Shown: positions 1 to 45,812 of the stretch, in pieces | Numbering within the stretch: the first letter of the stretch is position 1 | Layout of the letters: each line of letters opens with the position of its first letter | Origin: Flavobacteriales bacterium | GTDB taxonomy: Bacteria; Bacteroidota; Bacteroidia; Flavobacteriales_F; PHOS-HE28 | NCBI GenBank assembly: GCA_024103275.1 | Contig: JAGFIV010000123.1 | Coordinates: forward strand, 1 to 45,812 | DNA: 45,812 nt | Direction: 5' to 3' | Notes under the pieces: generated by a model | Database searches by the model: none | Seen by the model: only the letters and a program-made list of their open reading frames with translations | What the model was told of the DNA's origin: nothing | Position numbers and translations under genes: made by a program

Positions 1-145
1 ATCTCAGCCGACAGCCGCACGGCGGCAGCAACGCGCTGTGAAACCGCACCCCGCGCCGCCACGACGAGACCCCCGGACCTTGGGGATCTGCACGGCCACA
101 TCACCGACTCCAGTCTGTACTGTGCGCTCACGCAAACGATCAATA
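1..145 (-). mobile_element. IS256-family transposase fragment (remnant, cut by window edge)
   Basis: Read on the minus strand, this stretch encodes RERTVQTGVGDVAVQIPKVR. It matches the conserved N-terminal block of IS256-type transposases (HGYLPERE-TGIGPV-V--P-VRDR). The next block expected in the family, VRFHSALLPP, is present but in another frame, so at least one frameshift lies near positions 60-75. No start codon or N-terminal region is recognisable upstream; the sequence runs directly out of a RAYT tail. The rest of the gene would lie left of the window. Seen: the motif and the frame change. Known: the family motif. Inferred: a decayed insertion sequence. Confidence 0.6.
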
Positions 146-164
146 GGGTCGGACTCGATTGATT
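139..164. repeat. Imperfect palindrome at the RAYT tail
   Basis: ATCAAT at 139-144 pairs with ATTGAT at 159-164, and the inner GGGTC pairs with GACTC (one G-T wobble) around a single-base loop, with one mismatch on the way. The right half belongs to the 17-nt sequence GGACTCGATTGATTTTG, which is also present, without the left arm, at 793-809. It may be the terminal hairpin that a RAYT or IS200-like enzyme recognises. Confidence 0.45.
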
Positions 165-274
165 TTGAGGTGGTGCCGATCGTTATCCGATTTGCGGTCA
201 TCCGCGCGGGGCTTCGGCGCAACACGTCGCTGTAATTGGCCCTCAATCCGGCGCTTGAATCGCTCATCGCCAAT
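151..274 (-). pseudogene. RAYT (REP-associated tyrosine transposase) C-terminal remnant, copy A
   Basis: The minus strand encodes GDERFKRRIEGQLQRRV followed by APKPRADDRKS and a tail ending KINRVRPY-stop at about 142-144. This is the pattern of the C-terminal end of Y1/RAYT transposases (LGxExFxxxIExxLGRRVxPxPRGxxRKS). Nothing of the catalytic HUH domain is present. The region upstream (275-390) shows no transposase similarity and no other gene. Copy A and copy B (793-985) share both ends but differ in the middle, so they are diverged relatives rather than a recent duplication. Confidence 0.6.
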
Positions 275-390
275 GCAGTTGCCTCAGTCGGGTCCGGCTG
301 CGGCGGTAGAATGCTTCGTCCTCTTGTGCGACGGTGGTGACAAACCAAGACCAGACTCTCTCACCTGCATTTCGATCTGAGCACAATCTG

Positions 391-765
391 TCAGTTCAAT
401 AGACAAAGGAACCAAAATATCCCGATTAGCGCTATCATAAAGCGAACGCTATAGCTCACATGATTGCTGTTATGATCGGGTAATTTTAGAAAGTGTGAAC
501 CGGGGTAGTGTTCTCCTATATGCTGGCCAAGTTTGACGATGTAGCTATTAATTTGTATTTCAAACAGAAAAAACGTAACAGACGAAATTATTCCCAATAT
601 TTTTGGCGCATTTTTTTGCCACGCCAATGCGGCATCAATGTTTTTCCCAAAAACCGCGAAAAACAAACCTGCCGTGATGGTTGCATAAAGAGTAAGCAAA
701 GCAAATCGAATGTTCCCATAATGACGGATACTCGCTAACGTCTGTGAGTACTCCTCAGGTCCCAA
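391..765 (-). CDS. Small three-helix membrane protein, AT-rich, unknown function
   Basis: A 124-residue protein with three hydrophobic segments (about residues 21-40, 57-77 and 106-123), so probably an inner-membrane protein. I do not recognise the family. The start is TTG at 765, preceded by GGAG six nt upstream; an in-frame TAA lies two codons before the start, so it cannot be longer without a different start. The gene is visibly much richer in A and T than everything to its right and is flanked by two RAYT tails, which points to horizontal transfer. Its reading frame is intact and the residue pattern (hydrophobic helices with charged loops) looks like a real protein rather than a chance ORF. 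Confidence 0.55.
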   Translation of the reverse strand: MGPEEYSQTLASIRHYGNIRFALLTLYATITAGLFFAVFGKNIDAALAWQKNAPKILGIISSVTFFLFEIQINSYIVKLGQHIGEHYPGSHFLKLPDHNSNHVSYSVRFMIALIGIFWFLCLLN

Positions 766-792
766 TGCTTACTCCAAATATTCCAAGGGGCT

Positions 793-985
793 GGACTCGA
801 TTGATTTTGGCGTGGCGCCGACTTGCGGACAACTCCCGGCGCCCTCCACGTAGCCTGACACCGTGATTGGCTCTCGATACGGTGTTTGAATCGTTCATCG
901 GCCAATAAAACAGGTTTTATCGGCGTATTTCAATCAGGGCCTGATGCGCAAGATGAGTGCTGAACAGGTTCCGGTAGGGCACTTG
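793..985 (-). pseudogene. RAYT C-terminal remnant, copy B
   Basis: On the minus strand YRNLFSTHLAHQALIEIRR (about 976-920) is followed, after a stop and a frame change, by LADERFKHRIESQ (about 904-866) and by the 17-nt tail GGACTCGATTGATTTTG shared with copy A. YRxLFxxxLxxxxLxEIR followed by LGxExFxxxIE is the order of the last two conserved blocks of RAYT transposases. The fragment has at least two disabling changes and no catalytic domain. Together with the terminator it accounts for the gene-free stretch 766-1072. Confidence 0.6.
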
Positions 986-1030
986 GCGTGCTTCGCTCGT
1001 CTTGCACAGCCATACGCAGGCGGCCTGTGG

Positions 1031-1065
1031 CGGGCGTTTGCCGTCCTGGGAACGGCAAACGCCCG
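1031..1065 (-). terminator. Strong hairpin just downstream of rhlE
   Basis: A perfect 14-bp stem (CGGGCGTTTGCCGT with its complement) around a 7-nt loop, starting 7 nt after the rhlE stop codon. There is no T tract on the minus strand, so it may act as a 3'-end stabiliser or a weak terminator. Confidence 0.6.
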
Positions 1066-1072
1066 TGCGTTG

Positions 1073-2377
1073 TCAGTTCGTGGCGGTCCTCGCGGGGCGG
1101 CGGTTGCCGCGCGGCCGGGTGTTGTGGCCGGGTCCGCCGCCATTGTTGGCGTACGCGCTTTGGTGCGGCTTGCGGTGCGGTCGGTGGGTATGGGGACGGG
1201 CCGGATCCGAGCTCGGGCCGTCACCGGCGGCAACCGGCTCGAAGCCCTCGATCACGGTGCAGGGCAGGCGGCGGCCGAGCAGCCGCTCGATGTTGGCGAG
1301 GTGCTTGCGCTCATCGGCGCTCACGAGGGACACCGCTTGCCCCTTGCTGCCGGCCCGGCCGGTACGCCCGATGCGGTGGACGTAGTCCTCGGCGATATTC
1401 GATAGCTCGTAGTTGACCACGTGCGGCAGCGCCTCGATGTCGAGACCGCGCGCGGCGATGTCGGTGGCCACCAGCACGCGCAGCTTGCGCTCCTTGAAGT
1501 TGTTCAGTGCGCGCTGCCGGGCGTTCTGCGCCTTGTTGCCATGGATGGCCGCAGCCTTGATGCCCGACTTTTCCAGGATGCGCACCAGCTTGTCCGCGCC
1601 ATGCTTGGTGCGCGTGAAGACCAGGGCTTCCGGTATGTCGCGGGTTTGCAGCAGATGGACCAGCAGCTTGGGCTTGTTGGCCTTGTCCACGAAGAAGACC
1701 TCCTGCTGCACCGTTTCGGCCGTGGACGACACGGGGGTGACGGCCACTTTCACGGGGTCGGTCAGCAGGGTATCGGCCAGCTTCTGCACGTCGGGGGGCA
1801 TGGTGGCGCTGAAGAACAGGGTTTGGCGCTTGGCTGGCAGCGCTGCGATCACCTTGCGCACATCGTGGATGAAACCCATGTCCAGCATGCGGTCGGCCTC
1901 GTCGAGCACGAAGAATTGCAGGTCCTTCAGATGGACGAAGCCTTGGCCCATGAGGTCGAGCAGACGGCCGGGCGTGGCCACCAGGATGTCCACGCCGCGC
2001 TGCAGGGCATCGGTCTGCGGCTTTTGGCCCACGCCACCGAAGATGACGGTGGTGCGCAGCTTGGTGTGGCGCCCATAGGCCTTGAAGCTGTCGTCGATCT
2101 GGATGGCCAGCTCGCGGGTGGGCGTGAGGATCAGCGCACGGACCAGACGCTTGCCGCCATGGACCGGGCCCGCGATGTGCAGGTGCTGGATGATCGGAAC
2201 GGCGAACGCGGCCGTCTTGCCGGTGCCGGTTTGGGCGCAACCCAGCAGGTCGCGATGCTGCAACAAGTGCGGAATGCTTTGTTCCTGGATGGGCGTGGGG
2301 TGCGTGTAGCCTTCTTCGTGGAGGGCCTGCAGGATGGGCTCGATCAATCCGAGCTGGTCAAAAGGGATACTTGCCAT
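1073..2377 (-). CDS. rhlE: DEAD-box ATP-dependent RNA helicase, RhlE type
   Basis: A 434-residue RNA helicase expected to unwind structured RNA in ribosome assembly or mRNA turnover. Visible motifs in order: Q motif [10 protein letters not shown] (about residue 28), Walker A AQTGTGKT (about 48), PTRELA, GG, TPGR, DEAD in [16 protein letters not shown] in [19 protein letters not shown] and [10 protein letters not shown]. The LDMGF after DEAD and the short basic Gly/Pro/His/Arg-rich tail (about 390-434) are typical of the RhlE group. The start ATG at 2377 gives the family N-terminus [10 protein letters not shown]; an upstream in-frame ATG would add 56 residues that look non-coding. A -7 box about 150 nt upstream implies a long 5' leader, often seen for cold-inducible helicases. 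The gene is monocistronic and ends in a strong hairpin. Confidence 0.93.
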
Positions 2378-2529
2378 GGAATGGTTTGATGAACGGTCCC
2401 GGGCCATTGCACCGCGGAAACGCGTCGGTTGGTTAAAAAGGTGCCCTGGATCGGTCCGGCGTTCAATGAATCCGCTGGGGATGCGCCTGGACGATACCTG
2501 GGAAGGGAAAGCTGGGCGCTTGGGCGCGG

Positions 2530-2537
2530 CAAATGTA
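2530..2537 (-). promoter_or_regulatory. Bacteroidota-type -7 box upstream of rhlE
   Basis: TACATTTG on the minus strand is a perfect TAnnTTTG, followed by C. The rhlE start is about 150 nt downstream, leaving a long untranslated leader. No clear -33 TTG is visible at the usual distance. The gap 2378-2637 holds no gene; an AT-rich patch at 2617-2640 lies at the end of the epimerase gene. Confidence 0.45.
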
Positions 2538-2637
2538 GGGGCCAAGGGGAAAATGGAAGATCGGGTGTGCCCGCGAAACGGGACGGACTGGTTCCCAGCG
2601 GGATGGAGGCTTCAATTTTAAGTTAACATAATATAAA

Positions 2638-3684
2638 TTATGTGCAGATTGGGTTGAACGGAAGCGGGACAACCAGAACCGCACCGATCCCTGGCCCATC
2701 CGGCATCACCAGTTCGCCGTTCCGTAGGTCTATCCCCCGGAATGGATCATTGCGCAGCAGCCAGGGCCCGTCCAGGTCCAGGATGTCCGCATAGCCGGCC
2801 AAGTGCGCCATGGCGGTGCAGCCCAGCGAACTTTCGCTCATGCTGCCCAGCATCACCTTCATCCCCAGTTCCACGGCCCGCTCCGCCATGGCCTTGGCGC
2901 GGTCCAATCCACCACATTTCATCAACTTGATGTTCACGCCGTTGAATGCTTCGCTTTCGCGGTCCAGTTCATGCAGGTTCTGTATGGATTCATCACCGTA
3001 GACGGTGGTGCCCAGCAGCTGCCGGAGTTCCGCTTGGCGGCCCTTTTCCGTAACCGGGAATGGCTGTTCCATCGCCAACAACCGGTCTCCGGCTGCTTCT
3101 GCCAAGTCCATCGCCTCTGCCACGGCGCTCAGGCCCTGATTGGCATCCAGGAAGATTGGTCTGGCATCCAACTTCCTGACCATCCGTATGGTTCCACTGG
3201 ATGCTTCATGCTGTACTTTCAGTTTGATGGCACCCGATGCAGGCAACTCAGCCAACTTTGTTGCCACTTCCGTTTCCTGGGTAATCCCCAGCGTTATCAA
3301 CGTTATTGATCGCTTTAAGTAGGACACGTCAACCAACTGCCTGACAGCGACTTTCTTTTTGGTTGCTACCCAATCGATCAAGGCCGTATGAATAGCCGCC
3401 CGGCAGCCTGGGACCTCCGGCCCAAACCATGCCGGATCATCAAGCATGGCTTGCAAGCCTTCAGGCGTAAGCGGTCCCGAAGCACCCAGTCGCTTCAGGT
3501 TCCGGATGACCTCGGCCGGCTTTTCCTTCAGGTACGGAGGTAGGGTCACCTCGCCATAGCCGGTGATTCCTTCTCCTTCCAACTTGACGAAAACGCTGTC
3601 CGTACCGGTGCGCACCCCATGGGCGGTCCCAAAGGGATGTTTGAATTCCAGCCGGAACGGACAGTAGCTGAGGCGCAGGGCCAT
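2638..3684 (-). CDS. Dipeptide epimerase (L-Ala-D/L-Glu epimerase type, enolase superfamily)
   Basis: A 348-residue enolase-superfamily enzyme of the muconate-lactonising subgroup, predicted to epimerise L-Ala-D-Glu from peptidoglycan turnover, or another dipeptide. Seen: the KxK motif KLK (154-156), metal ligands Asp180 in FLDANQG, Glu206 in AMEQPF and Asp231 in GDES, and the opposite-face lysines in NIKLMKCGG (253-256). Length fits the family. ATG 3684 gives the canonical start MALRLSYCPFRLEF; the ORF extends 42 codons upstream without family-like sequence. GACCTTCG lies four nt before the ATG and resembles the -7 boxes seen next to other starts here. The gene is divergent from ccmB. The exact dipeptide cannot be read from the sequence. 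Confidence 0.85.
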   Translation of the reverse strand: MALRLSYCPFRLEFKHPFGTAHGVRTGTDSVFVKLEGEGITGYGEVTLPPYLKEKPAEVIRNLKRLGASGPLTPEGLQAMLDDPAWFGPEVPGCRAAIHTALIDWVATKKKVAVRQLVDVSYLKRSITLITLGITQETEVATKLAELPASGAIKLKVQHEASSGTIRMVRKLDARPIFLDANQGLSAVAEAMDLAEAAGDRLLAMEQPFPVTEKGRQAELRQLLGTTVYGDESIQNLHELDRESEAFNGVNIKLMKCGGLDRAKAMAERAVELGMKVMLGSMSESSLGCTAMAHLAGYADILDLDGPWLLRNDPFRGIDLRNGELVMPDGPGIGAVLVVPLPFNPICT

Positions 3685-3897
3685 GCCGCGAAGGTCGTGG
3701 CTGGCACCACGGACTGGTTGGTGGTGTGGGGGGAAGTATGCACAATCGGTGGGCGACAACCTGGGGACCAAAGGGAAGGTCATGGGAGTCTTTGTCGATT
3801 GCCCGTCCATATCAGCATCCAGCGATGGCCGCTGAATGGACGGAAGGGACGGCCCTGCGATCCTACTGTTCCCACATTCCCCCGTTCCGCCCTGTTC

Positions 3898-3905
3898 TAC
3901 CTTCG
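3898..3905 (+). promoter_or_regulatory. Probable -7 box of the ccm operon
   Basis: TACCTTCG differs from TAnnTTTG at one position and ends 12 nt before the ccmB ATG. It lies in the 233-nt divergent gap between the epimerase and ccmB and would start the cytochrome c maturation operon. Confidence 0.3.
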
Positions 3906-3917
3906 CGCCCCGGAAGG

Positions 3918-4586
3918 ATGCGCAGCGCGGAGATCGCCCACCTGTTGAAGCTGGAATGGCAGCTGGACCGCCGCCAGAAGCATGCCTGGGGCAGCATGGC
4001 GCTGTACGTGGTGAGCACCATCTATGTATGCTACCAGGGGGTGCACAACATCGTGGAGGTGCCGACCTGGAACGCGTTGTTCTGGATCATCCTGCTGTTC
4101 GCGGCCTTCAACGCCTTGGCGCGGTCCTTCCAGCGGGAGAGCGCCGGGCGGCAACTCTACCTGTACACCTTGGCCTCGCCGCGCAGCGTGGTGCTGGCCC
4201 GTACCCTGTACAACGGATTGACCATGGCGGTGCTGAGCCTGCTCAGCTTGGCCGCGTACGCCCTCTTCATCGGCAGCCAGCCCATGGAGGAAGCGCGCCT
4301 GGACATCTTCCTGGCCGTGGTGGTGATCGGCGGCATGGGCTTCGCCTTCCTGCTCACCTTGGTCTCCGCCTTGGCCGCACGCGCCGGCAACGGCATCGGC
4401 CTGATGGCCATCCTGGGGTTCCCCATCGTGCTGCCCATGCTGCTGAGCCTGATGCGCGCCAGCAAGTCCGCCCTGGACGGCATGGGCTGGAATGTCACCG
4501 GGAAGTACGTGCTGTGGCTGCTGCTGATCGACCTGATCACCGTTGCCCTGGCCTGGCTGCTCTTCCCCTACCTTTGGCGCGACTGA
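3918..4586 (+). CDS. ccmB: Haem exporter membrane subunit CcmB
   Basis: A 222-residue inner-membrane protein with about six hydrophobic helices. It is the permease partner of the ABC ATPase CcmA in system I cytochrome c maturation. Seen: an N-terminal cytoplasmic stretch LLKLEWQLDRRQKHAW, then ALYVVSTIYVCY, the conserved region ALARSFQRESAGRQLYLY and the mid-protein block LASPRSVVLARTLYN. ATG 3918 is chosen because it gives the usual short CcmB N-terminus; the reading frame is open for 64 further codons upstream. Its stop overlaps the next start (TGATG), so translation is probably coupled. No ccmA is present in the window, so the ATPase must be encoded elsewhere. Confidence 0.88.
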   Translation: MRSAEIAHLLKLEWQLDRRQKHAWGSMALYVVSTIYVCYQGVHNIVEVPTWNALFWIILLFAAFNALARSFQRESAGRQLYLYTLASPRSVVLARTLYNGLTMAVLSLLSLAAYALFIGSQPMEEARLDIFLAVVVIGGMGFAFLLTLVSALAARAGNGIGLMAILGFPIVLPMLLSLMRASKSALDGMGWNVTGKYVLWLLLIDLITVALAWLLFPYLWRD

Positions 4587-5605
4587 TGAAGGGCTGGTGG
4601 TGGAAGCTGTCCGCGGTGCTGCTGCTGCTGTACACGGTGTACATGGGCCTTCATACGCCGCTGGGGCCCGCGCTGGTTCATGCCTCGCTGGGCCGGATAG
4701 CGCCGGGCGAAGTGAACTTGACGGCCACGGGCTACAACACGCATTTCAAGGAAGACCCGCCCCAGGTGTGGCTGGAAAACGACGGCGAACGGGTCTGCGC
4801 CCGGAGCGTGGAACCCGTGAATGATGCGGAAATGGCGGTGACCTTCGACGTGCCCGCCGGATTCCGGAACAACCTCACCAGCCTGTGGGCCTGGAGCGCC
4901 ACCGACGGCACCGTGGTGCTGCGCGAGGCCTTTTTCACCGAGGGCCTGGGCACCGGCATCGCCCGGCCCAGCTGCACCGTGGGTGATGCGCCGCGCGCGG
5001 GCTTCTCCTTCCCCAACCGCTCCATCCTGAACGAGACCATCCGCAACCTGTTCTTCCACGTGCCCATGTGGTTTACCATGATGGTGCTGATGACCATCGC
5101 CCTGTGGCAGAGCCTGCGCGTGCTGCGCCTGGGCAGCATGGAGGCCGACCGCAAGGCGTTGTCGGCCGTGGACACCAGCCTGCTCTTTGCCTCCCTGGGC
5201 CTGGTGACAGGCAGCATCTGGGCCCGCGCCACCTGGGGCGATTGGTGGACCAACGACCCCAAGCTGAACGGTGCAGCCGTGGCCGTACTGGTGTACGCGG
5301 CGTACCTGATCCTGCGCGGCTCGGTGCCCGACCCCCACAAACGGGCGCGGTTGGCGGCCATCTACAACATCTTCGCCTACGCGCTGATGCTGCTGTTCAC
5401 CATGGTGCTGCCCCGCCTGACGGACAGCCTGCACCCGGGCAACGGCGGCAACCCGGCCTTCAGCCAATACGACCTGGACAGCGCGCTGCGTGCCGTGTTC
5501 TACCCTGCCGTGGCGGGCTGGATCCTGTTGGGCTACTGGGCCTACACGCTGCACGAGCGCACGGCCCGCCTGAAATCCCTTGCCGATGAAACCAATGATC
5601 GTTAA
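4586..5605 (+). CDS. ccmC: Cytochrome c biogenesis protein CcmC/CcsA with an extra N-terminal domain
   Basis: A 339-residue haem-handling membrane protein. The C-terminal about 190 residues carry the CcmC/CcsA core: a haem-ligand His in FFHVPMWF (His158), the tryptophan-rich WGDWW at 217-221 followed by NDPKL, and a second candidate His in SLHPG (about 285). Residues 1-20 form a membrane helix and about 30-145 form a soluble, presumably periplasmic domain that ordinary CcmC lacks; it looks like a beta-rich accessory domain. It accepts haem and passes it to CcmE with CcmB and the absent CcmA. The start overlaps the ccmB stop by one base. The core call is firm; the role of the extra domain is unknown. 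Confidence 0.85.
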   Translation: MKGWWWKLSAVLLLLYTVYMGLHTPLGPALVHASLGRIAPGEVNLTATGYNTHFKEDPPQVWLENDGERVCARSVEPVNDAEMAVTFDVPAGFRNNLTSLWAWSATDGTVVLREAFFTEGLGTGIARPSCTVGDAPRAGFSFPNRSILNETIRNLFFHVPMWFTMMVLMTIALWQSLRVLRLGSMEADRKALSAVDTSLLFASLGLVTGSIWARATWGDWWTNDPKLNGAAVAVLVYAAYLILRGSVPDPHKRARLAAIYNIFAYALMLLFTMVLPRLTDSLHPGNGGNPAFSQYDLDSALRAVFYPAVAGWILLGYWAYTLHERTARLKSLADETNDR

Positions 5606-5822
5606 CAGGCTGGCCGGCGTCATGGCCATAATGGCTTCGTCCATGAGTACCTTCGCGGCATCCGGAGCGCCGGGCTGGTTGCAGGAGCGGATGTACGCAT
5701 CCGGGAAGATCAACACGGTGGTGATGGTGGTGGGCGTGGTGTTGATCGGGATAGCGGTGTGGATGTTTGCGTTGGACCGGCGGCTGGCACGGATGGAGCG
5801 GAAGGTGAAAAGTGAAAAGTGA
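5586..5822 (+). CDS. CcmD-like small membrane protein
   Basis: 78 residues. A hydrophobic helix (about 43-63, INTVVMVVGVVLIGIAVWM) is followed by a basic amphipathic tail LDRRLARMERKVK, the layout of CcmD proteins that hold the CcmABC complex together. A second, weaker hydrophobic stretch near the N-terminus (about 7-24) may be a signal peptide. The start overlaps the end of ccmC by 20 nt; a TTG two codons earlier is possible. The last codons and the stop are supplied by a 7-bp tandem repeat (GTGAAAA units), so the C-terminus was probably rewritten by repeat insertion. Confidence 0.65.
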   Translation: MKPMIVNRLAGVMAIMASSMSTFAASGAPGWLQERMYASGKINTVVMVVGVVLIGIAVWMFALDRRLARMERKVKSEK

Positions 5823-5832
5823 TTGGTGGAAG
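5805..5832. repeat. Heptamer tandem repeat at the end of the ccmD-like gene
   Basis: Four 7-bp units, GTGAAAA, GTGAAAA, GTGATTG and GTGGAAG. The TGA stop codon of the upstream gene (5820-5822) lies inside the third unit. Confidence 0.7.
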
Positions 5833-5908
5833 GGCGGACCATGGTCCCGGATGATGATGGCAGCCCACCCGTTCGACCGAGGGCAGGAAAACAGACCAGG
5901 AAGCACAA

Positions 5909-6304
5909 ATGAAACGCAGTCATATCATAGCGCTGGTGATCATCGCCGTGGCGGTGGCGGCGCTGATCGGCTCGCTGAGCGACAGCAGCAGTTACGCCAA
6001 CCTGACCGATGCCTTCAAGCAGCCGGAGCGCGAGTTCCACGTGGTGGGCACCTTGGACCGTTCCGAGCCGATCGTGTATGAACCCAGCGTGAACCCCAGC
6101 CTGACGACCTTCACCATGCTCGACCTGGAGGGCCGCAAGTGCAAGGTGAACCTGGCCATGGCCAAGCCCACCGACCTGGAGCGCTCCGAGCGCGTGGTGC
6201 TGATCGGCAAGGCCGGCACCGACGGCGAGTTCCACGCCAAGGACATGCTGCTGAAGTGCCCCAGCAAATACAACGAGGAGAACCAAGTGACGGCCGGGCT
6301 TTGA
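5909..6304 (+). CDS. ccmE: Haem chaperone CcmE, cysteine (CxxxY) type
   Basis: A 131-residue periplasmic haem chaperone tethered by one N-terminal helix (about residues 5-22). The OB-fold region carries FHVVGTLDR, LDLEGRKCKV and VVLIGKAGTDGEFHAKDMLLKCPSKYNEE. In most bacteria the haem-binding residue is His in HxxxY; here the same place reads Cys117-Pro-Ser-Lys-Tyr121, the CxxxY variant known from some archaea and sulfate reducers. Length matches the family. It sits between the ccmD-like gene and ccmF, as expected for the pathway, where it receives haem from CcmC and gives it to the CcmF ligation complex. Confidence 0.87.
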   Translation: MKRSHIIALVIIAVAVAALIGSLSDSSSYANLTDAFKQPEREFHVVGTLDRSEPIVYEPSVNPSLTTFTMLDLEGRKCKVNLAMAKPTDLERSERVVLIGKAGTDGEFHAKDMLLKCPSKYNEENQVTAGL

Positions 6305-6353
6305 TGGTCCTGCCCCTGTCCTTCCTTAACGCCGATCCCCGGATCATCTGAAC

Positions 6354-9140
6354 GTGGACACTTCCTCCATCACCTACGTGGGTGAACACATTTGGGCCGG
6401 GCGGCTGGGCCATTTCCTCACCATCCTCTCCGTGGCCTCCGCGCTGTTCGCGCTGATCAGCTACGTCCTCCACACCCGCACCCAGGACCCCGGCTGGCGC
6501 ACCTTGGGCCGCCTGTTCTTCCGCATCCAGTCGGTCGCCATCATCGGCATCGTGGTGACGCTGTTCATCATGCTGTTCAACCACTGGTTCGAGTACGACT
6601 ACGTGTGGAAGCACAGCAACACCGAGATGCCGCTGCGCTACATCGCCAGCTGCTTCTGGGAGGGCCAGGAGGGCTCCTTCCTGCTGTGGGCCTTTTGGAC
6701 CATGGTGCTGGGCAACCTGCTGGCCTGGACGGCCAAAAGCTGGGAAGGCCCGGTGATGGCCGTGTTCGCGCTGGTGCAGGTGTTCCTGGCCACGATGTTG
6801 CTGGGCATCTACGTACTGGGCGCCAAGGTGGGCAGCAGCCCCTTCATGTTGATCCGCGAGCTGCCCGAGAACATCGGCCTGCCGTGGACGCGGATGGCGG
6901 ACTACCTCGCCGTCATCCCGCAGTTCAAGGACGGGCGCGGCCTGAACCCGCTGCTGCAGAACTACTGGATGGTGATCCATCCCCCGGTGCTGTTCCTGGG
7001 CTTCGCCGCCACGCTGGTGCCCTTCGCATACGCCATTGCCGGGTTGTGGACCAAGCGCCTGAAGGAATGGATCACCCCTGCCCTGCCGTGGACCTTCTTC
7101 GGCGTCGGCATCCTGGGGGCGGGCATCCTGCTGGGCGGTGCCTGGGCCTATGAATCGCTCAGCTTCGGCGGTTTCTGGGCATGGGACCCCGTGGAGAACT
7201 CCTCCCTCGTCCCCTGGATCACCCTGGTGGGCACCGGCCACCTGATGCTGATCAACAAGCGCAAGGACACCTCGCTCTTCAGCACCTTCCTGTTCGCGCT
7301 GGTCACCTTCATCATGGTGTTGTACAGCACCTTCATGACGCGCAGCGGCGTGCTGGGCGACACCAGCGTGCACAGCTTCACCGGCGAGGGCATGATGGCC
7401 GGCCTGCTGATCTTCCTCCTCCTGTTCATCGCCCTGGCGGTGGCCCTGCTGAACCAGCACCGGTCCGACCGCCTGTTCTACCTCGGCCTCTGCGCGCTGA
7501 TGCTGGTGCTGGGCACCACGCTGCGCGTGCAGGTGCCCGCGATCATCCTCTTCGGGGCGGCCAGCACCGTGATGACCGTGGTGGCCTTCCGCAAGGGCGG
7601 TTTCCGCAGGCCCGACGAGGAGAACACCCTGAGCCGCGAGTTCTGGCTCTTCATCGGCTCGCTGGTGTTGCTGCTGAGCGCCGCACAGATCACCTTCAGC
7701 ACCTCCATGCCCGTGTTCAACCTGCTGATGGAACCCTTCCAGGGCCTGTTCGGGAAGCTGTACGGGGCCACCGGATGGGACTGGGCCCACACCCTATCCG
7801 AACTGAAGCTGGCGCCGCCCGTGGAGGCCAAGGCCCACTACAACAAATGGCAGATCCCCTTCGCCTTCCTGGTGGCCATGCTCATCGCCATCGGGCAATA
7901 CCTGGCGTACAAGAAGACCGATCGGCGCAAGTTTTTCCGGTCGTTGGCCTTCTCGTTCTTCGCGGCATTGGCCATCACCGCGGTGGCCACCTGGGCGCTG
8001 CACTACAAGCTGCACGAGGCCAACCTGGTGGCCCTGCTCTTCGCCACGGTGTTCGCCGCGCTGGCCAATGCGCTGTATATCCCCAAGGTGCTGAAGGGCC
8101 GCATGGCCAAGGCCGGACCGTCCATCGCACACACCGGGTTCGCCCTGCTGCTGCTCGGGTCGTTGATCAGCATGAGCCGGCAGGACAAGATCAGCCACAA
8201 CACCTCGGGCCCCACGCTGAGTTTCCTGAACAAGGACTTCAACGACAGCCAGGACATGCTGCTCTACCTGAACGACACGGTGCCCATGGGCAACTATTTC
8301 GTCACGTTCAAGGGCAAGCACCAGGAGCGGGTGAACCTGCACTATGACATGGACTACCTGGCGGCGGTGCCCAGCACCTACCGTGCCGGCGACACGGTGC
8401 GCGTGCGCAGCATGCTGTTCGTGGCCAAGGACGACCACACCGCGGGCGACCAGTTCCTGCCGGACCAACCCGCGCATTGGGAACCGCTGGAGACCTTCTC
8501 GCGCGGACAGCTGTGGCGGGCACCCTACTGGCGGCCGCGCATGCCGGGGGCCAAGGAATTCTCCCTGTCGCCGCTGGTGCAACTGAACCCGCGCTTCGGC
8601 AACGTGGCCGAGCCGAGCACCAAGCACTGGGCGCACCGCGACATCTACACGCACATCCGCTACGCCAAGCTGGACACCACCACGGACGGCTTCATGCCCT
8701 CACGCCTCTATGAAAAGAGCGTGGGCGACACCATCGTCACCCCGGTGTGCGTGATCTTGATCGACAGCATACGCACCGTGCGGGACAGCGTGACCGTGAC
8801 GCGCCTGGGCTCCGATTTCACCGTGTACGTGCTGAACATGCGGGTGCGCGACCTCTACGACCAGCATCGTTGGTTCGAGGCGAAGCCCGTGGTGATCTAC
8901 CACAACGACCAGCCCGTGGGCAGCAAGGGTTTCGAGATCCCCGAGCTGAACGTGAAGTTCGACCTGGCCACGGTGAAGGGCGACAAGGTGGGCGTGGAAG
9001 TGAGCGAGCGCGAGTTCGTGATCATGCAGGCCATCCTGTTCCCCGGCATCAACATCCTATGGATCGGGGTGATCCTGATGGTGATGGGCACCTTCCACAG
9101 CGTGTGGCACCGGCTGTCTACGGCCGTCAGGAAGAAGTGA
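6354..9140 (+). CDS. ccmF: Cytochrome c haem lyase CcmF
   Basis: A 928-residue polytopic membrane protein that ligates haem to apocytochrome c. The diagnostic WWD domain is clear at about residues 261-287: GGAWAYESLSFGGFWAWDPVEN, flanked by conserved regions NPLLQNYWMVIHPPVLFLGF upstream and TRSGVLGDTSVHSF downstream. There are many transmembrane helices, and from about residue 620 a large soluble C-terminal periplasmic domain as in other Bacteroidota CcmF. The start is GTG 6354, 49 nt after ccmE; no upstream ATG fits. It is the last gene of the ccm operon. Neither CcmG nor CcmH is present. Confidence 0.92.
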   Translation: MDTSSITYVGEHIWAGRLGHFLTILSVASALFALISYVLHTRTQDPGWRTLGRLFFRIQSVAIIGIVVTLFIMLFNHWFEYDYVWKHSNTEMPLRYIASCFWEGQEGSFLLWAFWTMVLGNLLAWTAKSWEGPVMAVFALVQVFLATMLLGIYVLGAKVGSSPFMLIRELPENIGLPWTRMADYLAVIPQFKDGRGLNPLLQNYWMVIHPPVLFLGFAATLVPFAYAIAGLWTKRLKEWITPALPWTFFGVGILGAGILLGGAWAYESLSFGGFWAWDPVENSSLVPWITLVGTGHLMLINKRKDTSLFSTFLFALVTFIMVLYSTFMTRSGVLGDTSVHSFTGEGMMAGLLIFLLLFIALAVALLNQHRSDRLFYLGLCALMLVLGTTLRVQVPAIILFGAASTVMTVVAFRKGGFRRPDEENTLSREFWLFIGSLVLLLSAAQITFSTSMPVFNLLMEPFQGLFGKLYGATGWDWAHTLSELKLAPPVEAKAHYNKWQIPFAFLVAMLIAIGQYLAYKKTDRRKFFRSLAFSFFAALAITAVATWALHYKLHEANLVALLFATVFAALANALYIPKVLKGRMAKAGPSIAHTGFALLLLGSLISMSRQDKISHNTSGPTLSFLNKDFNDSQDMLLYLNDTVPMGNYFVTFKGKHQERVNLHYDMDYLAAVPSTYRAGDTVRVRSMLFVAKDDHTAGDQFLPDQPAHWEPLETFSRGQLWRAPYWRPRMPGAKEFSLSPLVQLNPRFGNVAEPSTKHWAHRDIYTHIRYAKLDTTTDGFMPSRLYEKSVGDTIVTPVCVILIDSIRTVRDSVTVTRLGSDFTVYVLNMRVRDLYDQHRWFEAKPVVIYHNDQPVGSKGFEIPELNVKFDLATVKGDKVGVEVSEREFVIMQAILFPGINILWIGVILMVMGTFHSVWHRLSTAVRKK

Positions 9141-9156
9141 ATTGCCTCCTTGCCGA

Positions 9157-9236
9157 AATTGGCGCATTGGCATATCGGCCAATTGGCGAATGCTTCATTG
9201 GCTCATTGGCAAATTGGCAAATTCACGAATTGGCAA
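9157..9236. repeat. Octamer tandem repeat (ATTGGCNN units)
   Basis: About ten degenerate 8-bp units. ATTGGC recurs at 9158, 9166, 9182, 9197, 9205, 9213 and 9229, nearly always in steps of eight, and the array ends in a C-rich run. It lies between the ccmF stop and the next gene. A related array on the other strand lies at 20030-20092. Confidence 0.7.
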
Positions 9237-9281
9237 TTTCCCCATTCCCCCTCCCCCCGGATTTCCCCAACTTCGCATCCC

Positions 9282-10070
9282 ATGCCTTCCGTCCTTCTGA
9301 TCGGCACCGGCCGCTTGGCCTTCCATTTGGGCCATGCCCTGAAGGGTTCCGGCAGGGTACTGGCCGGGGTGGCGGGGCGGAATGCGGAACATGCCGCCAC
9401 GCTGGCCACGGAGCTGGGCTGCCGGTCTTTCCCGTTGGGCGCCGCCCTCCCCCCTGCCGACCTGCGCATCCTGGCGGTGAGCGACGATGCCATTGGTGCG
9501 GTGGCCAGGAACCTGCCCGACGACGGCACGCCGCTGATCCACCTCAGCGGGACCAAATCCCTGGACCTGTTGGTACCGCATGCGCACCGGGGCGTGCTGT
9601 GGCCCATCCAAAGCTTCACGGCCGGCGGTCCGCCCGTGGATCTCGGGGGCGTACCGCTGGTGATCGATGCGGGGGACGACGGGACCCTCCTGCGCGTGCG
9701 GTCCATGGCCGAAGGCATTTCGCGGCACGTGGTTCACCTGCCCTTCGCGTTGCGCCAGCGCCTGCACCTGAGCGCGGTGATGGCGTCCAACTTCCCGGTG
9801 TTCCTGCTGCGCGAGGCGGAGCGCCTGCTGGCCGCGCACGGCATCGACCCCAAGCTGCTGCATCCGCTGTGGAGGCAAAGCGCCGGAAACGCCCTTCGCG
9901 ATGCGGATGCGGCCGTGAGCGGGCCCGCCCGGCGCGGGGACGGCGGCACCATCCACCGGCACCTGGAGCTTTTGGCCGGCGAGCCCGAACTTCGCCGCGC
10001 CTATGAGGCATTGAGCAACCTGATCCTGCATACCTATCATCCCGAAAGCCGTGGCCGACAAGACCTATAA
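9282..10070 (+). CDS. DUF2520 / Rossmann-like NAD(P)-binding protein
   Basis: A 262-residue soluble protein. The N-terminus MPSVLLIGTGRLAFHLGHAL is a GxGxxxxHL Rossmann nucleotide-binding turn, LRILAVSDDAIGAVA follows where a dinucleotide-binding fold is expected, then a His-Leu-Ser-Gly segment (LIHLSGTKSL) and the helical DUF2520 C-terminal domain ending in YEALSNLILHTYHPE. Proteins of this type resemble ketopantoate or pyrroline-carboxylate reductases, but no reaction is established. ATG 9282 is chosen because upstream codons fall inside the octamer repeat. The stop overlaps the next start by 20 nt, so it is the first gene of a four-gene operon. Confidence 0.8.
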   Translation: MPSVLLIGTGRLAFHLGHALKGSGRVLAGVAGRNAEHAATLATELGCRSFPLGAALPPADLRILAVSDDAIGAVARNLPDDGTPLIHLSGTKSLDLLVPHAHRGVLWPIQSFTAGGPPVDLGGVPLVIDAGDDGTLLRVRSMAEGISRHVVHLPFALRQRLHLSAVMASNFPVFLLREAERLLAAHGIDPKLLHPLWRQSAGNALRDADAAVSGPARRGDGGTIHRHLELLAGEPELRRAYEALSNLILHTYHPESRGRQDL

Positions 10071-10575
10071 GGAACTCCTCGCGGACATCCGCACCTTCAT
10101 GTTCGACGTGGACGGCGTGTTCACCAATGGCCACGTGCTGCTCACGCCCGGCCTGGACCCCGTGCGCACCTTCTTCACCCGCGATGCCTATGCGGTGCAG
10201 CATGCCCTGAAGGAAGGCCTGCGCATCATCGTGATGTCAGGCGGCATCTCCCCGGGCGTGGCCGAAAGCTTCGGCCGCCTGGGCGTGACCGAATACTACT
10301 GGTCCGTGGCGGACAAGAACAAGAAGCTCGATGACCTGGTGGCCTCCGGGCTCGACCTCTCCTCCGCCGCATACATGGGCGACGACATCCCGGACCTGCG
10401 CGCGATGCAGCGCGTGGGCTTCCCCTGCTGTCCCGCCGATGCCGCGGAGGAGGTCAAGGCCATCAGCCGCTATGTGTCGCGGGCCAAGGGCGGCGAGGGC
10501 TGCGTGCGGGACCTGCTGGAGCAGGCGATGAAGGTGCAGGACAAATGGCTCACCGAGCAAGCGCACCAATGGTAG
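10051..10575 (+). CDS. KdsC-like HAD phosphatase (3-deoxy-manno-octulosonate-8-phosphate phosphatase family)
   Basis: A 174-residue C0-type HAD phosphatase without a cap domain. Motif I is FMFDVDGVFTNG with nucleophile Asp19 and Asp21; motif II is the Ser in VMSGG; motif III Lys is in DKNKKLDDL; motif IV is GDDIPDL. Size and motifs match KdsC, which releases phosphate from KDO-8-phosphate for lipopolysaccharide; such proteins are common in Bacteroidota next to DUF2520 and maf genes. The start is GTG 10051, overlapping the previous gene by 20 nt; the next ATG follows the stop directly. Confidence 0.85.
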   Translation: MADKTYKELLADIRTFMFDVDGVFTNGHVLLTPGLDPVRTFFTRDAYAVQHALKEGLRIIVMSGGISPGVAESFGRLGVTEYYWSVADKNKKLDDLVASGLDLSSAAYMGDDIPDLRAMQRVGFPCCPADAAEEVKAISRYVSRAKGGEGCVRDLLEQAMKVQDKWLTEQAHQW

Positions 10576-11610
10576 ATGCTTGACTTCATCCGCCTCACCC
10601 GCCCGCTGAACCTGTTGATCATCGCGTTCACGATGGTGGCCATGCGCCACGGGGTGGTCGATGGTTTCCTGGGGATGAGCTCGGCGGAATTGCAGGCCTA
10701 TGCCGTGGACCCCGAACAGACCATCTTCGAGGAGGTGCCCGGCAACACCTTCCGGCACGGCCTTTCCGAGGCGCTCTTCTGGGTGCTGGTGGCGAGCACC
10801 GTGCTGATCGCCGCGGGCGGCAACGTGATCAATGACTATTTCGACACGCGCATCGACCGGGTGAACAAGCCGGACGAGGTGATCGTGGGCCGCACGGTGA
10901 AACGGCGGGTGGCCATGCTGGGCCATGCCGTGCTCACCACCCTCGGGGTCCTGGCCGGCGCATTTGCCGCCTGGCGCAGCGGGCAGTGGTACCTGACGGC
11001 CATTCCCCTCTTTGCGGCGGGTGCGCTGTGGACCTACAGCACCCGCTTGAAACGCGCGTTCCTGATCGGCAACGGGCTGGTGGCCGTGCTGGTGGCGCTG
11101 GTGCCGCTCACCGTGGGACTTTACGAGGTGCCGGCCCTTTTCAAGCTCTACGGCACCTCCGCCACCGGCATCAACTACGCGGGCACCGAAATGAAGATCG
11201 TCTTCGCCTTCCGCGGCCTGTGGGCGTGGATCCTGGGCTTCACGTTCTTCGCCTTCCTCACCACGCTGATACGGGAACTGCAAAAGGACATGGCCGACAT
11301 CAAGGGCGACCGGGCGGATGGCTGCCGCACGATCCCGATCGTGATGGGGATCCCCTGGGCGAAGGCCATCACCCTGTTCTATTTCGGCGTGGTCATCGTG
11401 GCGTTGCTGCTGGTGCGCTCCGTGGCGCTCACGGACAACTTCTCCTACTGGTACATCGGTGCGGGGCTGGTGGTGCCGCTGCTGCTCTCGGCGGGCCTCA
11501 CCTGGGCGGCGCACACCCGCATCGAATTCAACCGCGCAGGCAACGTCATGAAGCTCGCCATGGCCATCGCCGTGGCCTTTGCCTTCTTCATCGAAAGGAC
11601 CCTTCAATGA
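10576..11610 (+). CDS. UbiA-family prenyltransferase
   Basis: A 344-residue intramembrane prenyltransferase with about eight to nine helices. The two Asp-rich Mg-diphosphate motifs are visible: NVINDYFDTRIDRVNKPD (about residues 87-104) and DMADIKGDRADG (about 237-248). In Bacteroidota this UbiA branch, annotated as geranylgeranylglycerol-phosphate geranylgeranyltransferase, commonly sits with maf as here. The true acceptor cannot be read from the sequence. The ATG begins immediately after the previous stop, and the stop overlaps the next ATG (ATGA), so translation is coupled. Confidence 0.85.
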   Translation: MLDFIRLTRPLNLLIIAFTMVAMRHGVVDGFLGMSSAELQAYAVDPEQTIFEEVPGNTFRHGLSEALFWVLVASTVLIAAGGNVINDYFDTRIDRVNKPDEVIVGRTVKRRVAMLGHAVLTTLGVLAGAFAAWRSGQWYLTAIPLFAAGALWTYSTRLKRAFLIGNGLVAVLVALVPLTVGLYEVPALFKLYGTSATGINYAGTEMKIVFAFRGLWAWILGFTFFAFLTTLIRELQKDMADIKGDRADGCRTIPIVMGIPWAKAITLFYFGVVIVALLLVRSVALTDNFSYWYIGAGLVVPLLLSAGLTWAAHTRIEFNRAGNVMKLAMAIAVAFAFFIERTLQ

Positions 11611-12197
11611 GCACCAATCCCCCCTTGTACCCGCTGCGCGTGGTGCTGGCCTCCTCTTCGCCTCGCCGCCGCCATTTGCTGCATGGGCTGGACCTGCCGG
11701 TGGAGATCACCAAGGTGGATGTGGACGAGGATTTCCCCGATGACCTGCCCAAGGCCGAAGTGGCCGAATTCCTGGCCCGCAAGAAAGCCGAGGCATGGAC
11801 CGGCGAACTGGCCGATGACCAGGTGTTGATTACCGCTGATACCACGGTGATCGTGGGCGACCTGTTGCTCAACAAGCCGGAAGATGCCGCCGATGCGCGC
11901 CGCATGCTGGGCCTGTTGTCAGGGCGCGCGCACCAGGTGGTGACGGCCGTGTGCATCCGTACGAACAAGGGGCTCCGCAGTTTCAGCGACACGGCCACGG
12001 TGCATTTCCGGGAGTTGACCGCTGAGGAGATCGCCTACTACGTGGAACGCTATTCCCCACTGGACAAGGCCGGGGCGTACGGCGTGCAGGACTGGATCGG
12101 CTACACCGCCGTGGAACGCATCGAAGGGAGCTTCTATACGGTGATGGGCCTGCCGATGCACCGGGTGTACGAGGAGCTGCGGGCGTTGGGGGTGTAG
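11607..12197 (+). CDS. maf: Maf family nucleotide pyrophosphatase
   Basis: A 196-residue Maf/YhdE-type house-cleaning NTP pyrophosphatase. Seen: LASSSPRRRHLL (SxSPRR nucleotide motif, about residues 14-25), ADTTVIV (catalytic Asp region, about 75), LSGRAHQVVTAVCI and YSPLDKAGAYGVQDW, all in family order. It removes non-canonical nucleotides such as dTTP/UTP analogues. It is the last gene of the operon, with an ATGA overlap with the UbiA gene. The 227-nt gap after it holds only a short 9-bp repeat. Confidence 0.9.
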   Translation: MSTNPPLYPLRVVLASSSPRRRHLLHGLDLPVEITKVDVDEDFPDDLPKAEVAEFLARKKAEAWTGELADDQVLITADTTVIVGDLLLNKPEDAADARRMLGLLSGRAHQVVTAVCIRTNKGLRSFSDTATVHFRELTAEEIAYYVERYSPLDKAGAYGVQDWIGYTAVERIEGSFYTVMGLPMHRVYEELRALGV

Positions 12198-12214
12198 GGG
12201 CACGCGAGTTCTTC

Positions 12215-12241
12215 CACCGGTTACACGGATTGCACGGATGG
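12215..12241. repeat. Nonamer repeat, three units
   Basis: CACCGGTTA, CACGGATTG and CACGGATGG follow each other, 18 nt after the maf stop. It is the same class of short tandem repeat as those at 5805, 9157, 20030, 23231 and 26052. The rest of 12198-12424 shows no gene. Confidence 0.45.
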
Positions 12242-12424
12242 CGCCCGCAGGCTCGCGGCCGTATTGGCCAGACGCATATCGGACCACGGATCCACTCGGA
12301 TGAAGTGCCGATGCAGTTGGTGTGCGAGCAGTCGCGACTGACGCGCTGCCTACTGTCGTGACGCTGGGTTCTTGGTTAACGGGCAGAGCACATAACCCGC
12401 CCTTGCCTATCACCATTCACCGCC

Positions 12425-14788
12425 TCAGCGCATCAACACCACATGCCCCACCTGTTCATGGCTTTCACTTACGGCATCGGTGATCCATAGCTTCCACACG
12501 TAAAGGCCGTCAGGCAGGCCGCTGCCGTCCCAACCTTGATGCGGGTCGGTGGTGGTGAACACGGGTGAGCCCCACCGGTCGAAGATCGTCAGGCGGAAAT
12601 CCTTGGGATTGCGTACCGAGGTGATGGGCCGTACCACGTCGTTGATGTTGTCACCGTCGGGCGTGAAGGCATTGGGCATGAAGAGCTGGTAGGCGTCCTC
12701 CACGCAGGCTTCGGCGCTGCCGGAGCCGGTGCAGCCGTCCGCGTTGGAAGCGTCCAGCGTCACCGTGTAGCAACCCACGGCCCCGTATGTGAAGCTCGGC
12801 GACAGGTCCGTGGAGCTGCTGCTGGCCTCATCGCCGAAATGCCAGGTGTACTGATCGGCGTGGCTGGTGCCGTTGCTGAAATGAAAGGTGGGCTCGTCGA
12901 TGGTGGCCACGGGCGGCGAGGCATTGAACGCCACTTGCGGCGAGGCCAGGGCATGGACCAGGCCCGGGAGGGTGAGGCTGCCGGAGCACCCGGCCCCGTC
13001 AATCACCGTGACACGGACATCGAAGGTGCCGCCCGTGGCGAAGCAATGCTGGGGCGAGGCACCGTCGCCGGTCTGGCCATCGCCGAAATCCCATTGGTAT
13101 GCGGCGGCATTGGCGGGTTGTGCCTGGAATGTCGCGCACAGCGGCGTGCAGCCCACGGTGTCCGACACCGTGAACGACGGCACGAAGGCCTGCGACACGG
13201 CCACGGTGACCGCGGCCGGTGGCGAAGTGCATCCGGCCGCGTCCGTGGCCATTACGGTGTACGTGGTGGTGGAGCCCGGTGTCACCTCCGGTCCTTGAGG
13301 TGTCCAGGCATACGTGTATCCGCCGGTCCCTCCCGCCCCCATGGCGTGGAGGGTGATCGTGGTGCCCTCACAGACCGCCGTATCAGCCATGGCCTGCACG
13401 GTCACTGCGGCGGGCTCGGCTATGGCCACGGAGGCCGCGGTGGTGCAACCTTGTCCATCGGTGGCCGTGCAGGTATAGTCACCCGGCACCAATCCGGTGA
13501 TGGTGGCCGTGGTTCCGCCGCCCGGTTGCCAGGACAGCGATACCGGTGCCTGCCCCCCGACCACTTGTGCGGTGGCGGTGCCATCGGCACTGCCGGCGCA
13601 GGTGACATCGGTGTGTGACAGGTTGAGCGAGAAGTCGCCGGTGGATGGCACCAGCGTGGCGGTGGCCGTGGCGGGGCAGCTGTTGGCAGCGGAGACGGTC
13701 ACCGTATAGTCACCACCGCCCAGTCCGGACAAGTCAGGCGTGGTGGCCCCGCCCGGTGACCAGGCAAAGTTCACCGGCCCGTTGGCACCGGTCACCACCG
13801 CTTCCAGGCTGCCGTTGTCCTGCCCGCAACTGGGCTGCACGGCGTTGATGGAGACGCCCAGGATACTGATCTGCTGCGTGGAGGTGGCCGTGGCGCCGCA
13901 GGCATCGGTGGCGGTCAGCGTCACGGTGTAGGTGCCGGGTCCGGCATAGGTGTGCGACGGGCTTTCCTGCTGCGATGTATTCCCCGGCTGGCCGGGCTCG
14001 CCGAAATCCCAGCTGAACAGGTGCGGGCATGGCGTGGAGGCGTTGATGAAATCCACCGTGTTGCCGTTGCAGTCGCCGGTGAACGCGGCCGTCACGGGGT
14101 CCGATTCCTCGATCAGGATATCGTCGATGGCGATGCCGTCGTAGTTGTTGCAGGCGCTGCCCGCGCCGAAGAAGAAGCGGAATCGCACGCTGGGCGCATG
14201 GGCCAGCCAGCCCAGGCAATGCTTGGCTGTCACCCACTGGCCGCTGCCGCCACCGCCCAGGCAGTTGCCCATGGTAGGCCCGATGCGCCCGCTCCAGCCG
14301 TGCTTGGGGCTGATGCTGTTGGGCAGGTTGGTGAGGTTGGCGGAATTGAACCAGTGCGCCGTGTTGCAGTCCGCCGGATCGCTGTAGGAACCCACATTGT
14401 TGTAGGTGGCCCCGCCGTCGGTGGAATACTGGAAGGTCATCCCGTCATACTGGCGCTCCACCTCCCAGAAGATCTTGAAGGAGATGCGGGGCCGCTCCAG
14501 CGCGGAGAAATCGAAGCACGGGCTCTCCAGCCACGAGCGCTCGTTGTTGGTGTAGAAGGCACCCGTCAGCCCGCCCACGCACCAGCTCTTGGCACCTCCG
14601 CCCGCGCTGCTGATCACGATGTGGGCCGGTGTGCCCCAGGCCCAGTCATTCCCGGTGCCACCGCTGGTCCAGGCCGGGGCCGCCTCGAAACCTTCGCCAT
14701 AGGGGAAGGTGGAGATGATCGGACCGCATTGGCCATGGGCGGCAGGTCCAAGAGCCAGGCATAGCACCGATGCGGCACAGCCACGCAT
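12425..14788 (-). CDS. Secreted PKD / SprB-repeat protein with T9SS type B sorting domain
   Basis: About 787 residues. Signal peptide MRGCAASVLCLALGPAAHGQ, then an N-terminal beta-rich MAM/jellyroll-like region (EGFEAAPAW, WLESPCFDFS, IDDILIEES). This is followed by a PKD domain (FSWDFGEPG, THTYAGPGTYTVTLTATD-like), two SprB-type repeats (QPSCGQDNGSLEAVV... and HTDVTCAGSADGTATAQVV...), two further PKD domains with YQWDFGDG and YTWHFGDE, and the gliding-motility type C-terminal domain (FMPNAFTPDGDNINDV, FDRWGSPVF, WDGSGLPDGLYVWKL). The last part directs export by T9SS and surface attachment. An upstream ATG at 14821 would add 11 residues. It is probably an adhesin or matrix protein; its ligand is unknown. 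Confidence 0.85.
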   Translation of the reverse strand: MRGCAASVLCLALGPAAHGQCGPIISTFPYGEGFEAAPAWTSGGTGNDWAWGTPAHIVISSAGGGAKSWCVGGLTGAFYTNNERSWLESPCFDFSALERPRISFKIFWEVERQYDGMTFQYSTDGGATYNNVGSYSDPADCNTAHWFNSANLTNLPNSISPKHGWSGRIGPTMGNCLGGGGSGQWVTAKHCLGWLAHAPSVRFRFFFGAGSACNNYDGIAIDDILIEESDPVTAAFTGDCNGNTVDFINASTPCPHLFSWDFGEPGQPGNTSQQESPSHTYAGPGTYTVTLTATDACGATATSTQQISILGVSINAVQPSCGQDNGSLEAVVTGANGPVNFAWSPGGATTPDLSGLGGGDYTVTVSAANSCPATATATLVPSTGDFSLNLSHTDVTCAGSADGTATAQVVGGQAPVSLSWQPGGGTTATITGLVPGDYTCTATDGQGCTTAASVAIAEPAAVTVQAMADTAVCEGTTITLHAMGAGGTGGYTYAWTPQGPEVTPGSTTTYTVMATDAAGCTSPPAAVTVAVSQAFVPSFTVSDTVGCTPLCATFQAQPANAAAYQWDFGDGQTGDGASPQHCFATGGTFDVRVTVIDGAGCSGSLTLPGLVHALASPQVAFNASPPVATIDEPTFHFSNGTSHADQYTWHFGDEASSSSTDLSPSFTYGAVGCYTVTLDASNADGCTGSGSAEACVEDAYQLFMPNAFTPDGDNINDVVRPITSVRNPKDFRLTIFDRWGSPVFTTTDPHQGWDGSGLPDGLYVWKLWITDAVSESHEQVGHVVLMR

Positions 14789-15009
14789 CAAGGATATCAG
14801 TACGGACCGTGGACACCACATTCACCAGGGGACGCAAAGATCGGTGCCGCTGGCGCATGCGGACCACGGGCCAGCCGCGATCAAATGGGACTGGCCAGCC
14901 CGATTTTGCCCCATGATCCCCAACTGCCCAAGGCCGATTCCCGGATTGGCCCCAATTTTGCCTGCGGGTTCCGGCCACTACTGGCCGACCCTATTAAACG
15001 CCACAGATC

Positions 15010-15618
15010 ATGAACCTGAAAACGATCCTTTTCCCCTTGCTGGCGGCATCCATCGGCACGGCCAGCGCCCAGTTCGCCGTCAACCCGCAGCTCGGCGCCA
15101 ACTTCACGCAATTGACCAACACCCCGTCGGGCTTTGTTTCCTCGGCCTCCTTCGGCTGGCAGGTGGGTGCCGACTTCCGCCTGGGCGACCGCCTCTACTT
15201 CCAGCCCGGCGCCTTCTTCGGCCGCAGTGCCACCTACATCAAGTTCACCCCGCTGGACACCGTCTTCATCGAGGACAACATGATCCGCACCACCGCCAAG
15301 GTGAAGGCGCTGCTCGGCTACAACCTGATCCACGATGACGGCTTCAAGCTGCGCGTGAACGCCGGCCCCACCTACGAGGCCTTGTTGAGCATCGACAGCA
15401 AGGACGACAAGATCGCCTTCAACAAGGACGACTACAACGGGGGGTCCTTCAACCTCGATGCCGGACTGGGCGTGGACATCTGGAAGATCTCCCTGGAGGG
15501 CGGGCTCAGCTATGGCCTGAGCAATGCCTACAAGGACGCCGGTAAATTCATGAAGGACTCCAAGTACTTCACGTGGTACGCCACGCTGGGCTTCGTGATC
15601 GGCGGCGGGCCGCGGTAG
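15010..15618 (+). CDS. Outer-membrane beta-barrel protein (PorT-like family)
   Basis: 202 residues. Signal peptide MNLKTILFPLLAASIGTASAQ, then alternating hydrophobic/polar strands with repeated aromatic-Gly turns (FGWQVGADFRLGDRLYFQPG, LLGYNLI, GLGVDIWKISLEGGLSYGL) and a final strand WYATLGFVIGG. This is the pattern of eight-stranded PorT/outer-membrane-protein-beta-barrel domains of Bacteroidota. No enzymatic motif is seen. It is transcribed convergently with the T9SS gene that follows, only 6 nt apart. The gap upstream (14789-15009) holds no further gene. Confidence 0.75.
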   Translation: MNLKTILFPLLAASIGTASAQFAVNPQLGANFTQLTNTPSGFVSSASFGWQVGADFRLGDRLYFQPGAFFGRSATYIKFTPLDTVFIEDNMIRTTAKVKALLGYNLIHDDGFKLRVNAGPTYEALLSIDSKDDKIAFNKDDYNGGSFNLDAGLGVDIWKISLEGGLSYGLSNAYKDAGKFMKDSKYFTWYATLGFVIGGGPR

Positions 15619-15624
15619 ACCGCC

Positions 15625-17412
15625 CTACCGGACCAAGGTCACCGTGCCGTTGAGGTCGTGCGTCTTGCCGTCGCCATCCTGTGCCCGCAGGGTGTAGAAG
15701 TAGGTGCCCTCGCTGAGCACCTCGCCCGTCGGTGAGCGCCCGTCCCATACCTGGTTCACGCGTTCCAGGCGGGCCACCAGCTGACCCCAGCGGTTGAAGA
15801 GCCGCACATCCAGGGAGTGTAGGCCGTTGCCTTGCACGCGGAACACGTCGTTCACGCCGTCGCCATTGGGGGAAAAGACGTTGGGGACACGCAGCGTGTC
15901 CGCCCCCGTGACGCAGATCTCCGCGCGGGCGGTATCCGTGCAGTCCCACTCATTTGACACGGCCAGCGACACCGGCCAGCAGCCCACGCCCGGAAAGAGG
16001 AAGGAAGGCGAAGGCTCGATGGAAGAGGCCCCTTCCGTGATGCCGAAGTGCCACAGCCATGCCGTGGCATCGGTGCTTCCGTCGGTGAACTGCACCTCGG
16101 GGTTGCCCACGGTGGGTTGTTCCGGTTCCCAGGAGAACTGTGCGTGCGGCACCGGCATCACGTTAATGGGCCCCACGGTTTGCTCCAGGTCGGGGCAGCC
16201 ATTGGCCTGCTGAACGGTCAGCGTGGCCACATAGCTTCCCGCCAGCGTGTAACAGTGCTGCACGGCCATGCCGCTCCCGGTACCGCCGTCGCCGAAATCC
16301 CAGGTATACGCATCATCCGCGCTGCCACCGGCCGTGAAGGTGATGCAGTGCGGCGCGCAACCGGCCGTGTCCGACGCATCCACCGCAGAGGGCGTCCCAC
16401 CCTCCACGGACAGCGCCACCTGGGCGCAGACCGTGTCCCCGCATACCGTGATGGCGCAGAAGGACAGCAGCACCCCGCCGCCATCGCCCGCCCCCGGCGC
16501 ATAGGTGGTGGCCAAGGCGTGCGGATCGCTGAAGCTGCCGCTTCCGCCCTGCCAAAGCACCGACACGTGCCCGCCCGTCACGCTGCCTGCCAGGTTGGCC
16601 GTGCCACCGCATGCCACGGCTCCACCGCCGGACAGCACCGTGGCCACCGTCGGTTCAAAAGGTGCCTGGCAACCGTAATTCACGTAGCTCGCCGTCGGCG
16701 TGCCCGGCCAGGCGAAATCCACGGTGGCACCATCGTTCTCCTCGGACTGGCCGCCGTAGTTGCCATACACGTTCACCAGCCGGTTCGCATCGTACGCCAC
16801 CGTGTCGCCGCAACTGATGCCCGGCACATTGATCTGCAGCGTCCGCAGCAGCGGCGGCCCCGGCGTGGAGGTCGTGTCCTGCATCACCAGGTCGTTGTTC
16901 TTGAAATGCCCCTGGCTGTTGCCCGCCTTCTGGAAAATGATGTACAGCGTATCGCTCAGCGCATGGAACGGGTTCGCCTCCACGCACATGGCCGTGGAGG
17001 TCACGAAGATCACCCGGCTGCCCGGCGGAATGATGCCCGCCGGCGGCTCCAGCAGGTGGCCGCAACTTTGGATCGTGGCATTGAGCTGGGCCGTCAGCGA
17101 TGCCGTGGCGGAGGTTTGCTCGATGCCCCGGAAGGTGCTGCTGTAAAAGGCGAACTGCAGGTCGGTCAAGGCGATCGGCTGCGGGCCGGTGATGAAACGC
17201 ACCATCTCATTCATGCCCTCCGTGCTGGCCGGGCAATCGTCCGGCGACACGCAGGCGTCCACCAGGATGCTCTCGATCTCCAGGCACTTTGTCGGGACCT
17301 GGCCCTGGACCGCGGGCGCCGTACACGCGGCCGCCATCACCGCCGCCATGGCGTACGGGCGGAACCTCACCGCCGCCATCTGCGCTCGTTCTCTCATGCT
17401 GTGCCGTTTCAT
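15625..17412 (-). CDS. Secreted PKD protein with T9SS type B sorting domain
   Basis: 595 residues. A signal peptide region lies at about 15-37 (AMAAVMAAACTAPAVQGQ). The N-terminal domain starts CLEIESILVDACV and contains EGMNEMVRF, a conserved N-domain of Bacteroidota T9SS cargo resembling lamin-tail modules. Ig/PKD-like modules follow (YTWDFGDGGTG, WLWHFGI), then the gliding-motility C-terminal domain (VPNVFSPNGDGVNDVF, FNRWGQLV, WDGRSPTGEVLSEGTYFY). The start ATG 17412 is chosen from the signal peptide; the frame stays open much further upstream but through the structured intergenic element. A surface or secreted protein of unknown ligand, probably functionally related to the T9SS protein at 12425. 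Confidence 0.8.
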   Translation of the reverse strand: MKRHSMRERAQMAAVRFRPYAMAAVMAAACTAPAVQGQVPTKCLEIESILVDACVSPDDCPASTEGMNEMVRFITGPQPIALTDLQFAFYSSTFRGIEQTSATASLTAQLNATIQSCGHLLEPPAGIIPPGSRVIFVTSTAMCVEANPFHALSDTLYIIFQKAGNSQGHFKNNDLVMQDTTSTPGPPLLRTLQINVPGISCGDTVAYDANRLVNVYGNYGGQSEENDGATVDFAWPGTPTASYVNYGCQAPFEPTVATVLSGGGAVACGGTANLAGSVTGGHVSVLWQGGSGSFSDPHALATTYAPGAGDGGGVLLSFCAITVCGDTVCAQVALSVEGGTPSAVDASDTAGCAPHCITFTAGGSADDAYTWDFGDGGTGSGMAVQHCYTLAGSYVATLTVQQANGCPDLEQTVGPINVMPVPHAQFSWEPEQPTVGNPEVQFTDGSTDATAWLWHFGITEGASSIEPSPSFLFPGVGCWPVSLAVSNEWDCTDTARAEICVTGADTLRVPNVFSPNGDGVNDVFRVQGNGLHSLDVRLFNRWGQLVARLERVNQVWDGRSPTGEVLSEGTYFYTLRAQDGDGKTHDLNGTVTLVR

Positions 17413-17526
17413 CCGGTCCGGGCCTGCTACACCGGCACGAACATACCGGGCCGCCACGCAGGCTTCACCCGTACGCCGCGGATCTTTTCCACCGTCGGGC
17501 ATGGATTGGCCGCGAGCGGCCCGTGG

Positions 17527-17752
17527 GGTTCTTTTGGGGCGTGTCCCCGCCGTCAGCGCCCAGGTCCCCACACGCGGGGCCGGGCCATCCGCTGTGGCTG
17601 CCTGGGCGCTGCGGCCGCCATGGGCGCTGCGGGGGCTCCGCCGTCGCCTCCTCGCCGGGATGTGGCGGATCACCATCCGCCCCTACCGTTGGCATGGCGG
17701 CAACGCATCGCCTGCGGCAGGCCGCCGCTGCTGTCCCTCACGCGGGCACCGG
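17527..17752 (+). repeat. Three-block intergenic repeat, copy 1
   Basis: It begins GGTTCTTTTGGGGCGTGTC, has the central block GCCATCCGC (17584-17592) and ends GCTGCTGTCCCTCACGCGGG. The same three blocks in the same order occur on the minus strand at 37255-37369. Between blocks there are strong hairpins: CAGCGCCCAGG (17554-17564) pairs perfectly with CCTGGGCGCTG (17601-17611), and GGCGGAT (17664-17670) with ATCCGCC (17675-17681). It occupies most of the 406-nt gap between the T9SS gene and mazG; no gene is seen there. It may be a mobile repeat or a structured RNA. Confidence 0.6.
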
Positions 17753-17818
17753 GTTGCCAAGGATGATCGGTGGGATCGGTGGGTGGATGGCCAATACACC
17801 ATCATCGCGCGTGGATGG

Positions 17819-18625
17819 TCATCCGTCCCTACGGGTTTTGGCGCGTTCCCAATACACATCCATCTCGGCCAGGCTCATCTCGCCCAATTTCTTGCCGTCC
17901 TTGCGGGATTCGGTCTCCAGGTATTGGAACCGCTGGATGAACTTCCTGTTCGTGCGTTCCAGGGCCTCATCCGGGTCGATCTTCAGGAAACGGGCGTAGT
18001 TCACGATACTGAAAAGCAGGTCGCCAAGCTCATCGGCCTGCCGGTCGCTGCCGGCATCCACCTCCTGCTTCAGTTCCGCCAGCTCCTCGTTCACCTTTTC
18101 CCACACCTGTCCGGGGTGTTCCCAATCGAAGCCCACGCCGCGTGCCTTGTCCTGTATGCGGATGGCCTTCACCAGGCTGGGCAGGCCGCGGGGCACGCCT
18201 TGCAATACGCTGCGCGGGACATCGTCCGGTCGTCCCTGCGGGTCGGCGCCCTGGCGTTCCTGCAATTTGATCTTCTCCCAATTGGCTTTCACGTCCTCCT
18301 CCCCTTCCACCTGCACCTCGCCATAGATGTGCGGGTGCCTGCGGATCAGCTTCTCACAGATGCCGTTCAGCACGTCGGTGATGGTGAAGGCGCCTTTCTC
18401 CTCACCGATCTTGGCGTAGAACACCATGTGCAGCAGCAGGTCGCCCAGCTCGCCCTTCAGCTCCTCCAGGTCGCCCTTCAAGATGGCATCGCTCAGCTCA
18501 TAGGTCTCCTCGATCGTCAGCGGTCGCAGGGTTTCCAAGGTCTGCTTGCGGTCCCAGGGGCACTTGGCACGCAGGTCGTCCATGATGTCCAGCAAACGCT
18601 CAAAGGCTTCAATGCGCGGATCCAT
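17819..18625 (-). CDS. mazG: Nucleoside triphosphate pyrophosphohydrolase MazG
   Basis: A 268-residue protein with two MazG domains, hydrolysing NTPs to NMP and diphosphate. Domain 1: CPWDRKQTLETLRPLTIEE, EETYELSDAI, GELGDLLLHMVFYAKIGEE. Domain 2: WEKVNEELAELKQEV, DELGDLLFSIVNYARFL. The EExxE and ExxD metal-binding motifs are complete in both domains. Length equals the E. coli-type protein. On the minus strand TAAACTTG ends four nt before the ATG, so the mRNA may be leaderless. It is monocistronic and divergent from a sugar permease. Confidence 0.92.
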   Translation of the reverse strand: MDPRIEAFERLLDIMDDLRAKCPWDRKQTLETLRPLTIEETYELSDAILKGDLEELKGELGDLLLHMVFYAKIGEEKGAFTITDVLNGICEKLIRRHPHIYGEVQVEGEEDVKANWEKIKLQERQGADPQGRPDDVPRSVLQGVPRGLPSLVKAIRIQDKARGVGFDWEHPGQVWEKVNEELAELKQEVDAGSDRQADELGDLLFSIVNYARFLKIDPDEALERTNRKFIQRFQYLETESRKDGKKLGEMSLAEMDVYWERAKTRRDG

Positions 18626-18629
18626 GCGG

Positions 18630-18637
18630 CAAGTTTA
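18630..18637 (-). promoter_or_regulatory. -7 box directly before the mazG start
   Basis: TAAACTTG (one mismatch to TAnnTTTG) is separated from the ATG by only CCGC. Confidence 0.35.
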
Positions 18638-18765
18638 CGGTTCCGTTGCAAGCGTTGGGCCGACGGGGCACGGGTCCGTGGCCAACACCCAATGGGGAAA
18701 AACCGCTCCCCAGCCCCTCCCTTCCTCCAACGGAACCCGATACTTTCACCGCCCATCGGACGACC

Positions 18766-20019
18766 ATGACCCAGCGATCGCACACCACCACCGCCGTGCT
18801 CATCATCGGCGTGCTGTTCTTCCTCTTCGGCTTCGTCACGTGGATCAACGGGCCGCTGATCAGCTACCTGAAGATCGTGTGCGAGCTCAACAGCGGCGCC
18901 GAGCCCTTCTACGTCACCTTCGCCTTCTACATCGCCTACTTCGTCACCGCGCTTCCCATGGCGTGGGTGCTGGGCAAAACGGGCATGAAGCGCGGCATGA
19001 TGTACGGGCTGTTCACCATGGCCTTGGGCGCCTTGCTGTTCATCCCCGCGGCGCAGGGACGCTCCTACGGGATGTTCCTGGGTGGTCTGTTCATCATCGG
19101 CACGGGGCTGTCGCTGCTGCAGACGGCCAGCAACCCGTACATCACCGTGGTGGGGCCGATCGAGAGCGCCGCCGCGCGCATCAGCGTGATGGGCATTTGC
19201 AACAAAATGGCCGGCGTGATCGCGCCGTTCGCGCTGGGGGCCTTGCTGCTGGCGGATGCGGACACCTTGCAGGCCGATCTGCGGACGCTCCAAGGGGATG
19301 CGTTGGCGGCCCGCCTGGATGAGCTGGCCTCCCGCATCATGATGCCCTACGCCGTGATGGCCGGTGCCTTGGTGCTGCTGGGCCTTTTCGTGCGCTTTTC
19401 ACCGCTGCCCGAGCTCGATCCCGAGGTGGACGCCCCCGGCGTGGCCACGGACGGGCGCGGCATCCTCTCCTTCCCCAACCTGGTGCTGGGCGTGGTGGCC
19501 CTCTTCTTCTACGTGGGCGTGGAGGTGATGGCCGGCGATACCATCACCGTGTACGGCCAGGAGATCGGCCTGCCCCTGGGCGAGGCCAAGCACCTCACCA
19601 GCTATACCATGATGGGCATGGTGGCCGGCTACATCATCGGCATCATCGCCATTCCGCGCTTCATCTCCCAGTCCAAGGCCCTGGCGGCCTCCGCCGTGCT
19701 CGGCGTGGTGTTCACCGTGGCGGCCACGCAGCTTAACGGCTACGCCTCGGTAATGTGCATCGCCCTGCTGGGCCTGGCCAATGCCCTGGTGTGGCCAGCC
19801 ATCTGGCCCCTCGCCATCGATGGGCTGGGCCGCCACACCAAGACCGGCAGCGCCCTGCTGATCATGGCCATTGCGGGCGGTGCCCTGCTCCCCTTGGTGT
19901 ACGGGCAGCTCGCCGGAGAGCCCGGCATCGGCCACCAACAAGCCTATTGGATGATGGTGCCGTGCTACCTCTTCATCCTGTGGTACGGCGTGAAGGGACA
20001 TAAGAAAAAGGCGTGGTGA
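18766..20019 (+). CDS. Sugar MFS transporter, FucP/glucose-galactose permease type
   Basis: A 417-residue, about 12-helix proton-coupled sugar permease. The N-terminus FFLFGFVTWINGPLISYLKIVCEL and the block GLSLLQTASNPYITVVGP are hallmarks of the FucP / glucose-galactose transporter family, and ALVWPAIWPLAIDGLGRHTKTGSALL is typical of the C-terminal half. The start ATG 18766 gives the standard N-terminus. The stop lies directly before an octamer repeat. A second member of the family lies at 24663; the two are only distantly alike. The sugar is unknown. Confidence 0.88.
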   Translation: MTQRSHTTTAVLIIGVLFFLFGFVTWINGPLISYLKIVCELNSGAEPFYVTFAFYIAYFVTALPMAWVLGKTGMKRGMMYGLFTMALGALLFIPAAQGRSYGMFLGGLFIIGTGLSLLQTASNPYITVVGPIESAAARISVMGICNKMAGVIAPFALGALLLADADTLQADLRTLQGDALAARLDELASRIMMPYAVMAGALVLLGLFVRFSPLPELDPEVDAPGVATDGRGILSFPNLVLGVVALFFYVGVEVMAGDTITVYGQEIGLPLGEAKHLTSYTMMGMVAGYIIGIIAIPRFISQSKALAASAVLGVVFTVAATQLNGYASVMCIALLGLANALVWPAIWPLAIDGLGRHTKTGSALLIMAIAGGALLPLVYGQLAGEPGIGHQQAYWMMVPCYLFILWYGVKGHKKKAW

Positions 20020-20029
20020 GGGGGAAAGG

Positions 20030-20092
20030 GGAAATGGCCAATTTGCCAAAGGGCCGATGCAGCAAAGGGCCAATTTCGCCAAAGGGCAATGA
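20030..20092. repeat. Octamer tandem repeat, opposite strand to the one at 9157
   Basis: GCCAAT/GCCAAA/GCCGAT cores recur at 20037, 20045, 20053, 20069 and 20078, about every eight nt. The reverse complement reads ATTGGC-type units and ends in the same C-rich run as the array at 9157-9236. It begins 10 nt after the permease stop. Confidence 0.65.
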
Positions 20093-20204
20093 TGCGGGCG
20101 GGATTTTCGCGGCACCGGCAGCCAAAACGCTTTCGCACTAAACCCGGCGCTGTCCCGTTACTTTGGCCTCCCCTTTAAGCCGACCACCCGGCGTGCCCAC
20201 CTGC

Positions 20205-22715
20205 ATGAGGCGATCCCTCTTCCTCCCCACCATGCTGTTTCCCGTGTTGCTGTTGGCGCAGGATGCCACGGTGGCCGGCACGGTGCGCGATGATGAGAAC
20301 AAGCCCCTGCCGGATGCCAGCATCGCCGTGCCGGGCGTGGCTTCCACCGCTTCCAATGCCAGCGGTGGCTACACCTTGACAGTGCCGGCGGGCCAGGCGG
20401 TGACCATCCGTTTCGCCTACCCCGGCGCGGAGATGGTGGAACGCACCGTGGAACTGGCACCCGGCGAAAAGCGCCTGCTGGACGTGGTGATCCGCTCCAC
20501 GGTGATCGGTGCGGTGACCGTGACCGACGACCGCCTGCGCGATGCGGGCATCGATAAGCTGAACGCACGCACCTCGCACTTCCAGCCTTCGCTGGGCGAC
20601 GTGAACAGCCTGCTGCAAGGCAGCCTGGGCGTGATGACGCGCAACGAGCTCAGCAGCGGCTACAACGTGCGCGGGGGCAACTTCGACGAGAACCTGGTGT
20701 ACGTGAACGGCATCGAGGTGTACCGCCCCTTCCTGGTGCGCAGCGGCCAGCAGGAAGGCCTGAGCTTCCCCAATCCCGACATGATCGAGCGCATCCACTT
20801 CAGCGCCGGCGGCTGGGAACCCCGCTACGGCGACAAGCTCAGCAGCGTGCTCGACATCACCTACCGGCGCCCGCGCGAGTTCGATGCCACCGTGAGCGCC
20901 AGCCTGCTGGGCGGCTCCGTCACCATCGGCAGCCCCATGGCCGGGCAGCGCCTGCGCCAGATCACCGGCTTCCGCTACCGCACCCTCAGCACCATCCTCA
21001 AGGGCCTCGATACCCAAGGCGACTACATCCCGCGCTACACCGACCTGCAGAGCTACTGGACCTACGACCTGAGCGACAAGGTGGAACTGGGCTTCCTCGG
21101 CCTGTACTCGCGCAACCGCTACGATGTGATCCCCAGCGACCGCGAGACCGAACTGGGCAACTTCAACCAGGCGCTGCGCTACACGGTGTACTTCGAAGGA
21201 CAGGAGCGCACGGCCTATGAAACCGTGTCGGGCGCGCTGAGCCTGAACGTGCGGCCCAACAGGAACACCGTGCTGCGCTTCACCGGCAGCCTGTTCAACA
21301 CCTACGAGACCGAGCGGATGGACATCCTGGGCGAATACCGCCTGGGCGAGCTGGACCGCAACCTGGCCAGCGAGCAATTCGGGGAGGTGGTGCGCGACCT
21401 GGGCATCGGGGCATACCTGGACCATGCGCGCAACGCCCTGGAGGCCACCGTGGCCAGCGGTACCCACACCGGCTCCTGGCGCCACGGCAACGGGAGCAAC
21501 CTGCAATGGGGCATCGAGGTGCGCGGCGAGGACATCCGCGACCGCCTGGGCGAGTGGTACATGGTGGACAGCGCGGGATACAGCATTCCGCAGGGCAACG
21601 GCGACAGCCTGAGGCTGAACAGCAACGTGAAATCCAGGATCGACCTGGCCAGCGTGCGCAGCTCGGCATACGTGCAGAACGCCTGGGAGTGGAAGACCGG
21701 GCCGGGCCGCAAGTGGGCGCTGGTGGCCGGGGTGCGCGGGCAGAACTGGAGCTACAACGGCCAAACGGTGATCAGCCCGCGGGTGCGGCTGGCCTTCCAT
21801 CCCGGCTGGAGGAAGGTGAACGCCCCCGGCGATACGGTGCCCCGCGACTACAGCTTCTGGTTCGCCACGGGATACTACTTCCAGCCGCCGTTCTACCGCG
21901 AGCTGCGCGATTCCCAGGGCCGCATCAACCCGGACGTGCGGGCCCAGGAGAGCATCCACTTCGTGCTGGGCATGGACCGCCAGTTCATGCTTTGGGAACG
22001 CCCCTTCAAGTTCAGCACCGAGGCCTACTACAAGGCGTTGTCGCACCTGAACCCCTACGAGCTGGACAACGTGCGCATCCGCTACTATGCCAGGAACAAC
22101 GCCAAGGGCTACGCCACGGGCATCGACATGAAGCTCAACGGCGAATTCATCCGGGGCGTGGAGTCCTGGGCATCGCTGTCGGTGATGAAGACGATGGAGG
22201 ACCTCGACGGCGACTTCTACTACCATTACTACAACCAGTATGGCGAGCGCACCGATGCGGAGGAGACCATCGACCGGCGGGCCGTCGACAGCGTGCGCGT
22301 GGAGGCAGGCTACATCCCCCGCCCCACCGACCAGCGGGTGAACTTCGCGCTCTTCTTCCAGGACGAGATGCCGCGCTGGCCCACCTTCAAGGTACACGTC
22401 AACTTGCTCTTCGGGACCAGCCTGCCCTACGGCCCGCCCAACGAATCGCGGTACGGTGACACCCTGCGCACCAGCCTCTACCGCCGGGTGGACATCGGCT
22501 TCAGCAAGCAGCTGCTCGGCGCAGCCGGGCAGGAGAAGACCGGGTTCCTGCGCCATGTGAAGGACTTATGGGTCTCCCTGGAGGTGTTCAACCTGATCAA
22601 CTTGAACAACACCGTGGACTACACCTGGGTGCAGGATGTGCAGGGGCGCTATTACGGCATCCCGGAGTTCCTCACCCCGCGCCGGATCAACGTGAAGGTG
22701 CTCGCCCGGTTCTGA
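20205..22715 (+). CDS. TonB-dependent outer-membrane receptor with carboxypeptidase-regulatory N-domain
   Basis: 836 residues. Signal peptide MRRSLFLPTMLFPVLLLAQ, then a carboxypeptidase-regulatory-like domain (about 20-105: VAGTVRDDENKPLPDASIAV ... GYTLTVPAGQAVTIRFAYPG). A plug domain follows (LNSLLQGSLGVMTRNELSSGYNVRGGNFDENLVYVNGIEVYRP, about 135-205) and a long beta-barrel that ends in the aromatic residue of KVLARF, as required for barrel insertion. There is no SusD partner next to it, so it is not a classic polysaccharide utilisation pair; the substrate could be a siderophore, oligosaccharide or peptide. A -7-like TACTTTG lies about 40 nt before the ATG. Confidence 0.88.
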   Translation: MRRSLFLPTMLFPVLLLAQDATVAGTVRDDENKPLPDASIAVPGVASTASNASGGYTLTVPAGQAVTIRFAYPGAEMVERTVELAPGEKRLLDVVIRSTVIGAVTVTDDRLRDAGIDKLNARTSHFQPSLGDVNSLLQGSLGVMTRNELSSGYNVRGGNFDENLVYVNGIEVYRPFLVRSGQQEGLSFPNPDMIERIHFSAGGWEPRYGDKLSSVLDITYRRPREFDATVSASLLGGSVTIGSPMAGQRLRQITGFRYRTLSTILKGLDTQGDYIPRYTDLQSYWTYDLSDKVELGFLGLYSRNRYDVIPSDRETELGNFNQALRYTVYFEGQERTAYETVSGALSLNVRPNRNTVLRFTGSLFNTYETERMDILGEYRLGELDRNLASEQFGEVVRDLGIGAYLDHARNALEATVASGTHTGSWRHGNGSNLQWGIEVRGEDIRDRLGEWYMVDSAGYSIPQGNGDSLRLNSNVKSRIDLASVRSSAYVQNAWEWKTGPGRKWALVAGVRGQNWSYNGQTVISPRVRLAFHPGWRKVNAPGDTVPRDYSFWFATGYYFQPPFYRELRDSQGRINPDVRAQESIHFVLGMDRQFMLWERPFKFSTEAYYKALSHLNPYELDNVRIRYYARNNAKGYATGIDMKLNGEFIRGVESWASLSVMKTMEDLDGDFYYHYYNQYGERTDAEETIDRRAVDSVRVEAGYIPRPTDQRVNFALFFQDEMPRWPTFKVHVNLLFGTSLPYGPPNESRYGDTLRTSLYRRVDIGFSKQLLGAAGQEKTGFLRHVKDLWVSLEVFNLINLNNTVDYTWVQDVQGRYYGIPEFLTPRRINVKVLARF

Positions 22716-22804
22716 CCGCCATGCCCGGAAATGAACATCGGGCTGGTGGCGTGATGCGGGGCGGTGGTTGGGCACGGACCCGATCGGCGGTTTATTTTGT
22801 GCGG

Positions 22805-23194
22805 ATGAAGCGCAACCTTCTCCCCTGGGTGGCCGGCCTGGTGCTGGTTTCGGGCTGCTCCACGCGCCACTATGTGGCCAGCAAGCACCCCAACGGCAAG
22901 CCGGAGGTGGTGATCTACACCCAAGGCAAGGGTGAACAGGCCGTGAAGGTGATGGAGAAGGTGTATTACCCCAATGGCCAACTGGATTACGTGGGCCGTT
23001 TCAAGGATGGCCGGGAAAACGGCGAGTGGATGTACTACTACGAGGACGGCACGCCGAAATACAAGGAGAACTGGGTCGACGGCCTCGAGGATGGCCTGCA
23101 GATCGAATACGCGCCCGACGGCCAACCCTACCTCGAGAAGTATTACGAGAAAGGGCGCCTGGTGAGGACGGTGGACAAGTCCAAGGGAGAGTGA
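22805..23194 (+). CDS. MORN-repeat (YwqK-like) lipoprotein
   Basis: 129 residues. A lipoprotein signal with lipobox LVSGC at about residue 19 is followed by MORN-type repeats: YYPNGQLDYVGRFKDGRENGEW, YYYEDGTPKYKENWVDGLEDG, EYAPDGQPYLEKYYEKG. Such proteins are annotated as YwqK-family antitoxins, but no toxin gene is adjacent and the signal peptide argues for an envelope role. TTATTTTG ends five nt before the ATG. It runs convergently towards rocD with a heptamer repeat between them. Confidence 0.8.
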   Translation: MKRNLLPWVAGLVLVSGCSTRHYVASKHPNGKPEVVIYTQGKGEQAVKVMEKVYYPNGQLDYVGRFKDGRENGEWMYYYEDGTPKYKENWVDGLEDGLQIEYAPDGQPYLEKYYEKGRLVRTVDKSKGE

Positions 23195-23230
23195 AGGGAA
23201 AGCTAATCCGCCTTCGCCAGGGCATCGGCA

Positions 23231-23262
23231 GTGAAAAAGCCGAAAGCTGAAAGCTGAAAAAA
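23231..23262. repeat. Heptamer repeat between convergent genes
   Basis: Two exact GAAAGCT units (23242-23255) are flanked by degenerate ones (GAAAAAG, GAAAAAA). It lies between the MORN gene and rocD. Confidence 0.55.
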
Positions 23263-23277
23263 GCCTGCCGGCCTGCC

Positions 23278-24522
23278 TTAGGCGAAGGCCTTCACGCTGT
23301 CGTGGATGATGGCGATGCACTCATCCAGCTGTTCGCGGTTCATCACCAAGGGCGGTGCAAAGCGGATGATGTCGCCGTGCGTGGGCTTGGCCAGCAGTCC
23401 GTGCCTTGCCAGGATCAGGCAAAGGTCCCAGGCCGTGCGGCCGTCCTTCCGCGGTTCGATCACCACGGCGTTCAGCAGGCCCTTGCCGCGCACCAGCTTC
23501 ACGAAGCCGAATTCATCCACCAGCTTCTGCATGGACTTGCGGAAGACCTCGCCCAGCTTCGCCGCATTCTCCGCCAATCGCTCGTCCTTCACCACCTGCA
23601 GCGCGGCGATGCCCACGCGGCCCGCGATGGGGTTGCCGCCGAAGGTGCTGCCGTGCTGTCCCGGTCGGATGGTGAGCATGACCGCGTCATCCGCCAGGAC
23701 GGCGCTGATGGGCAGCACCCCGCCGCTGAGGGCCTTGCCCAGGATCAGCACGTCGGGCCGCACGCCCTCGTGGTCGCAGGCCAGCAGCTTGCCGGTGCGG
23801 GCGATGCCCGTCTGGATCTCGTCGGCCATGAACAGCACGTTGCGTTCGCGGCACGCTTCGTAGGCCATCTTCAGGTAGCCGTCGTGCGGCACCATCACGC
23901 CGGCCTCGCCCTGGATGGGCTCCACCAGGAACGCCGCGACGTGCGGGTGTTCCAGGGCCCGTTGCAGCGCGGGGATGTTGTCGTAGGGGATCACATCGAT
24001 GCCCGGCGTGAACGGGCCGTAGTCCCCGCGTGCGTCGGGGTCGGTGCTGGCGCTGACAATGGTGATGGTGCGGCCGTGGAAGTTGCCGCTGCACATGACG
24101 ATCCGTGCCTGGCCGCGCGGAATGCCCTTCACGGTATAGCCCCATTTGCGGGCCAGCTTCATCGCCGTCTCCACCGCCTCGGCACCGGTGTTCATGGGCA
24201 GCACCTTGTCATAGCCGAAATAGCCGGTGATGTATTCCTCGAACTCGCCCAGCACATCGTTGTAAAAGGCACGGCTGGTGAGCGTCAGCTTCTTCGCCTG
24301 TTCGGTCAGCGCCCCAACGATCTTCGGGTGGCAGTGCCCCTGGTTCACGGCGCTGTAGGCGCTCAGGAAGTCGTAATAGTGCTTGCCTTCCACGTCCCAG
24401 AGGTTCACGCCCTCGCCCCTTTCCAGCACCACCGGCAACGGGTGGTAGTTGTGGGCCCCATGGCGTTCTTCCAGCTTGATGGCGTGTTGGCTGCGCGTAT
24501 CCTTGTGTTGTGTGGTAGGCAT
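23278..24522 (-). CDS. rocD: Ornithine aminotransferase
   Basis: A 414-residue class III PLP aminotransferase transferring the delta-amino group of ornithine to 2-oxoglutarate, giving glutamate-semialdehyde. Diagnostic sequence: [56 protein letters not shown], the cofactor Asp in ADEIQTG, the Schiff-base Lys in [10 protein letters not shown] (about residue 262) and HGSTFGGNP. Start ATG 24522 gives the usual N-terminus; 22 more codons are open upstream without similarity. A perfect -7 box TACCTTTG lies about 30 nt before the start. It is monocistronic. Confidence 0.94.
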
Positions 24523-24553
24523 GATGGAACGATGGGTCGTTGATCCGTGCCTG

Positions 24554-24561
24554 CAAAGGTA
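24554..24561 (-). promoter_or_regulatory. -7 box of rocD
   Basis: TACCTTTG followed by C on the minus strand is a perfect Bacteroidota -7 element about 30 nt before the rocD ATG. Confidence 0.55.
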
Positions 24562-24662
24562 GGCAGGTCCCCATCGGCAAAGGAACATTGGTGCCTGCGG
24601 AAGGTTCGCGCCATGCTTGTGGCGGCAAAACCGGTTAACATTGCCTCAGCCAACACCGGGCC

Positions 24663-26063
24663 ATGTCCTCCACCACCGCCCCGCGCCCCATCGCCAAGCC
24701 CATGGCCGTGCTGGCCACGCTGTTCTTCATGTGGGGCTTCATGACGGTGATGAACGACGTGCTGATCCCGCACCTGAAGGCGGTGTTCACCCTGAGCTGG
24801 TGGCAAAGCATGCTGGTGCAGTTCTGTTTCTTCGGGGCCTATTTCCTGGGCTCGCTGGCATACTTCCTGTACTCCAGCCGCAACGGCGACCCCATCCAGC
24901 ACATCGGCTACAAGCGGGCGCTGATCGGCGGGCTGCTGCTGAGCGCCGCAGGCAGCCTGCTCTTCGTGCCGGCCACCTACGTGCATGCATACGGCTTGTA
25001 CCTGGTGGCGTTGTTCGTGCTGGGCCTGGGGTTCACGCTGCTGCAGATAGCGGCCAATCCTTTCGTGGCGATCATCGGCCCGGCGGAAAGCGCCAGCAGC
25101 CGCCTGAACCTGGCGCAGGGCTTCAACTCGCTGGGCACCACGCTTGCCCCGCTGATCGGCGGCACGCTCATCTTCGAATTGTTCAAGGGTGATGCGGCGG
25201 TGCGCTGGCCCTACGCCTTTTTTGCGGCCCTGCTCGTGCTGCAGGCGGCCTGGGTGTGGTCCACCGCGCTGCCGGAGCCGCGGCACACGGCGGCCGGTGC
25301 GCGCCAGAATGCCTTGCGCCACCGCCAGCTCCGCAACGGCATGGTGGCCATTTTCTGTTATGTGGGCGCGGAGGTGGCCATCGGCAGCCTGATCATCAGC
25401 TTCCTGGAGCTGGACGGCGTTCGGGGCCTGCCCCACAACGAAGCCAAGAACTACCTGAGCCTGTACTGGGGCGGCGCCATGTGCGGGCGCTTCCTCGGCG
25501 CGGCGGCGCTCAGCGACAAGCCGGCCGGTGCGGCCAAGGCGGCCTTGCTGGCGGCCATCGGTGCGGCGATGTTCCTGCTGCTGTGGGGGGTGAACCTGCT
25601 GGGCGGCGGGCTGGAGATCGGCGAGCTGTGGCCCATGGCCCTGCTGATCGCGGCGAACATGCTGGCGTTCCTCCTGGCCGGCGGAAAGCCCCGGCGGGCA
25701 ACCGGCCTGTTCGCCTTGATCGCGGCCGTACTGGTGGCCATCACCATGTTCAGCACGGGGAGCGCCGCCATGTGGGCCATCCTGGCCATTGGCCTGTTCA
25801 ACTCCATCCTGTGGAGCAACATCTTCACCTTGGCCATCCACGGCCTGGGCGATGATACCGGCCAGGGCAGCTCACTGCTGGTGATGATGATCCTGGGCGG
25901 GGCGCTCATCCCCGTGCTGCAGGGCGCGCTGATCGATGCCATGCAGGCGCGCGGGCTCGGCGAAACGGCGATGCACCTGAGCTTTGCGCTACCGCTGGTC
26001 TGCTACGGCTATCTGGCGTGGTTCGGGTTTCGGGGAGCGGAACCGTTGAGGGGTGATTGGTGA
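24663..26063 (+). CDS. Sugar MFS transporter, FucP type
   Basis: A 466-residue, about 12-helix sugar permease. LFFMWGFMTVMNDVLIPHLK at the N-terminus, GLGFTLLQIAANPFVAIIGP, LNLAQGFNSLGTTLAPLIGG and LFNSILWSNIFTLAIHGLG are the family blocks. It is followed by a ROK kinase and a GH92 mannosidase, which suggests uptake of a hexose released from glycans. TAACATTG, one mismatch from the -7 consensus, lies about 20 nt before the start. The stop codon TGA (26061-26063) is inside a GGTGATT heptamer repeat, so the C-terminus RGDW was set by the repeat. Confidence 0.9.
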   Translation: MSSTTAPRPIAKPMAVLATLFFMWGFMTVMNDVLIPHLKAVFTLSWWQSMLVQFCFFGAYFLGSLAYFLYSSRNGDPIQHIGYKRALIGGLLLSAAGSLLFVPATYVHAYGLYLVALFVLGLGFTLLQIAANPFVAIIGPAESASSRLNLAQGFNSLGTTLAPLIGGTLIFELFKGDAAVRWPYAFFAALLVLQAAWVWSTALPEPRHTAAGARQNALRHRQLRNGMVAIFCYVGAEVAIGSLIISFLELDGVRGLPHNEAKNYLSLYWGGAMCGRFLGAAALSDKPAGAAKAALLAAIGAAMFLLLWGVNLLGGGLEIGELWPMALLIAANMLAFLLAGGKPRRATGLFALIAAVLVAITMFSTGSAAMWAILAIGLFNSILWSNIFTLAIHGLGDDTGQGSSLLVMMILGGALIPVLQGALIDAMQARGLGETAMHLSFALPLVCYGYLAWFGFRGAEPLRGDW

Positions 26064-26079
26064 TTGGTGATTGGTGAGA
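26052..26079. repeat. Heptamer tandem repeat (GGTGATT) at the permease stop
   Basis: Three exact GGTGATT units and one GGTGAGA. The stop codon of the permease is in the second unit. Degenerate heptads rich in GAAA continue to about 26130. Confidence 0.75.
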
Positions 26080-26160
26080 GGAGTGTCTCGTCCTGAAAAA
26101 GCTGAAAGGATGGAAGTTAAAAATGAGCGTTGTGGGGGGGATTGGAGTCATACTGAAAGC

Positions 26161-27066
26161 ATGATCATTGGGATCGACATCGGGGGAACGAGCAGCAAGA
26201 TCGGCGTGGTGAAGGACGGCCGAGTGCAGGCCACCTTGCGCGTGCCCACCACGGGTCATGTGGACGAACATGCCTTCGCGGATGCCTTGACGGCGGCGGT
26301 GAAGGAGTTGGCTGCGGACCAGCAGGAGGCCATCACGGGCATCGGCATTGGAGCGCCGAACGCCAACCAGTACGCGGGCATTATCGAGATGGCGCCCAAC
26401 CTGCCTTGGAAGCACGACGTGCCCTTGGCCAGCATGGTGGAGCGGCGCACGGGCATCCGCACGGTGCTGGGCAACGACGCCAATGCCGCAGCACTGGGCG
26501 AGTGGCGCTACGGTGCCGGCCAAGGGCTGAAGGACCTGTTGATGGTAACGTTGGGCACGGGCGTGGGCAGCGGCTTCATCACCAACGGACAGCTGGTGCT
26601 GGGCAGCCACGGCAATGCGGGCGAGATCGGCCACATGACCATCGTGATTGACGGGCGCGAATGCACCTGCGGCCGAAAGGGCTGCCTGGAGGCCTACGTG
26701 AGCATCCGCGGGTTGCGGCGCACCTACGAGGAACTGGACGGCGACCCCGCAGTGTTGGAGGAACCGGGCGTGCTGTGCATCGCCAAGGCGGCCCAGCAAG
26801 GCGACCAGGCGGCGTTGCAGACCTTCCGCCATGCCGCCCGCTGGCTGGGCGTGGGCCTGGCCAATGCGGTGGCCGTCACCGGCCCTGCGCGGATCGTGCT
26901 CTTCGGCGGCATCGCACGCAACGGCGAACTGCTGATGGCGCCGCTGCGCGAATGGTTCCAGCGCTCGCTGCTCAACATCTACCACGGCCGCGTGGACCTG
27001 GTGGCCTCCGCCCTGCCGGATGACGATGCGGCGATCCTGGGCGCGGCGGCGCTGACGACGTTGTGA
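26161..27066 (+). CDS. ROK-family sugar kinase (glucokinase-like)
   Basis: A 301-residue ROK kinase phosphorylating a hexose with ATP. Seen: phosphate-1 motif MIIGIDIGGTSSKIGVV at the N-terminus, NDANAAALGEW with the catalytic Asp, GTGVGSGFI, and the ROK zinc signature GHMTI...CTCGRKGCLEAYVS (about residues 158-180). Length is normal. ATG 26161 gives the canonical start; upstream codons fall in the degenerate heptad region. It follows the FucP-like permease by 97 nt and precedes the GH92 gene by 258 nt; the three genes fit one uptake-and-phosphorylation function. Confidence 0.9.
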   Translation: MIIGIDIGGTSSKIGVVKDGRVQATLRVPTTGHVDEHAFADALTAAVKELAADQQEAITGIGIGAPNANQYAGIIEMAPNLPWKHDVPLASMVERRTGIRTVLGNDANAAALGEWRYGAGQGLKDLLMVTLGTGVGSGFITNGQLVLGSHGNAGEIGHMTIVIDGRECTCGRKGCLEAYVSIRGLRRTYEELDGDPAVLEEPGVLCIAKAAQQGDQAALQTFRHAARWLGVGLANAVAVTGPARIVLFGGIARNGELLMAPLREWFQRSLLNIYHGRVDLVASALPDDDAAILGAAALTTL

Positions 27067-27073
27067 GCTTTCT

Positions 27074-27254
27074 CCGTCTTTGCGAGCGGTTGTGCACTCA
27101 ACAGCCTCTCCCTGACGTCATCGCGAGGGATCGTGCATTCAACGATCCCGAAGCGATCTTTGATCTGAGCCCTGCTTGGGAATTAAAGATCGCTTCGTCT
27201 GCCTACCGGCAGCCTCGCGATGACGGTGGGGCCGAAACGGCCTCGCAAAGACGG
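27074..27254. repeat. Triple-nested palindromic element
   Basis: Three perfect inverted arms lie inside each other: CCGTCTTTGCGAG (27074-27086) with 27242-27254; CGTCATCGCGAGG (27116-27128) with 27213-27225; GAAGCGATCTTT (27150-27161) with 27185-27196. It fills almost all of the gap between the ROK and GH92 genes. The arms resemble the dispersed CGTCATTGCGAGG...GAAGCAATC palindromes common in bacterial genomes, so it is probably a MITE-like repeat, and its RNA would fold into a long hairpin. Confidence 0.75.
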
Positions 27255-27312
27255 TATGAATGACCTTGCGAGGTCGGTGTAATTCGCCCCGGCCCACGCG
27301 AACACCAAGCCC

Positions 27313-27320
27313 TAATTTCG
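27313..27320 (+). promoter_or_regulatory. -7-like box directly before the GH92 start
   Basis: TAATTTCG (one mismatch to TAnnTTTG) is separated from the ATG by only four nt. Confidence 0.35.
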
Positions 27321-27324
27321 GCCC

Positions 27325-30288
27325 ATGGACCTCCGATGCCTTACGCTGTTGCTGCTGCCCTTCCCTGTTGCGCTGGCCGCGCAGGACACCACCACCTGGG
27401 CCGCCAACTATGCCACGGAGCTGGTGAACCCCTTCGTGGGCACCGGCGGCCACGGACACACCTTCCCCGGACCGTGTGTGCCGTTCGGCATGGTGCAGCC
27501 CAGCCCCGACACCCGCACCGATCCGCAGGAATGGGACGGCTGCGGCGGCTACCACTACAGCGACAGCCTGATCTACGGCTTCAGCCAAACGCACCTGAGC
27601 GGCACCGGCGTGGCCGACCTGTGCGACGTGCTGCTGATGCCGCTCAGCGGCGGGCGCACCACCGAGCCGAAGGAATACCGCTCCCGCTTCTCGCACCAAC
27701 GCGAAGCTGCCCACGCCGGCTACTACCGCGTCCATCTTGATGATCCGAACGTGGACGTGGAGCTCAGCGCCACCAAGCGCGTCGGGGTGCAGCGTTACCG
27801 CTTCGCCAAGGCCGATGAACGCTCCATCGTGCTGGACCTGCGCCACCGCGACAAGCTGCTGGCCAGCTCCATCCGGCAAACCGGCCCGAACGAGATCTGC
27901 GGCGAGCGGCGCAGCAGCTCCTGGGCCCGCGACCAGCGCCTCTTCTTCTGCATCCGCATCAACCGGGACAAGGTGATGCTGGACCCGGGCCTTTCCGACA
28001 GCACCAAGGCCGTGATCATCCTGCCGACCGACAGCGCGGACGTGGTGGTGAAGGTGGGCATCAGCGCGGTGAGCGTGGAGGGAGCCCGCAAGAACCTGGA
28101 GGCCGAGGTGCCCGGTTGGGATTTCGAGGCGGTGCGGCGGCACGCCGAGGAAGCCTGGGACAAGGAACTGGGCCGCATCGAGGTGCTGGGCGGCACACCG
28201 GAACAGCAACGCATCTTCTATACCGCGCTGTACCACTGCCTGCTGGCACCCTGCCTCTTCAACGATGTGGACGGCAAGTACCGCGGACACGATGGCAAGG
28301 TGCACAGCGCCAAGCACGACGTGTACACGGTGTTCAGCCTGTGGGACACCTTCCGCACGCTGCACCCGCTGCTCACCATCATCGAGCCCGAACGCAGCGA
28401 GGACTTCATCCGCGCCTTCCTGGACATCTACGACCAGGCCGGGCGCCTGCCCGTGTGGGAACTGTGGGGCAACGAGACGGACTGCATGATCGGCTACCAC
28501 GGCGTGAGCGTGATCGCTGATGCCTACCTCAAGGGTTTCCGGGGCTTCGATGCGGACAAGGCCCTGCGCGCCATGGTGGCGAGCGCCATGCGCGACGAGC
28601 CCGGGCTGATGGCCTATCGCGCCCAAGGCTATATCAGCAGCGAGGACCAAAGCGAAAGCGTGAGCCGCACGCTGGAATACGCCTACGACGACTGGTGCAT
28701 CGCCCGCATGGCACAGGCCATGGGCAAGGACAGCCTGGCCAGCGTGTTCTTCGGCCGCAGCGCCAACTGGCGCAACCTGTACGACCCGAACACCGGCTTC
28801 TTCCGCGCACGGCGCAACGGCGGCTTCCGCGAACCGTTCGATCCCTACGAGGTGAATTTCGACTTCACCGAGGCCAACGCATGGCACTACAGCGCTTTCG
28901 TGCCCCAGGACGTGGAAGGCCTTGACCGCCTGCTGAAGGCTACCGGCCACGGCGGGCTGGAACAGCACCTGGACGACCTGTTCAGCGCGAAGGAGCGCAC
29001 CACCGGCCGCGACCAGAGCGACATCACGGGCCTGATCGGCCAGTACGCCCACGGCAACGAGCCCAGCCATGCCATGGCGTGGATGTACAACCGCGTCGGC
29101 CGGCAGGACAAGGCCAAGAACATGGTGCATCGCATCCTCACCGGGCTCTATGCCGATGCGCCCGACGGCCTCAGCGGCAACGAGGACTGCGGCCAGATGT
29201 CCGCCTGGTACGTGATGGGCGCGCTGGGCCTGTACCCCATCGCGCCCGGCGACGGGCGCATGGAGCTGCTGTCCCCCATCTTCCACGGATACCGCATCCA
29301 CCTGGCCAACGGCAAACAGGTGCAGGTGCGTTGCACGGGCGAGCTGAACGGGCCGCGCTTCATCCGTTCCGCCACGGTCAACGGTGAACGTAAGCGCTTG
29401 ACGAACATCCCGTATTCCGCGTTGATGGGCGGGCTTGACCTGCGACTTGAACTGACGGGCATGTGGAGGCCCCTGGAACAGGTGGCCGGGGACAACCAGG
29501 AGGCGGTGAGGGTGCCGCTTTCGGCCTCGGGCATCGGGACGGTGGCGCGGAAACTGGCGGGAACCGCCATGGAGCCGCCCGCCGCGCCGGTGATCACGGC
29601 TGCCGCCCAGGCCTTCAAGGAACCGATGGAGGTGGTGATCAGCACCTTGGACCAGGGCCGGGCCATCGTGTACACCACGGACGGGGCGGCGCCCACGGAA
29701 AAGGGCCTGCGCTACCAAGGGCCCTTCACCATCGACCACGACATCACCATCAAGGCCGCCACCGTTGGCCAGAACGGCCTGGGACCGGTCGTCACGGCAC
29801 GCTTCGTCCAGGTGGACCCCGCCCGTTCGATCACCGTGGAGAGCAAATGGTCACCCCAGTACGCTGCCGGTGGCGAGACGGCCCTGATCGACGGCATCCG
29901 CGGCCCCCGGGACTGGCGCACGGGGGATTGGCAGGGCTACTACGGCACCGACCTGCTGGCCACGGTGGACCTGGGCAGCGTGAAAATGCTGAAGCGGCTT
30001 GGCCTGGGCGTGCTGCAGGATGAACGCTCGTGGATCTGGTTCCCGGCGGAGGTGCAGTTCGCGTGGAGCATGAACGGCATCAATTGGAGCAGTGCCACCG
30101 TGGACAACACCACGCCGCGCAACGAACAGGGCACGCTGCTGAAGGACATGATGACCGAGGTGCTCGACAAACGGGCCCGCTACGTGAAGGTGATCGCCAG
30201 GAATGCGGGCCCTTGTCCGGCATGGCATCCCGGCCACGGCGATCCGTCGCACCTCTTCGCGGACGAGATCCTGATCGAGACCGAGTGA
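27325..30288 (+). CDS. GH92 family alpha-mannosidase with C-terminal carbohydrate modules
   Basis: 987 residues. Signal peptide up to LAAQD, then the GH92 catalytic region: NPFVGTGGHGHTFPGP, PFGMVQPSPDT, GFSQTHLSGTG, FSLWDTFRTLHPL, WELWGNETDCMIGYH with the acidic catalytic residues, and GNEDCGQMSAWYVMGALGLYP. GH92 enzymes are calcium-dependent exo-alpha-mannosidases. From about residue 765 a chitobiase C-terminal-like module follows (VVISTLDQGRAIVYTTDG), and from about 835 an F5/8 discoidin-like domain (SVKMLKRLGLGVLQDE, VQFAWSMNGINW). It is probably in the periplasm or at the surface and supplies mannose to the permease/ROK pair upstream. Confidence 0.93.
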   Translation: MDLRCLTLLLLPFPVALAAQDTTTWAANYATELVNPFVGTGGHGHTFPGPCVPFGMVQPSPDTRTDPQEWDGCGGYHYSDSLIYGFSQTHLSGTGVADLCDVLLMPLSGGRTTEPKEYRSRFSHQREAAHAGYYRVHLDDPNVDVELSATKRVGVQRYRFAKADERSIVLDLRHRDKLLASSIRQTGPNEICGERRSSSWARDQRLFFCIRINRDKVMLDPGLSDSTKAVIILPTDSADVVVKVGISAVSVEGARKNLEAEVPGWDFEAVRRHAEEAWDKELGRIEVLGGTPEQQRIFYTALYHCLLAPCLFNDVDGKYRGHDGKVHSAKHDVYTVFSLWDTFRTLHPLLTIIEPERSEDFIRAFLDIYDQAGRLPVWELWGNETDCMIGYHGVSVIADAYLKGFRGFDADKALRAMVASAMRDEPGLMAYRAQGYISSEDQSESVSRTLEYAYDDWCIARMAQAMGKDSLASVFFGRSANWRNLYDPNTGFFRARRNGGFREPFDPYEVNFDFTEANAWHYSAFVPQDVEGLDRLLKATGHGGLEQHLDDLFSAKERTTGRDQSDITGLIGQYAHGNEPSHAMAWMYNRVGRQDKAKNMVHRILTGLYADAPDGLSGNEDCGQMSAWYVMGALGLYPIAPGDGRMELLSPIFHGYRIHLANGKQVQVRCTGELNGPRFIRSATVNGERKRLTNIPYSALMGGLDLRLELTGMWRPLEQVAGDNQEAVRVPLSASGIGTVARKLAGTAMEPPAAPVITAAAQAFKEPMEVVISTLDQGRAIVYTTDGAAPTEKGLRYQGPFTIDHDITIKAATVGQNGLGPVVTARFVQVDPARSITVESKWSPQYAAGGETALIDGIRGPRDWRTGDWQGYYGTDLLATVDLGSVKMLKRLGLGVLQDERSWIWFPAEVQFAWSMNGINWSSATVDNTTPRNEQGTLLKDMMTEVLDKRARYVKVIARNAGPCPAWHPGHGDPSHLFADEILIETE

Positions 30289-30297
30289 TTCCGCGGG

Positions 30298-31047
30298 TCA
30301 CCAGGTGCCGCTGGTGCGGGAGGGGTCGTAGTAAGGCGGTGCCCCGTATCGCGGCGGGAAAGGCGCGGGAGGCTGCTCGTCGCCCGGGTCGGTGCCGGAC
30401 ATCCCCTCGTCGCCGCCGTCCTCCTCCTCTTCTTCATCCTCCTCCACGCGCGGCGGCGGCACATGGGCAGGCGACAACTTGCGGTAGTGCCAGGCCATCA
30501 GCGTCCCCACGATGCCTCCGGCCAAATGGCTCTCCCAGCTCACCCCCACCTGGATGGGCAGCACGCCCCACCACAGGCTTCCGTAGAGGAAGACCACGAT
30601 CAACGACACGGCCATCAGTGCGATGCGCCGGCGGAAAAGCCCGCTGAAGAACGTGAAGGCCGCCAAGGCATAGACGATCCCGCTGGCACCGATGTGGAAA
30701 CTCTCGCGACCCATGGCCCAAACCCACAAACCGGTTACCAACCAGCTGGTCCACAGCACGCGGCCGCTGGCCTTGGGGTAGAAATAGACGGTGAACCACC
30801 CGAGGATCAGCAAGGGGATGCTGTTGTTGAACAAATGCTCCACGCCGCCGTGGATCAAGGGCGCGAAAAGGATCCCCCGCAAGCCGCGCACGGTACGCGG
30901 GAAGATGCCGAAACGTGCCAGGTCAAGCCGGTAGACCTCATCAAAGGCCAGGATCACCCACAACAGCGCCACGCCCATGGCCGGGAAGAACATGGCGGTG
31001 TACATGCGCCGGAGGTCGTGGTCGACGGGCGGGGTGATGCGAGGCAT
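30298..31047 (-). CDS. Rhomboid-family intramembrane serine protease
   Basis: A 249-residue membrane protein with about six helices. The catalytic serine is Ser122 in HIGASGIVYA and the partner His174 is in WESHLAGG; Asn74/75 in HLFNNS is the conserved oxyanion region. After the last helix (about residue 190) comes a soluble tail with a run of Glu/Asp (about 202-215) and a Pro/Tyr-rich end, unlike standard rhomboids; it may bind ions or a partner. It cleaves membrane proteins inside the bilayer; the substrate is unknown. It converges on the GH92 gene with 9 nt between stops. Confidence 0.88.
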   Translation of the reverse strand: MPRITPPVDHDLRRMYTAMFFPAMGVALLWVILAFDEVYRLDLARFGIFPRTVRGLRGILFAPLIHGGVEHLFNNSIPLLILGWFTVYFYPKASGRVLWTSWLVTGLWVWAMGRESFHIGASGIVYALAAFTFFSGLFRRRIALMAVSLIVVFLYGSLWWGVLPIQVGVSWESHLAGGIVGTLMAWHYRKLSPAHVPPPRVEEDEEEEEDGGDEGMSGTDPGDEQPPAPFPPRYGAPPYYDPSRTSGTW

Positions 31048-31082
31048 GCCGTGGAGTGCTGCGCCGGGCTAAATTCGGGCCG

Positions 31083-31139
31083 ATGTGGCCACCCGGCCAC
31101 CTTGGCAGGAAAATGGGTTCAACTTGTCCATCCCGCTGA
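31083..31139 (+). CDS. Possible 18-codon leader peptide
   Basis: An ATG five nt after a -7-like TAAATTCG (31070-31077) opens 18 codons that end in TGATG, so the stop overlaps the start of the haem lipoprotein. It could couple translation. Alternatively GTG 31085 is an N-terminal extension of the lipoprotein itself. Confidence 0.25.
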   Translation: MWPPGHLGRKMGSTCPSR

Positions 31140-31654
31140 TGAACAGCCTCCGCGTTTCCCGGACCATCGCGTTCCTGGGCCTGGCCGGCATCTTCGCATT
31201 GCTTCTCGCCTGCTCGGGCCGCCGGGCCGAAGCCACAGCCGCAAACCCGAAGGTCGAGGCGCCGCCACCGCCGCCCCTTGTGGCGGACCCGTCGGCTGTG
31301 ACCATTGTGAAGGGAGAACCGCCGGCCACCAGCGAACTGGCCTTGATGATGCGCGAAATGGCCGCCTTCACGGACAGCACCCGCGACCGGCTGATCACGG
31401 GCGGGGCGCTCCTGCCCTTCCCTTCCTCGTTCCGCAACATGGCGCAGGCCGAACCCACGCCCAACATGGTGGACCACCGCACCTTCGACCCTTATGCCAA
31501 GGCCTGGCTGGTCCATTTGGACCGCCTGTATGCTGCTTCGATGGAGCAACGCACCGGCGTGTTCAACACCCTGGTAGCGACCTGCGAGGCCTGCCACACC
31601 AACATGTGCCCGGGACCGTTGGTGCGGATCAAGAAGCTGCATATCCCAGAGTAG
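31139..31654 (+). CDS. Haem-binding lipoprotein (single CxxCH cytochrome)
   Basis: 171 residues. The signal peptide ends in lipobox LLLAC with Cys25, so the protein is lipid-anchored in the envelope. A Pro-rich linker (about 41-47) is followed by a helical domain, and one haem-attachment motif CEACH at 149-153 near the C-terminus (TCEACHTNMCPGPL). The layout, helices first and CxxCH at the end, resembles cytochrome c'-like folds, but no family can be named with certainty. It would be a client of the Ccm proteins encoded at 3.9-9.1 kb. The start choice is discussed under the leader ORF. Confidence 0.7.
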   Translation: MNSLRVSRTIAFLGLAGIFALLLACSGRRAEATAANPKVEAPPPPPLVADPSAVTIVKGEPPATSELALMMREMAAFTDSTRDRLITGGALLPFPSSFRNMAQAEPTPNMVDHRTFDPYAKAWLVHLDRLYAASMEQRTGVFNTLVATCEACHTNMCPGPLVRIKKLHIPE

Positions 31655-31714
31655 CATGGCCGCCATCCGGAAAGTGAGATCAAACCATTCCGGGCATTGA
31701 GCGTCCGAAGGGCC

Positions 31715-33022
31715 ATGGGGCACATCCGGTGCGTGGCGATCATCACCTTGGCCATGGCCAACGGCGCATGGGCACAGCCGTACTATTTCCCGCCGACGGA
31801 CGGCAGCACCGACTGGGAAACCATGGACCCGGCCGTGTTGGGTTGGTGCCCGGACCGCATTGATTCGCTGTACAACTACCTGGACCAGCACAACAGCAAG
31901 GCTTTCCTGGTGCTGAAGGACGGCAAGATCGTGCTGGAGCACTACACCGGCACCTTCACGGCGGACAGCCTGTGGTACTGGGCCAGTGCGGGCAAGACCT
32001 TGAAAAGCACGCTGGTCGGCATCGCCCAGGAGGAAGGCTTCCTGGACATCGACGCCCCTACCAGCGCCTACCTCGGCACCGGGTGGACTTCGGAAACACC
32101 CGCCCAGGAACAACTGATCACCGTGCGCCACCAACTGACCATGACCACCGGCCTGGATGACGGCGTGGCCGATCAGGACTGCACCGATCCTTCCTGCCTT
32201 TCCTACCTGGCCGATGCCGGCACGCGCTGGGCCTACCACAATGCGCCCTACACGCTGTTGGGCGATGTGGTCACCCACGCCACGGGCATGCCCTATCGCC
32301 AATACTTCAACGAAAAGATCAGGGACCCCATCGGGATGAACGGGATCTGGGTCCCGTACGGGGAAGTGGAATTGTACTTCAGCACCGCGCGCAGCATGGC
32401 CCGTTTTGGCCTGCTGGCCCTGAACCACATGGTGTGGGGCACGGACACCATCCTGCACGACACCGCCTTTTTCCATGCGGCCACCACGCCGTCGCAAACC
32501 ATCAACCTGAGCTACGGTTACCTCTGGTGGTTGAACGGACAGCCCAGTTACATGCTGCCGCAGTCGCAGTGGATCTTCGCCGGACCGATCATTCCCGACG
32601 GTCCCGCCGATATGTTTTGCGGCCTGGGCAAGAACAACCAGTTGTTGAACGTGGTGCCCAGCCAGAACCTTGTGCTGGTGCGTATGGGCAACGACCCCGA
32701 TCCCAACACCCCGAGTGTCTCCACGATCATGAACGATCGGATCTGGCAGTTAATGGGCCGGTTGGACTGCAACGCGGGCCTATCGGAGACATCCGTGACG
32801 AGCGTGCGGACCTGGCCCAACCCCTGCACGGACAAGGTGCATGTGGACCTGCCGCAGGACATGGCCCGTGCCCGGATAGTGGTAAAAGATGCTCTTGGCC
32901 GAACGGTGGCCGAACGGGAAGGGGGAGGCGAGATCCAGGTGGGCTCGTGGGCCCCGGGCGTGTACCAGGTGCAGGTCGCCGGAAATGGGCACAAGGTGGT
33001 TTCCCGCTTCCTGAAACAGTAG
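31715..33022 (+). CDS. Secreted serine hydrolase (beta-lactamase/class C-like) with T9SS type A sorting domain
   Basis: 435 residues. Signal peptide MGHIRCVAIITLAMANGAWAQ. The penicillin-binding-protein-like hydrolase domain has the SxxK motif Ser91-Ala-Gly-Lys94 and the YxN motif Tyr174-His-Asn176; a KTG-like third motif is not obvious. Family context MTTGLDDGVADQDC and GYLWWLNGQ fits the EstB/6-aminohexanoate-dimer hydrolase group. From about residue 350 a T9SS type A C-terminal domain follows (VRTWPNPCTDKVHVDLP, IVVKDALGRTV, GVYQVQVAGNG, VSRFLKQ), so the enzyme is secreted. TTG 31697 is an alternative start. The substrate is unknown. Confidence 0.85.
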   Translation: MGHIRCVAIITLAMANGAWAQPYYFPPTDGSTDWETMDPAVLGWCPDRIDSLYNYLDQHNSKAFLVLKDGKIVLEHYTGTFTADSLWYWASAGKTLKSTLVGIAQEEGFLDIDAPTSAYLGTGWTSETPAQEQLITVRHQLTMTTGLDDGVADQDCTDPSCLSYLADAGTRWAYHNAPYTLLGDVVTHATGMPYRQYFNEKIRDPIGMNGIWVPYGEVELYFSTARSMARFGLLALNHMVWGTDTILHDTAFFHAATTPSQTINLSYGYLWWLNGQPSYMLPQSQWIFAGPIIPDGPADMFCGLGKNNQLLNVVPSQNLVLVRMGNDPDPNTPSVSTIMNDRIWQLMGRLDCNAGLSETSVTSVRTWPNPCTDKVHVDLPQDMARARIVVKDALGRTVAEREGGGEIQVGSWAPGVYQVQVAGNGHKVVSRFLKQ

Positions 33023-33043
33023 TTCCGGCAACGCGTCCGCGGC

Positions 33044-33051
33044 TATATTTG
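33044..33051 (+). promoter_or_regulatory. -7 box of tRNA-Leu
   Basis: TATATTTG followed by C is a perfect TAnnTTTG, 32 nt before the mature tRNA. Confidence 0.5.
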
Positions 33052-33082
33052 CGGCCCCTTAGCCCGCCTATTGGCGGAACCT

Positions 33083-33166
33083 GCCCAGGTGGTGAAATTG
33101 GTAGACACGCTACTTTGAGGGGGTAGTGCCTTAACCGGCGTGCTGGTTCGAGTCCAGTCCTGGGCA
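33083..33166 (+). tRNA. tRNA-Leu (anticodon GAG)
   Basis: An 84-nt class II tRNA. Acceptor GCCCAGG pairs with CCTGGGC, the D arm contains AAATTGGTAGACACGC, and the anticodon stem CTACT/GGTAG encloses loop TTGAGGG with anticodon GAG at 33117-33119. A long variable arm follows, then T arm CTGG-TTCGAGT-CCAG and discriminator A. CCA is not encoded. It reads CUC and CUU codons. It has its own -7 box and a strong terminator 11 nt downstream. Confidence 0.95.
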
Positions 33167-33176
33167 CTTGATGATC

Positions 33177-33205
33177 GCCCTGCCGCGCATGCGGCAGGGC
33201 TTTTT
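33177..33205 (+). terminator. Intrinsic terminator of tRNA-Leu
   Basis: A perfect 10-bp stem GCCCTGCCGC / GCGGCAGGGC with loop GCAT, followed by five T. Confidence 0.9.
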
Positions 33206-33255
33206 CATGCCCGACAAGCCGGGCTTGCCCGGGCGAAGGCGTGCATGAAAAAGCC
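33198..33255. repeat. Outer inverted repeat around the tRNA terminator tail
   Basis: GGCTTTTTCATGC (33198-33210) is perfectly complementary to GCATGAAAAAGCC (33243-33255), with GC-rich hairpins between. On the minus strand a second stem with a T tract begins at about 33281, so the block looks like back-to-back terminators. Confidence 0.6.
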
Positions 33256-33326
33256 CGGATGACGCGAAGCGGCATCGGGCGATCCACTTCACGGCCAAAC
33301 CTGGACCGACGAGCGCAGCGAGTCAA

Positions 33327-33340
33327 TCCAGTCCTGGGCA
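33327..33340 (+). repeat. Copy of the tRNA-Leu 3' end
   Basis: TCCAGTCCTGGGCA is identical to the last 14 nt of the tRNA (33153-33166) and lies 174 nt downstream in the same orientation. Nothing else of a tRNA is present. Such 3'-end copies are typical attachment-site scars. Confidence 0.6.
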
Positions 33341-33454
33341 GCATTCCAGCATATTTTCGAGTACAAGGCAACCACCAATTCCCTGCATCGTCCTTACCGC
33401 GTAAGCCAGCGCCCGGGTCCCGCCATCCACGCACATCCATTCATCACCCAGCCG

Positions 33455-35632
33455 ATGAGAGCCATCATCCTTCCGTTCTTCCTCCTCGCCTTTTTCCGGT
33501 TGCAAGCCGTAACGGTCCATATCCAGGTGAACCAGCAACCTTCCTGCTCCTCATCCAACGGGAGCCTGTCGGCCATTGCATCGGGTGGGGTGGGGCCTTA
33601 TACCTTCCTGTGGAGCCCAGGCGGACAAGCCACCGCCGATATCAGTGGCCTGGTGCCCGGCACTTATTCCGTGACCGTGACCGACTTCAACGGCGAACAG
33701 GCCTCCGACCAGGTGGAACTAATGGCAAGCAGCTATTCGTTCACGACCTCCTCGATCAACCATTCCGGCCTATGCAACGGCCAGGTCGTGGTGGGCTTCT
33801 TCCCACCCGATTGGGGCAATGTCGGGCCGCCCCCGTATTCCGTGAATGGCATGATGATGCAAGGAACGCCATACGGGGGCGGGACCTTGTACACGGTCCA
33901 ATTCACGGCGCCGGAGGGGTACTATGGGCAGTTCATGCCCATGACCTTCCAGGACGGCTTGGGTTGCTCGGGCTTACTGCAAGCATACGTGGGCTGGCCT
34001 TTGGAATGGCCTGACGTGACCGTGTTGGACGTGCAGGGCAGCTGCTCGGGCGGTGCCAACGGCAGCATCACCTTCGAGGTTGGCGAGGAAGGACATCAGC
34101 AGGAAGTGGATTTCAGCGTGGACAACCTCTCACAAGGCAGCGGAACGGTCTATATCGGTCCCGAGGGACCCGTTACGGTCACCGGCCTTGCGGCAGGCGA
34201 ACACTGGATCATCCTCAGCGGCGGGATCAATTTCTCCCAGTCCGGCTTCGGCTGTTATGATTCCATCCCGGTGCAGGTGCCCGACCTGGGCACCAGTTGT
34301 GGCAGCGTAAGCGGCATGGTGTACATGGATTATGACGGGGATTGCACCTTCCAGGCCGGGGAGGTACGTGTGCCCGGCGCGTTGCTGGAGGTGCTCCCCG
34401 GCCCGTACTATGCACTGAGCAATTCCAGCGGAGCATATACGATCAACCTCCCGCTCGGCAACTTCACCATCCAGCAGATCGATCCCGCCCTTGCCGAGCA
34501 TTGCTTCGGCACGCCCATCCCCATCACCATCGGTGGCAACCTTACCGGGGTGGACATGGCCGACACCAGCCTGCTGCCCATGGATGCCCGCATCTCCGGC
34601 ACCCACGCCCCGGCGCGCCCGGGGTTCCAGTTCCGCACCTCCTTGCTGGCCAAGAACCTGACACCGGCCTCCACCGGCGACCTGACCGCCACGTTCACCT
34701 TCGACCCCGCATTCAGCTTCGTGGGTGCAGATCCGCCCGGCAACGTCGCCGGAAATACCATCACCTGGGAAACGGCCCCACTGGATGCCTTTGAAGCACG
34801 CCATATCAACGTGTACCTGGAGGTGGCGCCGGACATCGGGCTGCTGGGCACCACACTGATCAATACCGCCACACTGATCACTGCCAATACCGATGCCGAC
34901 CTGGGCAACAATTCCGTGCAAGTGCCCGTGGCCATCACGGGTTCGTTCGACCCGAACGACAAGGTTGCCACCACCTCATCGCGGACCAGCGGCACTCAGT
35001 ACTTCCTGGACCTCGACGGGTGGATCGACTACACCATCCGTTTCCAGAACACCGGCACCGACACGGCCTTCAACATCGTGATCACGGACACGGTCCCGGC
35101 CCAGCTCGACCTGGGGTCGTTGGAGATCCTGGCCGCCTCGCACCCCAACACGGTATCCATCGAGGACGGCAACGTGCTGCGATGGGCGTTCGACGGCATC
35201 CAATTGCCGGACAGCAACGTGAATGAGCCGGGAAGCCACGGCTTCGTCTCTTTCCGGGTCCGGCCGCGCCTGCCGCTTGACCTGGGCACCGGGATCACCA
35301 ATACGGCCAACATCTTCTTCGACCTCAACCCGCCGGTGGTCACCGACCCCAGCGTATTGGTCGTTGACCTCAGCACGGGGCTCCGTGATGCAGCCGTGCC
35401 CGCAAGCCTGTGGCTGGCCCCTGTGCCGGTCCGTGATGTGCTCCAGGTCTCCAGCCCGATGCCGCTCACCGGGGTCCGGGTGTTCGCGGCCGATGGCCGG
35501 TCCTTGCTGTACCAGCCGATGCAAGGCATGCAGGGCCAGATCCGGGTTTCCGGGTTGAAGCCTGGTACCTACGTGACCGTGGGCCTGCTCCATGATGGCG
35601 GGACCCTGCGCCAACGGTTTGTGAAGGAATAG
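33455..35632 (+). CDS. Large secreted protein with T9SS type A sorting domain (SprB and DUF7619-like modules)
   Basis: 725 residues. Signal peptide MRAIILPFFLLAFFRLQAV, then a SprB-type module (QPSCSSSNGSLSAIASGGVG ... GTYSVTVTDFNG, about 28-85) and beta-rich regions. An SdrD-like module VYMDYDGDCTFQAGE lies at about 288, and then the conserved block GSFDPNDKVAT, WIDYTIRFQNTGTDTAFNIVI and GSHGFVSFRV, which resembles the DUF7619 domain of Bacteroidota T9SS cargo. The last about 75 residues form the T9SS type A domain (LWLAPVPVRDVLQVSSP, GVRVFAADGRSL, KPGTYVTVGLL). It is a surface or secreted protein of unknown ligand. No promoter is obvious in the gap upstream. Confidence 0.82.
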   Translation: MRAIILPFFLLAFFRLQAVTVHIQVNQQPSCSSSNGSLSAIASGGVGPYTFLWSPGGQATADISGLVPGTYSVTVTDFNGEQASDQVELMASSYSFTTSSINHSGLCNGQVVVGFFPPDWGNVGPPPYSVNGMMMQGTPYGGGTLYTVQFTAPEGYYGQFMPMTFQDGLGCSGLLQAYVGWPLEWPDVTVLDVQGSCSGGANGSITFEVGEEGHQQEVDFSVDNLSQGSGTVYIGPEGPVTVTGLAAGEHWIILSGGINFSQSGFGCYDSIPVQVPDLGTSCGSVSGMVYMDYDGDCTFQAGEVRVPGALLEVLPGPYYALSNSSGAYTINLPLGNFTIQQIDPALAEHCFGTPIPITIGGNLTGVDMADTSLLPMDARISGTHAPARPGFQFRTSLLAKNLTPASTGDLTATFTFDPAFSFVGADPPGNVAGNTITWETAPLDAFEARHINVYLEVAPDIGLLGTTLINTATLITANTDADLGNNSVQVPVAITGSFDPNDKVATTSSRTSGTQYFLDLDGWIDYTIRFQNTGTDTAFNIVITDTVPAQLDLGSLEILAASHPNTVSIEDGNVLRWAFDGIQLPDSNVNEPGSHGFVSFRVRPRLPLDLGTGITNTANIFFDLNPPVVTDPSVLVVDLSTGLRDAAVPASLWLAPVPVRDVLQVSSPMPLTGVRVFAADGRSLLYQPMQGMQGQIRVSGLKPGTYVTVGLLHDGGTLRQRFVKE

Positions 35633-35906
35633 CGGGAGGTGGCATAGCCCTTGAACAACCCCGCGGAGCGATGGGGGCGGCCTCTCTTGGCCCTGGCCTG
35701 TGGCCCTCCCCGGAGTGGCCATGCTGCCGCCTGCGGACGGTTTTCAAGTGGCGTGCAAGGAACCCGCGTGGACGTTCCGGTGCAATTGCAAGTTGAAGTC
35801 GATATGCGGAGCACAGGGATGTCAATCCCTGATGGATTTCCATCCAAAGGCCGATCGAGGCTGATCGGACATGCCGCAATCCGATCTTTCCCATCAAATT
35901 TGGGAC
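35633..35906. other. Gene-free stretch before the pseudogene cluster
   Basis: I see no gene, RNA or strong terminator here. CAAATTTG at 35895-35902, four nt before the next ATG, resembles a -7 box. Confidence 0.4.
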
Positions 35907-36080
35907 ATGCGCGCCGGCCGATTGCTGCACTTGACGTGGGCCCTGTTCCTCACGGGGGCCGCATCGGGCCAGTTTTCCAAAACCCCCGGCTTTATGGCCA
36001 CCATTCCTTTCCAAGGTCTCCCCCGGTGATGTGGCAGCGTTGTCCATCGATCCACAAGGCATGCTATGGATCGGCACGGA
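35907..36080 (+). pseudogene. Remnant of a two-component-regulator propeller protein (N-terminus)
   Basis: ATG 35907 opens a signal peptide (MRAGRLLHLTWALFLTGAASG) followed by QFSKTPGFMATIPFQGLP and then a stop. In the next frame it continues DVAALSIDPQGMLWIGTE, the consensus of the first blade of periplasmic Reg_prop sensor propellers (GLPxxxVxxIxxDxxGxLWIGT). One frameshift near 36027 and a truncation near 36080 leave only the first about 55 residues of a protein that normally exceeds 700. Confidence 0.65.
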
Positions 36081-36084
36081 ATTC

Positions 36085-36324
36085 CATGCGGGCAGCGGCG
36101 TTCACCGTACCGCCCCAGAGATCGCACTGGAACTTGGTGATGCCAACGATGCCCTCCGCCACCGGCCCGGTATGGGTGCCGACGCACATGTGGAAGCAGT
36201 GCAAACCAGCCTTCTAGCGCGCCAAGGTCTCTGCCCGGGCGGTATCATCGGTCGCCGCCGCGAGCTCCTGGCGCAGGCCGGGCACCAGATTGACATCCCG
36301 TGCGGCCAGGGAAAGTTGCGCCAT
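36085..36324 (-). pseudogene. Remnant of a TPR / class III adenylate cyclase gene
   Basis: In one minus-strand frame, MAQLSLAARDVNLVPG ... LAAATDDTARAETLAR (start of a TPR-like region) runs into a TAG at 36214-36216. It then continues in the same frame with GTHTGPVAEGIVGITKF and DLWGGTVNAAARME, the signature of the class III nucleotidyl cyclase catalytic domain (xHxGPVxxGxVGxxKxxYDxWGxTVNxAARMES). The middle of the gene is deleted in frame, and the end is cut at the junction with the propeller fragment at about 36080. Confidence 0.65.
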
Positions 36325-36431
36325 AAGGCATCAAACCAGTATAGGCCGTTTCATCCCCATTGCCCACATGGGTGGAAATTAGCCGATCAATGCACACCTT
36401 CCGCTTGTTTCGTTCCCCACAAAGCCACCCC

Positions 36432-36575
36432 ATGGAATTCAAGCTCCGCCCCTTCCCTCCCGAGGACCTGGCCGAACTGGTCCGGTTGGCACGCGGGGCC
36501 AATGGTTCCCGTGGACGTGGATGGACGCGGATCGCGCCCATCCACGTCCATTGCAGCGTCTGGTCAGTCTTTTGA
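36432..36575 (+). pseudogene. Truncated GNAT acetyltransferase N-terminus
   Basis: MEFKLRPFPPEDLAELVRLA is the typical first strand and helix of GNAT acetyltransferases (LRPWRPEDLxxLVRxANN). Similarity stops after about 24 residues and the frame ends at 36575 inside the convergent toxin gene; no acetyl-CoA loop remains. Confidence 0.5.
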
Positions 36576-36857
36576 ATAGCGCTTCAACGGGCGTTGGTGC
36601 ATATGGCGGATGCGGTGCAACACCACTGTCCGATCAACAACCGAATAAATAATGACGTACTTGAACCGATCCAACAATGCAAAACGATATGGCGGCCGGC
36701 GCATTTGATAGGCTCTTGGATGTCGGCGAAGACGGTTCACTTCGGCATCCATGGCGGCTTCAACCCGCGCTTCGGAACCATCCTTCCGATCACGATGCCA
36801 CACCATGATCCTCCGCAAGTCGTTACGCGCTCCTTCGCGGAAAACCACCCGTATCAT
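36564..36857 (-). CDS. ParE/RelE-family toxin
   Basis: A 97-residue small basic protein of the ParE/RelE fold. Seen: VVFREGARNDLRRIMVWH at the N-terminus (conserved helix after the first strand), MRRPPYRFALLDRFKYVIIYSVVDRTVVLHRIRHMHQRP at the C-terminus with the strand pattern YxxIYxxxxxxVxVxxIxHxxRxP. The His-Arg at the end is typical of ParE-like members, whose targets range from gyrase to ribosome-bound mRNA. It overlaps the antitoxin stop by four nt (ATGA), so it is translated after it. Confidence 0.85.
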   Translation of the reverse strand: MIRVVFREGARNDLRRIMVWHRDRKDGSEARVEAAMDAEVNRLRRHPRAYQMRRPPYRFALLDRFKYVIIYSVVDRTVVLHRIRHMHQRPLKRYSKD

Positions 36858-37234
36858 TCTTCCCGGTCCTTGCGCAGCTGCTCCTTCACCTCATCCCAGG
36901 AATAGTTCCTTCCTTCCCCGCGCAAATAGGCCGCGTGGTCTTCATCCAGTTCTTCCCATTCCTTCGGGCTCAACCAGGCTTCCGGGACATTCGCGAGTTC
37001 CCCTATTCGGCCCAACACCTCATTCAGCAACTTCCGCACCTCATCGGCCGTGTAATTGCGGTCCTCGATCTTCAGGTAGTCGGAAAGGCCCTCGCGCACC
37101 ACGCTGAGGTGCTCGCCGGGTGTGGCGTAACCGATGGGTTGGTCCAGCAGGTGCTTCAGGGCCCACAGACGGGTTGCATCATCAAGGTTGGCGATACGTT
37201 CCAACAGTTCGAGCTTGAGGGTCTTGAGGTCCAT
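36854..37234 (-). CDS. Antitoxin with duplicated toxin-binding motif
   Basis: 126 residues, first gene of the toxin pair. The N-terminal about 50 residues form helices without a clear DNA-binding motif. The C-terminal part carries the same 18-residue motif twice, exactly 50 residues apart: YLKIEDRNYTADEVRKLL (53-70) and YLRGEGRNYSWDEVKEQL (103-120). RNYSxDEVKxxL is the usual C-terminal element of Bacteroidota ParE/RelE antitoxins, normally present once. TACCTTCA lies four nt before the ATG on the minus strand. The upstream frame is open but covers a repeat element, so 37234 is the better start. Confidence 0.8.
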   Translation of the reverse strand: MDLKTLKLELLERIANLDDATRLWALKHLLDQPIGYATPGEHLSVVREGLSDYLKIEDRNYTADEVRKLLNEVLGRIGELANVPEAWLSPKEWEELDEDHAAYLRGEGRNYSWDEVKEQLRKDREE

Positions 37235-37254
37235 GTTGTGAAGGTACGATGGAA

Positions 37255-37369
37255 CGGATGCCCGCGTGAGCGATAGGAGCAAGTAGCCCGGACCGCGAGG
37301 CCCTGCGAGCGGGAGGACTACTGCGGATAGCGCGACGGCGAGTCTTCGAGCCGACACGCCCAAAGAACC
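37255..37369 (-). repeat. Three-block intergenic repeat, copy 2
   Basis: On the minus strand it begins GGTTCTTTGGGCGTGTC, contains GCTATCCGC and ends GCTCCTATCGCTCACGCGGG, the same order as the copy at 17527-17752 but with shorter spacers (115 against 226 nt). It lies between the antitoxin and paaZ, and nothing else is seen in that gap. Confidence 0.6.
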
Positions 37370-37437
37370 TGCATTCGCATTCATCCGCGAAATCTGCGGC
37401 AACGGCGGATAGCCCTCTCATGCCGAACTTCGCCCCG

Positions 37438-39483
37438 ATGCAACTCCAGAACTACGCCTGCGGCCAATGGGTGGCCGGCACCGGCAAACAGACTGAGCTC
37501 ACCGACGCCGTCACCGGCGAGACCATCGCCACCACTTCCAGCAACGGCCTCGATTTCGGCGCCATGCTGCGCTACGCCCGCGAGACCGGCGGGCCACCCC
37601 TGCGGCGCATGACCTTTCCTGAGCGCGGCCGCATGCTCAAGGCCCTCGCCCTCTACCTGATGGACCGCAAGGACGAGTTCTACCAGGTGAGCTACCGCAC
37701 CGGCGCCACCAAGGCCGACAGCTGGGTGGACATCGAGGGCGGCATCGGCAACGTGTTCGCCAACGCCAGCCTGCGCCGAGCCCTGGGCAACATGCCCTTC
37801 TACGTGGACGGCGACGCGGTGAAGACCAGCAAGGGCGGCACCTTCATCGGCCACCACATCATGGTGCCCAAGGAGGGCGTGGCCGTGCACATCAACGCCT
37901 TCAACTTCCCCATCTGGGGCATGCTGGAGAAGTGCGCCGTGAACTGGATGGCCGGCATGCCCGCCGTGGTGAAGCCCGCCACCGTGACCAGCTACCTCAC
38001 CGAGGCCATGGTGAAGGCCATCATCGAAAGCAAGATCCTCCCCGAGGGTGCGCTGCAGCTGATCGTGGGCGGCGCGGGCGACCTGCTGGACCATGTGGAA
38101 AGCCAGGACGTGGTCACCTTCACCGGCAGTGCCAGCACCGGCCGCATGCTGAAGGTCCACCCGCGCATCGTGGCCGAGAGCGTGCCCTTCAACATGGAGG
38201 CCGACAGCCTGAACAGCATCGTGCTCGCACCCGACGCGGTGCCCGGCACGCCCGAGTTCGACCTGTTCGTGAAGGAGGTGGGCCGCGAGATGACGCTGAA
38301 GTGCGGCCAGCGCTGCACCGGCGTGCGCCGCATCATGGTGCCGGAGAACCTGGTGGACGACGCCCAGCAGGCCATCGCCAAGCGCCTGGCCGGCACGGTG
38401 ATCGGCGACCCGCGCGCCGAGGGCGTCCGCATGGGCTCGCTCGTGGGGCCCGCCCAGCGCGAGGAGGTGCGCGCCAACCTGAAGAAGCTGCTGGAAGGCA
38501 GCACGCTGGTGTACGGCAACCCCGACAGCGTGGAGGTCACCGGCGCGGATGCCAAGAAGGGCGCCTTCATGAGCCCCGTGCTGCTGCGCAACGACGCACC
38601 CTGGACCAACCGCCAAAGCCACGAGGTGGAGGCCTTCGGCCCGGTGAGCACGCTGATGCCCTACACCGACCTCGACGAGGCCATCGCCCTGAGCAAGCTG
38701 GGCAAGGGCAGCCTGGTGGCCACCATCGCCACCCACGACCCGAAGCACGCGCAGCAGTTCGTGTGGGGCGCGGCCAGCCACCACGGCCGCATGCTGGTGC
38801 TGGACCGCGACATGGCCAAGGAGAACACCGGCCACGGCTCGCCCTTGGCCACGCTGGTACACGGCGGCCCCGGCCGCGCGGGCGGCGGCGAGGAGATGGG
38901 CGGCAAGCGCGGCGTGCTGCACTACCTGCAACGCACCGCCATCCAAGGCCACCCCACCGTGATCACAGCGCTGGCGCAACAATACCAGCAGGGCGCGGCC
39001 TTCCGCGAAACGGAGCGCCACCCCTTCCGCATGCACTTCGAGGAACTGCAGGTGGGCGACACCGTGATCACCGCCAAGCACACCGTCACCGAGGCCGACA
39101 TCCACAACTTCGCCAACGTGAGCGGCGACAACTTCTACGCCCACATGGACGCCACCAGCCTGGAGGGCACCATCTTCACCGGCCGCGTGGCCCACGGCTA
39201 CTTCGTGCTCAGCAAGGCCGCCGGCCTCTTCGTGGACCCGAAGAAAGGCCCCGTGCTGCTCAACTACGGCATCGACGAGGCCCGCTTCACCAAGCCTGTC
39301 TACCCCGGCATGACCATCGGCGTGAAGTTCACCGTGAAGGAGAAGATCGACCAGGAGAAGAAGAGCGAGGACGACGTGGCCAAGGGCATCGTGAAGTTCC
39401 TGGTGGACGTGTACGACGAGACCGGCGAGACCGTGGCCATCGCGACGATATTGACGATGGTGAGGAAGCTGGAGCAGAAGTGA
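37438..39483 (+). CDS. paaZ: Bifunctional oxepin-CoA hydrolase / semialdehyde dehydrogenase PaaZ
   Basis: A 681-residue two-domain enzyme of phenylacetate degradation. The N-terminal aldehyde dehydrogenase (about 1-520) has HINAFNFPIWGMLEK, VVKPATVTSYLTEAM, FTGSASTGRML and the catalytic Cys in KCGQRCTGVRRIMVP. The C-terminal MaoC-like hotdog hydratase has FEELQVGDTV, FANVSGDNFYAHMD and GRVAHGYFVLSKAAGLFVDP. It opens the oxepin ring and oxidises the resulting semialdehyde-CoA. ATG 37438 matches the family start (MQ-LQNY-CGQW); ATG 37420 would add six residues. Its last 262 bp are repeated at 40451-40712. No other paa gene is in the window. Confidence 0.92.
   Translation: MQLQNYACGQWVAGTGKQTELTDAVTGETIATTSSNGLDFGAMLRYARETGGPPLRRMTFPERGRMLKALALYLMDRKDEFYQVSYRTGATKADSWVDIEGGIGNVFANASLRRALGNMPFYVDGDAVKTSKGGTFIGHHIMVPKEGVAVHINAFNFPIWGMLEKCAVNWMAGMPAVVKPATVTSYLTEAMVKAIIESKILPEGALQLIVGGAGDLLDHVESQDVVTFTGSASTGRMLKVHPRIVAESVPFNMEADSLNSIVLAPDAVPGTPEFDLFVKEVGREMTLKCGQRCTGVRRIMVPENLVDDAQQAIAKRLAGTVIGDPRAEGVRMGSLVGPAQREEVRANLKKLLEGSTLVYGNPDSVEVTGADAKKGAFMSPVLLRNDAPWTNRQSHEVEAFGPVSTLMPYTDLDEAIALSKLGKGSLVATIATHDPKHAQQFVWGAASHHGRMLVLDRDMAKENTGHGSPLATLVHGGPGRAGGGEEMGGKRGVLHYLQRTAIQGHPTVITALAQQYQQGAAFRETERHPFRMHFEELQVGDTVITAKHTVTEADIHNFANVSGDNFYAHMDATSLEGTIFTGRVAHGYFVLSKAAGLFVDPKKGPVLLNYGIDEARFTKPVYPGMTIGVKFTVKEKIDQEKKSEDDVAKGIVKFLVDVYDETGETVAIATILTMVRKLEQK
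39222..39483 (+). repeat. 262-bp direct repeat, left copy (3' end of paaZ)
   Basis: It aligns without gaps to 40451-40712 (offset 1229) with eight mismatches, about 97% identity. It ends exactly with the paaZ stop codon TGA. Confidence 0.95.
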
Positions 39484-40013
39484 TGGCACAGCCAAAGCGG
39501 TCGCCACGTCTCTCCTTCGAGATCGACAAGCTCACGCGGTCGATCGAAGAAGTGGCCACGGGCGAGAACTTTCCCACACTGATACTGCCCTTGCACCCAA
39601 TGGACCTGAAGGAGGTGACCAAGAAGAAGGGTTGGAGCTTCGATTGGAGGCTGGAGTTCAAGACCTCCGGGCGCATCACCTTCAAGATCGTAACTGCAGC
39701 CCAGCCTGATATGATCCAAGGGCTGGTGAGCTTGGAGTTGGAGCCGGACCATGTGGTGATGACCCTTGTGGAAAGCGCCCCGTTCAACCAAGGCAGAAAC
39801 AAGCGATTTGCCGGTGTACTGGGCAACTTGGTGGCGTATGTCTGCAAGGTGTCCTTCGAGCATGGCTTCGATGGGAATGTTGTGTTCAGGGCCAAGACCA
39901 GATTGATCGACCACTACGAGAAGGAACTGAACGCGGTGCATGTGGGAGGCCACCTCATGGTGATTTTCCCCGGGCCTGCGCGTTATCTTGTGGACCAATA
40001 CTTCCCGCAATGA
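39483..40013 (+). CDS. GNAT-like protein of unknown function (first gene of inserted module)
   Basis: 176 residues. The C-terminal half is GNAT-like: VVMTLVESAPFNQG, a glycine loop FAGVLGNLVAYVCKVSFEHGFDG where acetyl-CoA would bind, FRAKTRLIDHYEKELNA, and a final strand pair ending in ARYLVDQYF. The N-terminal half (IDKLTRSIEEV, PLHPMDLKEVTKKKGWSFDW) is not a domain I can name. Similar proteins occur in Bacteroidota next to a small partner, but I know of no assigned function. Its ATG overlaps the paaZ stop by one base (TGATG), and its stop overlaps the next ATG (ATGA). It could be an acetyltransferase toxin or a modifying enzyme; both are inference. Confidence 0.75.
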   Translation: MAQPKRSPRLSFEIDKLTRSIEEVATGENFPTLILPLHPMDLKEVTKKKGWSFDWRLEFKTSGRITFKIVTAAQPDMIQGLVSLELEPDHVVMTLVESAPFNQGRNKRFAGVLGNLVAYVCKVSFEHGFDGNVVFRAKTRLIDHYEKELNAVHVGGHLMVIFPGPARYLVDQYFPQ

Positions 40014-40429
40014 GGACCAAACACCCCGACTTGGATGACATCGGGCACATTGGCGATGGTCGTTCGCTGTCGGCAAAGGAATCGAAGATGATCTCCGCCC
40101 ACATACAGGCCCATAAGGCCGAACTGATGGTAAAGCGCACCAAACCGGCACCTACGAAGGCGACGGTAGAACAGCCGTTCCCGGCCAACCTTCGCGCAAG
40201 GGTGAACGCATTGGCCGGGAAAAAGAACGTATCGCTGGATGACATCGGCTTCATCGGTACCGGAGAGCCTTGGACCGAGGAGGACGCGCGTGCCATCTCA
40301 GCCTATCTACAAGCCGAGAAGGCCAAGGCCGCTGCGAAACGCCCGGCCAAGCGTACATCGGCTGTCCGCAAGCGCCCGGATCCGGTGCGGAGCCGGGCTG
40401 TGAAGAGCAAGAAGCACACGACCGCATGA
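40010..40429 (+). CDS. Small basic partner protein with two DDIGxIGxG repeats
   Basis: 139 residues. The same about 34-residue unit occurs twice: PDLDDIGHIGDGRSLSAKES-MISAHIQ-HKAE (about 6-39) and VSLDDIGFIGTGEPWTEEDARAISAYLQAEKAK (about 73-107). The C-terminal 30 residues are strongly basic (KRPAKRTSAVRKRPDPVRSR), as in nucleic-acid-binding tails. It is translationally coupled to the GNAT-like gene, so the two act together. It might be the antidote or the substrate of the GNAT-like protein. No known family is recognised beyond similar small partners in other Bacteroidota. Confidence 0.7.
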   Translation: MRTKHPDLDDIGHIGDGRSLSAKESKMISAHIQAHKAELMVKRTKPAPTKATVEQPFPANLRARVNALAGKKNVSLDDIGFIGTGEPWTEEDARAISAYLQAEKAKAAAKRPAKRTSAVRKRPDPVRSRAVKSKKHTTA

Positions 40430-40450
40430 GCGCGTTGGGTACGTTTCCCA

Positions 40451-40712
40451 CGGCCTGTTCGTGGACCCGAAGAAAGGCCCCGTGCTGCTCAACTACGGCA
40501 TCGACGAGGCCCGCTTCACCAAGCCTGTCTACCCCGGCATGACCATCGGCGTGAAGTTCACCGTAAAGGAGAAGATCGACCAGGAGAAAAAGTCCGAGGA
40601 CGACGTGGCCAAGGGCATCGTGAAGTTCCTGGTGGACGTGTACGACGAGACCGGCGAGACCGTGGCCATCGCGACGATCTTGACGATGGTGAGGAAGTTG
40701 GAGCAGAACTGA
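40451..40712 (+). pseudogene. Displaced second copy of the paaZ 3' end
   Basis: It encodes the last 86 residues of PaaZ (FVDPKKGPVLLNYGIDE ... MVRKLEQ, ending in Asn instead of Lys) with the stop codon intact, but without a start or the rest of the hydratase domain. Most of the eight differences from the left copy are silent, so the copies separated while under selection, or come from two closely related strains. It is probably the original end of paaZ, cut off when the module arrived. Confidence 0.85.
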
Positions 40713-40725
40713 CTCGCGCCTTCCC

Positions 40726-40733
40726 TAACTTTG
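40726..40733 (+). promoter_or_regulatory. -7 box before the DUF433 remnant
   Basis: TAACTTTG is a perfect TAnnTTTG with five nt to the ATG at 40739. It would give a leaderless mRNA. Confidence 0.5.
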
Positions 40734-40738
40734 AAAGC

Positions 40739-40983
40739 ATGAACTCAAATCCTGAACTGCTCAAGCGGATCACCGTGGATGACCGGATTTGCAACGGCAA
40801 GCCCGTGATACGGGCATGCGGACCACGGCGCAGACCGTGCTGGAGTTCCTGATGGCAGGCACACCGGAGGACGAGGTGCTGAAACAGTACCCCATGCTGG
40901 AAGCGGCGGACCTGGAGGCTTGCCGCCAGTTCGCACTATCGCTCAAGGGCAACAGCTTTTCCGTGAAGGACATCGCGGCCTGA
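40739..40983 (+). pseudogene. DUF433 antitoxin gene with one frameshift
   Basis: MNSNPELLKRITVDDRICNGKPVIR is the DUF433 N-terminus (LLxRIxxxPxIxxGKPxIRG). After CGGG at about 40811-40815 the frame shifts by one base and the family sequence continues MRTTAQTVLEFLMAGTPEDE, VLKQYPMLEAADLEACRQFA to a TGA at 40983. Restoring one G gives a full-length (about 82-residue) protein. Its promoter is intact, so the inactivation is recent, or the shift is a sequencing error. Confidence 0.75.
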
Positions 40984-41109
40984 GATGCCTCGTTCCTCGT
41001 CGATGCCAACCTCCCCCGCTGGTTCAGCCAGTGGAACACCCCGGACTATGTGCATCAGCATGACATCGGCCCGGCAGAACACGATGCCAGGATCGAGGGG
41101 GTGCGGTGA
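40984..41109 (+). pseudogene. Truncated DUF5615 (PIN-like) toxin
   Basis: Directly after the DUF433 stop the frame reads FLVDANLPRWFSQWNTPDYV and HQHDIGPAEHDARIEG. FLVDANLP with the acidic Asp is the DUF5615/PIN nuclease signature, and DUF433-DUF5615 is a known pair. There is no in-frame start codon, and the protein stops after about 40 of the usual about 110 residues, so the toxin is dead. Confidence 0.7.
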
Positions 41110-41137
41110 GCAGACGGCAAGGTTAAGTGCTGAGGGC

Positions 41138-41210
41138 TGCAGGATTGTCCTATGTTCTCTACGTGGACCGCGCGGTTCCGGATTTGCATAGGACATGGGA
41201 CAGTCCTGCA
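41138..41210. repeat. Inverted repeat upstream of the helicase operon
   Basis: TGCAGGATTGTCC (41138-41150) pairs with GGACAGTCCTGCA (41198-41210) with one mismatch, and GTCCTATG (41147-41154) pairs with CATAGGAC (41187-41194). The 248-nt gap 41110-41357 has no gene; its AT-rich middle (about 41229-41262) may hold the promoter. Confidence 0.5.
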
Positions 41211-41357
41211 AGGGGCGGGTTTGCGGGTCAATTAAAAAATCGTCATACTCGTAAATTTTCCCTCAATGCCTGACGACCGCCAACCGAAATTCCGCAGAGA
41301 TGATGTTTCTTGTACCCACGGATCCAGCGATGACGCTTGATCCGTCCGGAGTGTGAC

Positions 41358-44300
41358 ATGCCCACCATCTACGACAATATCGATCAGAAGCTCCTCGAAG
41401 GACTGCGGGAGAGCCTACGCCTGAGCTTCCGTGGCGACTTCTGTACCGGCTATCTGAACCTGCGCGGCTGGAAGGACATCGCCGGGGAGGTCGGTGATCT
41501 TGAAGGGGGCGAAGGCAAGCAGGTCCGCCTGCTTGTAGGCATGCAACGCACGCCGGAGGAAGAGGTGATGATCGCCTACGCAGCTGGCAGCAGCAATCCA
41601 GTGGACCAGGGGAAGGTGATCCGGTTGAAGGAAAAACTGGTCCTTGAACTGCGTAACCAGCTTACGCGCGGGCAACCGACGGACCAGGATGAGCGGGGCC
41701 TCCGTCTCTTCGCCGACCAGATGCGCGAAGGCAAGGTGGTGGTGAAGCTCTTCCTGAAGTATCCCTTGCACGCCAAGCTCTACCTCGCCTTCCGGGATGA
41801 TAAGATCAACCCCATTATGGGCTACGTGGGCAGCAGCAACCTCACGTTCGCGGGCTTGCAACGCAATGGCGAACTGAATGTGGATGTGCTGGACAAGGAT
41901 GCCGCCAATAAACTCGCTACCTGGTTCGAGGAACGATGGTCCGACCGCTGGGCCATGGACATCACCAAAGAGCTGATCGAGATCATCGACCAGAGCTGGG
42001 CCGGTGAAGTGCAGCACCTGCCCTACCATGTGTACATGAAGGTGGTGTACCACCTGAGCAAAGAAGCCCGGATCGGGCTTGAAGCCTACGACATTCCCTT
42101 GGTGTTCCAAGGAAAGCTCCTCGACTTCCAGCAAGAGGCGGTGCGCATGGCGGCCAACGTGTTGAACAAGCGTGGCGGTGTGCTCATCGGTGACGTGGTT
42201 GGCCTGGGCAAGACCTACACCGCGGCCGCCCTGATCAAGCTGGTTGAAGAGAATGATTTTCTCAAGACCTTGATCGTATGTCCGCCAAAACTGGAGGGCA
42301 TGTGGAATGATTACAAGCAGGAGTTCGACCTCAAGGCCGAGATCCTTTCCATCGGTGCCTTGGACACCAAGGTGCTGGATAACCTGAAGCGCTATAAGCT
42401 GATCGTGGTGGATGAAAGCCACAACCTTCGCAATCCGGAAGGAAAGCGTTACCGGGCACTGCACGAATACATCCGCTTCAACGGCAGCAAGGTCGTGCTG
42501 CTTACGGCAACCCCGTTCAACAAGGATTTCCTTGACATCGGCGCCCAACTTGGGCTCTTTTTGGACAAGGAGGCCGACCTGGGCCTGAGTCCTGAACGAC
42601 TGATCGCGGAGATCGGGGGAGCGCACGAGTTCAATGCGCGCTTCCAGGTGGTTCCCCAAACACTCGCAGCATTCGAAAAAAGCCCCTACCCGGACGATTG
42701 GCGGGACCTGATGAAGCTCTTCACGGTCCGCCGTACGCGTTCCTTCATCATGGAGCATTTCGCGCACGCCGATCCGGGCAACGGGCGGAAGTACCTCCAA
42801 TTCCAGGACGGCAGTCGCTCCTACTTCCCGGAGCGCATCCCAAGGGCCTTCCTCTACGGCTTCGACCCCAATGATCCCCAGGACCAGTACGCCAAGCTCT
42901 ACAGCCCGTACGTCACCGGTGTGATCGCACAATTGCACCTGGCACGGTACGGCCTGCGCCTGTACATCGACGATGCCCAACCCGCCACCGAGGCACAGCT
43001 TCGCATCATCGACGACCTCAGCCGTGCAGGCAAACGGATGATGGGGTTTGCCCGCACCGGTTTGTTCAAGCGATTGGAAAGCAGCGGTCCGGCTTTCCTC
43101 AAGTCACTGCAACGCCACATCCTGCGCAACCACTTGGTGATGCATGCCTTGGACCATGACCTGGAGGTGCCGATCGGTCAGCATGACCAGGATCTGTTTG
43201 AAAATGCCGTGGACGACCAGGAGCCCGAAGAGATCTATAACGCCGATCAAAAGGTTCGTACTGCCAGCTACAAGGAAGAGGCGGCGCAGCTCTATGCGGC
43301 CCTGCTCCTGCCCAAGCACAAGAAGCGGTATAAATGGCTTCCTGCCGTGTTGTTCAAGAAAACCCTGCGCAAGCACCTGGAGGAGGATGCACGGTTGCTG
43401 GACCATCTGCTGCAGCAGGGCAAGGACTGGGACCCGATGCAGGACAAACAGTTGCAGAAGCTTGTCCGGTTCTGCTCCGTGGAGCATGGCAAGGAGAAGG
43501 TCCTGCTCTTCACCCAGTACGCAGACACGGCCAAGTACCTCTTCGAGGAATTGGTGAAGCAGGGTGTGAAGGGCGTGGCGGTGGTCACGGGGGAGAATGA
43601 AGCGCCTTCCGCCATCGTTGAGCGATTCAGCCCTGTGAGCAACCACAGGCCCCAATTGGCAGGCACCGACCGTGAACTGCGCGTGCTCATCAGCACCGAT
43701 GTGCTCAGTGAGGGCCAGAACCTCCAGGATTGCCACATCATCATCAATTACGACCTGCCATGGGCGCTCATCCGCCTGATCCAGCGCGCGGGCCGTGTGG
43801 ACCGCATTGGCCAAAAATCCGAGCAGGTGCTCTGTTACAGCTGCCTGCCGGAGGATGGCATCGAAACGATCCTCGGCCTGCGCGGTCGCATCAGGCGTCG
43901 CATCGCCGACAATGCCGAAGTGGTGGGCAGCGATGAGCAGTTCTTCGAGGGTGATCCGGTGAACCTGAATGCCCTCTATGCGGAGAAAAAGGGCCTGCTC
44001 GACCAGGAGGACGACAGCGACGTGGACATGGGGAGCATGGCCTACCAGATCTGGAAGGATGCGCTTTCCCGTGACCCCGCACTGGAAAAGACGATCCAGC
44101 AGCTGCCCGATGTGGTATACAGCACCAAACGGCTCTCCGATGCCGAACGGGAGAGCCCGGAAGGTGCAGCCGTGTTCGTGCGCACCAGCAACGAGAATGA
44201 TATGCTGATCTGGGTCGACTCCAAGGGGGAGCTCGTAACGCAAAGCCAGTTCCGCATCCTCAAGGCGATCGGATGCGAACCCGGCACCGCCCCCGTGGAG

Positions 44301-44702
44301 CGACTCGAGGACCACCACCGGGTCGTGGGCAGCGGGGTGCGGTACGTACAGGCCAATGAGGACAAGCTGGGCGGCCAGCTTGGCAACAAACGCGGCGCAC
44401 GCTACCAGGTGTGGACGCAATTGAGCCGCCATTTCGAGGACAACCGTGATACGCTTTTCGCCCAACAGGTCCTGAAGGAGGCCTTGGACGAAGTATACCG
44501 GTGGCCCCTGCGCGAGCGCGCCAAGGACCTGCTTAACCGCCGTCTGCGCGAGCGAGTCTCCATCGAAAGCCTCGCCGAACTGGTCATCAGCCTGCACGAG
44601 GACAATCGCCTGGTGCACAAGCCCGACGATCTGGACGATCTCAACGGAATGCGCCAACCCAGGATCATTTGTTCCATGGGATTGAGGAAGCCCGGCACCT
44701 GA
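41358..44702 (+). CDS. PLD-domain SNF2-type helicase (defence-associated)
   Basis: 1114 residues. The N-terminal phospholipase-D-like domain has HAKLYLAF (HxK, about 137) and GSSNLTFAGLQRNGELNV (about 157). The SNF2/SF2 ATPase follows: DFQQEAVRMA, Walker A GDVVGLGKTYTAAAL (about 277), DESH box VVDESHNLRN (about 351), LLTATPFNKD (about 382), KVLLFTQY (about 714), STDVLSEGQNLQ and QRAGRVDRIGQ (about 804). The C-terminal about 270 residues have no named domain. Such PLD-helicases accompany Eco57I-like modification enzymes and other restriction systems, where they translocate on or cut unmodified DNA. ATG 41358 gives MPTIYDNIDQKLLEGL; the upstream ORF adds only seven codons. Confidence 0.87.
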   Translation: MPTIYDNIDQKLLEGLRESLRLSFRGDFCTGYLNLRGWKDIAGEVGDLEGGEGKQVRLLVGMQRTPEEEVMIAYAAGSSNPVDQGKVIRLKEKLVLELRNQLTRGQPTDQDERGLRLFADQMREGKVVVKLFLKYPLHAKLYLAFRDDKINPIMGYVGSSNLTFAGLQRNGELNVDVLDKDAANKLATWFEERWSDRWAMDITKELIEIIDQSWAGEVQHLPYHVYMKVVYHLSKEARIGLEAYDIPLVFQGKLLDFQQEAVRMAANVLNKRGGVLIGDVVGLGKTYTAAALIKLVEENDFLKTLIVCPPKLEGMWNDYKQEFDLKAEILSIGALDTKVLDNLKRYKLIVVDESHNLRNPEGKRYRALHEYIRFNGSKVVLLTATPFNKDFLDIGAQLGLFLDKEADLGLSPERLIAEIGGAHEFNARFQVVPQTLAAFEKSPYPDDWRDLMKLFTVRRTRSFIMEHFAHADPGNGRKYLQFQDGSRSYFPERIPRAFLYGFDPNDPQDQYAKLYSPYVTGVIAQLHLARYGLRLYIDDAQPATEAQLRIIDDLSRAGKRMMGFARTGLFKRLESSGPAFLKSLQRHILRNHLVMHALDHDLEVPIGQHDQDLFENAVDDQEPEEIYNADQKVRTASYKEEAAQLYAALLLPKHKKRYKWLPAVLFKKTLRKHLEEDARLLDHLLQQGKDWDPMQDKQLQKLVRFCSVEHGKEKVLLFTQYADTAKYLFEELVKQGVKGVAVVTGENEAPSAIVERFSPVSNHRPQLAGTDRELRVLISTDVLSEGQNLQDCHIIINYDLPWALIRLIQRAGRVDRIGQKSEQVLCYSCLPEDGIETILGLRGRIRRRIADNAEVVGSDEQFFEGDPVNLNALYAEKKGLLDQEDDSDVDMGSMAYQIWKDALSRDPALEKTIQQLPDVVYSTKRLSDAERESPEGAAVFVRTSNENDMLIWVDSKGELVTQSQFRILKAIGCEPGTAPVERLEDHHRVVGSGVRYVQANEDKLGGQLGNKRGARYQVWTQLSRHFEDNRDTLFAQQVLKEALDEVYRWPLRERAKDLLNRRLRERVSIESLAELVISLHEDNRLVHKPDDLDDLNGMRQPRIICSMGLRKPGT

Positions 44703-44705
44703 ACC

Positions 44706-45536
44706 ATGAAGAAGCGTTCCATCAATGTAAAAGGCACCGAGGTGGCCGTGACCACTTTGCACAAGCAGGACTACATTTCCCTCACGGACATGGTAAAGGG
44801 CTTCGAGGGTGGAAGTGCTCTCATCGAGAACTGGTTGCGCGCGAAAGACACCATCCTGTTCCTCGGCGCATGGGAACATGTGAACAATCCCGATTTCAAA
44901 CCCCTCGAATTCGAGGGAATTAAGAACGAGGCCGGGCGCAACAGCTTCTTCCTTTCCGTAAAGCGCTGGTCACACTCCACGGGAGCGATCGGCATTGAGG
45001 CACGAACTGGTCGGTATGGCGGCACCTACGCCCATAAGGACATCGCCTTCGAGTTCGGCTCCTGGCTCAGCCCGGAGTTCAAGCTCTACCTCATAACCGA
45101 ATTCCAGCGGCTCAAAGAGCAGGAGGCCGACACCAGGTCGCTGGAGTGGAACGTGCAACGCACCCTGGCCAAGGTCAACTACCGCATCCACACCGATGCG
45201 ATCAAGGAGCATCTGGTCCCGCCGGTCTTGACCAAGGCGCAGATGAACGCCATCTACGCCAGCGAAGCCGACCTGCTGAACATGGCCCTGTTCGGATGCA
45301 CCGCCGCGGAATGGCGGCGCCGCAACCCCGGAAAAGAGGGCAATGTGCGTGATCACGCCACCCTCGAGCAGCTCGTGGTGCTCTCGAACCTGGAGAGCAT
45401 CAACGCCGTGCTGATCCACCAGGGACTGAACCAGTCCGAGCGACTGACCCAGTTGAACGGCACGGCCATTCTGCAAATGCGCTCGCTCCTCGGTGCGACT
45501 TCACTCAAGAAGCTCAATACGCCCAAGAAGCCATGA
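44706..45536 (+). CDS. KilA-N domain protein
   Basis: A 276-residue, phage-type DNA-binding protein. The KilA-N domain spans about 8-130: YISLTDMVKGFEGGSALIENWLR, FNSxF-like region NSFFLSVKRWSHSTGAIGIEA, GRYGGTYAHKDIAFEFGSWLSPEFKLYLITEFQRL. The C-terminal part (about 170-265) is helical, with VLTKAQMNAIYASEADLLNMALFG. It starts three nt after the helicase stop and precedes a modification gene, so it belongs to the same operon. KilA-N proteins in restriction/defence loci may act as regulators or specificity factors; the role here is inference. Confidence 0.88.
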   Translation: MKKRSINVKGTEVAVTTLHKQDYISLTDMVKGFEGGSALIENWLRAKDTILFLGAWEHVNNPDFKPLEFEGIKNEAGRNSFFLSVKRWSHSTGAIGIEARTGRYGGTYAHKDIAFEFGSWLSPEFKLYLITEFQRLKEQEADTRSLEWNVQRTLAKVNYRIHTDAIKEHLVPPVLTKAQMNAIYASEADLLNMALFGCTAAEWRRRNPGKEGNVRDHATLEQLVVLSNLESINAVLIHQGLNQSERLTQLNGTAILQMRSLLGATSLKKLNTPKKP

Positions 45537-45563
45537 TGCCACCCACAAGCCGACCACCGCGAC

Positions 45564-45625
45564 CCCGGCTCGGAGGCCGGGATGGCACCCCTCATCAACC
45601 CGCATGTCGTTCCGGGCTTGGCCCG
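45564..45625. repeat. Two short GC hairpins in the defence operon gap
   Basis: CCCGGC (45564-45569) pairs with GCCGGG (45576-45581), and CGGGC (45613-45617) with GCCCG (45621-45625). They look like pieces of dispersed palindromes inserted in the 100-nt gap between the KilA-N gene and the next gene. Confidence 0.45.
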
Positions 45626-45636
45626 CCAATCGACCC

Positions 45637-45812
45637 ATGAGCACCACCATCACACGCGCCCGCTTCAAGGAGCTGCTCACCCAAGCCGCCATCGGCGAGC
45701 TTTTCATCGAGCTCGGCTGGGACCATGCCGACGACGCCCTCGCCGTGGAGGCCGGCAAGGCCAGGCACCAACTGCGCACCGTGGCCAACAAGCGCGGCTT
45801 CGCCGTGCTGGT
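45637..45812 (+). CDS. Eco57I-type restriction-modification enzyme, N-terminus (cut by window edge)
   Basis: 58 complete codons from ATG 45637 to the window end. RARFKELLTQAAIGELFIELGWD followed by VEAGKARHQLRTVANKRGFAVL is the characteristic N-terminus of type IIG/Eco57I-like methyltransferase-nuclease proteins (FxxLxxxPxxxxLFxELGWD ... Y-L-xVAEKRGFxV). The methyltransferase motifs would lie to the right of the window. As the third gene of the run helicase, KilA-N, modification enzyme, it supports a restriction system. Confidence 0.7.
   Translation, partial: MSTTITRARFKELLTQAAIGELFIELGWDHADDALAVEAGKARHQLRTVANKRGFAVL

Follow-up and report, generated by a model that had tools for sequence, protein, structure and literature searches.

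An apparently foreign membrane-protein gene between TIRYT-type transposase remnants at the end of a Flavobacteriales contig

Introduction

RAYT-like genes with terminal inverted repeats on both sides, often with the motif GGGGWSAS, have been named TIRYTs, and the unit a TIRtron (PMC3733652, PMC6006769). The two transposase remnants described below are assigned to the TIRYT/TIRtron family on sequence likeness: they share transposase homology, a GGGGTCAG-type terminal repeat that overlaps the gene at its 3' end, and the occurrence of this repeat as short MITE-like units in other genomes. They differ in that the analysed DNA holds only decayed C-terminal ends with one repeat each and without the catalytic region. 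An intact relative of the remnants (locus L068) also matches Pfam Y1_Tnp and scores 85.6 bits (cut-off 80) against the NCBIfam model of the REP-associated tyrosine transposase (NF047646); the elements differ from the latter in being flanked, as far as seen, by terminal inverted repeats and not by GTAG REP sequences. Two further families are represented. The first is IS256, the nearest members seen being Vibrio IS256 or ISVa19-like transposases, about 60-65% identical over residues 60-96, although the copy found here is short, frameshifted and devoid of the catalytic domain and of the ends. The second is a small membrane-protein family found at three other loci (L176, L179 and L180), which share with the protein studied here an N-terminal motif, the helix layout and 26-65% identity, but occur in chromosomal settings without this transposase.

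The window, i.e. the whole stretch of 45,812 nucleotides that was analysed, is an entire contig (C67) of an assembly of 137 contigs and 3.58 Mb, window base 1 being contig base 1, which precludes an extension to the left. The contig encodes type IX secretion proteins (CHU_C and SprB domains, and Por_Secre_tail below the cut-off), which point to Bacteroidota. The segment of interest, from position 1 to about 1030, is the extreme end of this contig. All coding features discussed in the region 1-2545 lie on the minus strand: an rhlE-type DEAD-box helicase gene, the right remnant, the membrane-protein gene, the left remnant and the IS256 fragment. The helicase gene (1073-2545) has a match in all 39 genomes of the genus, the own genome counted. 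Directly downstream of it, a perfect 13-bp hairpin (1032-1064, minus strand) was read from the sequence, which is likely the first native sequence beyond the segment. The hairpin has a 7-base loop and no T run.

Transposase remnants and the IS256 fragment

The initial annotation had placed two C-terminal RAYT remnants of like orientation on the two sides of the membrane-protein gene, and this is borne out by self-comparison of the window as well as by DNA and protein profiles. Positions 133-274 and 775-906 are 66% identical in the same orientation. A DNA profile of seven elements matches 146-273 (E 1e-11) and 794-1008 (E 2e-10), and a protein profile of nine relatives (242 residues) covers the left remnant with residues 201-242 and the right one with residues 166-209 and 200-233 in two frames. 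The left remnant (152-283, minus strand) comprises the last 42 or so codons of a RAYT/TIRYT-type transposase, while the right remnant (794-1029, minus strand; profile envelope 787-1029) contains a frameshift and a stop. The right remnant had been recognised correctly but ended too early, at 985, since the match reaches about 1008-1029, near the rhlE hairpin. The view that both remnants are cut at one codon, and represent a recurring short form, was dropped, as the wider profile extends the right remnant by about 100 bases.

Homology to the Y1 (IS200-like) RAYT-type transposases is present in the C-terminal part of the protein only. Neither remnant retains the region of the HUH motif and the catalytic tyrosine (the profile is matched from residues 166 and 201 of 242 onwards), the GGGGWSAS motif has decayed to AGGGTCGG and GGGGCTGG, and each remnant retains one terminal repeat, not two. 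Both are relics of the family and no longer functional members. The terminal repeat of the left element, GATCAATAGGGTCGGACTCGATTGATTTT, occupies 138-166 (plus strand), and that of the right element, with a decayed outer arm, 780-808 (plus strand); both edges were set by eye, the left one against copies in other genomes. The core common to the two repeats is GGYYRGACTCGATTGATTTT, at 147-166 and 789-808. Hairpin folding has been retained in the left repeat (z -2.0) and lost in the right one, and the repeat of the intact relative in L068 folds with a z of -5.3.

The fragment of an IS256-type gene that had been noticed beside the left remnant is real. The feature (20-135, minus strand) was delimited by a pairwise match and by plasmid tblastn, and corresponds to residues 60 to about 96 of a 412-residue IS256 transposase of a Vibrio plasmid: positions 135-34 encode residues 60-91 and positions 52-20 residues 86-96, in two different frames. 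The longer piece matches at E 7e-10 in the pairwise comparison, and plasmid tblastn gave matches down to E 6e-5. A 45-residue peptide of this fragment had no match in NCBIfam, and in a search of the segment 1-1030 as DNA against plasmids the fragment was the sole match, to one Vibrio plasmid. The catalytic DDE domain and the terminal inverted repeats of IS256 are absent, the contig ending beyond residue 96. Some three bases separate the end of the fragment from the terminal repeat of the left element. The simplest reading, although an inferred one, is that the left element inserted into the IS256 gene. No second IS256 gene was found in the own genome by a search that also missed this short fragment, so that the result speaks to long copies.

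The membrane-protein gene

Between the remnants, and separated from the left one by a spacer (274-390) with a GC content of 0.56, lies an intact gene of 124 codons (391-765, minus strand), recognised from its reading frame and from homology. As had been noted before, it possesses its own TTG start with a candidate Shine-Dalgarno sequence, GGAG, read six bases upstream (772-775, minus strand), and a base composition unlike its surroundings: its GC content is 0.405 compared to about 0.64 in the rest of the contig, and none of 1777 other 375-nt windows is as AT-rich. The length of the frame is weak evidence for a gene, because frames of at least 124 codons occur in 44 of 2000 simulated sequences. 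Homology, at E 4.8e-15, indicates that 391-765 is a real gene. Its product is a small membrane protein, accessory in nature and with about three hydrophobic helices, from a sparse family that no Pfam or NCBIfam model covers. Hydrophobic stretches lie near residues 19-41, 54-77 and 102-124, and a structure model built from the single sequence has three helices (pLDDT 70, pTM 0.38), although its quality did not warrant a fold search. Searches of Pfam, PADLOC and PHROGs with the product were negative, and a weak NCBIfam match (E 0.12) to a 909-residue model was set aside. No match of the gene was found in plasmids, phages, genome contigs, viral contigs or solved structures, and Rfam gave none either. 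A promoter search returned nothing better than chance, which was counted against the reading of the segment as an acquired island.

The strongest homologue is an intact protein of 152 residues (G551; E 4.8e-15), the one match among 369 genomes in the class of a genome titled Sulfuricella. The phylum of that genome (398 genomes) yielded two more: G911, whose copy of 58 residues is broken after about 45 codons, with 65% identity across the N-terminal part in common, and G1211, with a homologue of 129 residues. Both reappeared in the order of G911 (390 genomes), together with three weak matches with internal stops, which were set aside, whereas the order of G551 (6 genomes) held no homologue besides G551 itself. 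Sub-threshold Pfam matches of the homologues were likewise set aside. The N-terminal motif EYxxxLASxRHYxNxR[FY]A is present in three of the four sequences. By our reading the second ATG of the G911 copy falls on the TTG of the window gene, which supports the latter as the start. Judging from reading frames, the G551 copy has a PmbA-like protease gene on one side and a YjgA-like gene on the other. In G911 the broken homologue adjoins a beta-lactamase-like gene (named by eye) flanked by 58-nt direct repeats that are 76% identical (L181:3245-3302 and 4349-4406).

It may be asked whether this Bacteroidota lineage is the original home of the gene, the flanking elements alone being foreign. The gene is intact while both of its flanks have decayed, and two weak matches were obtained in other genomes of the class Bacteroidia (E 3e-4 and 6e-4); these are, however, partial, with 24-31% identity and in one case three stops, and were set aside. 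The strongest homologues came from the proteobacterial searches. Moreover, the GC content at the three codon positions is 0.44/0.35/0.42 in the gene (third position 0.424) compared to 0.68/0.45/0.84 in rhlE (third position 0.837). Close homologues in the same place in all relatives, which would have spoken for a native gene, were not encountered: the protein is absent from all 57 other relatives. A native origin is thus considered very improbable.

Terminal repeats in public genomes

Public genomes were scanned with the exact pattern of the core GGYYRGACTCGATTGATTTT, which occurs in at least 117 stretches, compared to about four chance matches expected in a collection of that size by our own estimate. 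By title, nearly all of the 80 loci listed belong to gamma-, beta- or zeta-Proteobacteria; the exceptions are a single MAG titled Thaumarchaeota and two contigs titled Electrothrix, and none of the 80 titles names Bacteroidota. The core was not found in viral contigs, and a text search of a literature collection for four exact repeat strings retrieved no paper. Many of the listed loci carry the core as the terminal repeat of an element of about 0.8 kb, whose RAYT-type protein has the C-terminus GGDRKS...KINRV, and intact relatives have an inward-facing repeat at both ends. In the own genome, no further copy was found (the other four matches had E > 1), and the RAYT-type loci of that genome lack the repeat. 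Its Y1-transposase genes lie in L003, L004 and L005 (contigs C107, C63 and C77); in L003 a RAEGPR-type unit is repeated in a long array upstream of the gene, and runs like GRGVPS/ATLGRG recur within the frame in L005.

The initial annotation had taken the gene for passenger DNA, and it could accordingly be proposed that RAYT/TIRYT repeats bracket genes and move them, either in single-stranded form or as a unit bounded by terminal inverted repeats. The position of the gene between two like-oriented element ends suits this proposal, as does the folding of the repeat into a hairpin in L068 and in the left window copy; the right copy, however, no longer folds. Adjacent repeat pairs were counted in the 80 loci and the window, a non-random sample, as the loci were picked by the exact pattern; pairs closer than 60 bp were set aside, since the repeat is nearly palindromic and may thus be paired with its own reverse-strand match. 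All ten inward-facing pairs of 250-2500 bp contain RAYT sequence (eight with more than 150 profile residues, two with a part), and shorter inward pairs are empty and MITE-like. In the 80 loci, no inward pair of 250-2500 bp encloses a non-RAYT gene. Outward pairs of 250-1200 bp number five and direct pairs of at least 250 bp ten, the latter including the window, whose repeats are like-oriented and not inward-facing.

Direct pairs do enclose small genes elsewhere, the proteins being named by reading. In L081 (2395-3531), a VapBC-like pair has a single terminal repeat on one side and, on the other, a deleted TIRYT-type element that has kept both repeats and 51 C-terminal residues. In L106 (3293-5364; a Thiotrichaceae MAG by title), two toxin-antitoxin-like pairs lie between like-oriented repeats, but the first two of these repeats begin MITE-like units of about 120 bp that stand beside the genes. 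Six repeats and no close pairs were found in 715,807 bp sampled from three repeat-bearing genomes; at such a low density close pairs look clustered, although six repeats are too small a number for judging the cassette idea, and such repeats are described as occurring in 'dimers or clusters' (PMC3733652). The homologues of the gene also bear on carriage. If the gene were regularly moved by RAYT ends, it should be found beside them in other genomes, yet none of the three homologous loci (10-15 kb each) contains a terminal repeat or a RAYT match, and the gene is absent from all 50 searched genomes bearing the repeat. The claim of passenger DNA is therefore upheld as regards foreign origin, for which absence from the genus, composition and proteobacterial kin speak, and not as regards carriage by RAYT ends, which we regard as highly unlikely. 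The broader notion that like-oriented, hairpin-forming TIRYT repeats are ends for single-strand mobilisation, with small genes and toxin-antitoxin pairs as cassettes, here across phyla, is given very little credence, and the locus probably does not represent a novel type of mobile cassette. In our reading, the arrangement would represent two independent insertions, whose like orientation is a one-in-two coincidence.

Origin of the segment

As DNA, positions 1-990 are absent from all 38 other genomes of the genus, the best match having E 0.003 over 24 bases, and neither the terminal repeat nor a RAYT match occurs at any of 29 rhlE-type loci in the genus. The segment 1-1030 has a GC content of 0.518, below that of all 425 other windows, and its 4-mer divergence, 0.284, is twice the maximum among 85 windows (0.141). 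Owing to this absence and extreme composition, the segment is considered foreign to this contig. The same island was not found in another genome among those searched, which was counted against the reading as an island.

Given its location at the very end of one of the 137 contigs of the assembly, the segment may not belong to this genome. In such an assembly chimera, 1 to about 1030 would be DNA of a proteobacterium from the same sample, which a weak overlap had linked to the Bacteroidota contig end. This explanation would account for the location exactly at the contig end, for the composition break near 1000-1030, for the 38 other genomes of the genus without anything similar, and for the lack of an IS256 gene and of a further terminal repeat elsewhere in the genome, although with regard to IS256 this lack covers long copies only. 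Its weak point is that a join would be expected more often in intact or repeated sequence, and here the sequence is a decayed single-copy remnant. The chimera is a serious possibility, if not a probable one. Because the junction sits in decayed, single-copy sequence, transfer is modestly favoured over misassembly, and it is somewhat probable that positions 1 to about 1030 are debris of proteobacterial-type mobile elements, horizontally acquired and decaying beside rhlE in a Bacteroidota genome.

If the segment was acquired by transfer, the following course of events may be envisaged. The left element would have inserted into or beside an IS256 copy, and the right one, which ends some five bases ahead of the ribosome site of the membrane-protein gene, just upstream of that gene; both insertions may predate or postdate the transfer. 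Deletions would have removed the N-terminal portions of the two transposases. The gene has probably been separated from its original promoter, and its transcription may depend solely on read-through from rhlE. It would be stranded DNA and not the cargo of a working element.

Neither outcome alters the understanding of how RAYT-type elements work. If the segment is chimeric, this end of the contig should be trimmed. If the junction is real, the locus would represent proteobacterial RAYT-type debris in a Bacteroidota genome, and would add a small membrane-protein family for which Pfam and NCBIfam hold no model.

Follow-up and report, generated by a model that had tools for sequence, protein, structure and literature searches.

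KilA-N is a DNA-binding domain, and the proteins that carry it are normally annotated as phage regulators. What, then, is a KilA-N gene doing between the helicase and methyltransferase genes of an apparent restriction operon? The question arises at the right-hand end of contig JAGFIV010000123.1 of a Flavobacteriales bacterium (GCA_024103275.1), of which a stretch of 45,812 nucleotides, hereafter the window, was analyzed. A first-pass annotation had reported three genes in a row at this site, and all three reading frames proved to be intact, with gaps of only 3 and 100 bases between them. The segment delimited in that annotation begins at position 41138, with the first gene starting some 220 bases further on.

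The first gene (41358-44702, forward strand, with its ATG at 41358 and its stop codon ending at 44702) encodes in an uninterrupted frame a 1,114-residue fusion of a PLD (HKD) domain and an SNF2 helicase, matching the Pfam families PLDc_2 (5.5e-10), SNF2-rel_dom (1e-10) and Helicase_C (8e-16). The PLD motif, HAKLYL...GSSN, spans residues 137-160 of the protein (P0002; 41769-41840), and it is followed on the same strand by the helicase Walker A motif GLGKT (42201-42215) and by the DESH (~42411) and QRAGRVDRIGQ (~43782) motifs. Both the PLD motif and the QRxGRxxRxGQ signature are kept in all 66 homologous helicases. Together with the conserved position of the gene and a 185-bit match to the PADLOC profile C3a139 ('HKD+Snf2'), these features point to a putative restriction nuclease and translocase.

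Only the first 58 codons of the third gene lie inside the window (45637-45812, forward strand), with a start codon at 45637 that is backed by its homologs. The final 127 bases of the window are exactly identical to the end of another contig from the same genome, and the gene runs on into that contig (G000:C62, minus strand, locus L003). The exactness of the overlap, and the end-to-end alignment of the joined protein with its relatives, rule out a misassembly at this point. The rightward extension proposed in the first-pass annotation yields a complete protein of 1,118 residues in an intact frame, which matches Pfam Eco57I (8.5e-23) and presents motifs I (DPTCGSG) and IV (NPPY) of adenine methyltransferases, the latter conserved as NPP[YF] in 75 of 76 homologs. 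These results bear out the earlier description of a restriction-like operon with an Eco57I-type adenine methyltransferase as its third gene. The closest solved structures are those of BrxX, and the PADLOC profile REase_MTase_IIG (PDLC03628) matches most of the protein (872 bits). The C-terminal 200 residues lie beyond this family profile, as would be expected of a target-recognition region.

In spite of the match to PDLC03628, the stricter part of the earlier claim, that this enzyme is type IIG-like, was not supported. No conserved D...(E/Q)xK nuclease motif was found among 40 aligned methyltransferase N-termini, in which D93 was present in 30 sequences, Q99 in 39 and the ensuing W101 in all 40. 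A structural model of the N-terminus (pLDDT 82, moderate confidence) returned weak fold matches only, with a racemase as the best (Z 6.0) ahead of the restriction-type domain 9y1l (Z 5.0) and DrdV (Z 4.9), and a Foldseek search with the same model gave no match below E 0.001. By these searches, a nuclease in the N-terminus appears unlikely. Because the methyltransferase presents no recognized nuclease motif, 'type IIG' is probably a misnomer, and DNA cutting would be expected from the PLD domain of the partner helicase.

The association of these two genes is well conserved. The helicase-methyltransferase pair was found across many bacterial phyla: among 80 loci examined for the methyltransferase, 73 carry the helicase immediately before it, mostly overlapping or touching. 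The gap is shorter than 60 bases in 55 loci, and in all the complete Bacteroidota loci first found except the two that contain KilA-N. In the closest relative of the window (L099; 61% identity for the helicase and 56% for the methyltransferase), the two genes are joined by a 4-base ATGA overlap and KilA-N is absent, indicating that KilA-N is dispensable to the pair. We therefore define the core system as the PLD-SNF2 protein and the Eco57I/BrxX-like adenine methyltransferase, with KilA-N outside it. On the basis of its sequence features, this pair is probably a cutter of incoming viral DNA.

Several known systems resemble the pair. The Type-2 BREX-related (BR) systems, predicted to restrict unmodified DNA, likewise combine an N6-adenine methyltransferase with a single fusion in which an HKD nuclease precedes a Swi2/Snf2 helicase, but they are centred on a DUF499 ATPase, nearly always accompanied by DUF3780 (Rakesh and Krishnan 2026, PMC12839542). 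DUF499 (PF04465) is absent from 15 of 16 genomes with the pair, that of the window included, and on inspection no candidate for DUF3780 was seen at the junction of the core genes or adjacent to them. Class 1 DISARM also couples an SNF2 helicase to an adenine methyltransferase, and its PADLOC profiles match here (DrmD 126 bits, DrmMI 61 bits); however, the NCBIfam DrmD score of 139.8 bits falls far below the equivalog cut-off of 610, and no drmA or drmB was seen beside the pair on inspection of its flanks. With respect to C3a139, the helicase scores far below those members of that group that reach at least 400 bits.

The middle gene (44706-45536, forward strand) begins 3 bases past the helicase stop codon and encodes, in an intact frame, a 276-residue protein with a Pfam KilA-N domain (1.4e-20). 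A full-length match (residues 1-272, 428 bits, 2.4e-129) identifies it as a member of PADLOC PDC-S22, which is only a candidate entry; the single paper found to mention PDC-S22 regards entries of this kind as unvalidated (PMC12813430). The DNA-binding domain comprises residues 10-138 (44733-45119) and is followed by a predicted long helix and C-terminal helical bundle (45120-45521); 100 bases (45537-45636) separate the stop codon from the methyltransferase start. No sequence homologs were found among solved structures at E 1. In the AlphaFold model (pLDDT 89.5), the KilA-N domain matches the APSES domain of Mbp1 (Z 7.5, 2.3 Å over 83 residues), and the best structural match of the whole model is DdrC from Deinococcus radiodurans (VIA Z 9.7 over 197 residues, Foldseek probability 1.00), with an rmsd of 7.4 Å and 10% identity; among helical proteins, a Z of this size counts as weak to moderate. 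Since helical bundles frequently match by chance at this level, the likeness to DdrC does not prove a common function. The modelled fold is equally compatible with a phage-regulator origin.

The first-pass annotation had suggested searching for the three-gene order elsewhere, and the same order was indeed detected in two other loci, G137 and L143. This recurrence rules out a random or artefactual gene order. KilA-N is nonetheless missing from nearly all of about 90 pair loci, so the earlier remark that it is unusual holds for the pair but not for restriction-modification operons at large, in which the same family is repeatedly embedded. Among full-length Bacteroidota copies, 15 of 37 (13 of 35 loci plus the window and G137) are flanked on both sides by genes of type I, II or III systems or of the helicase-methyltransferase pair, a count that takes in several near-identical type I loci of one genus, and embedded copies often share 4-base overlaps with co-oriented restriction genes. 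Other Bacteroidota copies adjoin genes of Pycsar or Tmn, lie within prophages or stand by themselves; in the same genus as the window, a 69%-identical KilA-N gene adjoins 2TM effector-PycC-E2 genes.

The family is also frequent on phages, satellites and plasmids, and 53 of 56 copies on viral contigs lack flanking restriction genes. On one viral contig the gene overlaps Tmn, and in phage EW it lies between a metalloprotease-type gene and an integrase. In the KilA-N tree, genomic context switches at least 10 times. The methyltransferase tree suggested five insertions into the pair, but it places one row, L183, on a very long branch, and in the helicase tree G137 and L143 group together with Pedobacter changchengzhani L117. 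The notion of many independent insertions was hence dropped, and the claim was held to at least two acquisitions. The same junction hosts Bro-N, ORF6N or MazE-like genes in other loci and phyla.

Different roles can be envisaged for the embedded protein. The idea that it forms an obligatory third subunit of the restriction complex draws on the window, G137 and L143, in each of which KilA-N separates the two core genes, but its absence from most pair loci, the closest relative included, leads us to reject this as highly improbable. A controller-like transcription regulator, timing methyltransferase and nuclease on entry into a new host, would account for a domain known from phage regulators, for the PHROG match to 'transcriptional regulator' (3e-62) and for the tight, co-oriented spacing with the restriction genes. 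The same family, however, occurs, mostly internally, in operons whose leading genes are unrelated (types I, II and III, Pycsar, Tmn), so that every promoter would need its own evolved binding site, and most copies of the pair do without it; we regard this role as rather unlikely.

Its abundance on mobile elements, its patchy occurrence and a decayed copy at the same helicase/methyltransferase junction in L117 could instead denote a phage-derived or selfish passenger of no benefit to the host system. Two intact embedded copies show a dN/dS of 0.05, indicative of purifying selection, and the repeated, precise placement between co-oriented genes and the share of Bacteroidota copies lying within restriction operons also speak against a passenger, making it less probable still. 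The first-pass annotation had named KilA-N as a lone phage remnant among its refuting outcomes, and this is not what was seen: though an accessory gene, it has an intact frame, recurs elsewhere and evolves under purifying selection. Even less credence is given to an addiction-type arrangement in which KilA-N would be the toxic or guarding half, punishing the loss or inhibition of the restriction system. KilA-N has no adjoining antitoxin partner and no recognized enzymatic motif, and it stands alone in many genomes, although a MazE-type antitoxin is among the other guests of the junction and toxin-antitoxin pairs inside type I systems are documented. The example is DarTG2 (PMC12255303), which lies within a type I restriction-modification system and resembles the present locus in placing a second defence module between restriction genes; it differs in being a two-gene toxin-antitoxin, whereas KilA-N is a single DNA-binding gene that occurs in systems of several types.

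The reading we favor, with moderate confidence, is that of a two-gene restriction system hosting an inserted gene for a DNA-binding protein that probably acts as a second-line phage defence of its own. In such a system, the methyltransferase would recognize its target through the variable C-terminal region and mark host DNA at adenine, and the PLD-SNF2 protein, guided by this recognition, would translocate on unmarked DNA and cut it with its PLD domain. KilA-N would be a separately inherited module that landed between the pair genes and now forms part of their operon. Its product would bind DNA through the KilA-N domain, with the helical bundle possibly pairing two copies, and would most likely act independently against phages rather than take part in restriction.

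The presence of one KilA-N family inside or beside several unrelated immune operons, at a junction also used by other phage-regulator families, gives it the appearance of a portable defence add-on and turns an odd gene order into a testable idea. Tentatively, and with less assurance than for the locus itself, KilA-N, Bro-N and ORF6N might together constitute an immune accessory derived from phage regulators and available to unrelated systems (restriction types I-III, helicase-methyltransferase pairs, Pycsar and Tmn), perhaps as a sensor of broken or replicating phage DNA that comes into play once the host system has failed. Should KilA-N proteins act in defence, a large body of annotations as 'phage regulator' would have to be reconsidered. 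The papers searched contained no experiment on the PDC-S22-type KilA-N family, nothing linking KilA-N with hsdM, PADLOC or anti-phage defence, and no description of KilA-N embedded in a helicase-methyltransferase pair, which itself emerges as a widespread system seemingly mislabelled as type IIG.

The setting of the operon had also been likened to a defence island, a reading that the surroundings do not support: LemA-like, malic enzyme and gliding-type genes lie past the operon, and paaZ lies upstream. The remnants nearby are real: they comprise a DUF433 gene broken by a frameshift (1.9e-10), a duplicate of 262 bases from the end of paaZ (96.9%) and a toxin of the ParE type (6e-8).

The window corresponds to contig C67 of a Bacteroidota genome of 3.58 Mb. 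Three genes follow one another on its plus strand, encoding a PLD-SNF2 helicase (41358-44702), a KilA-N protein (44706-45536) and a methyltransferase, which begins at 45637 and is cut short by the contig end. The first-pass annotation had described this row as a restriction-like operon ending in an Eco57I-type enzyme, and extension to the right confirmed the nature of the third gene. The final 127 bases of C67 are identical to one end of contig C62, the minus strand of which supplies the rest of a 1,118-aa methyltransferase matching Eco57I (8.5e-23) and, over residues 5-901, the PADLOC IIG family PDLC03628 (872 bits); its closest solved relatives are BrxX proteins. C62 overlaps contig C15 by 127 bases as well. 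Identified by eye, the genes 3' of the methyltransferase are an unknown ORF and LemA-like, nucleotidyltransferase-like and malic enzyme genes, so this flank showed no additional defence genes. From 41358 onward, the operon presents a G+C content of 0.58-0.59 versus 0.634 for the window, in line with recent acquisition.

The methyltransferase family was present in 11 of the 395 genomes of the phylum sample, and the PLD-SNF2 gene lay immediately 5' of it in all the complete loci fetched from that sample. When 84,980 species genomes were scanned, at least 80 methyltransferase loci emerged, spread over many bacterial phyla. Among the 80 listed, chosen by similarity to the query, the helicase lies 5' on the same strand in 73 (72 by gene calling and L099 by tblastn), with a gap of less than 60 bases in 55; it is located 3' of the methyltransferase in L148, and the remaining listed loci are incomplete or their order is not settled. 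The PLD motif HxK...GSSN is kept in all 66 of 66 helicases.

KilA-N is a guest in this core pair. The pair most similar to that of the window, in Flavobacteriales UBA2426 (L099; helicase 61%, methyltransferase 56% identity), has no insert, its two genes sharing an ATGA overlap, and the next-closest (L100) bears at this junction a 23S-IVP/zinc-ribbon protein of 279 aa. A search for the three-gene order in other genomes did recover it, in genome G137 (L048) and in a Kapaibacterium (L143). Between these two, KilA-N is the most similar of the three proteins (92% identity, dN/dS 0.05), ahead of the helicase (80%) and the methyltransferase (65%). In Pedobacter changchengzhani (L117, 9629-9960) the junction holds a shortened, decayed KilA-N, of which the first 76 codons and, in a different frame, the last dozen remain, the middle being missing. 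KilA-N-bearing loci are scattered in the methyltransferase tree, and the helicase tree groups G137, L143 and L117 apart from the window; the conclusion is that the pair acquired KilA-N at least twice. A third case occurs on viral contig L183, with a far more distant helicase and methyltransferase; there, PLD-SNF2, KilA-N, methyltransferase and SMC-like ATPase genes stand in a row (2553-12145).

Other phyla contribute further junction guests: Bro-N (L154), ORF6N (L172), MazE-type (L134), GHKL/winged-helix (L160) and, in Microcystis, DUF29 (L135, 9443-9883; L141, 9486-9932) proteins. KilA-N, Bro-N and ORF6N are DNA-binding domains of phage regulators, and their convergence on one junction is suggestive, with few guests counted.

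The window's KilA-N protein belongs, over its full length, to the PADLOC candidate family PDC-S22, matches to which were found in 52 of the 395 phylum-sample genomes. PDC entries reportedly originate in work by Payne et al. (2024 preprint, cited in PMC12255303) that screened defence systems for embedded genes. Restriction genes flank KilA-N on both sides in 13 of 35 full-length loci (15 of 37 counting the window and G137). The flanks are hsdM/hsdS in ten, several being near-identical copies from a single genus, so that events are fewer than loci; the others are hsdS/hsdR, type III res/mod, and an Eco57I-type methyltransferase with a GIY-YIG-type helicase. Well-supported branches of the KilA-N tree require at least ten switches between defence and other contexts; some contexts classed as other may hide unrecognised defence genes, as neighbours were labelled by BLAST against a small reference protein set. 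Such restriction-gene flanks were observed for just 3 of 56 copies on viral contigs; one viral-contig copy overlaps a Tmn gene, and that of Staphylococcus phage EW adjoins an integrase.

Within the window's genus, KilA-N was detected in four of 12 genomes and the helicase in none of the 12. One copy, with 69% identity to the window's, closes a row of 2TM effector, PycC cyclase and E2 genes (L255, 6639-9923), in which E2 accompanies a Pycsar-type cyclase as well as KilA-N. A second follows a type II methyltransferase, and two stand alone at a shared site (L256 and L257, about 6600-7480), adjoining electron-transfer-flavoprotein-like genes identified by eye.

No acidic-lysine nuclease motif is conserved among 40 methyltransferase N-termini compared, where D93 (30 of 40) is followed by Q99 and W101 at the expected ExK position. 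The predicted N-terminal fold returned weak matches only, some to nuclease-like domains, and might possibly represent a degenerate nuclease. The predicted nuclease of the pair is hence placed in the PLD domain. The pair resembles the effector of Type-2 BREX-related systems, an HKD-Swi2/Snf2 protein with an N6-methyltransferase, but the DUF499 ATPase defining those systems (PMC12839542) is missing in 15 of 16 pair-bearing genomes.

The predicted KilA-N model (276 aa, pLDDT 89.5) contains a DNA-binding domain resembling yeast Mbp1 (Z 7.5, 2.3 Å, 83 residues). The top match of the whole model is DdrC (Z 9.7, rmsd 7.4 Å, Foldseek probability 1.00), entitled a DNA-damage response protein in the PDB; this likeness is not decisive at such a Z for a helical protein. 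DdrC binds DNA breaks. Most likely, the core pair would perform restriction and KilA-N would be an independent, DNA-binding accessory defence gene. KilA-N may instead be a dedicated regulator, but its placement across unrelated systems fits accessory defence better, because every one of these unrelated promoters would have to offer a regulator its binding site.

Upstream of the operon, a ParE-type toxin gene (36564-36857, -; Pfam 6e-8) is preceded by a short ORF with no Pfam match. The stretch 40739-41106 holds a DUF433 antitoxin-type gene with a frameshift, its second half matching Pfam at 1.9e-10, and after it a fragment resembling the toxin partner of this gene, with no Pfam match. The 3' end of paaZ (39222-39483) is duplicated downstream (40451-40712; 262 bases, 96.9% identity), leaving an orphan ORF of 83 aa.
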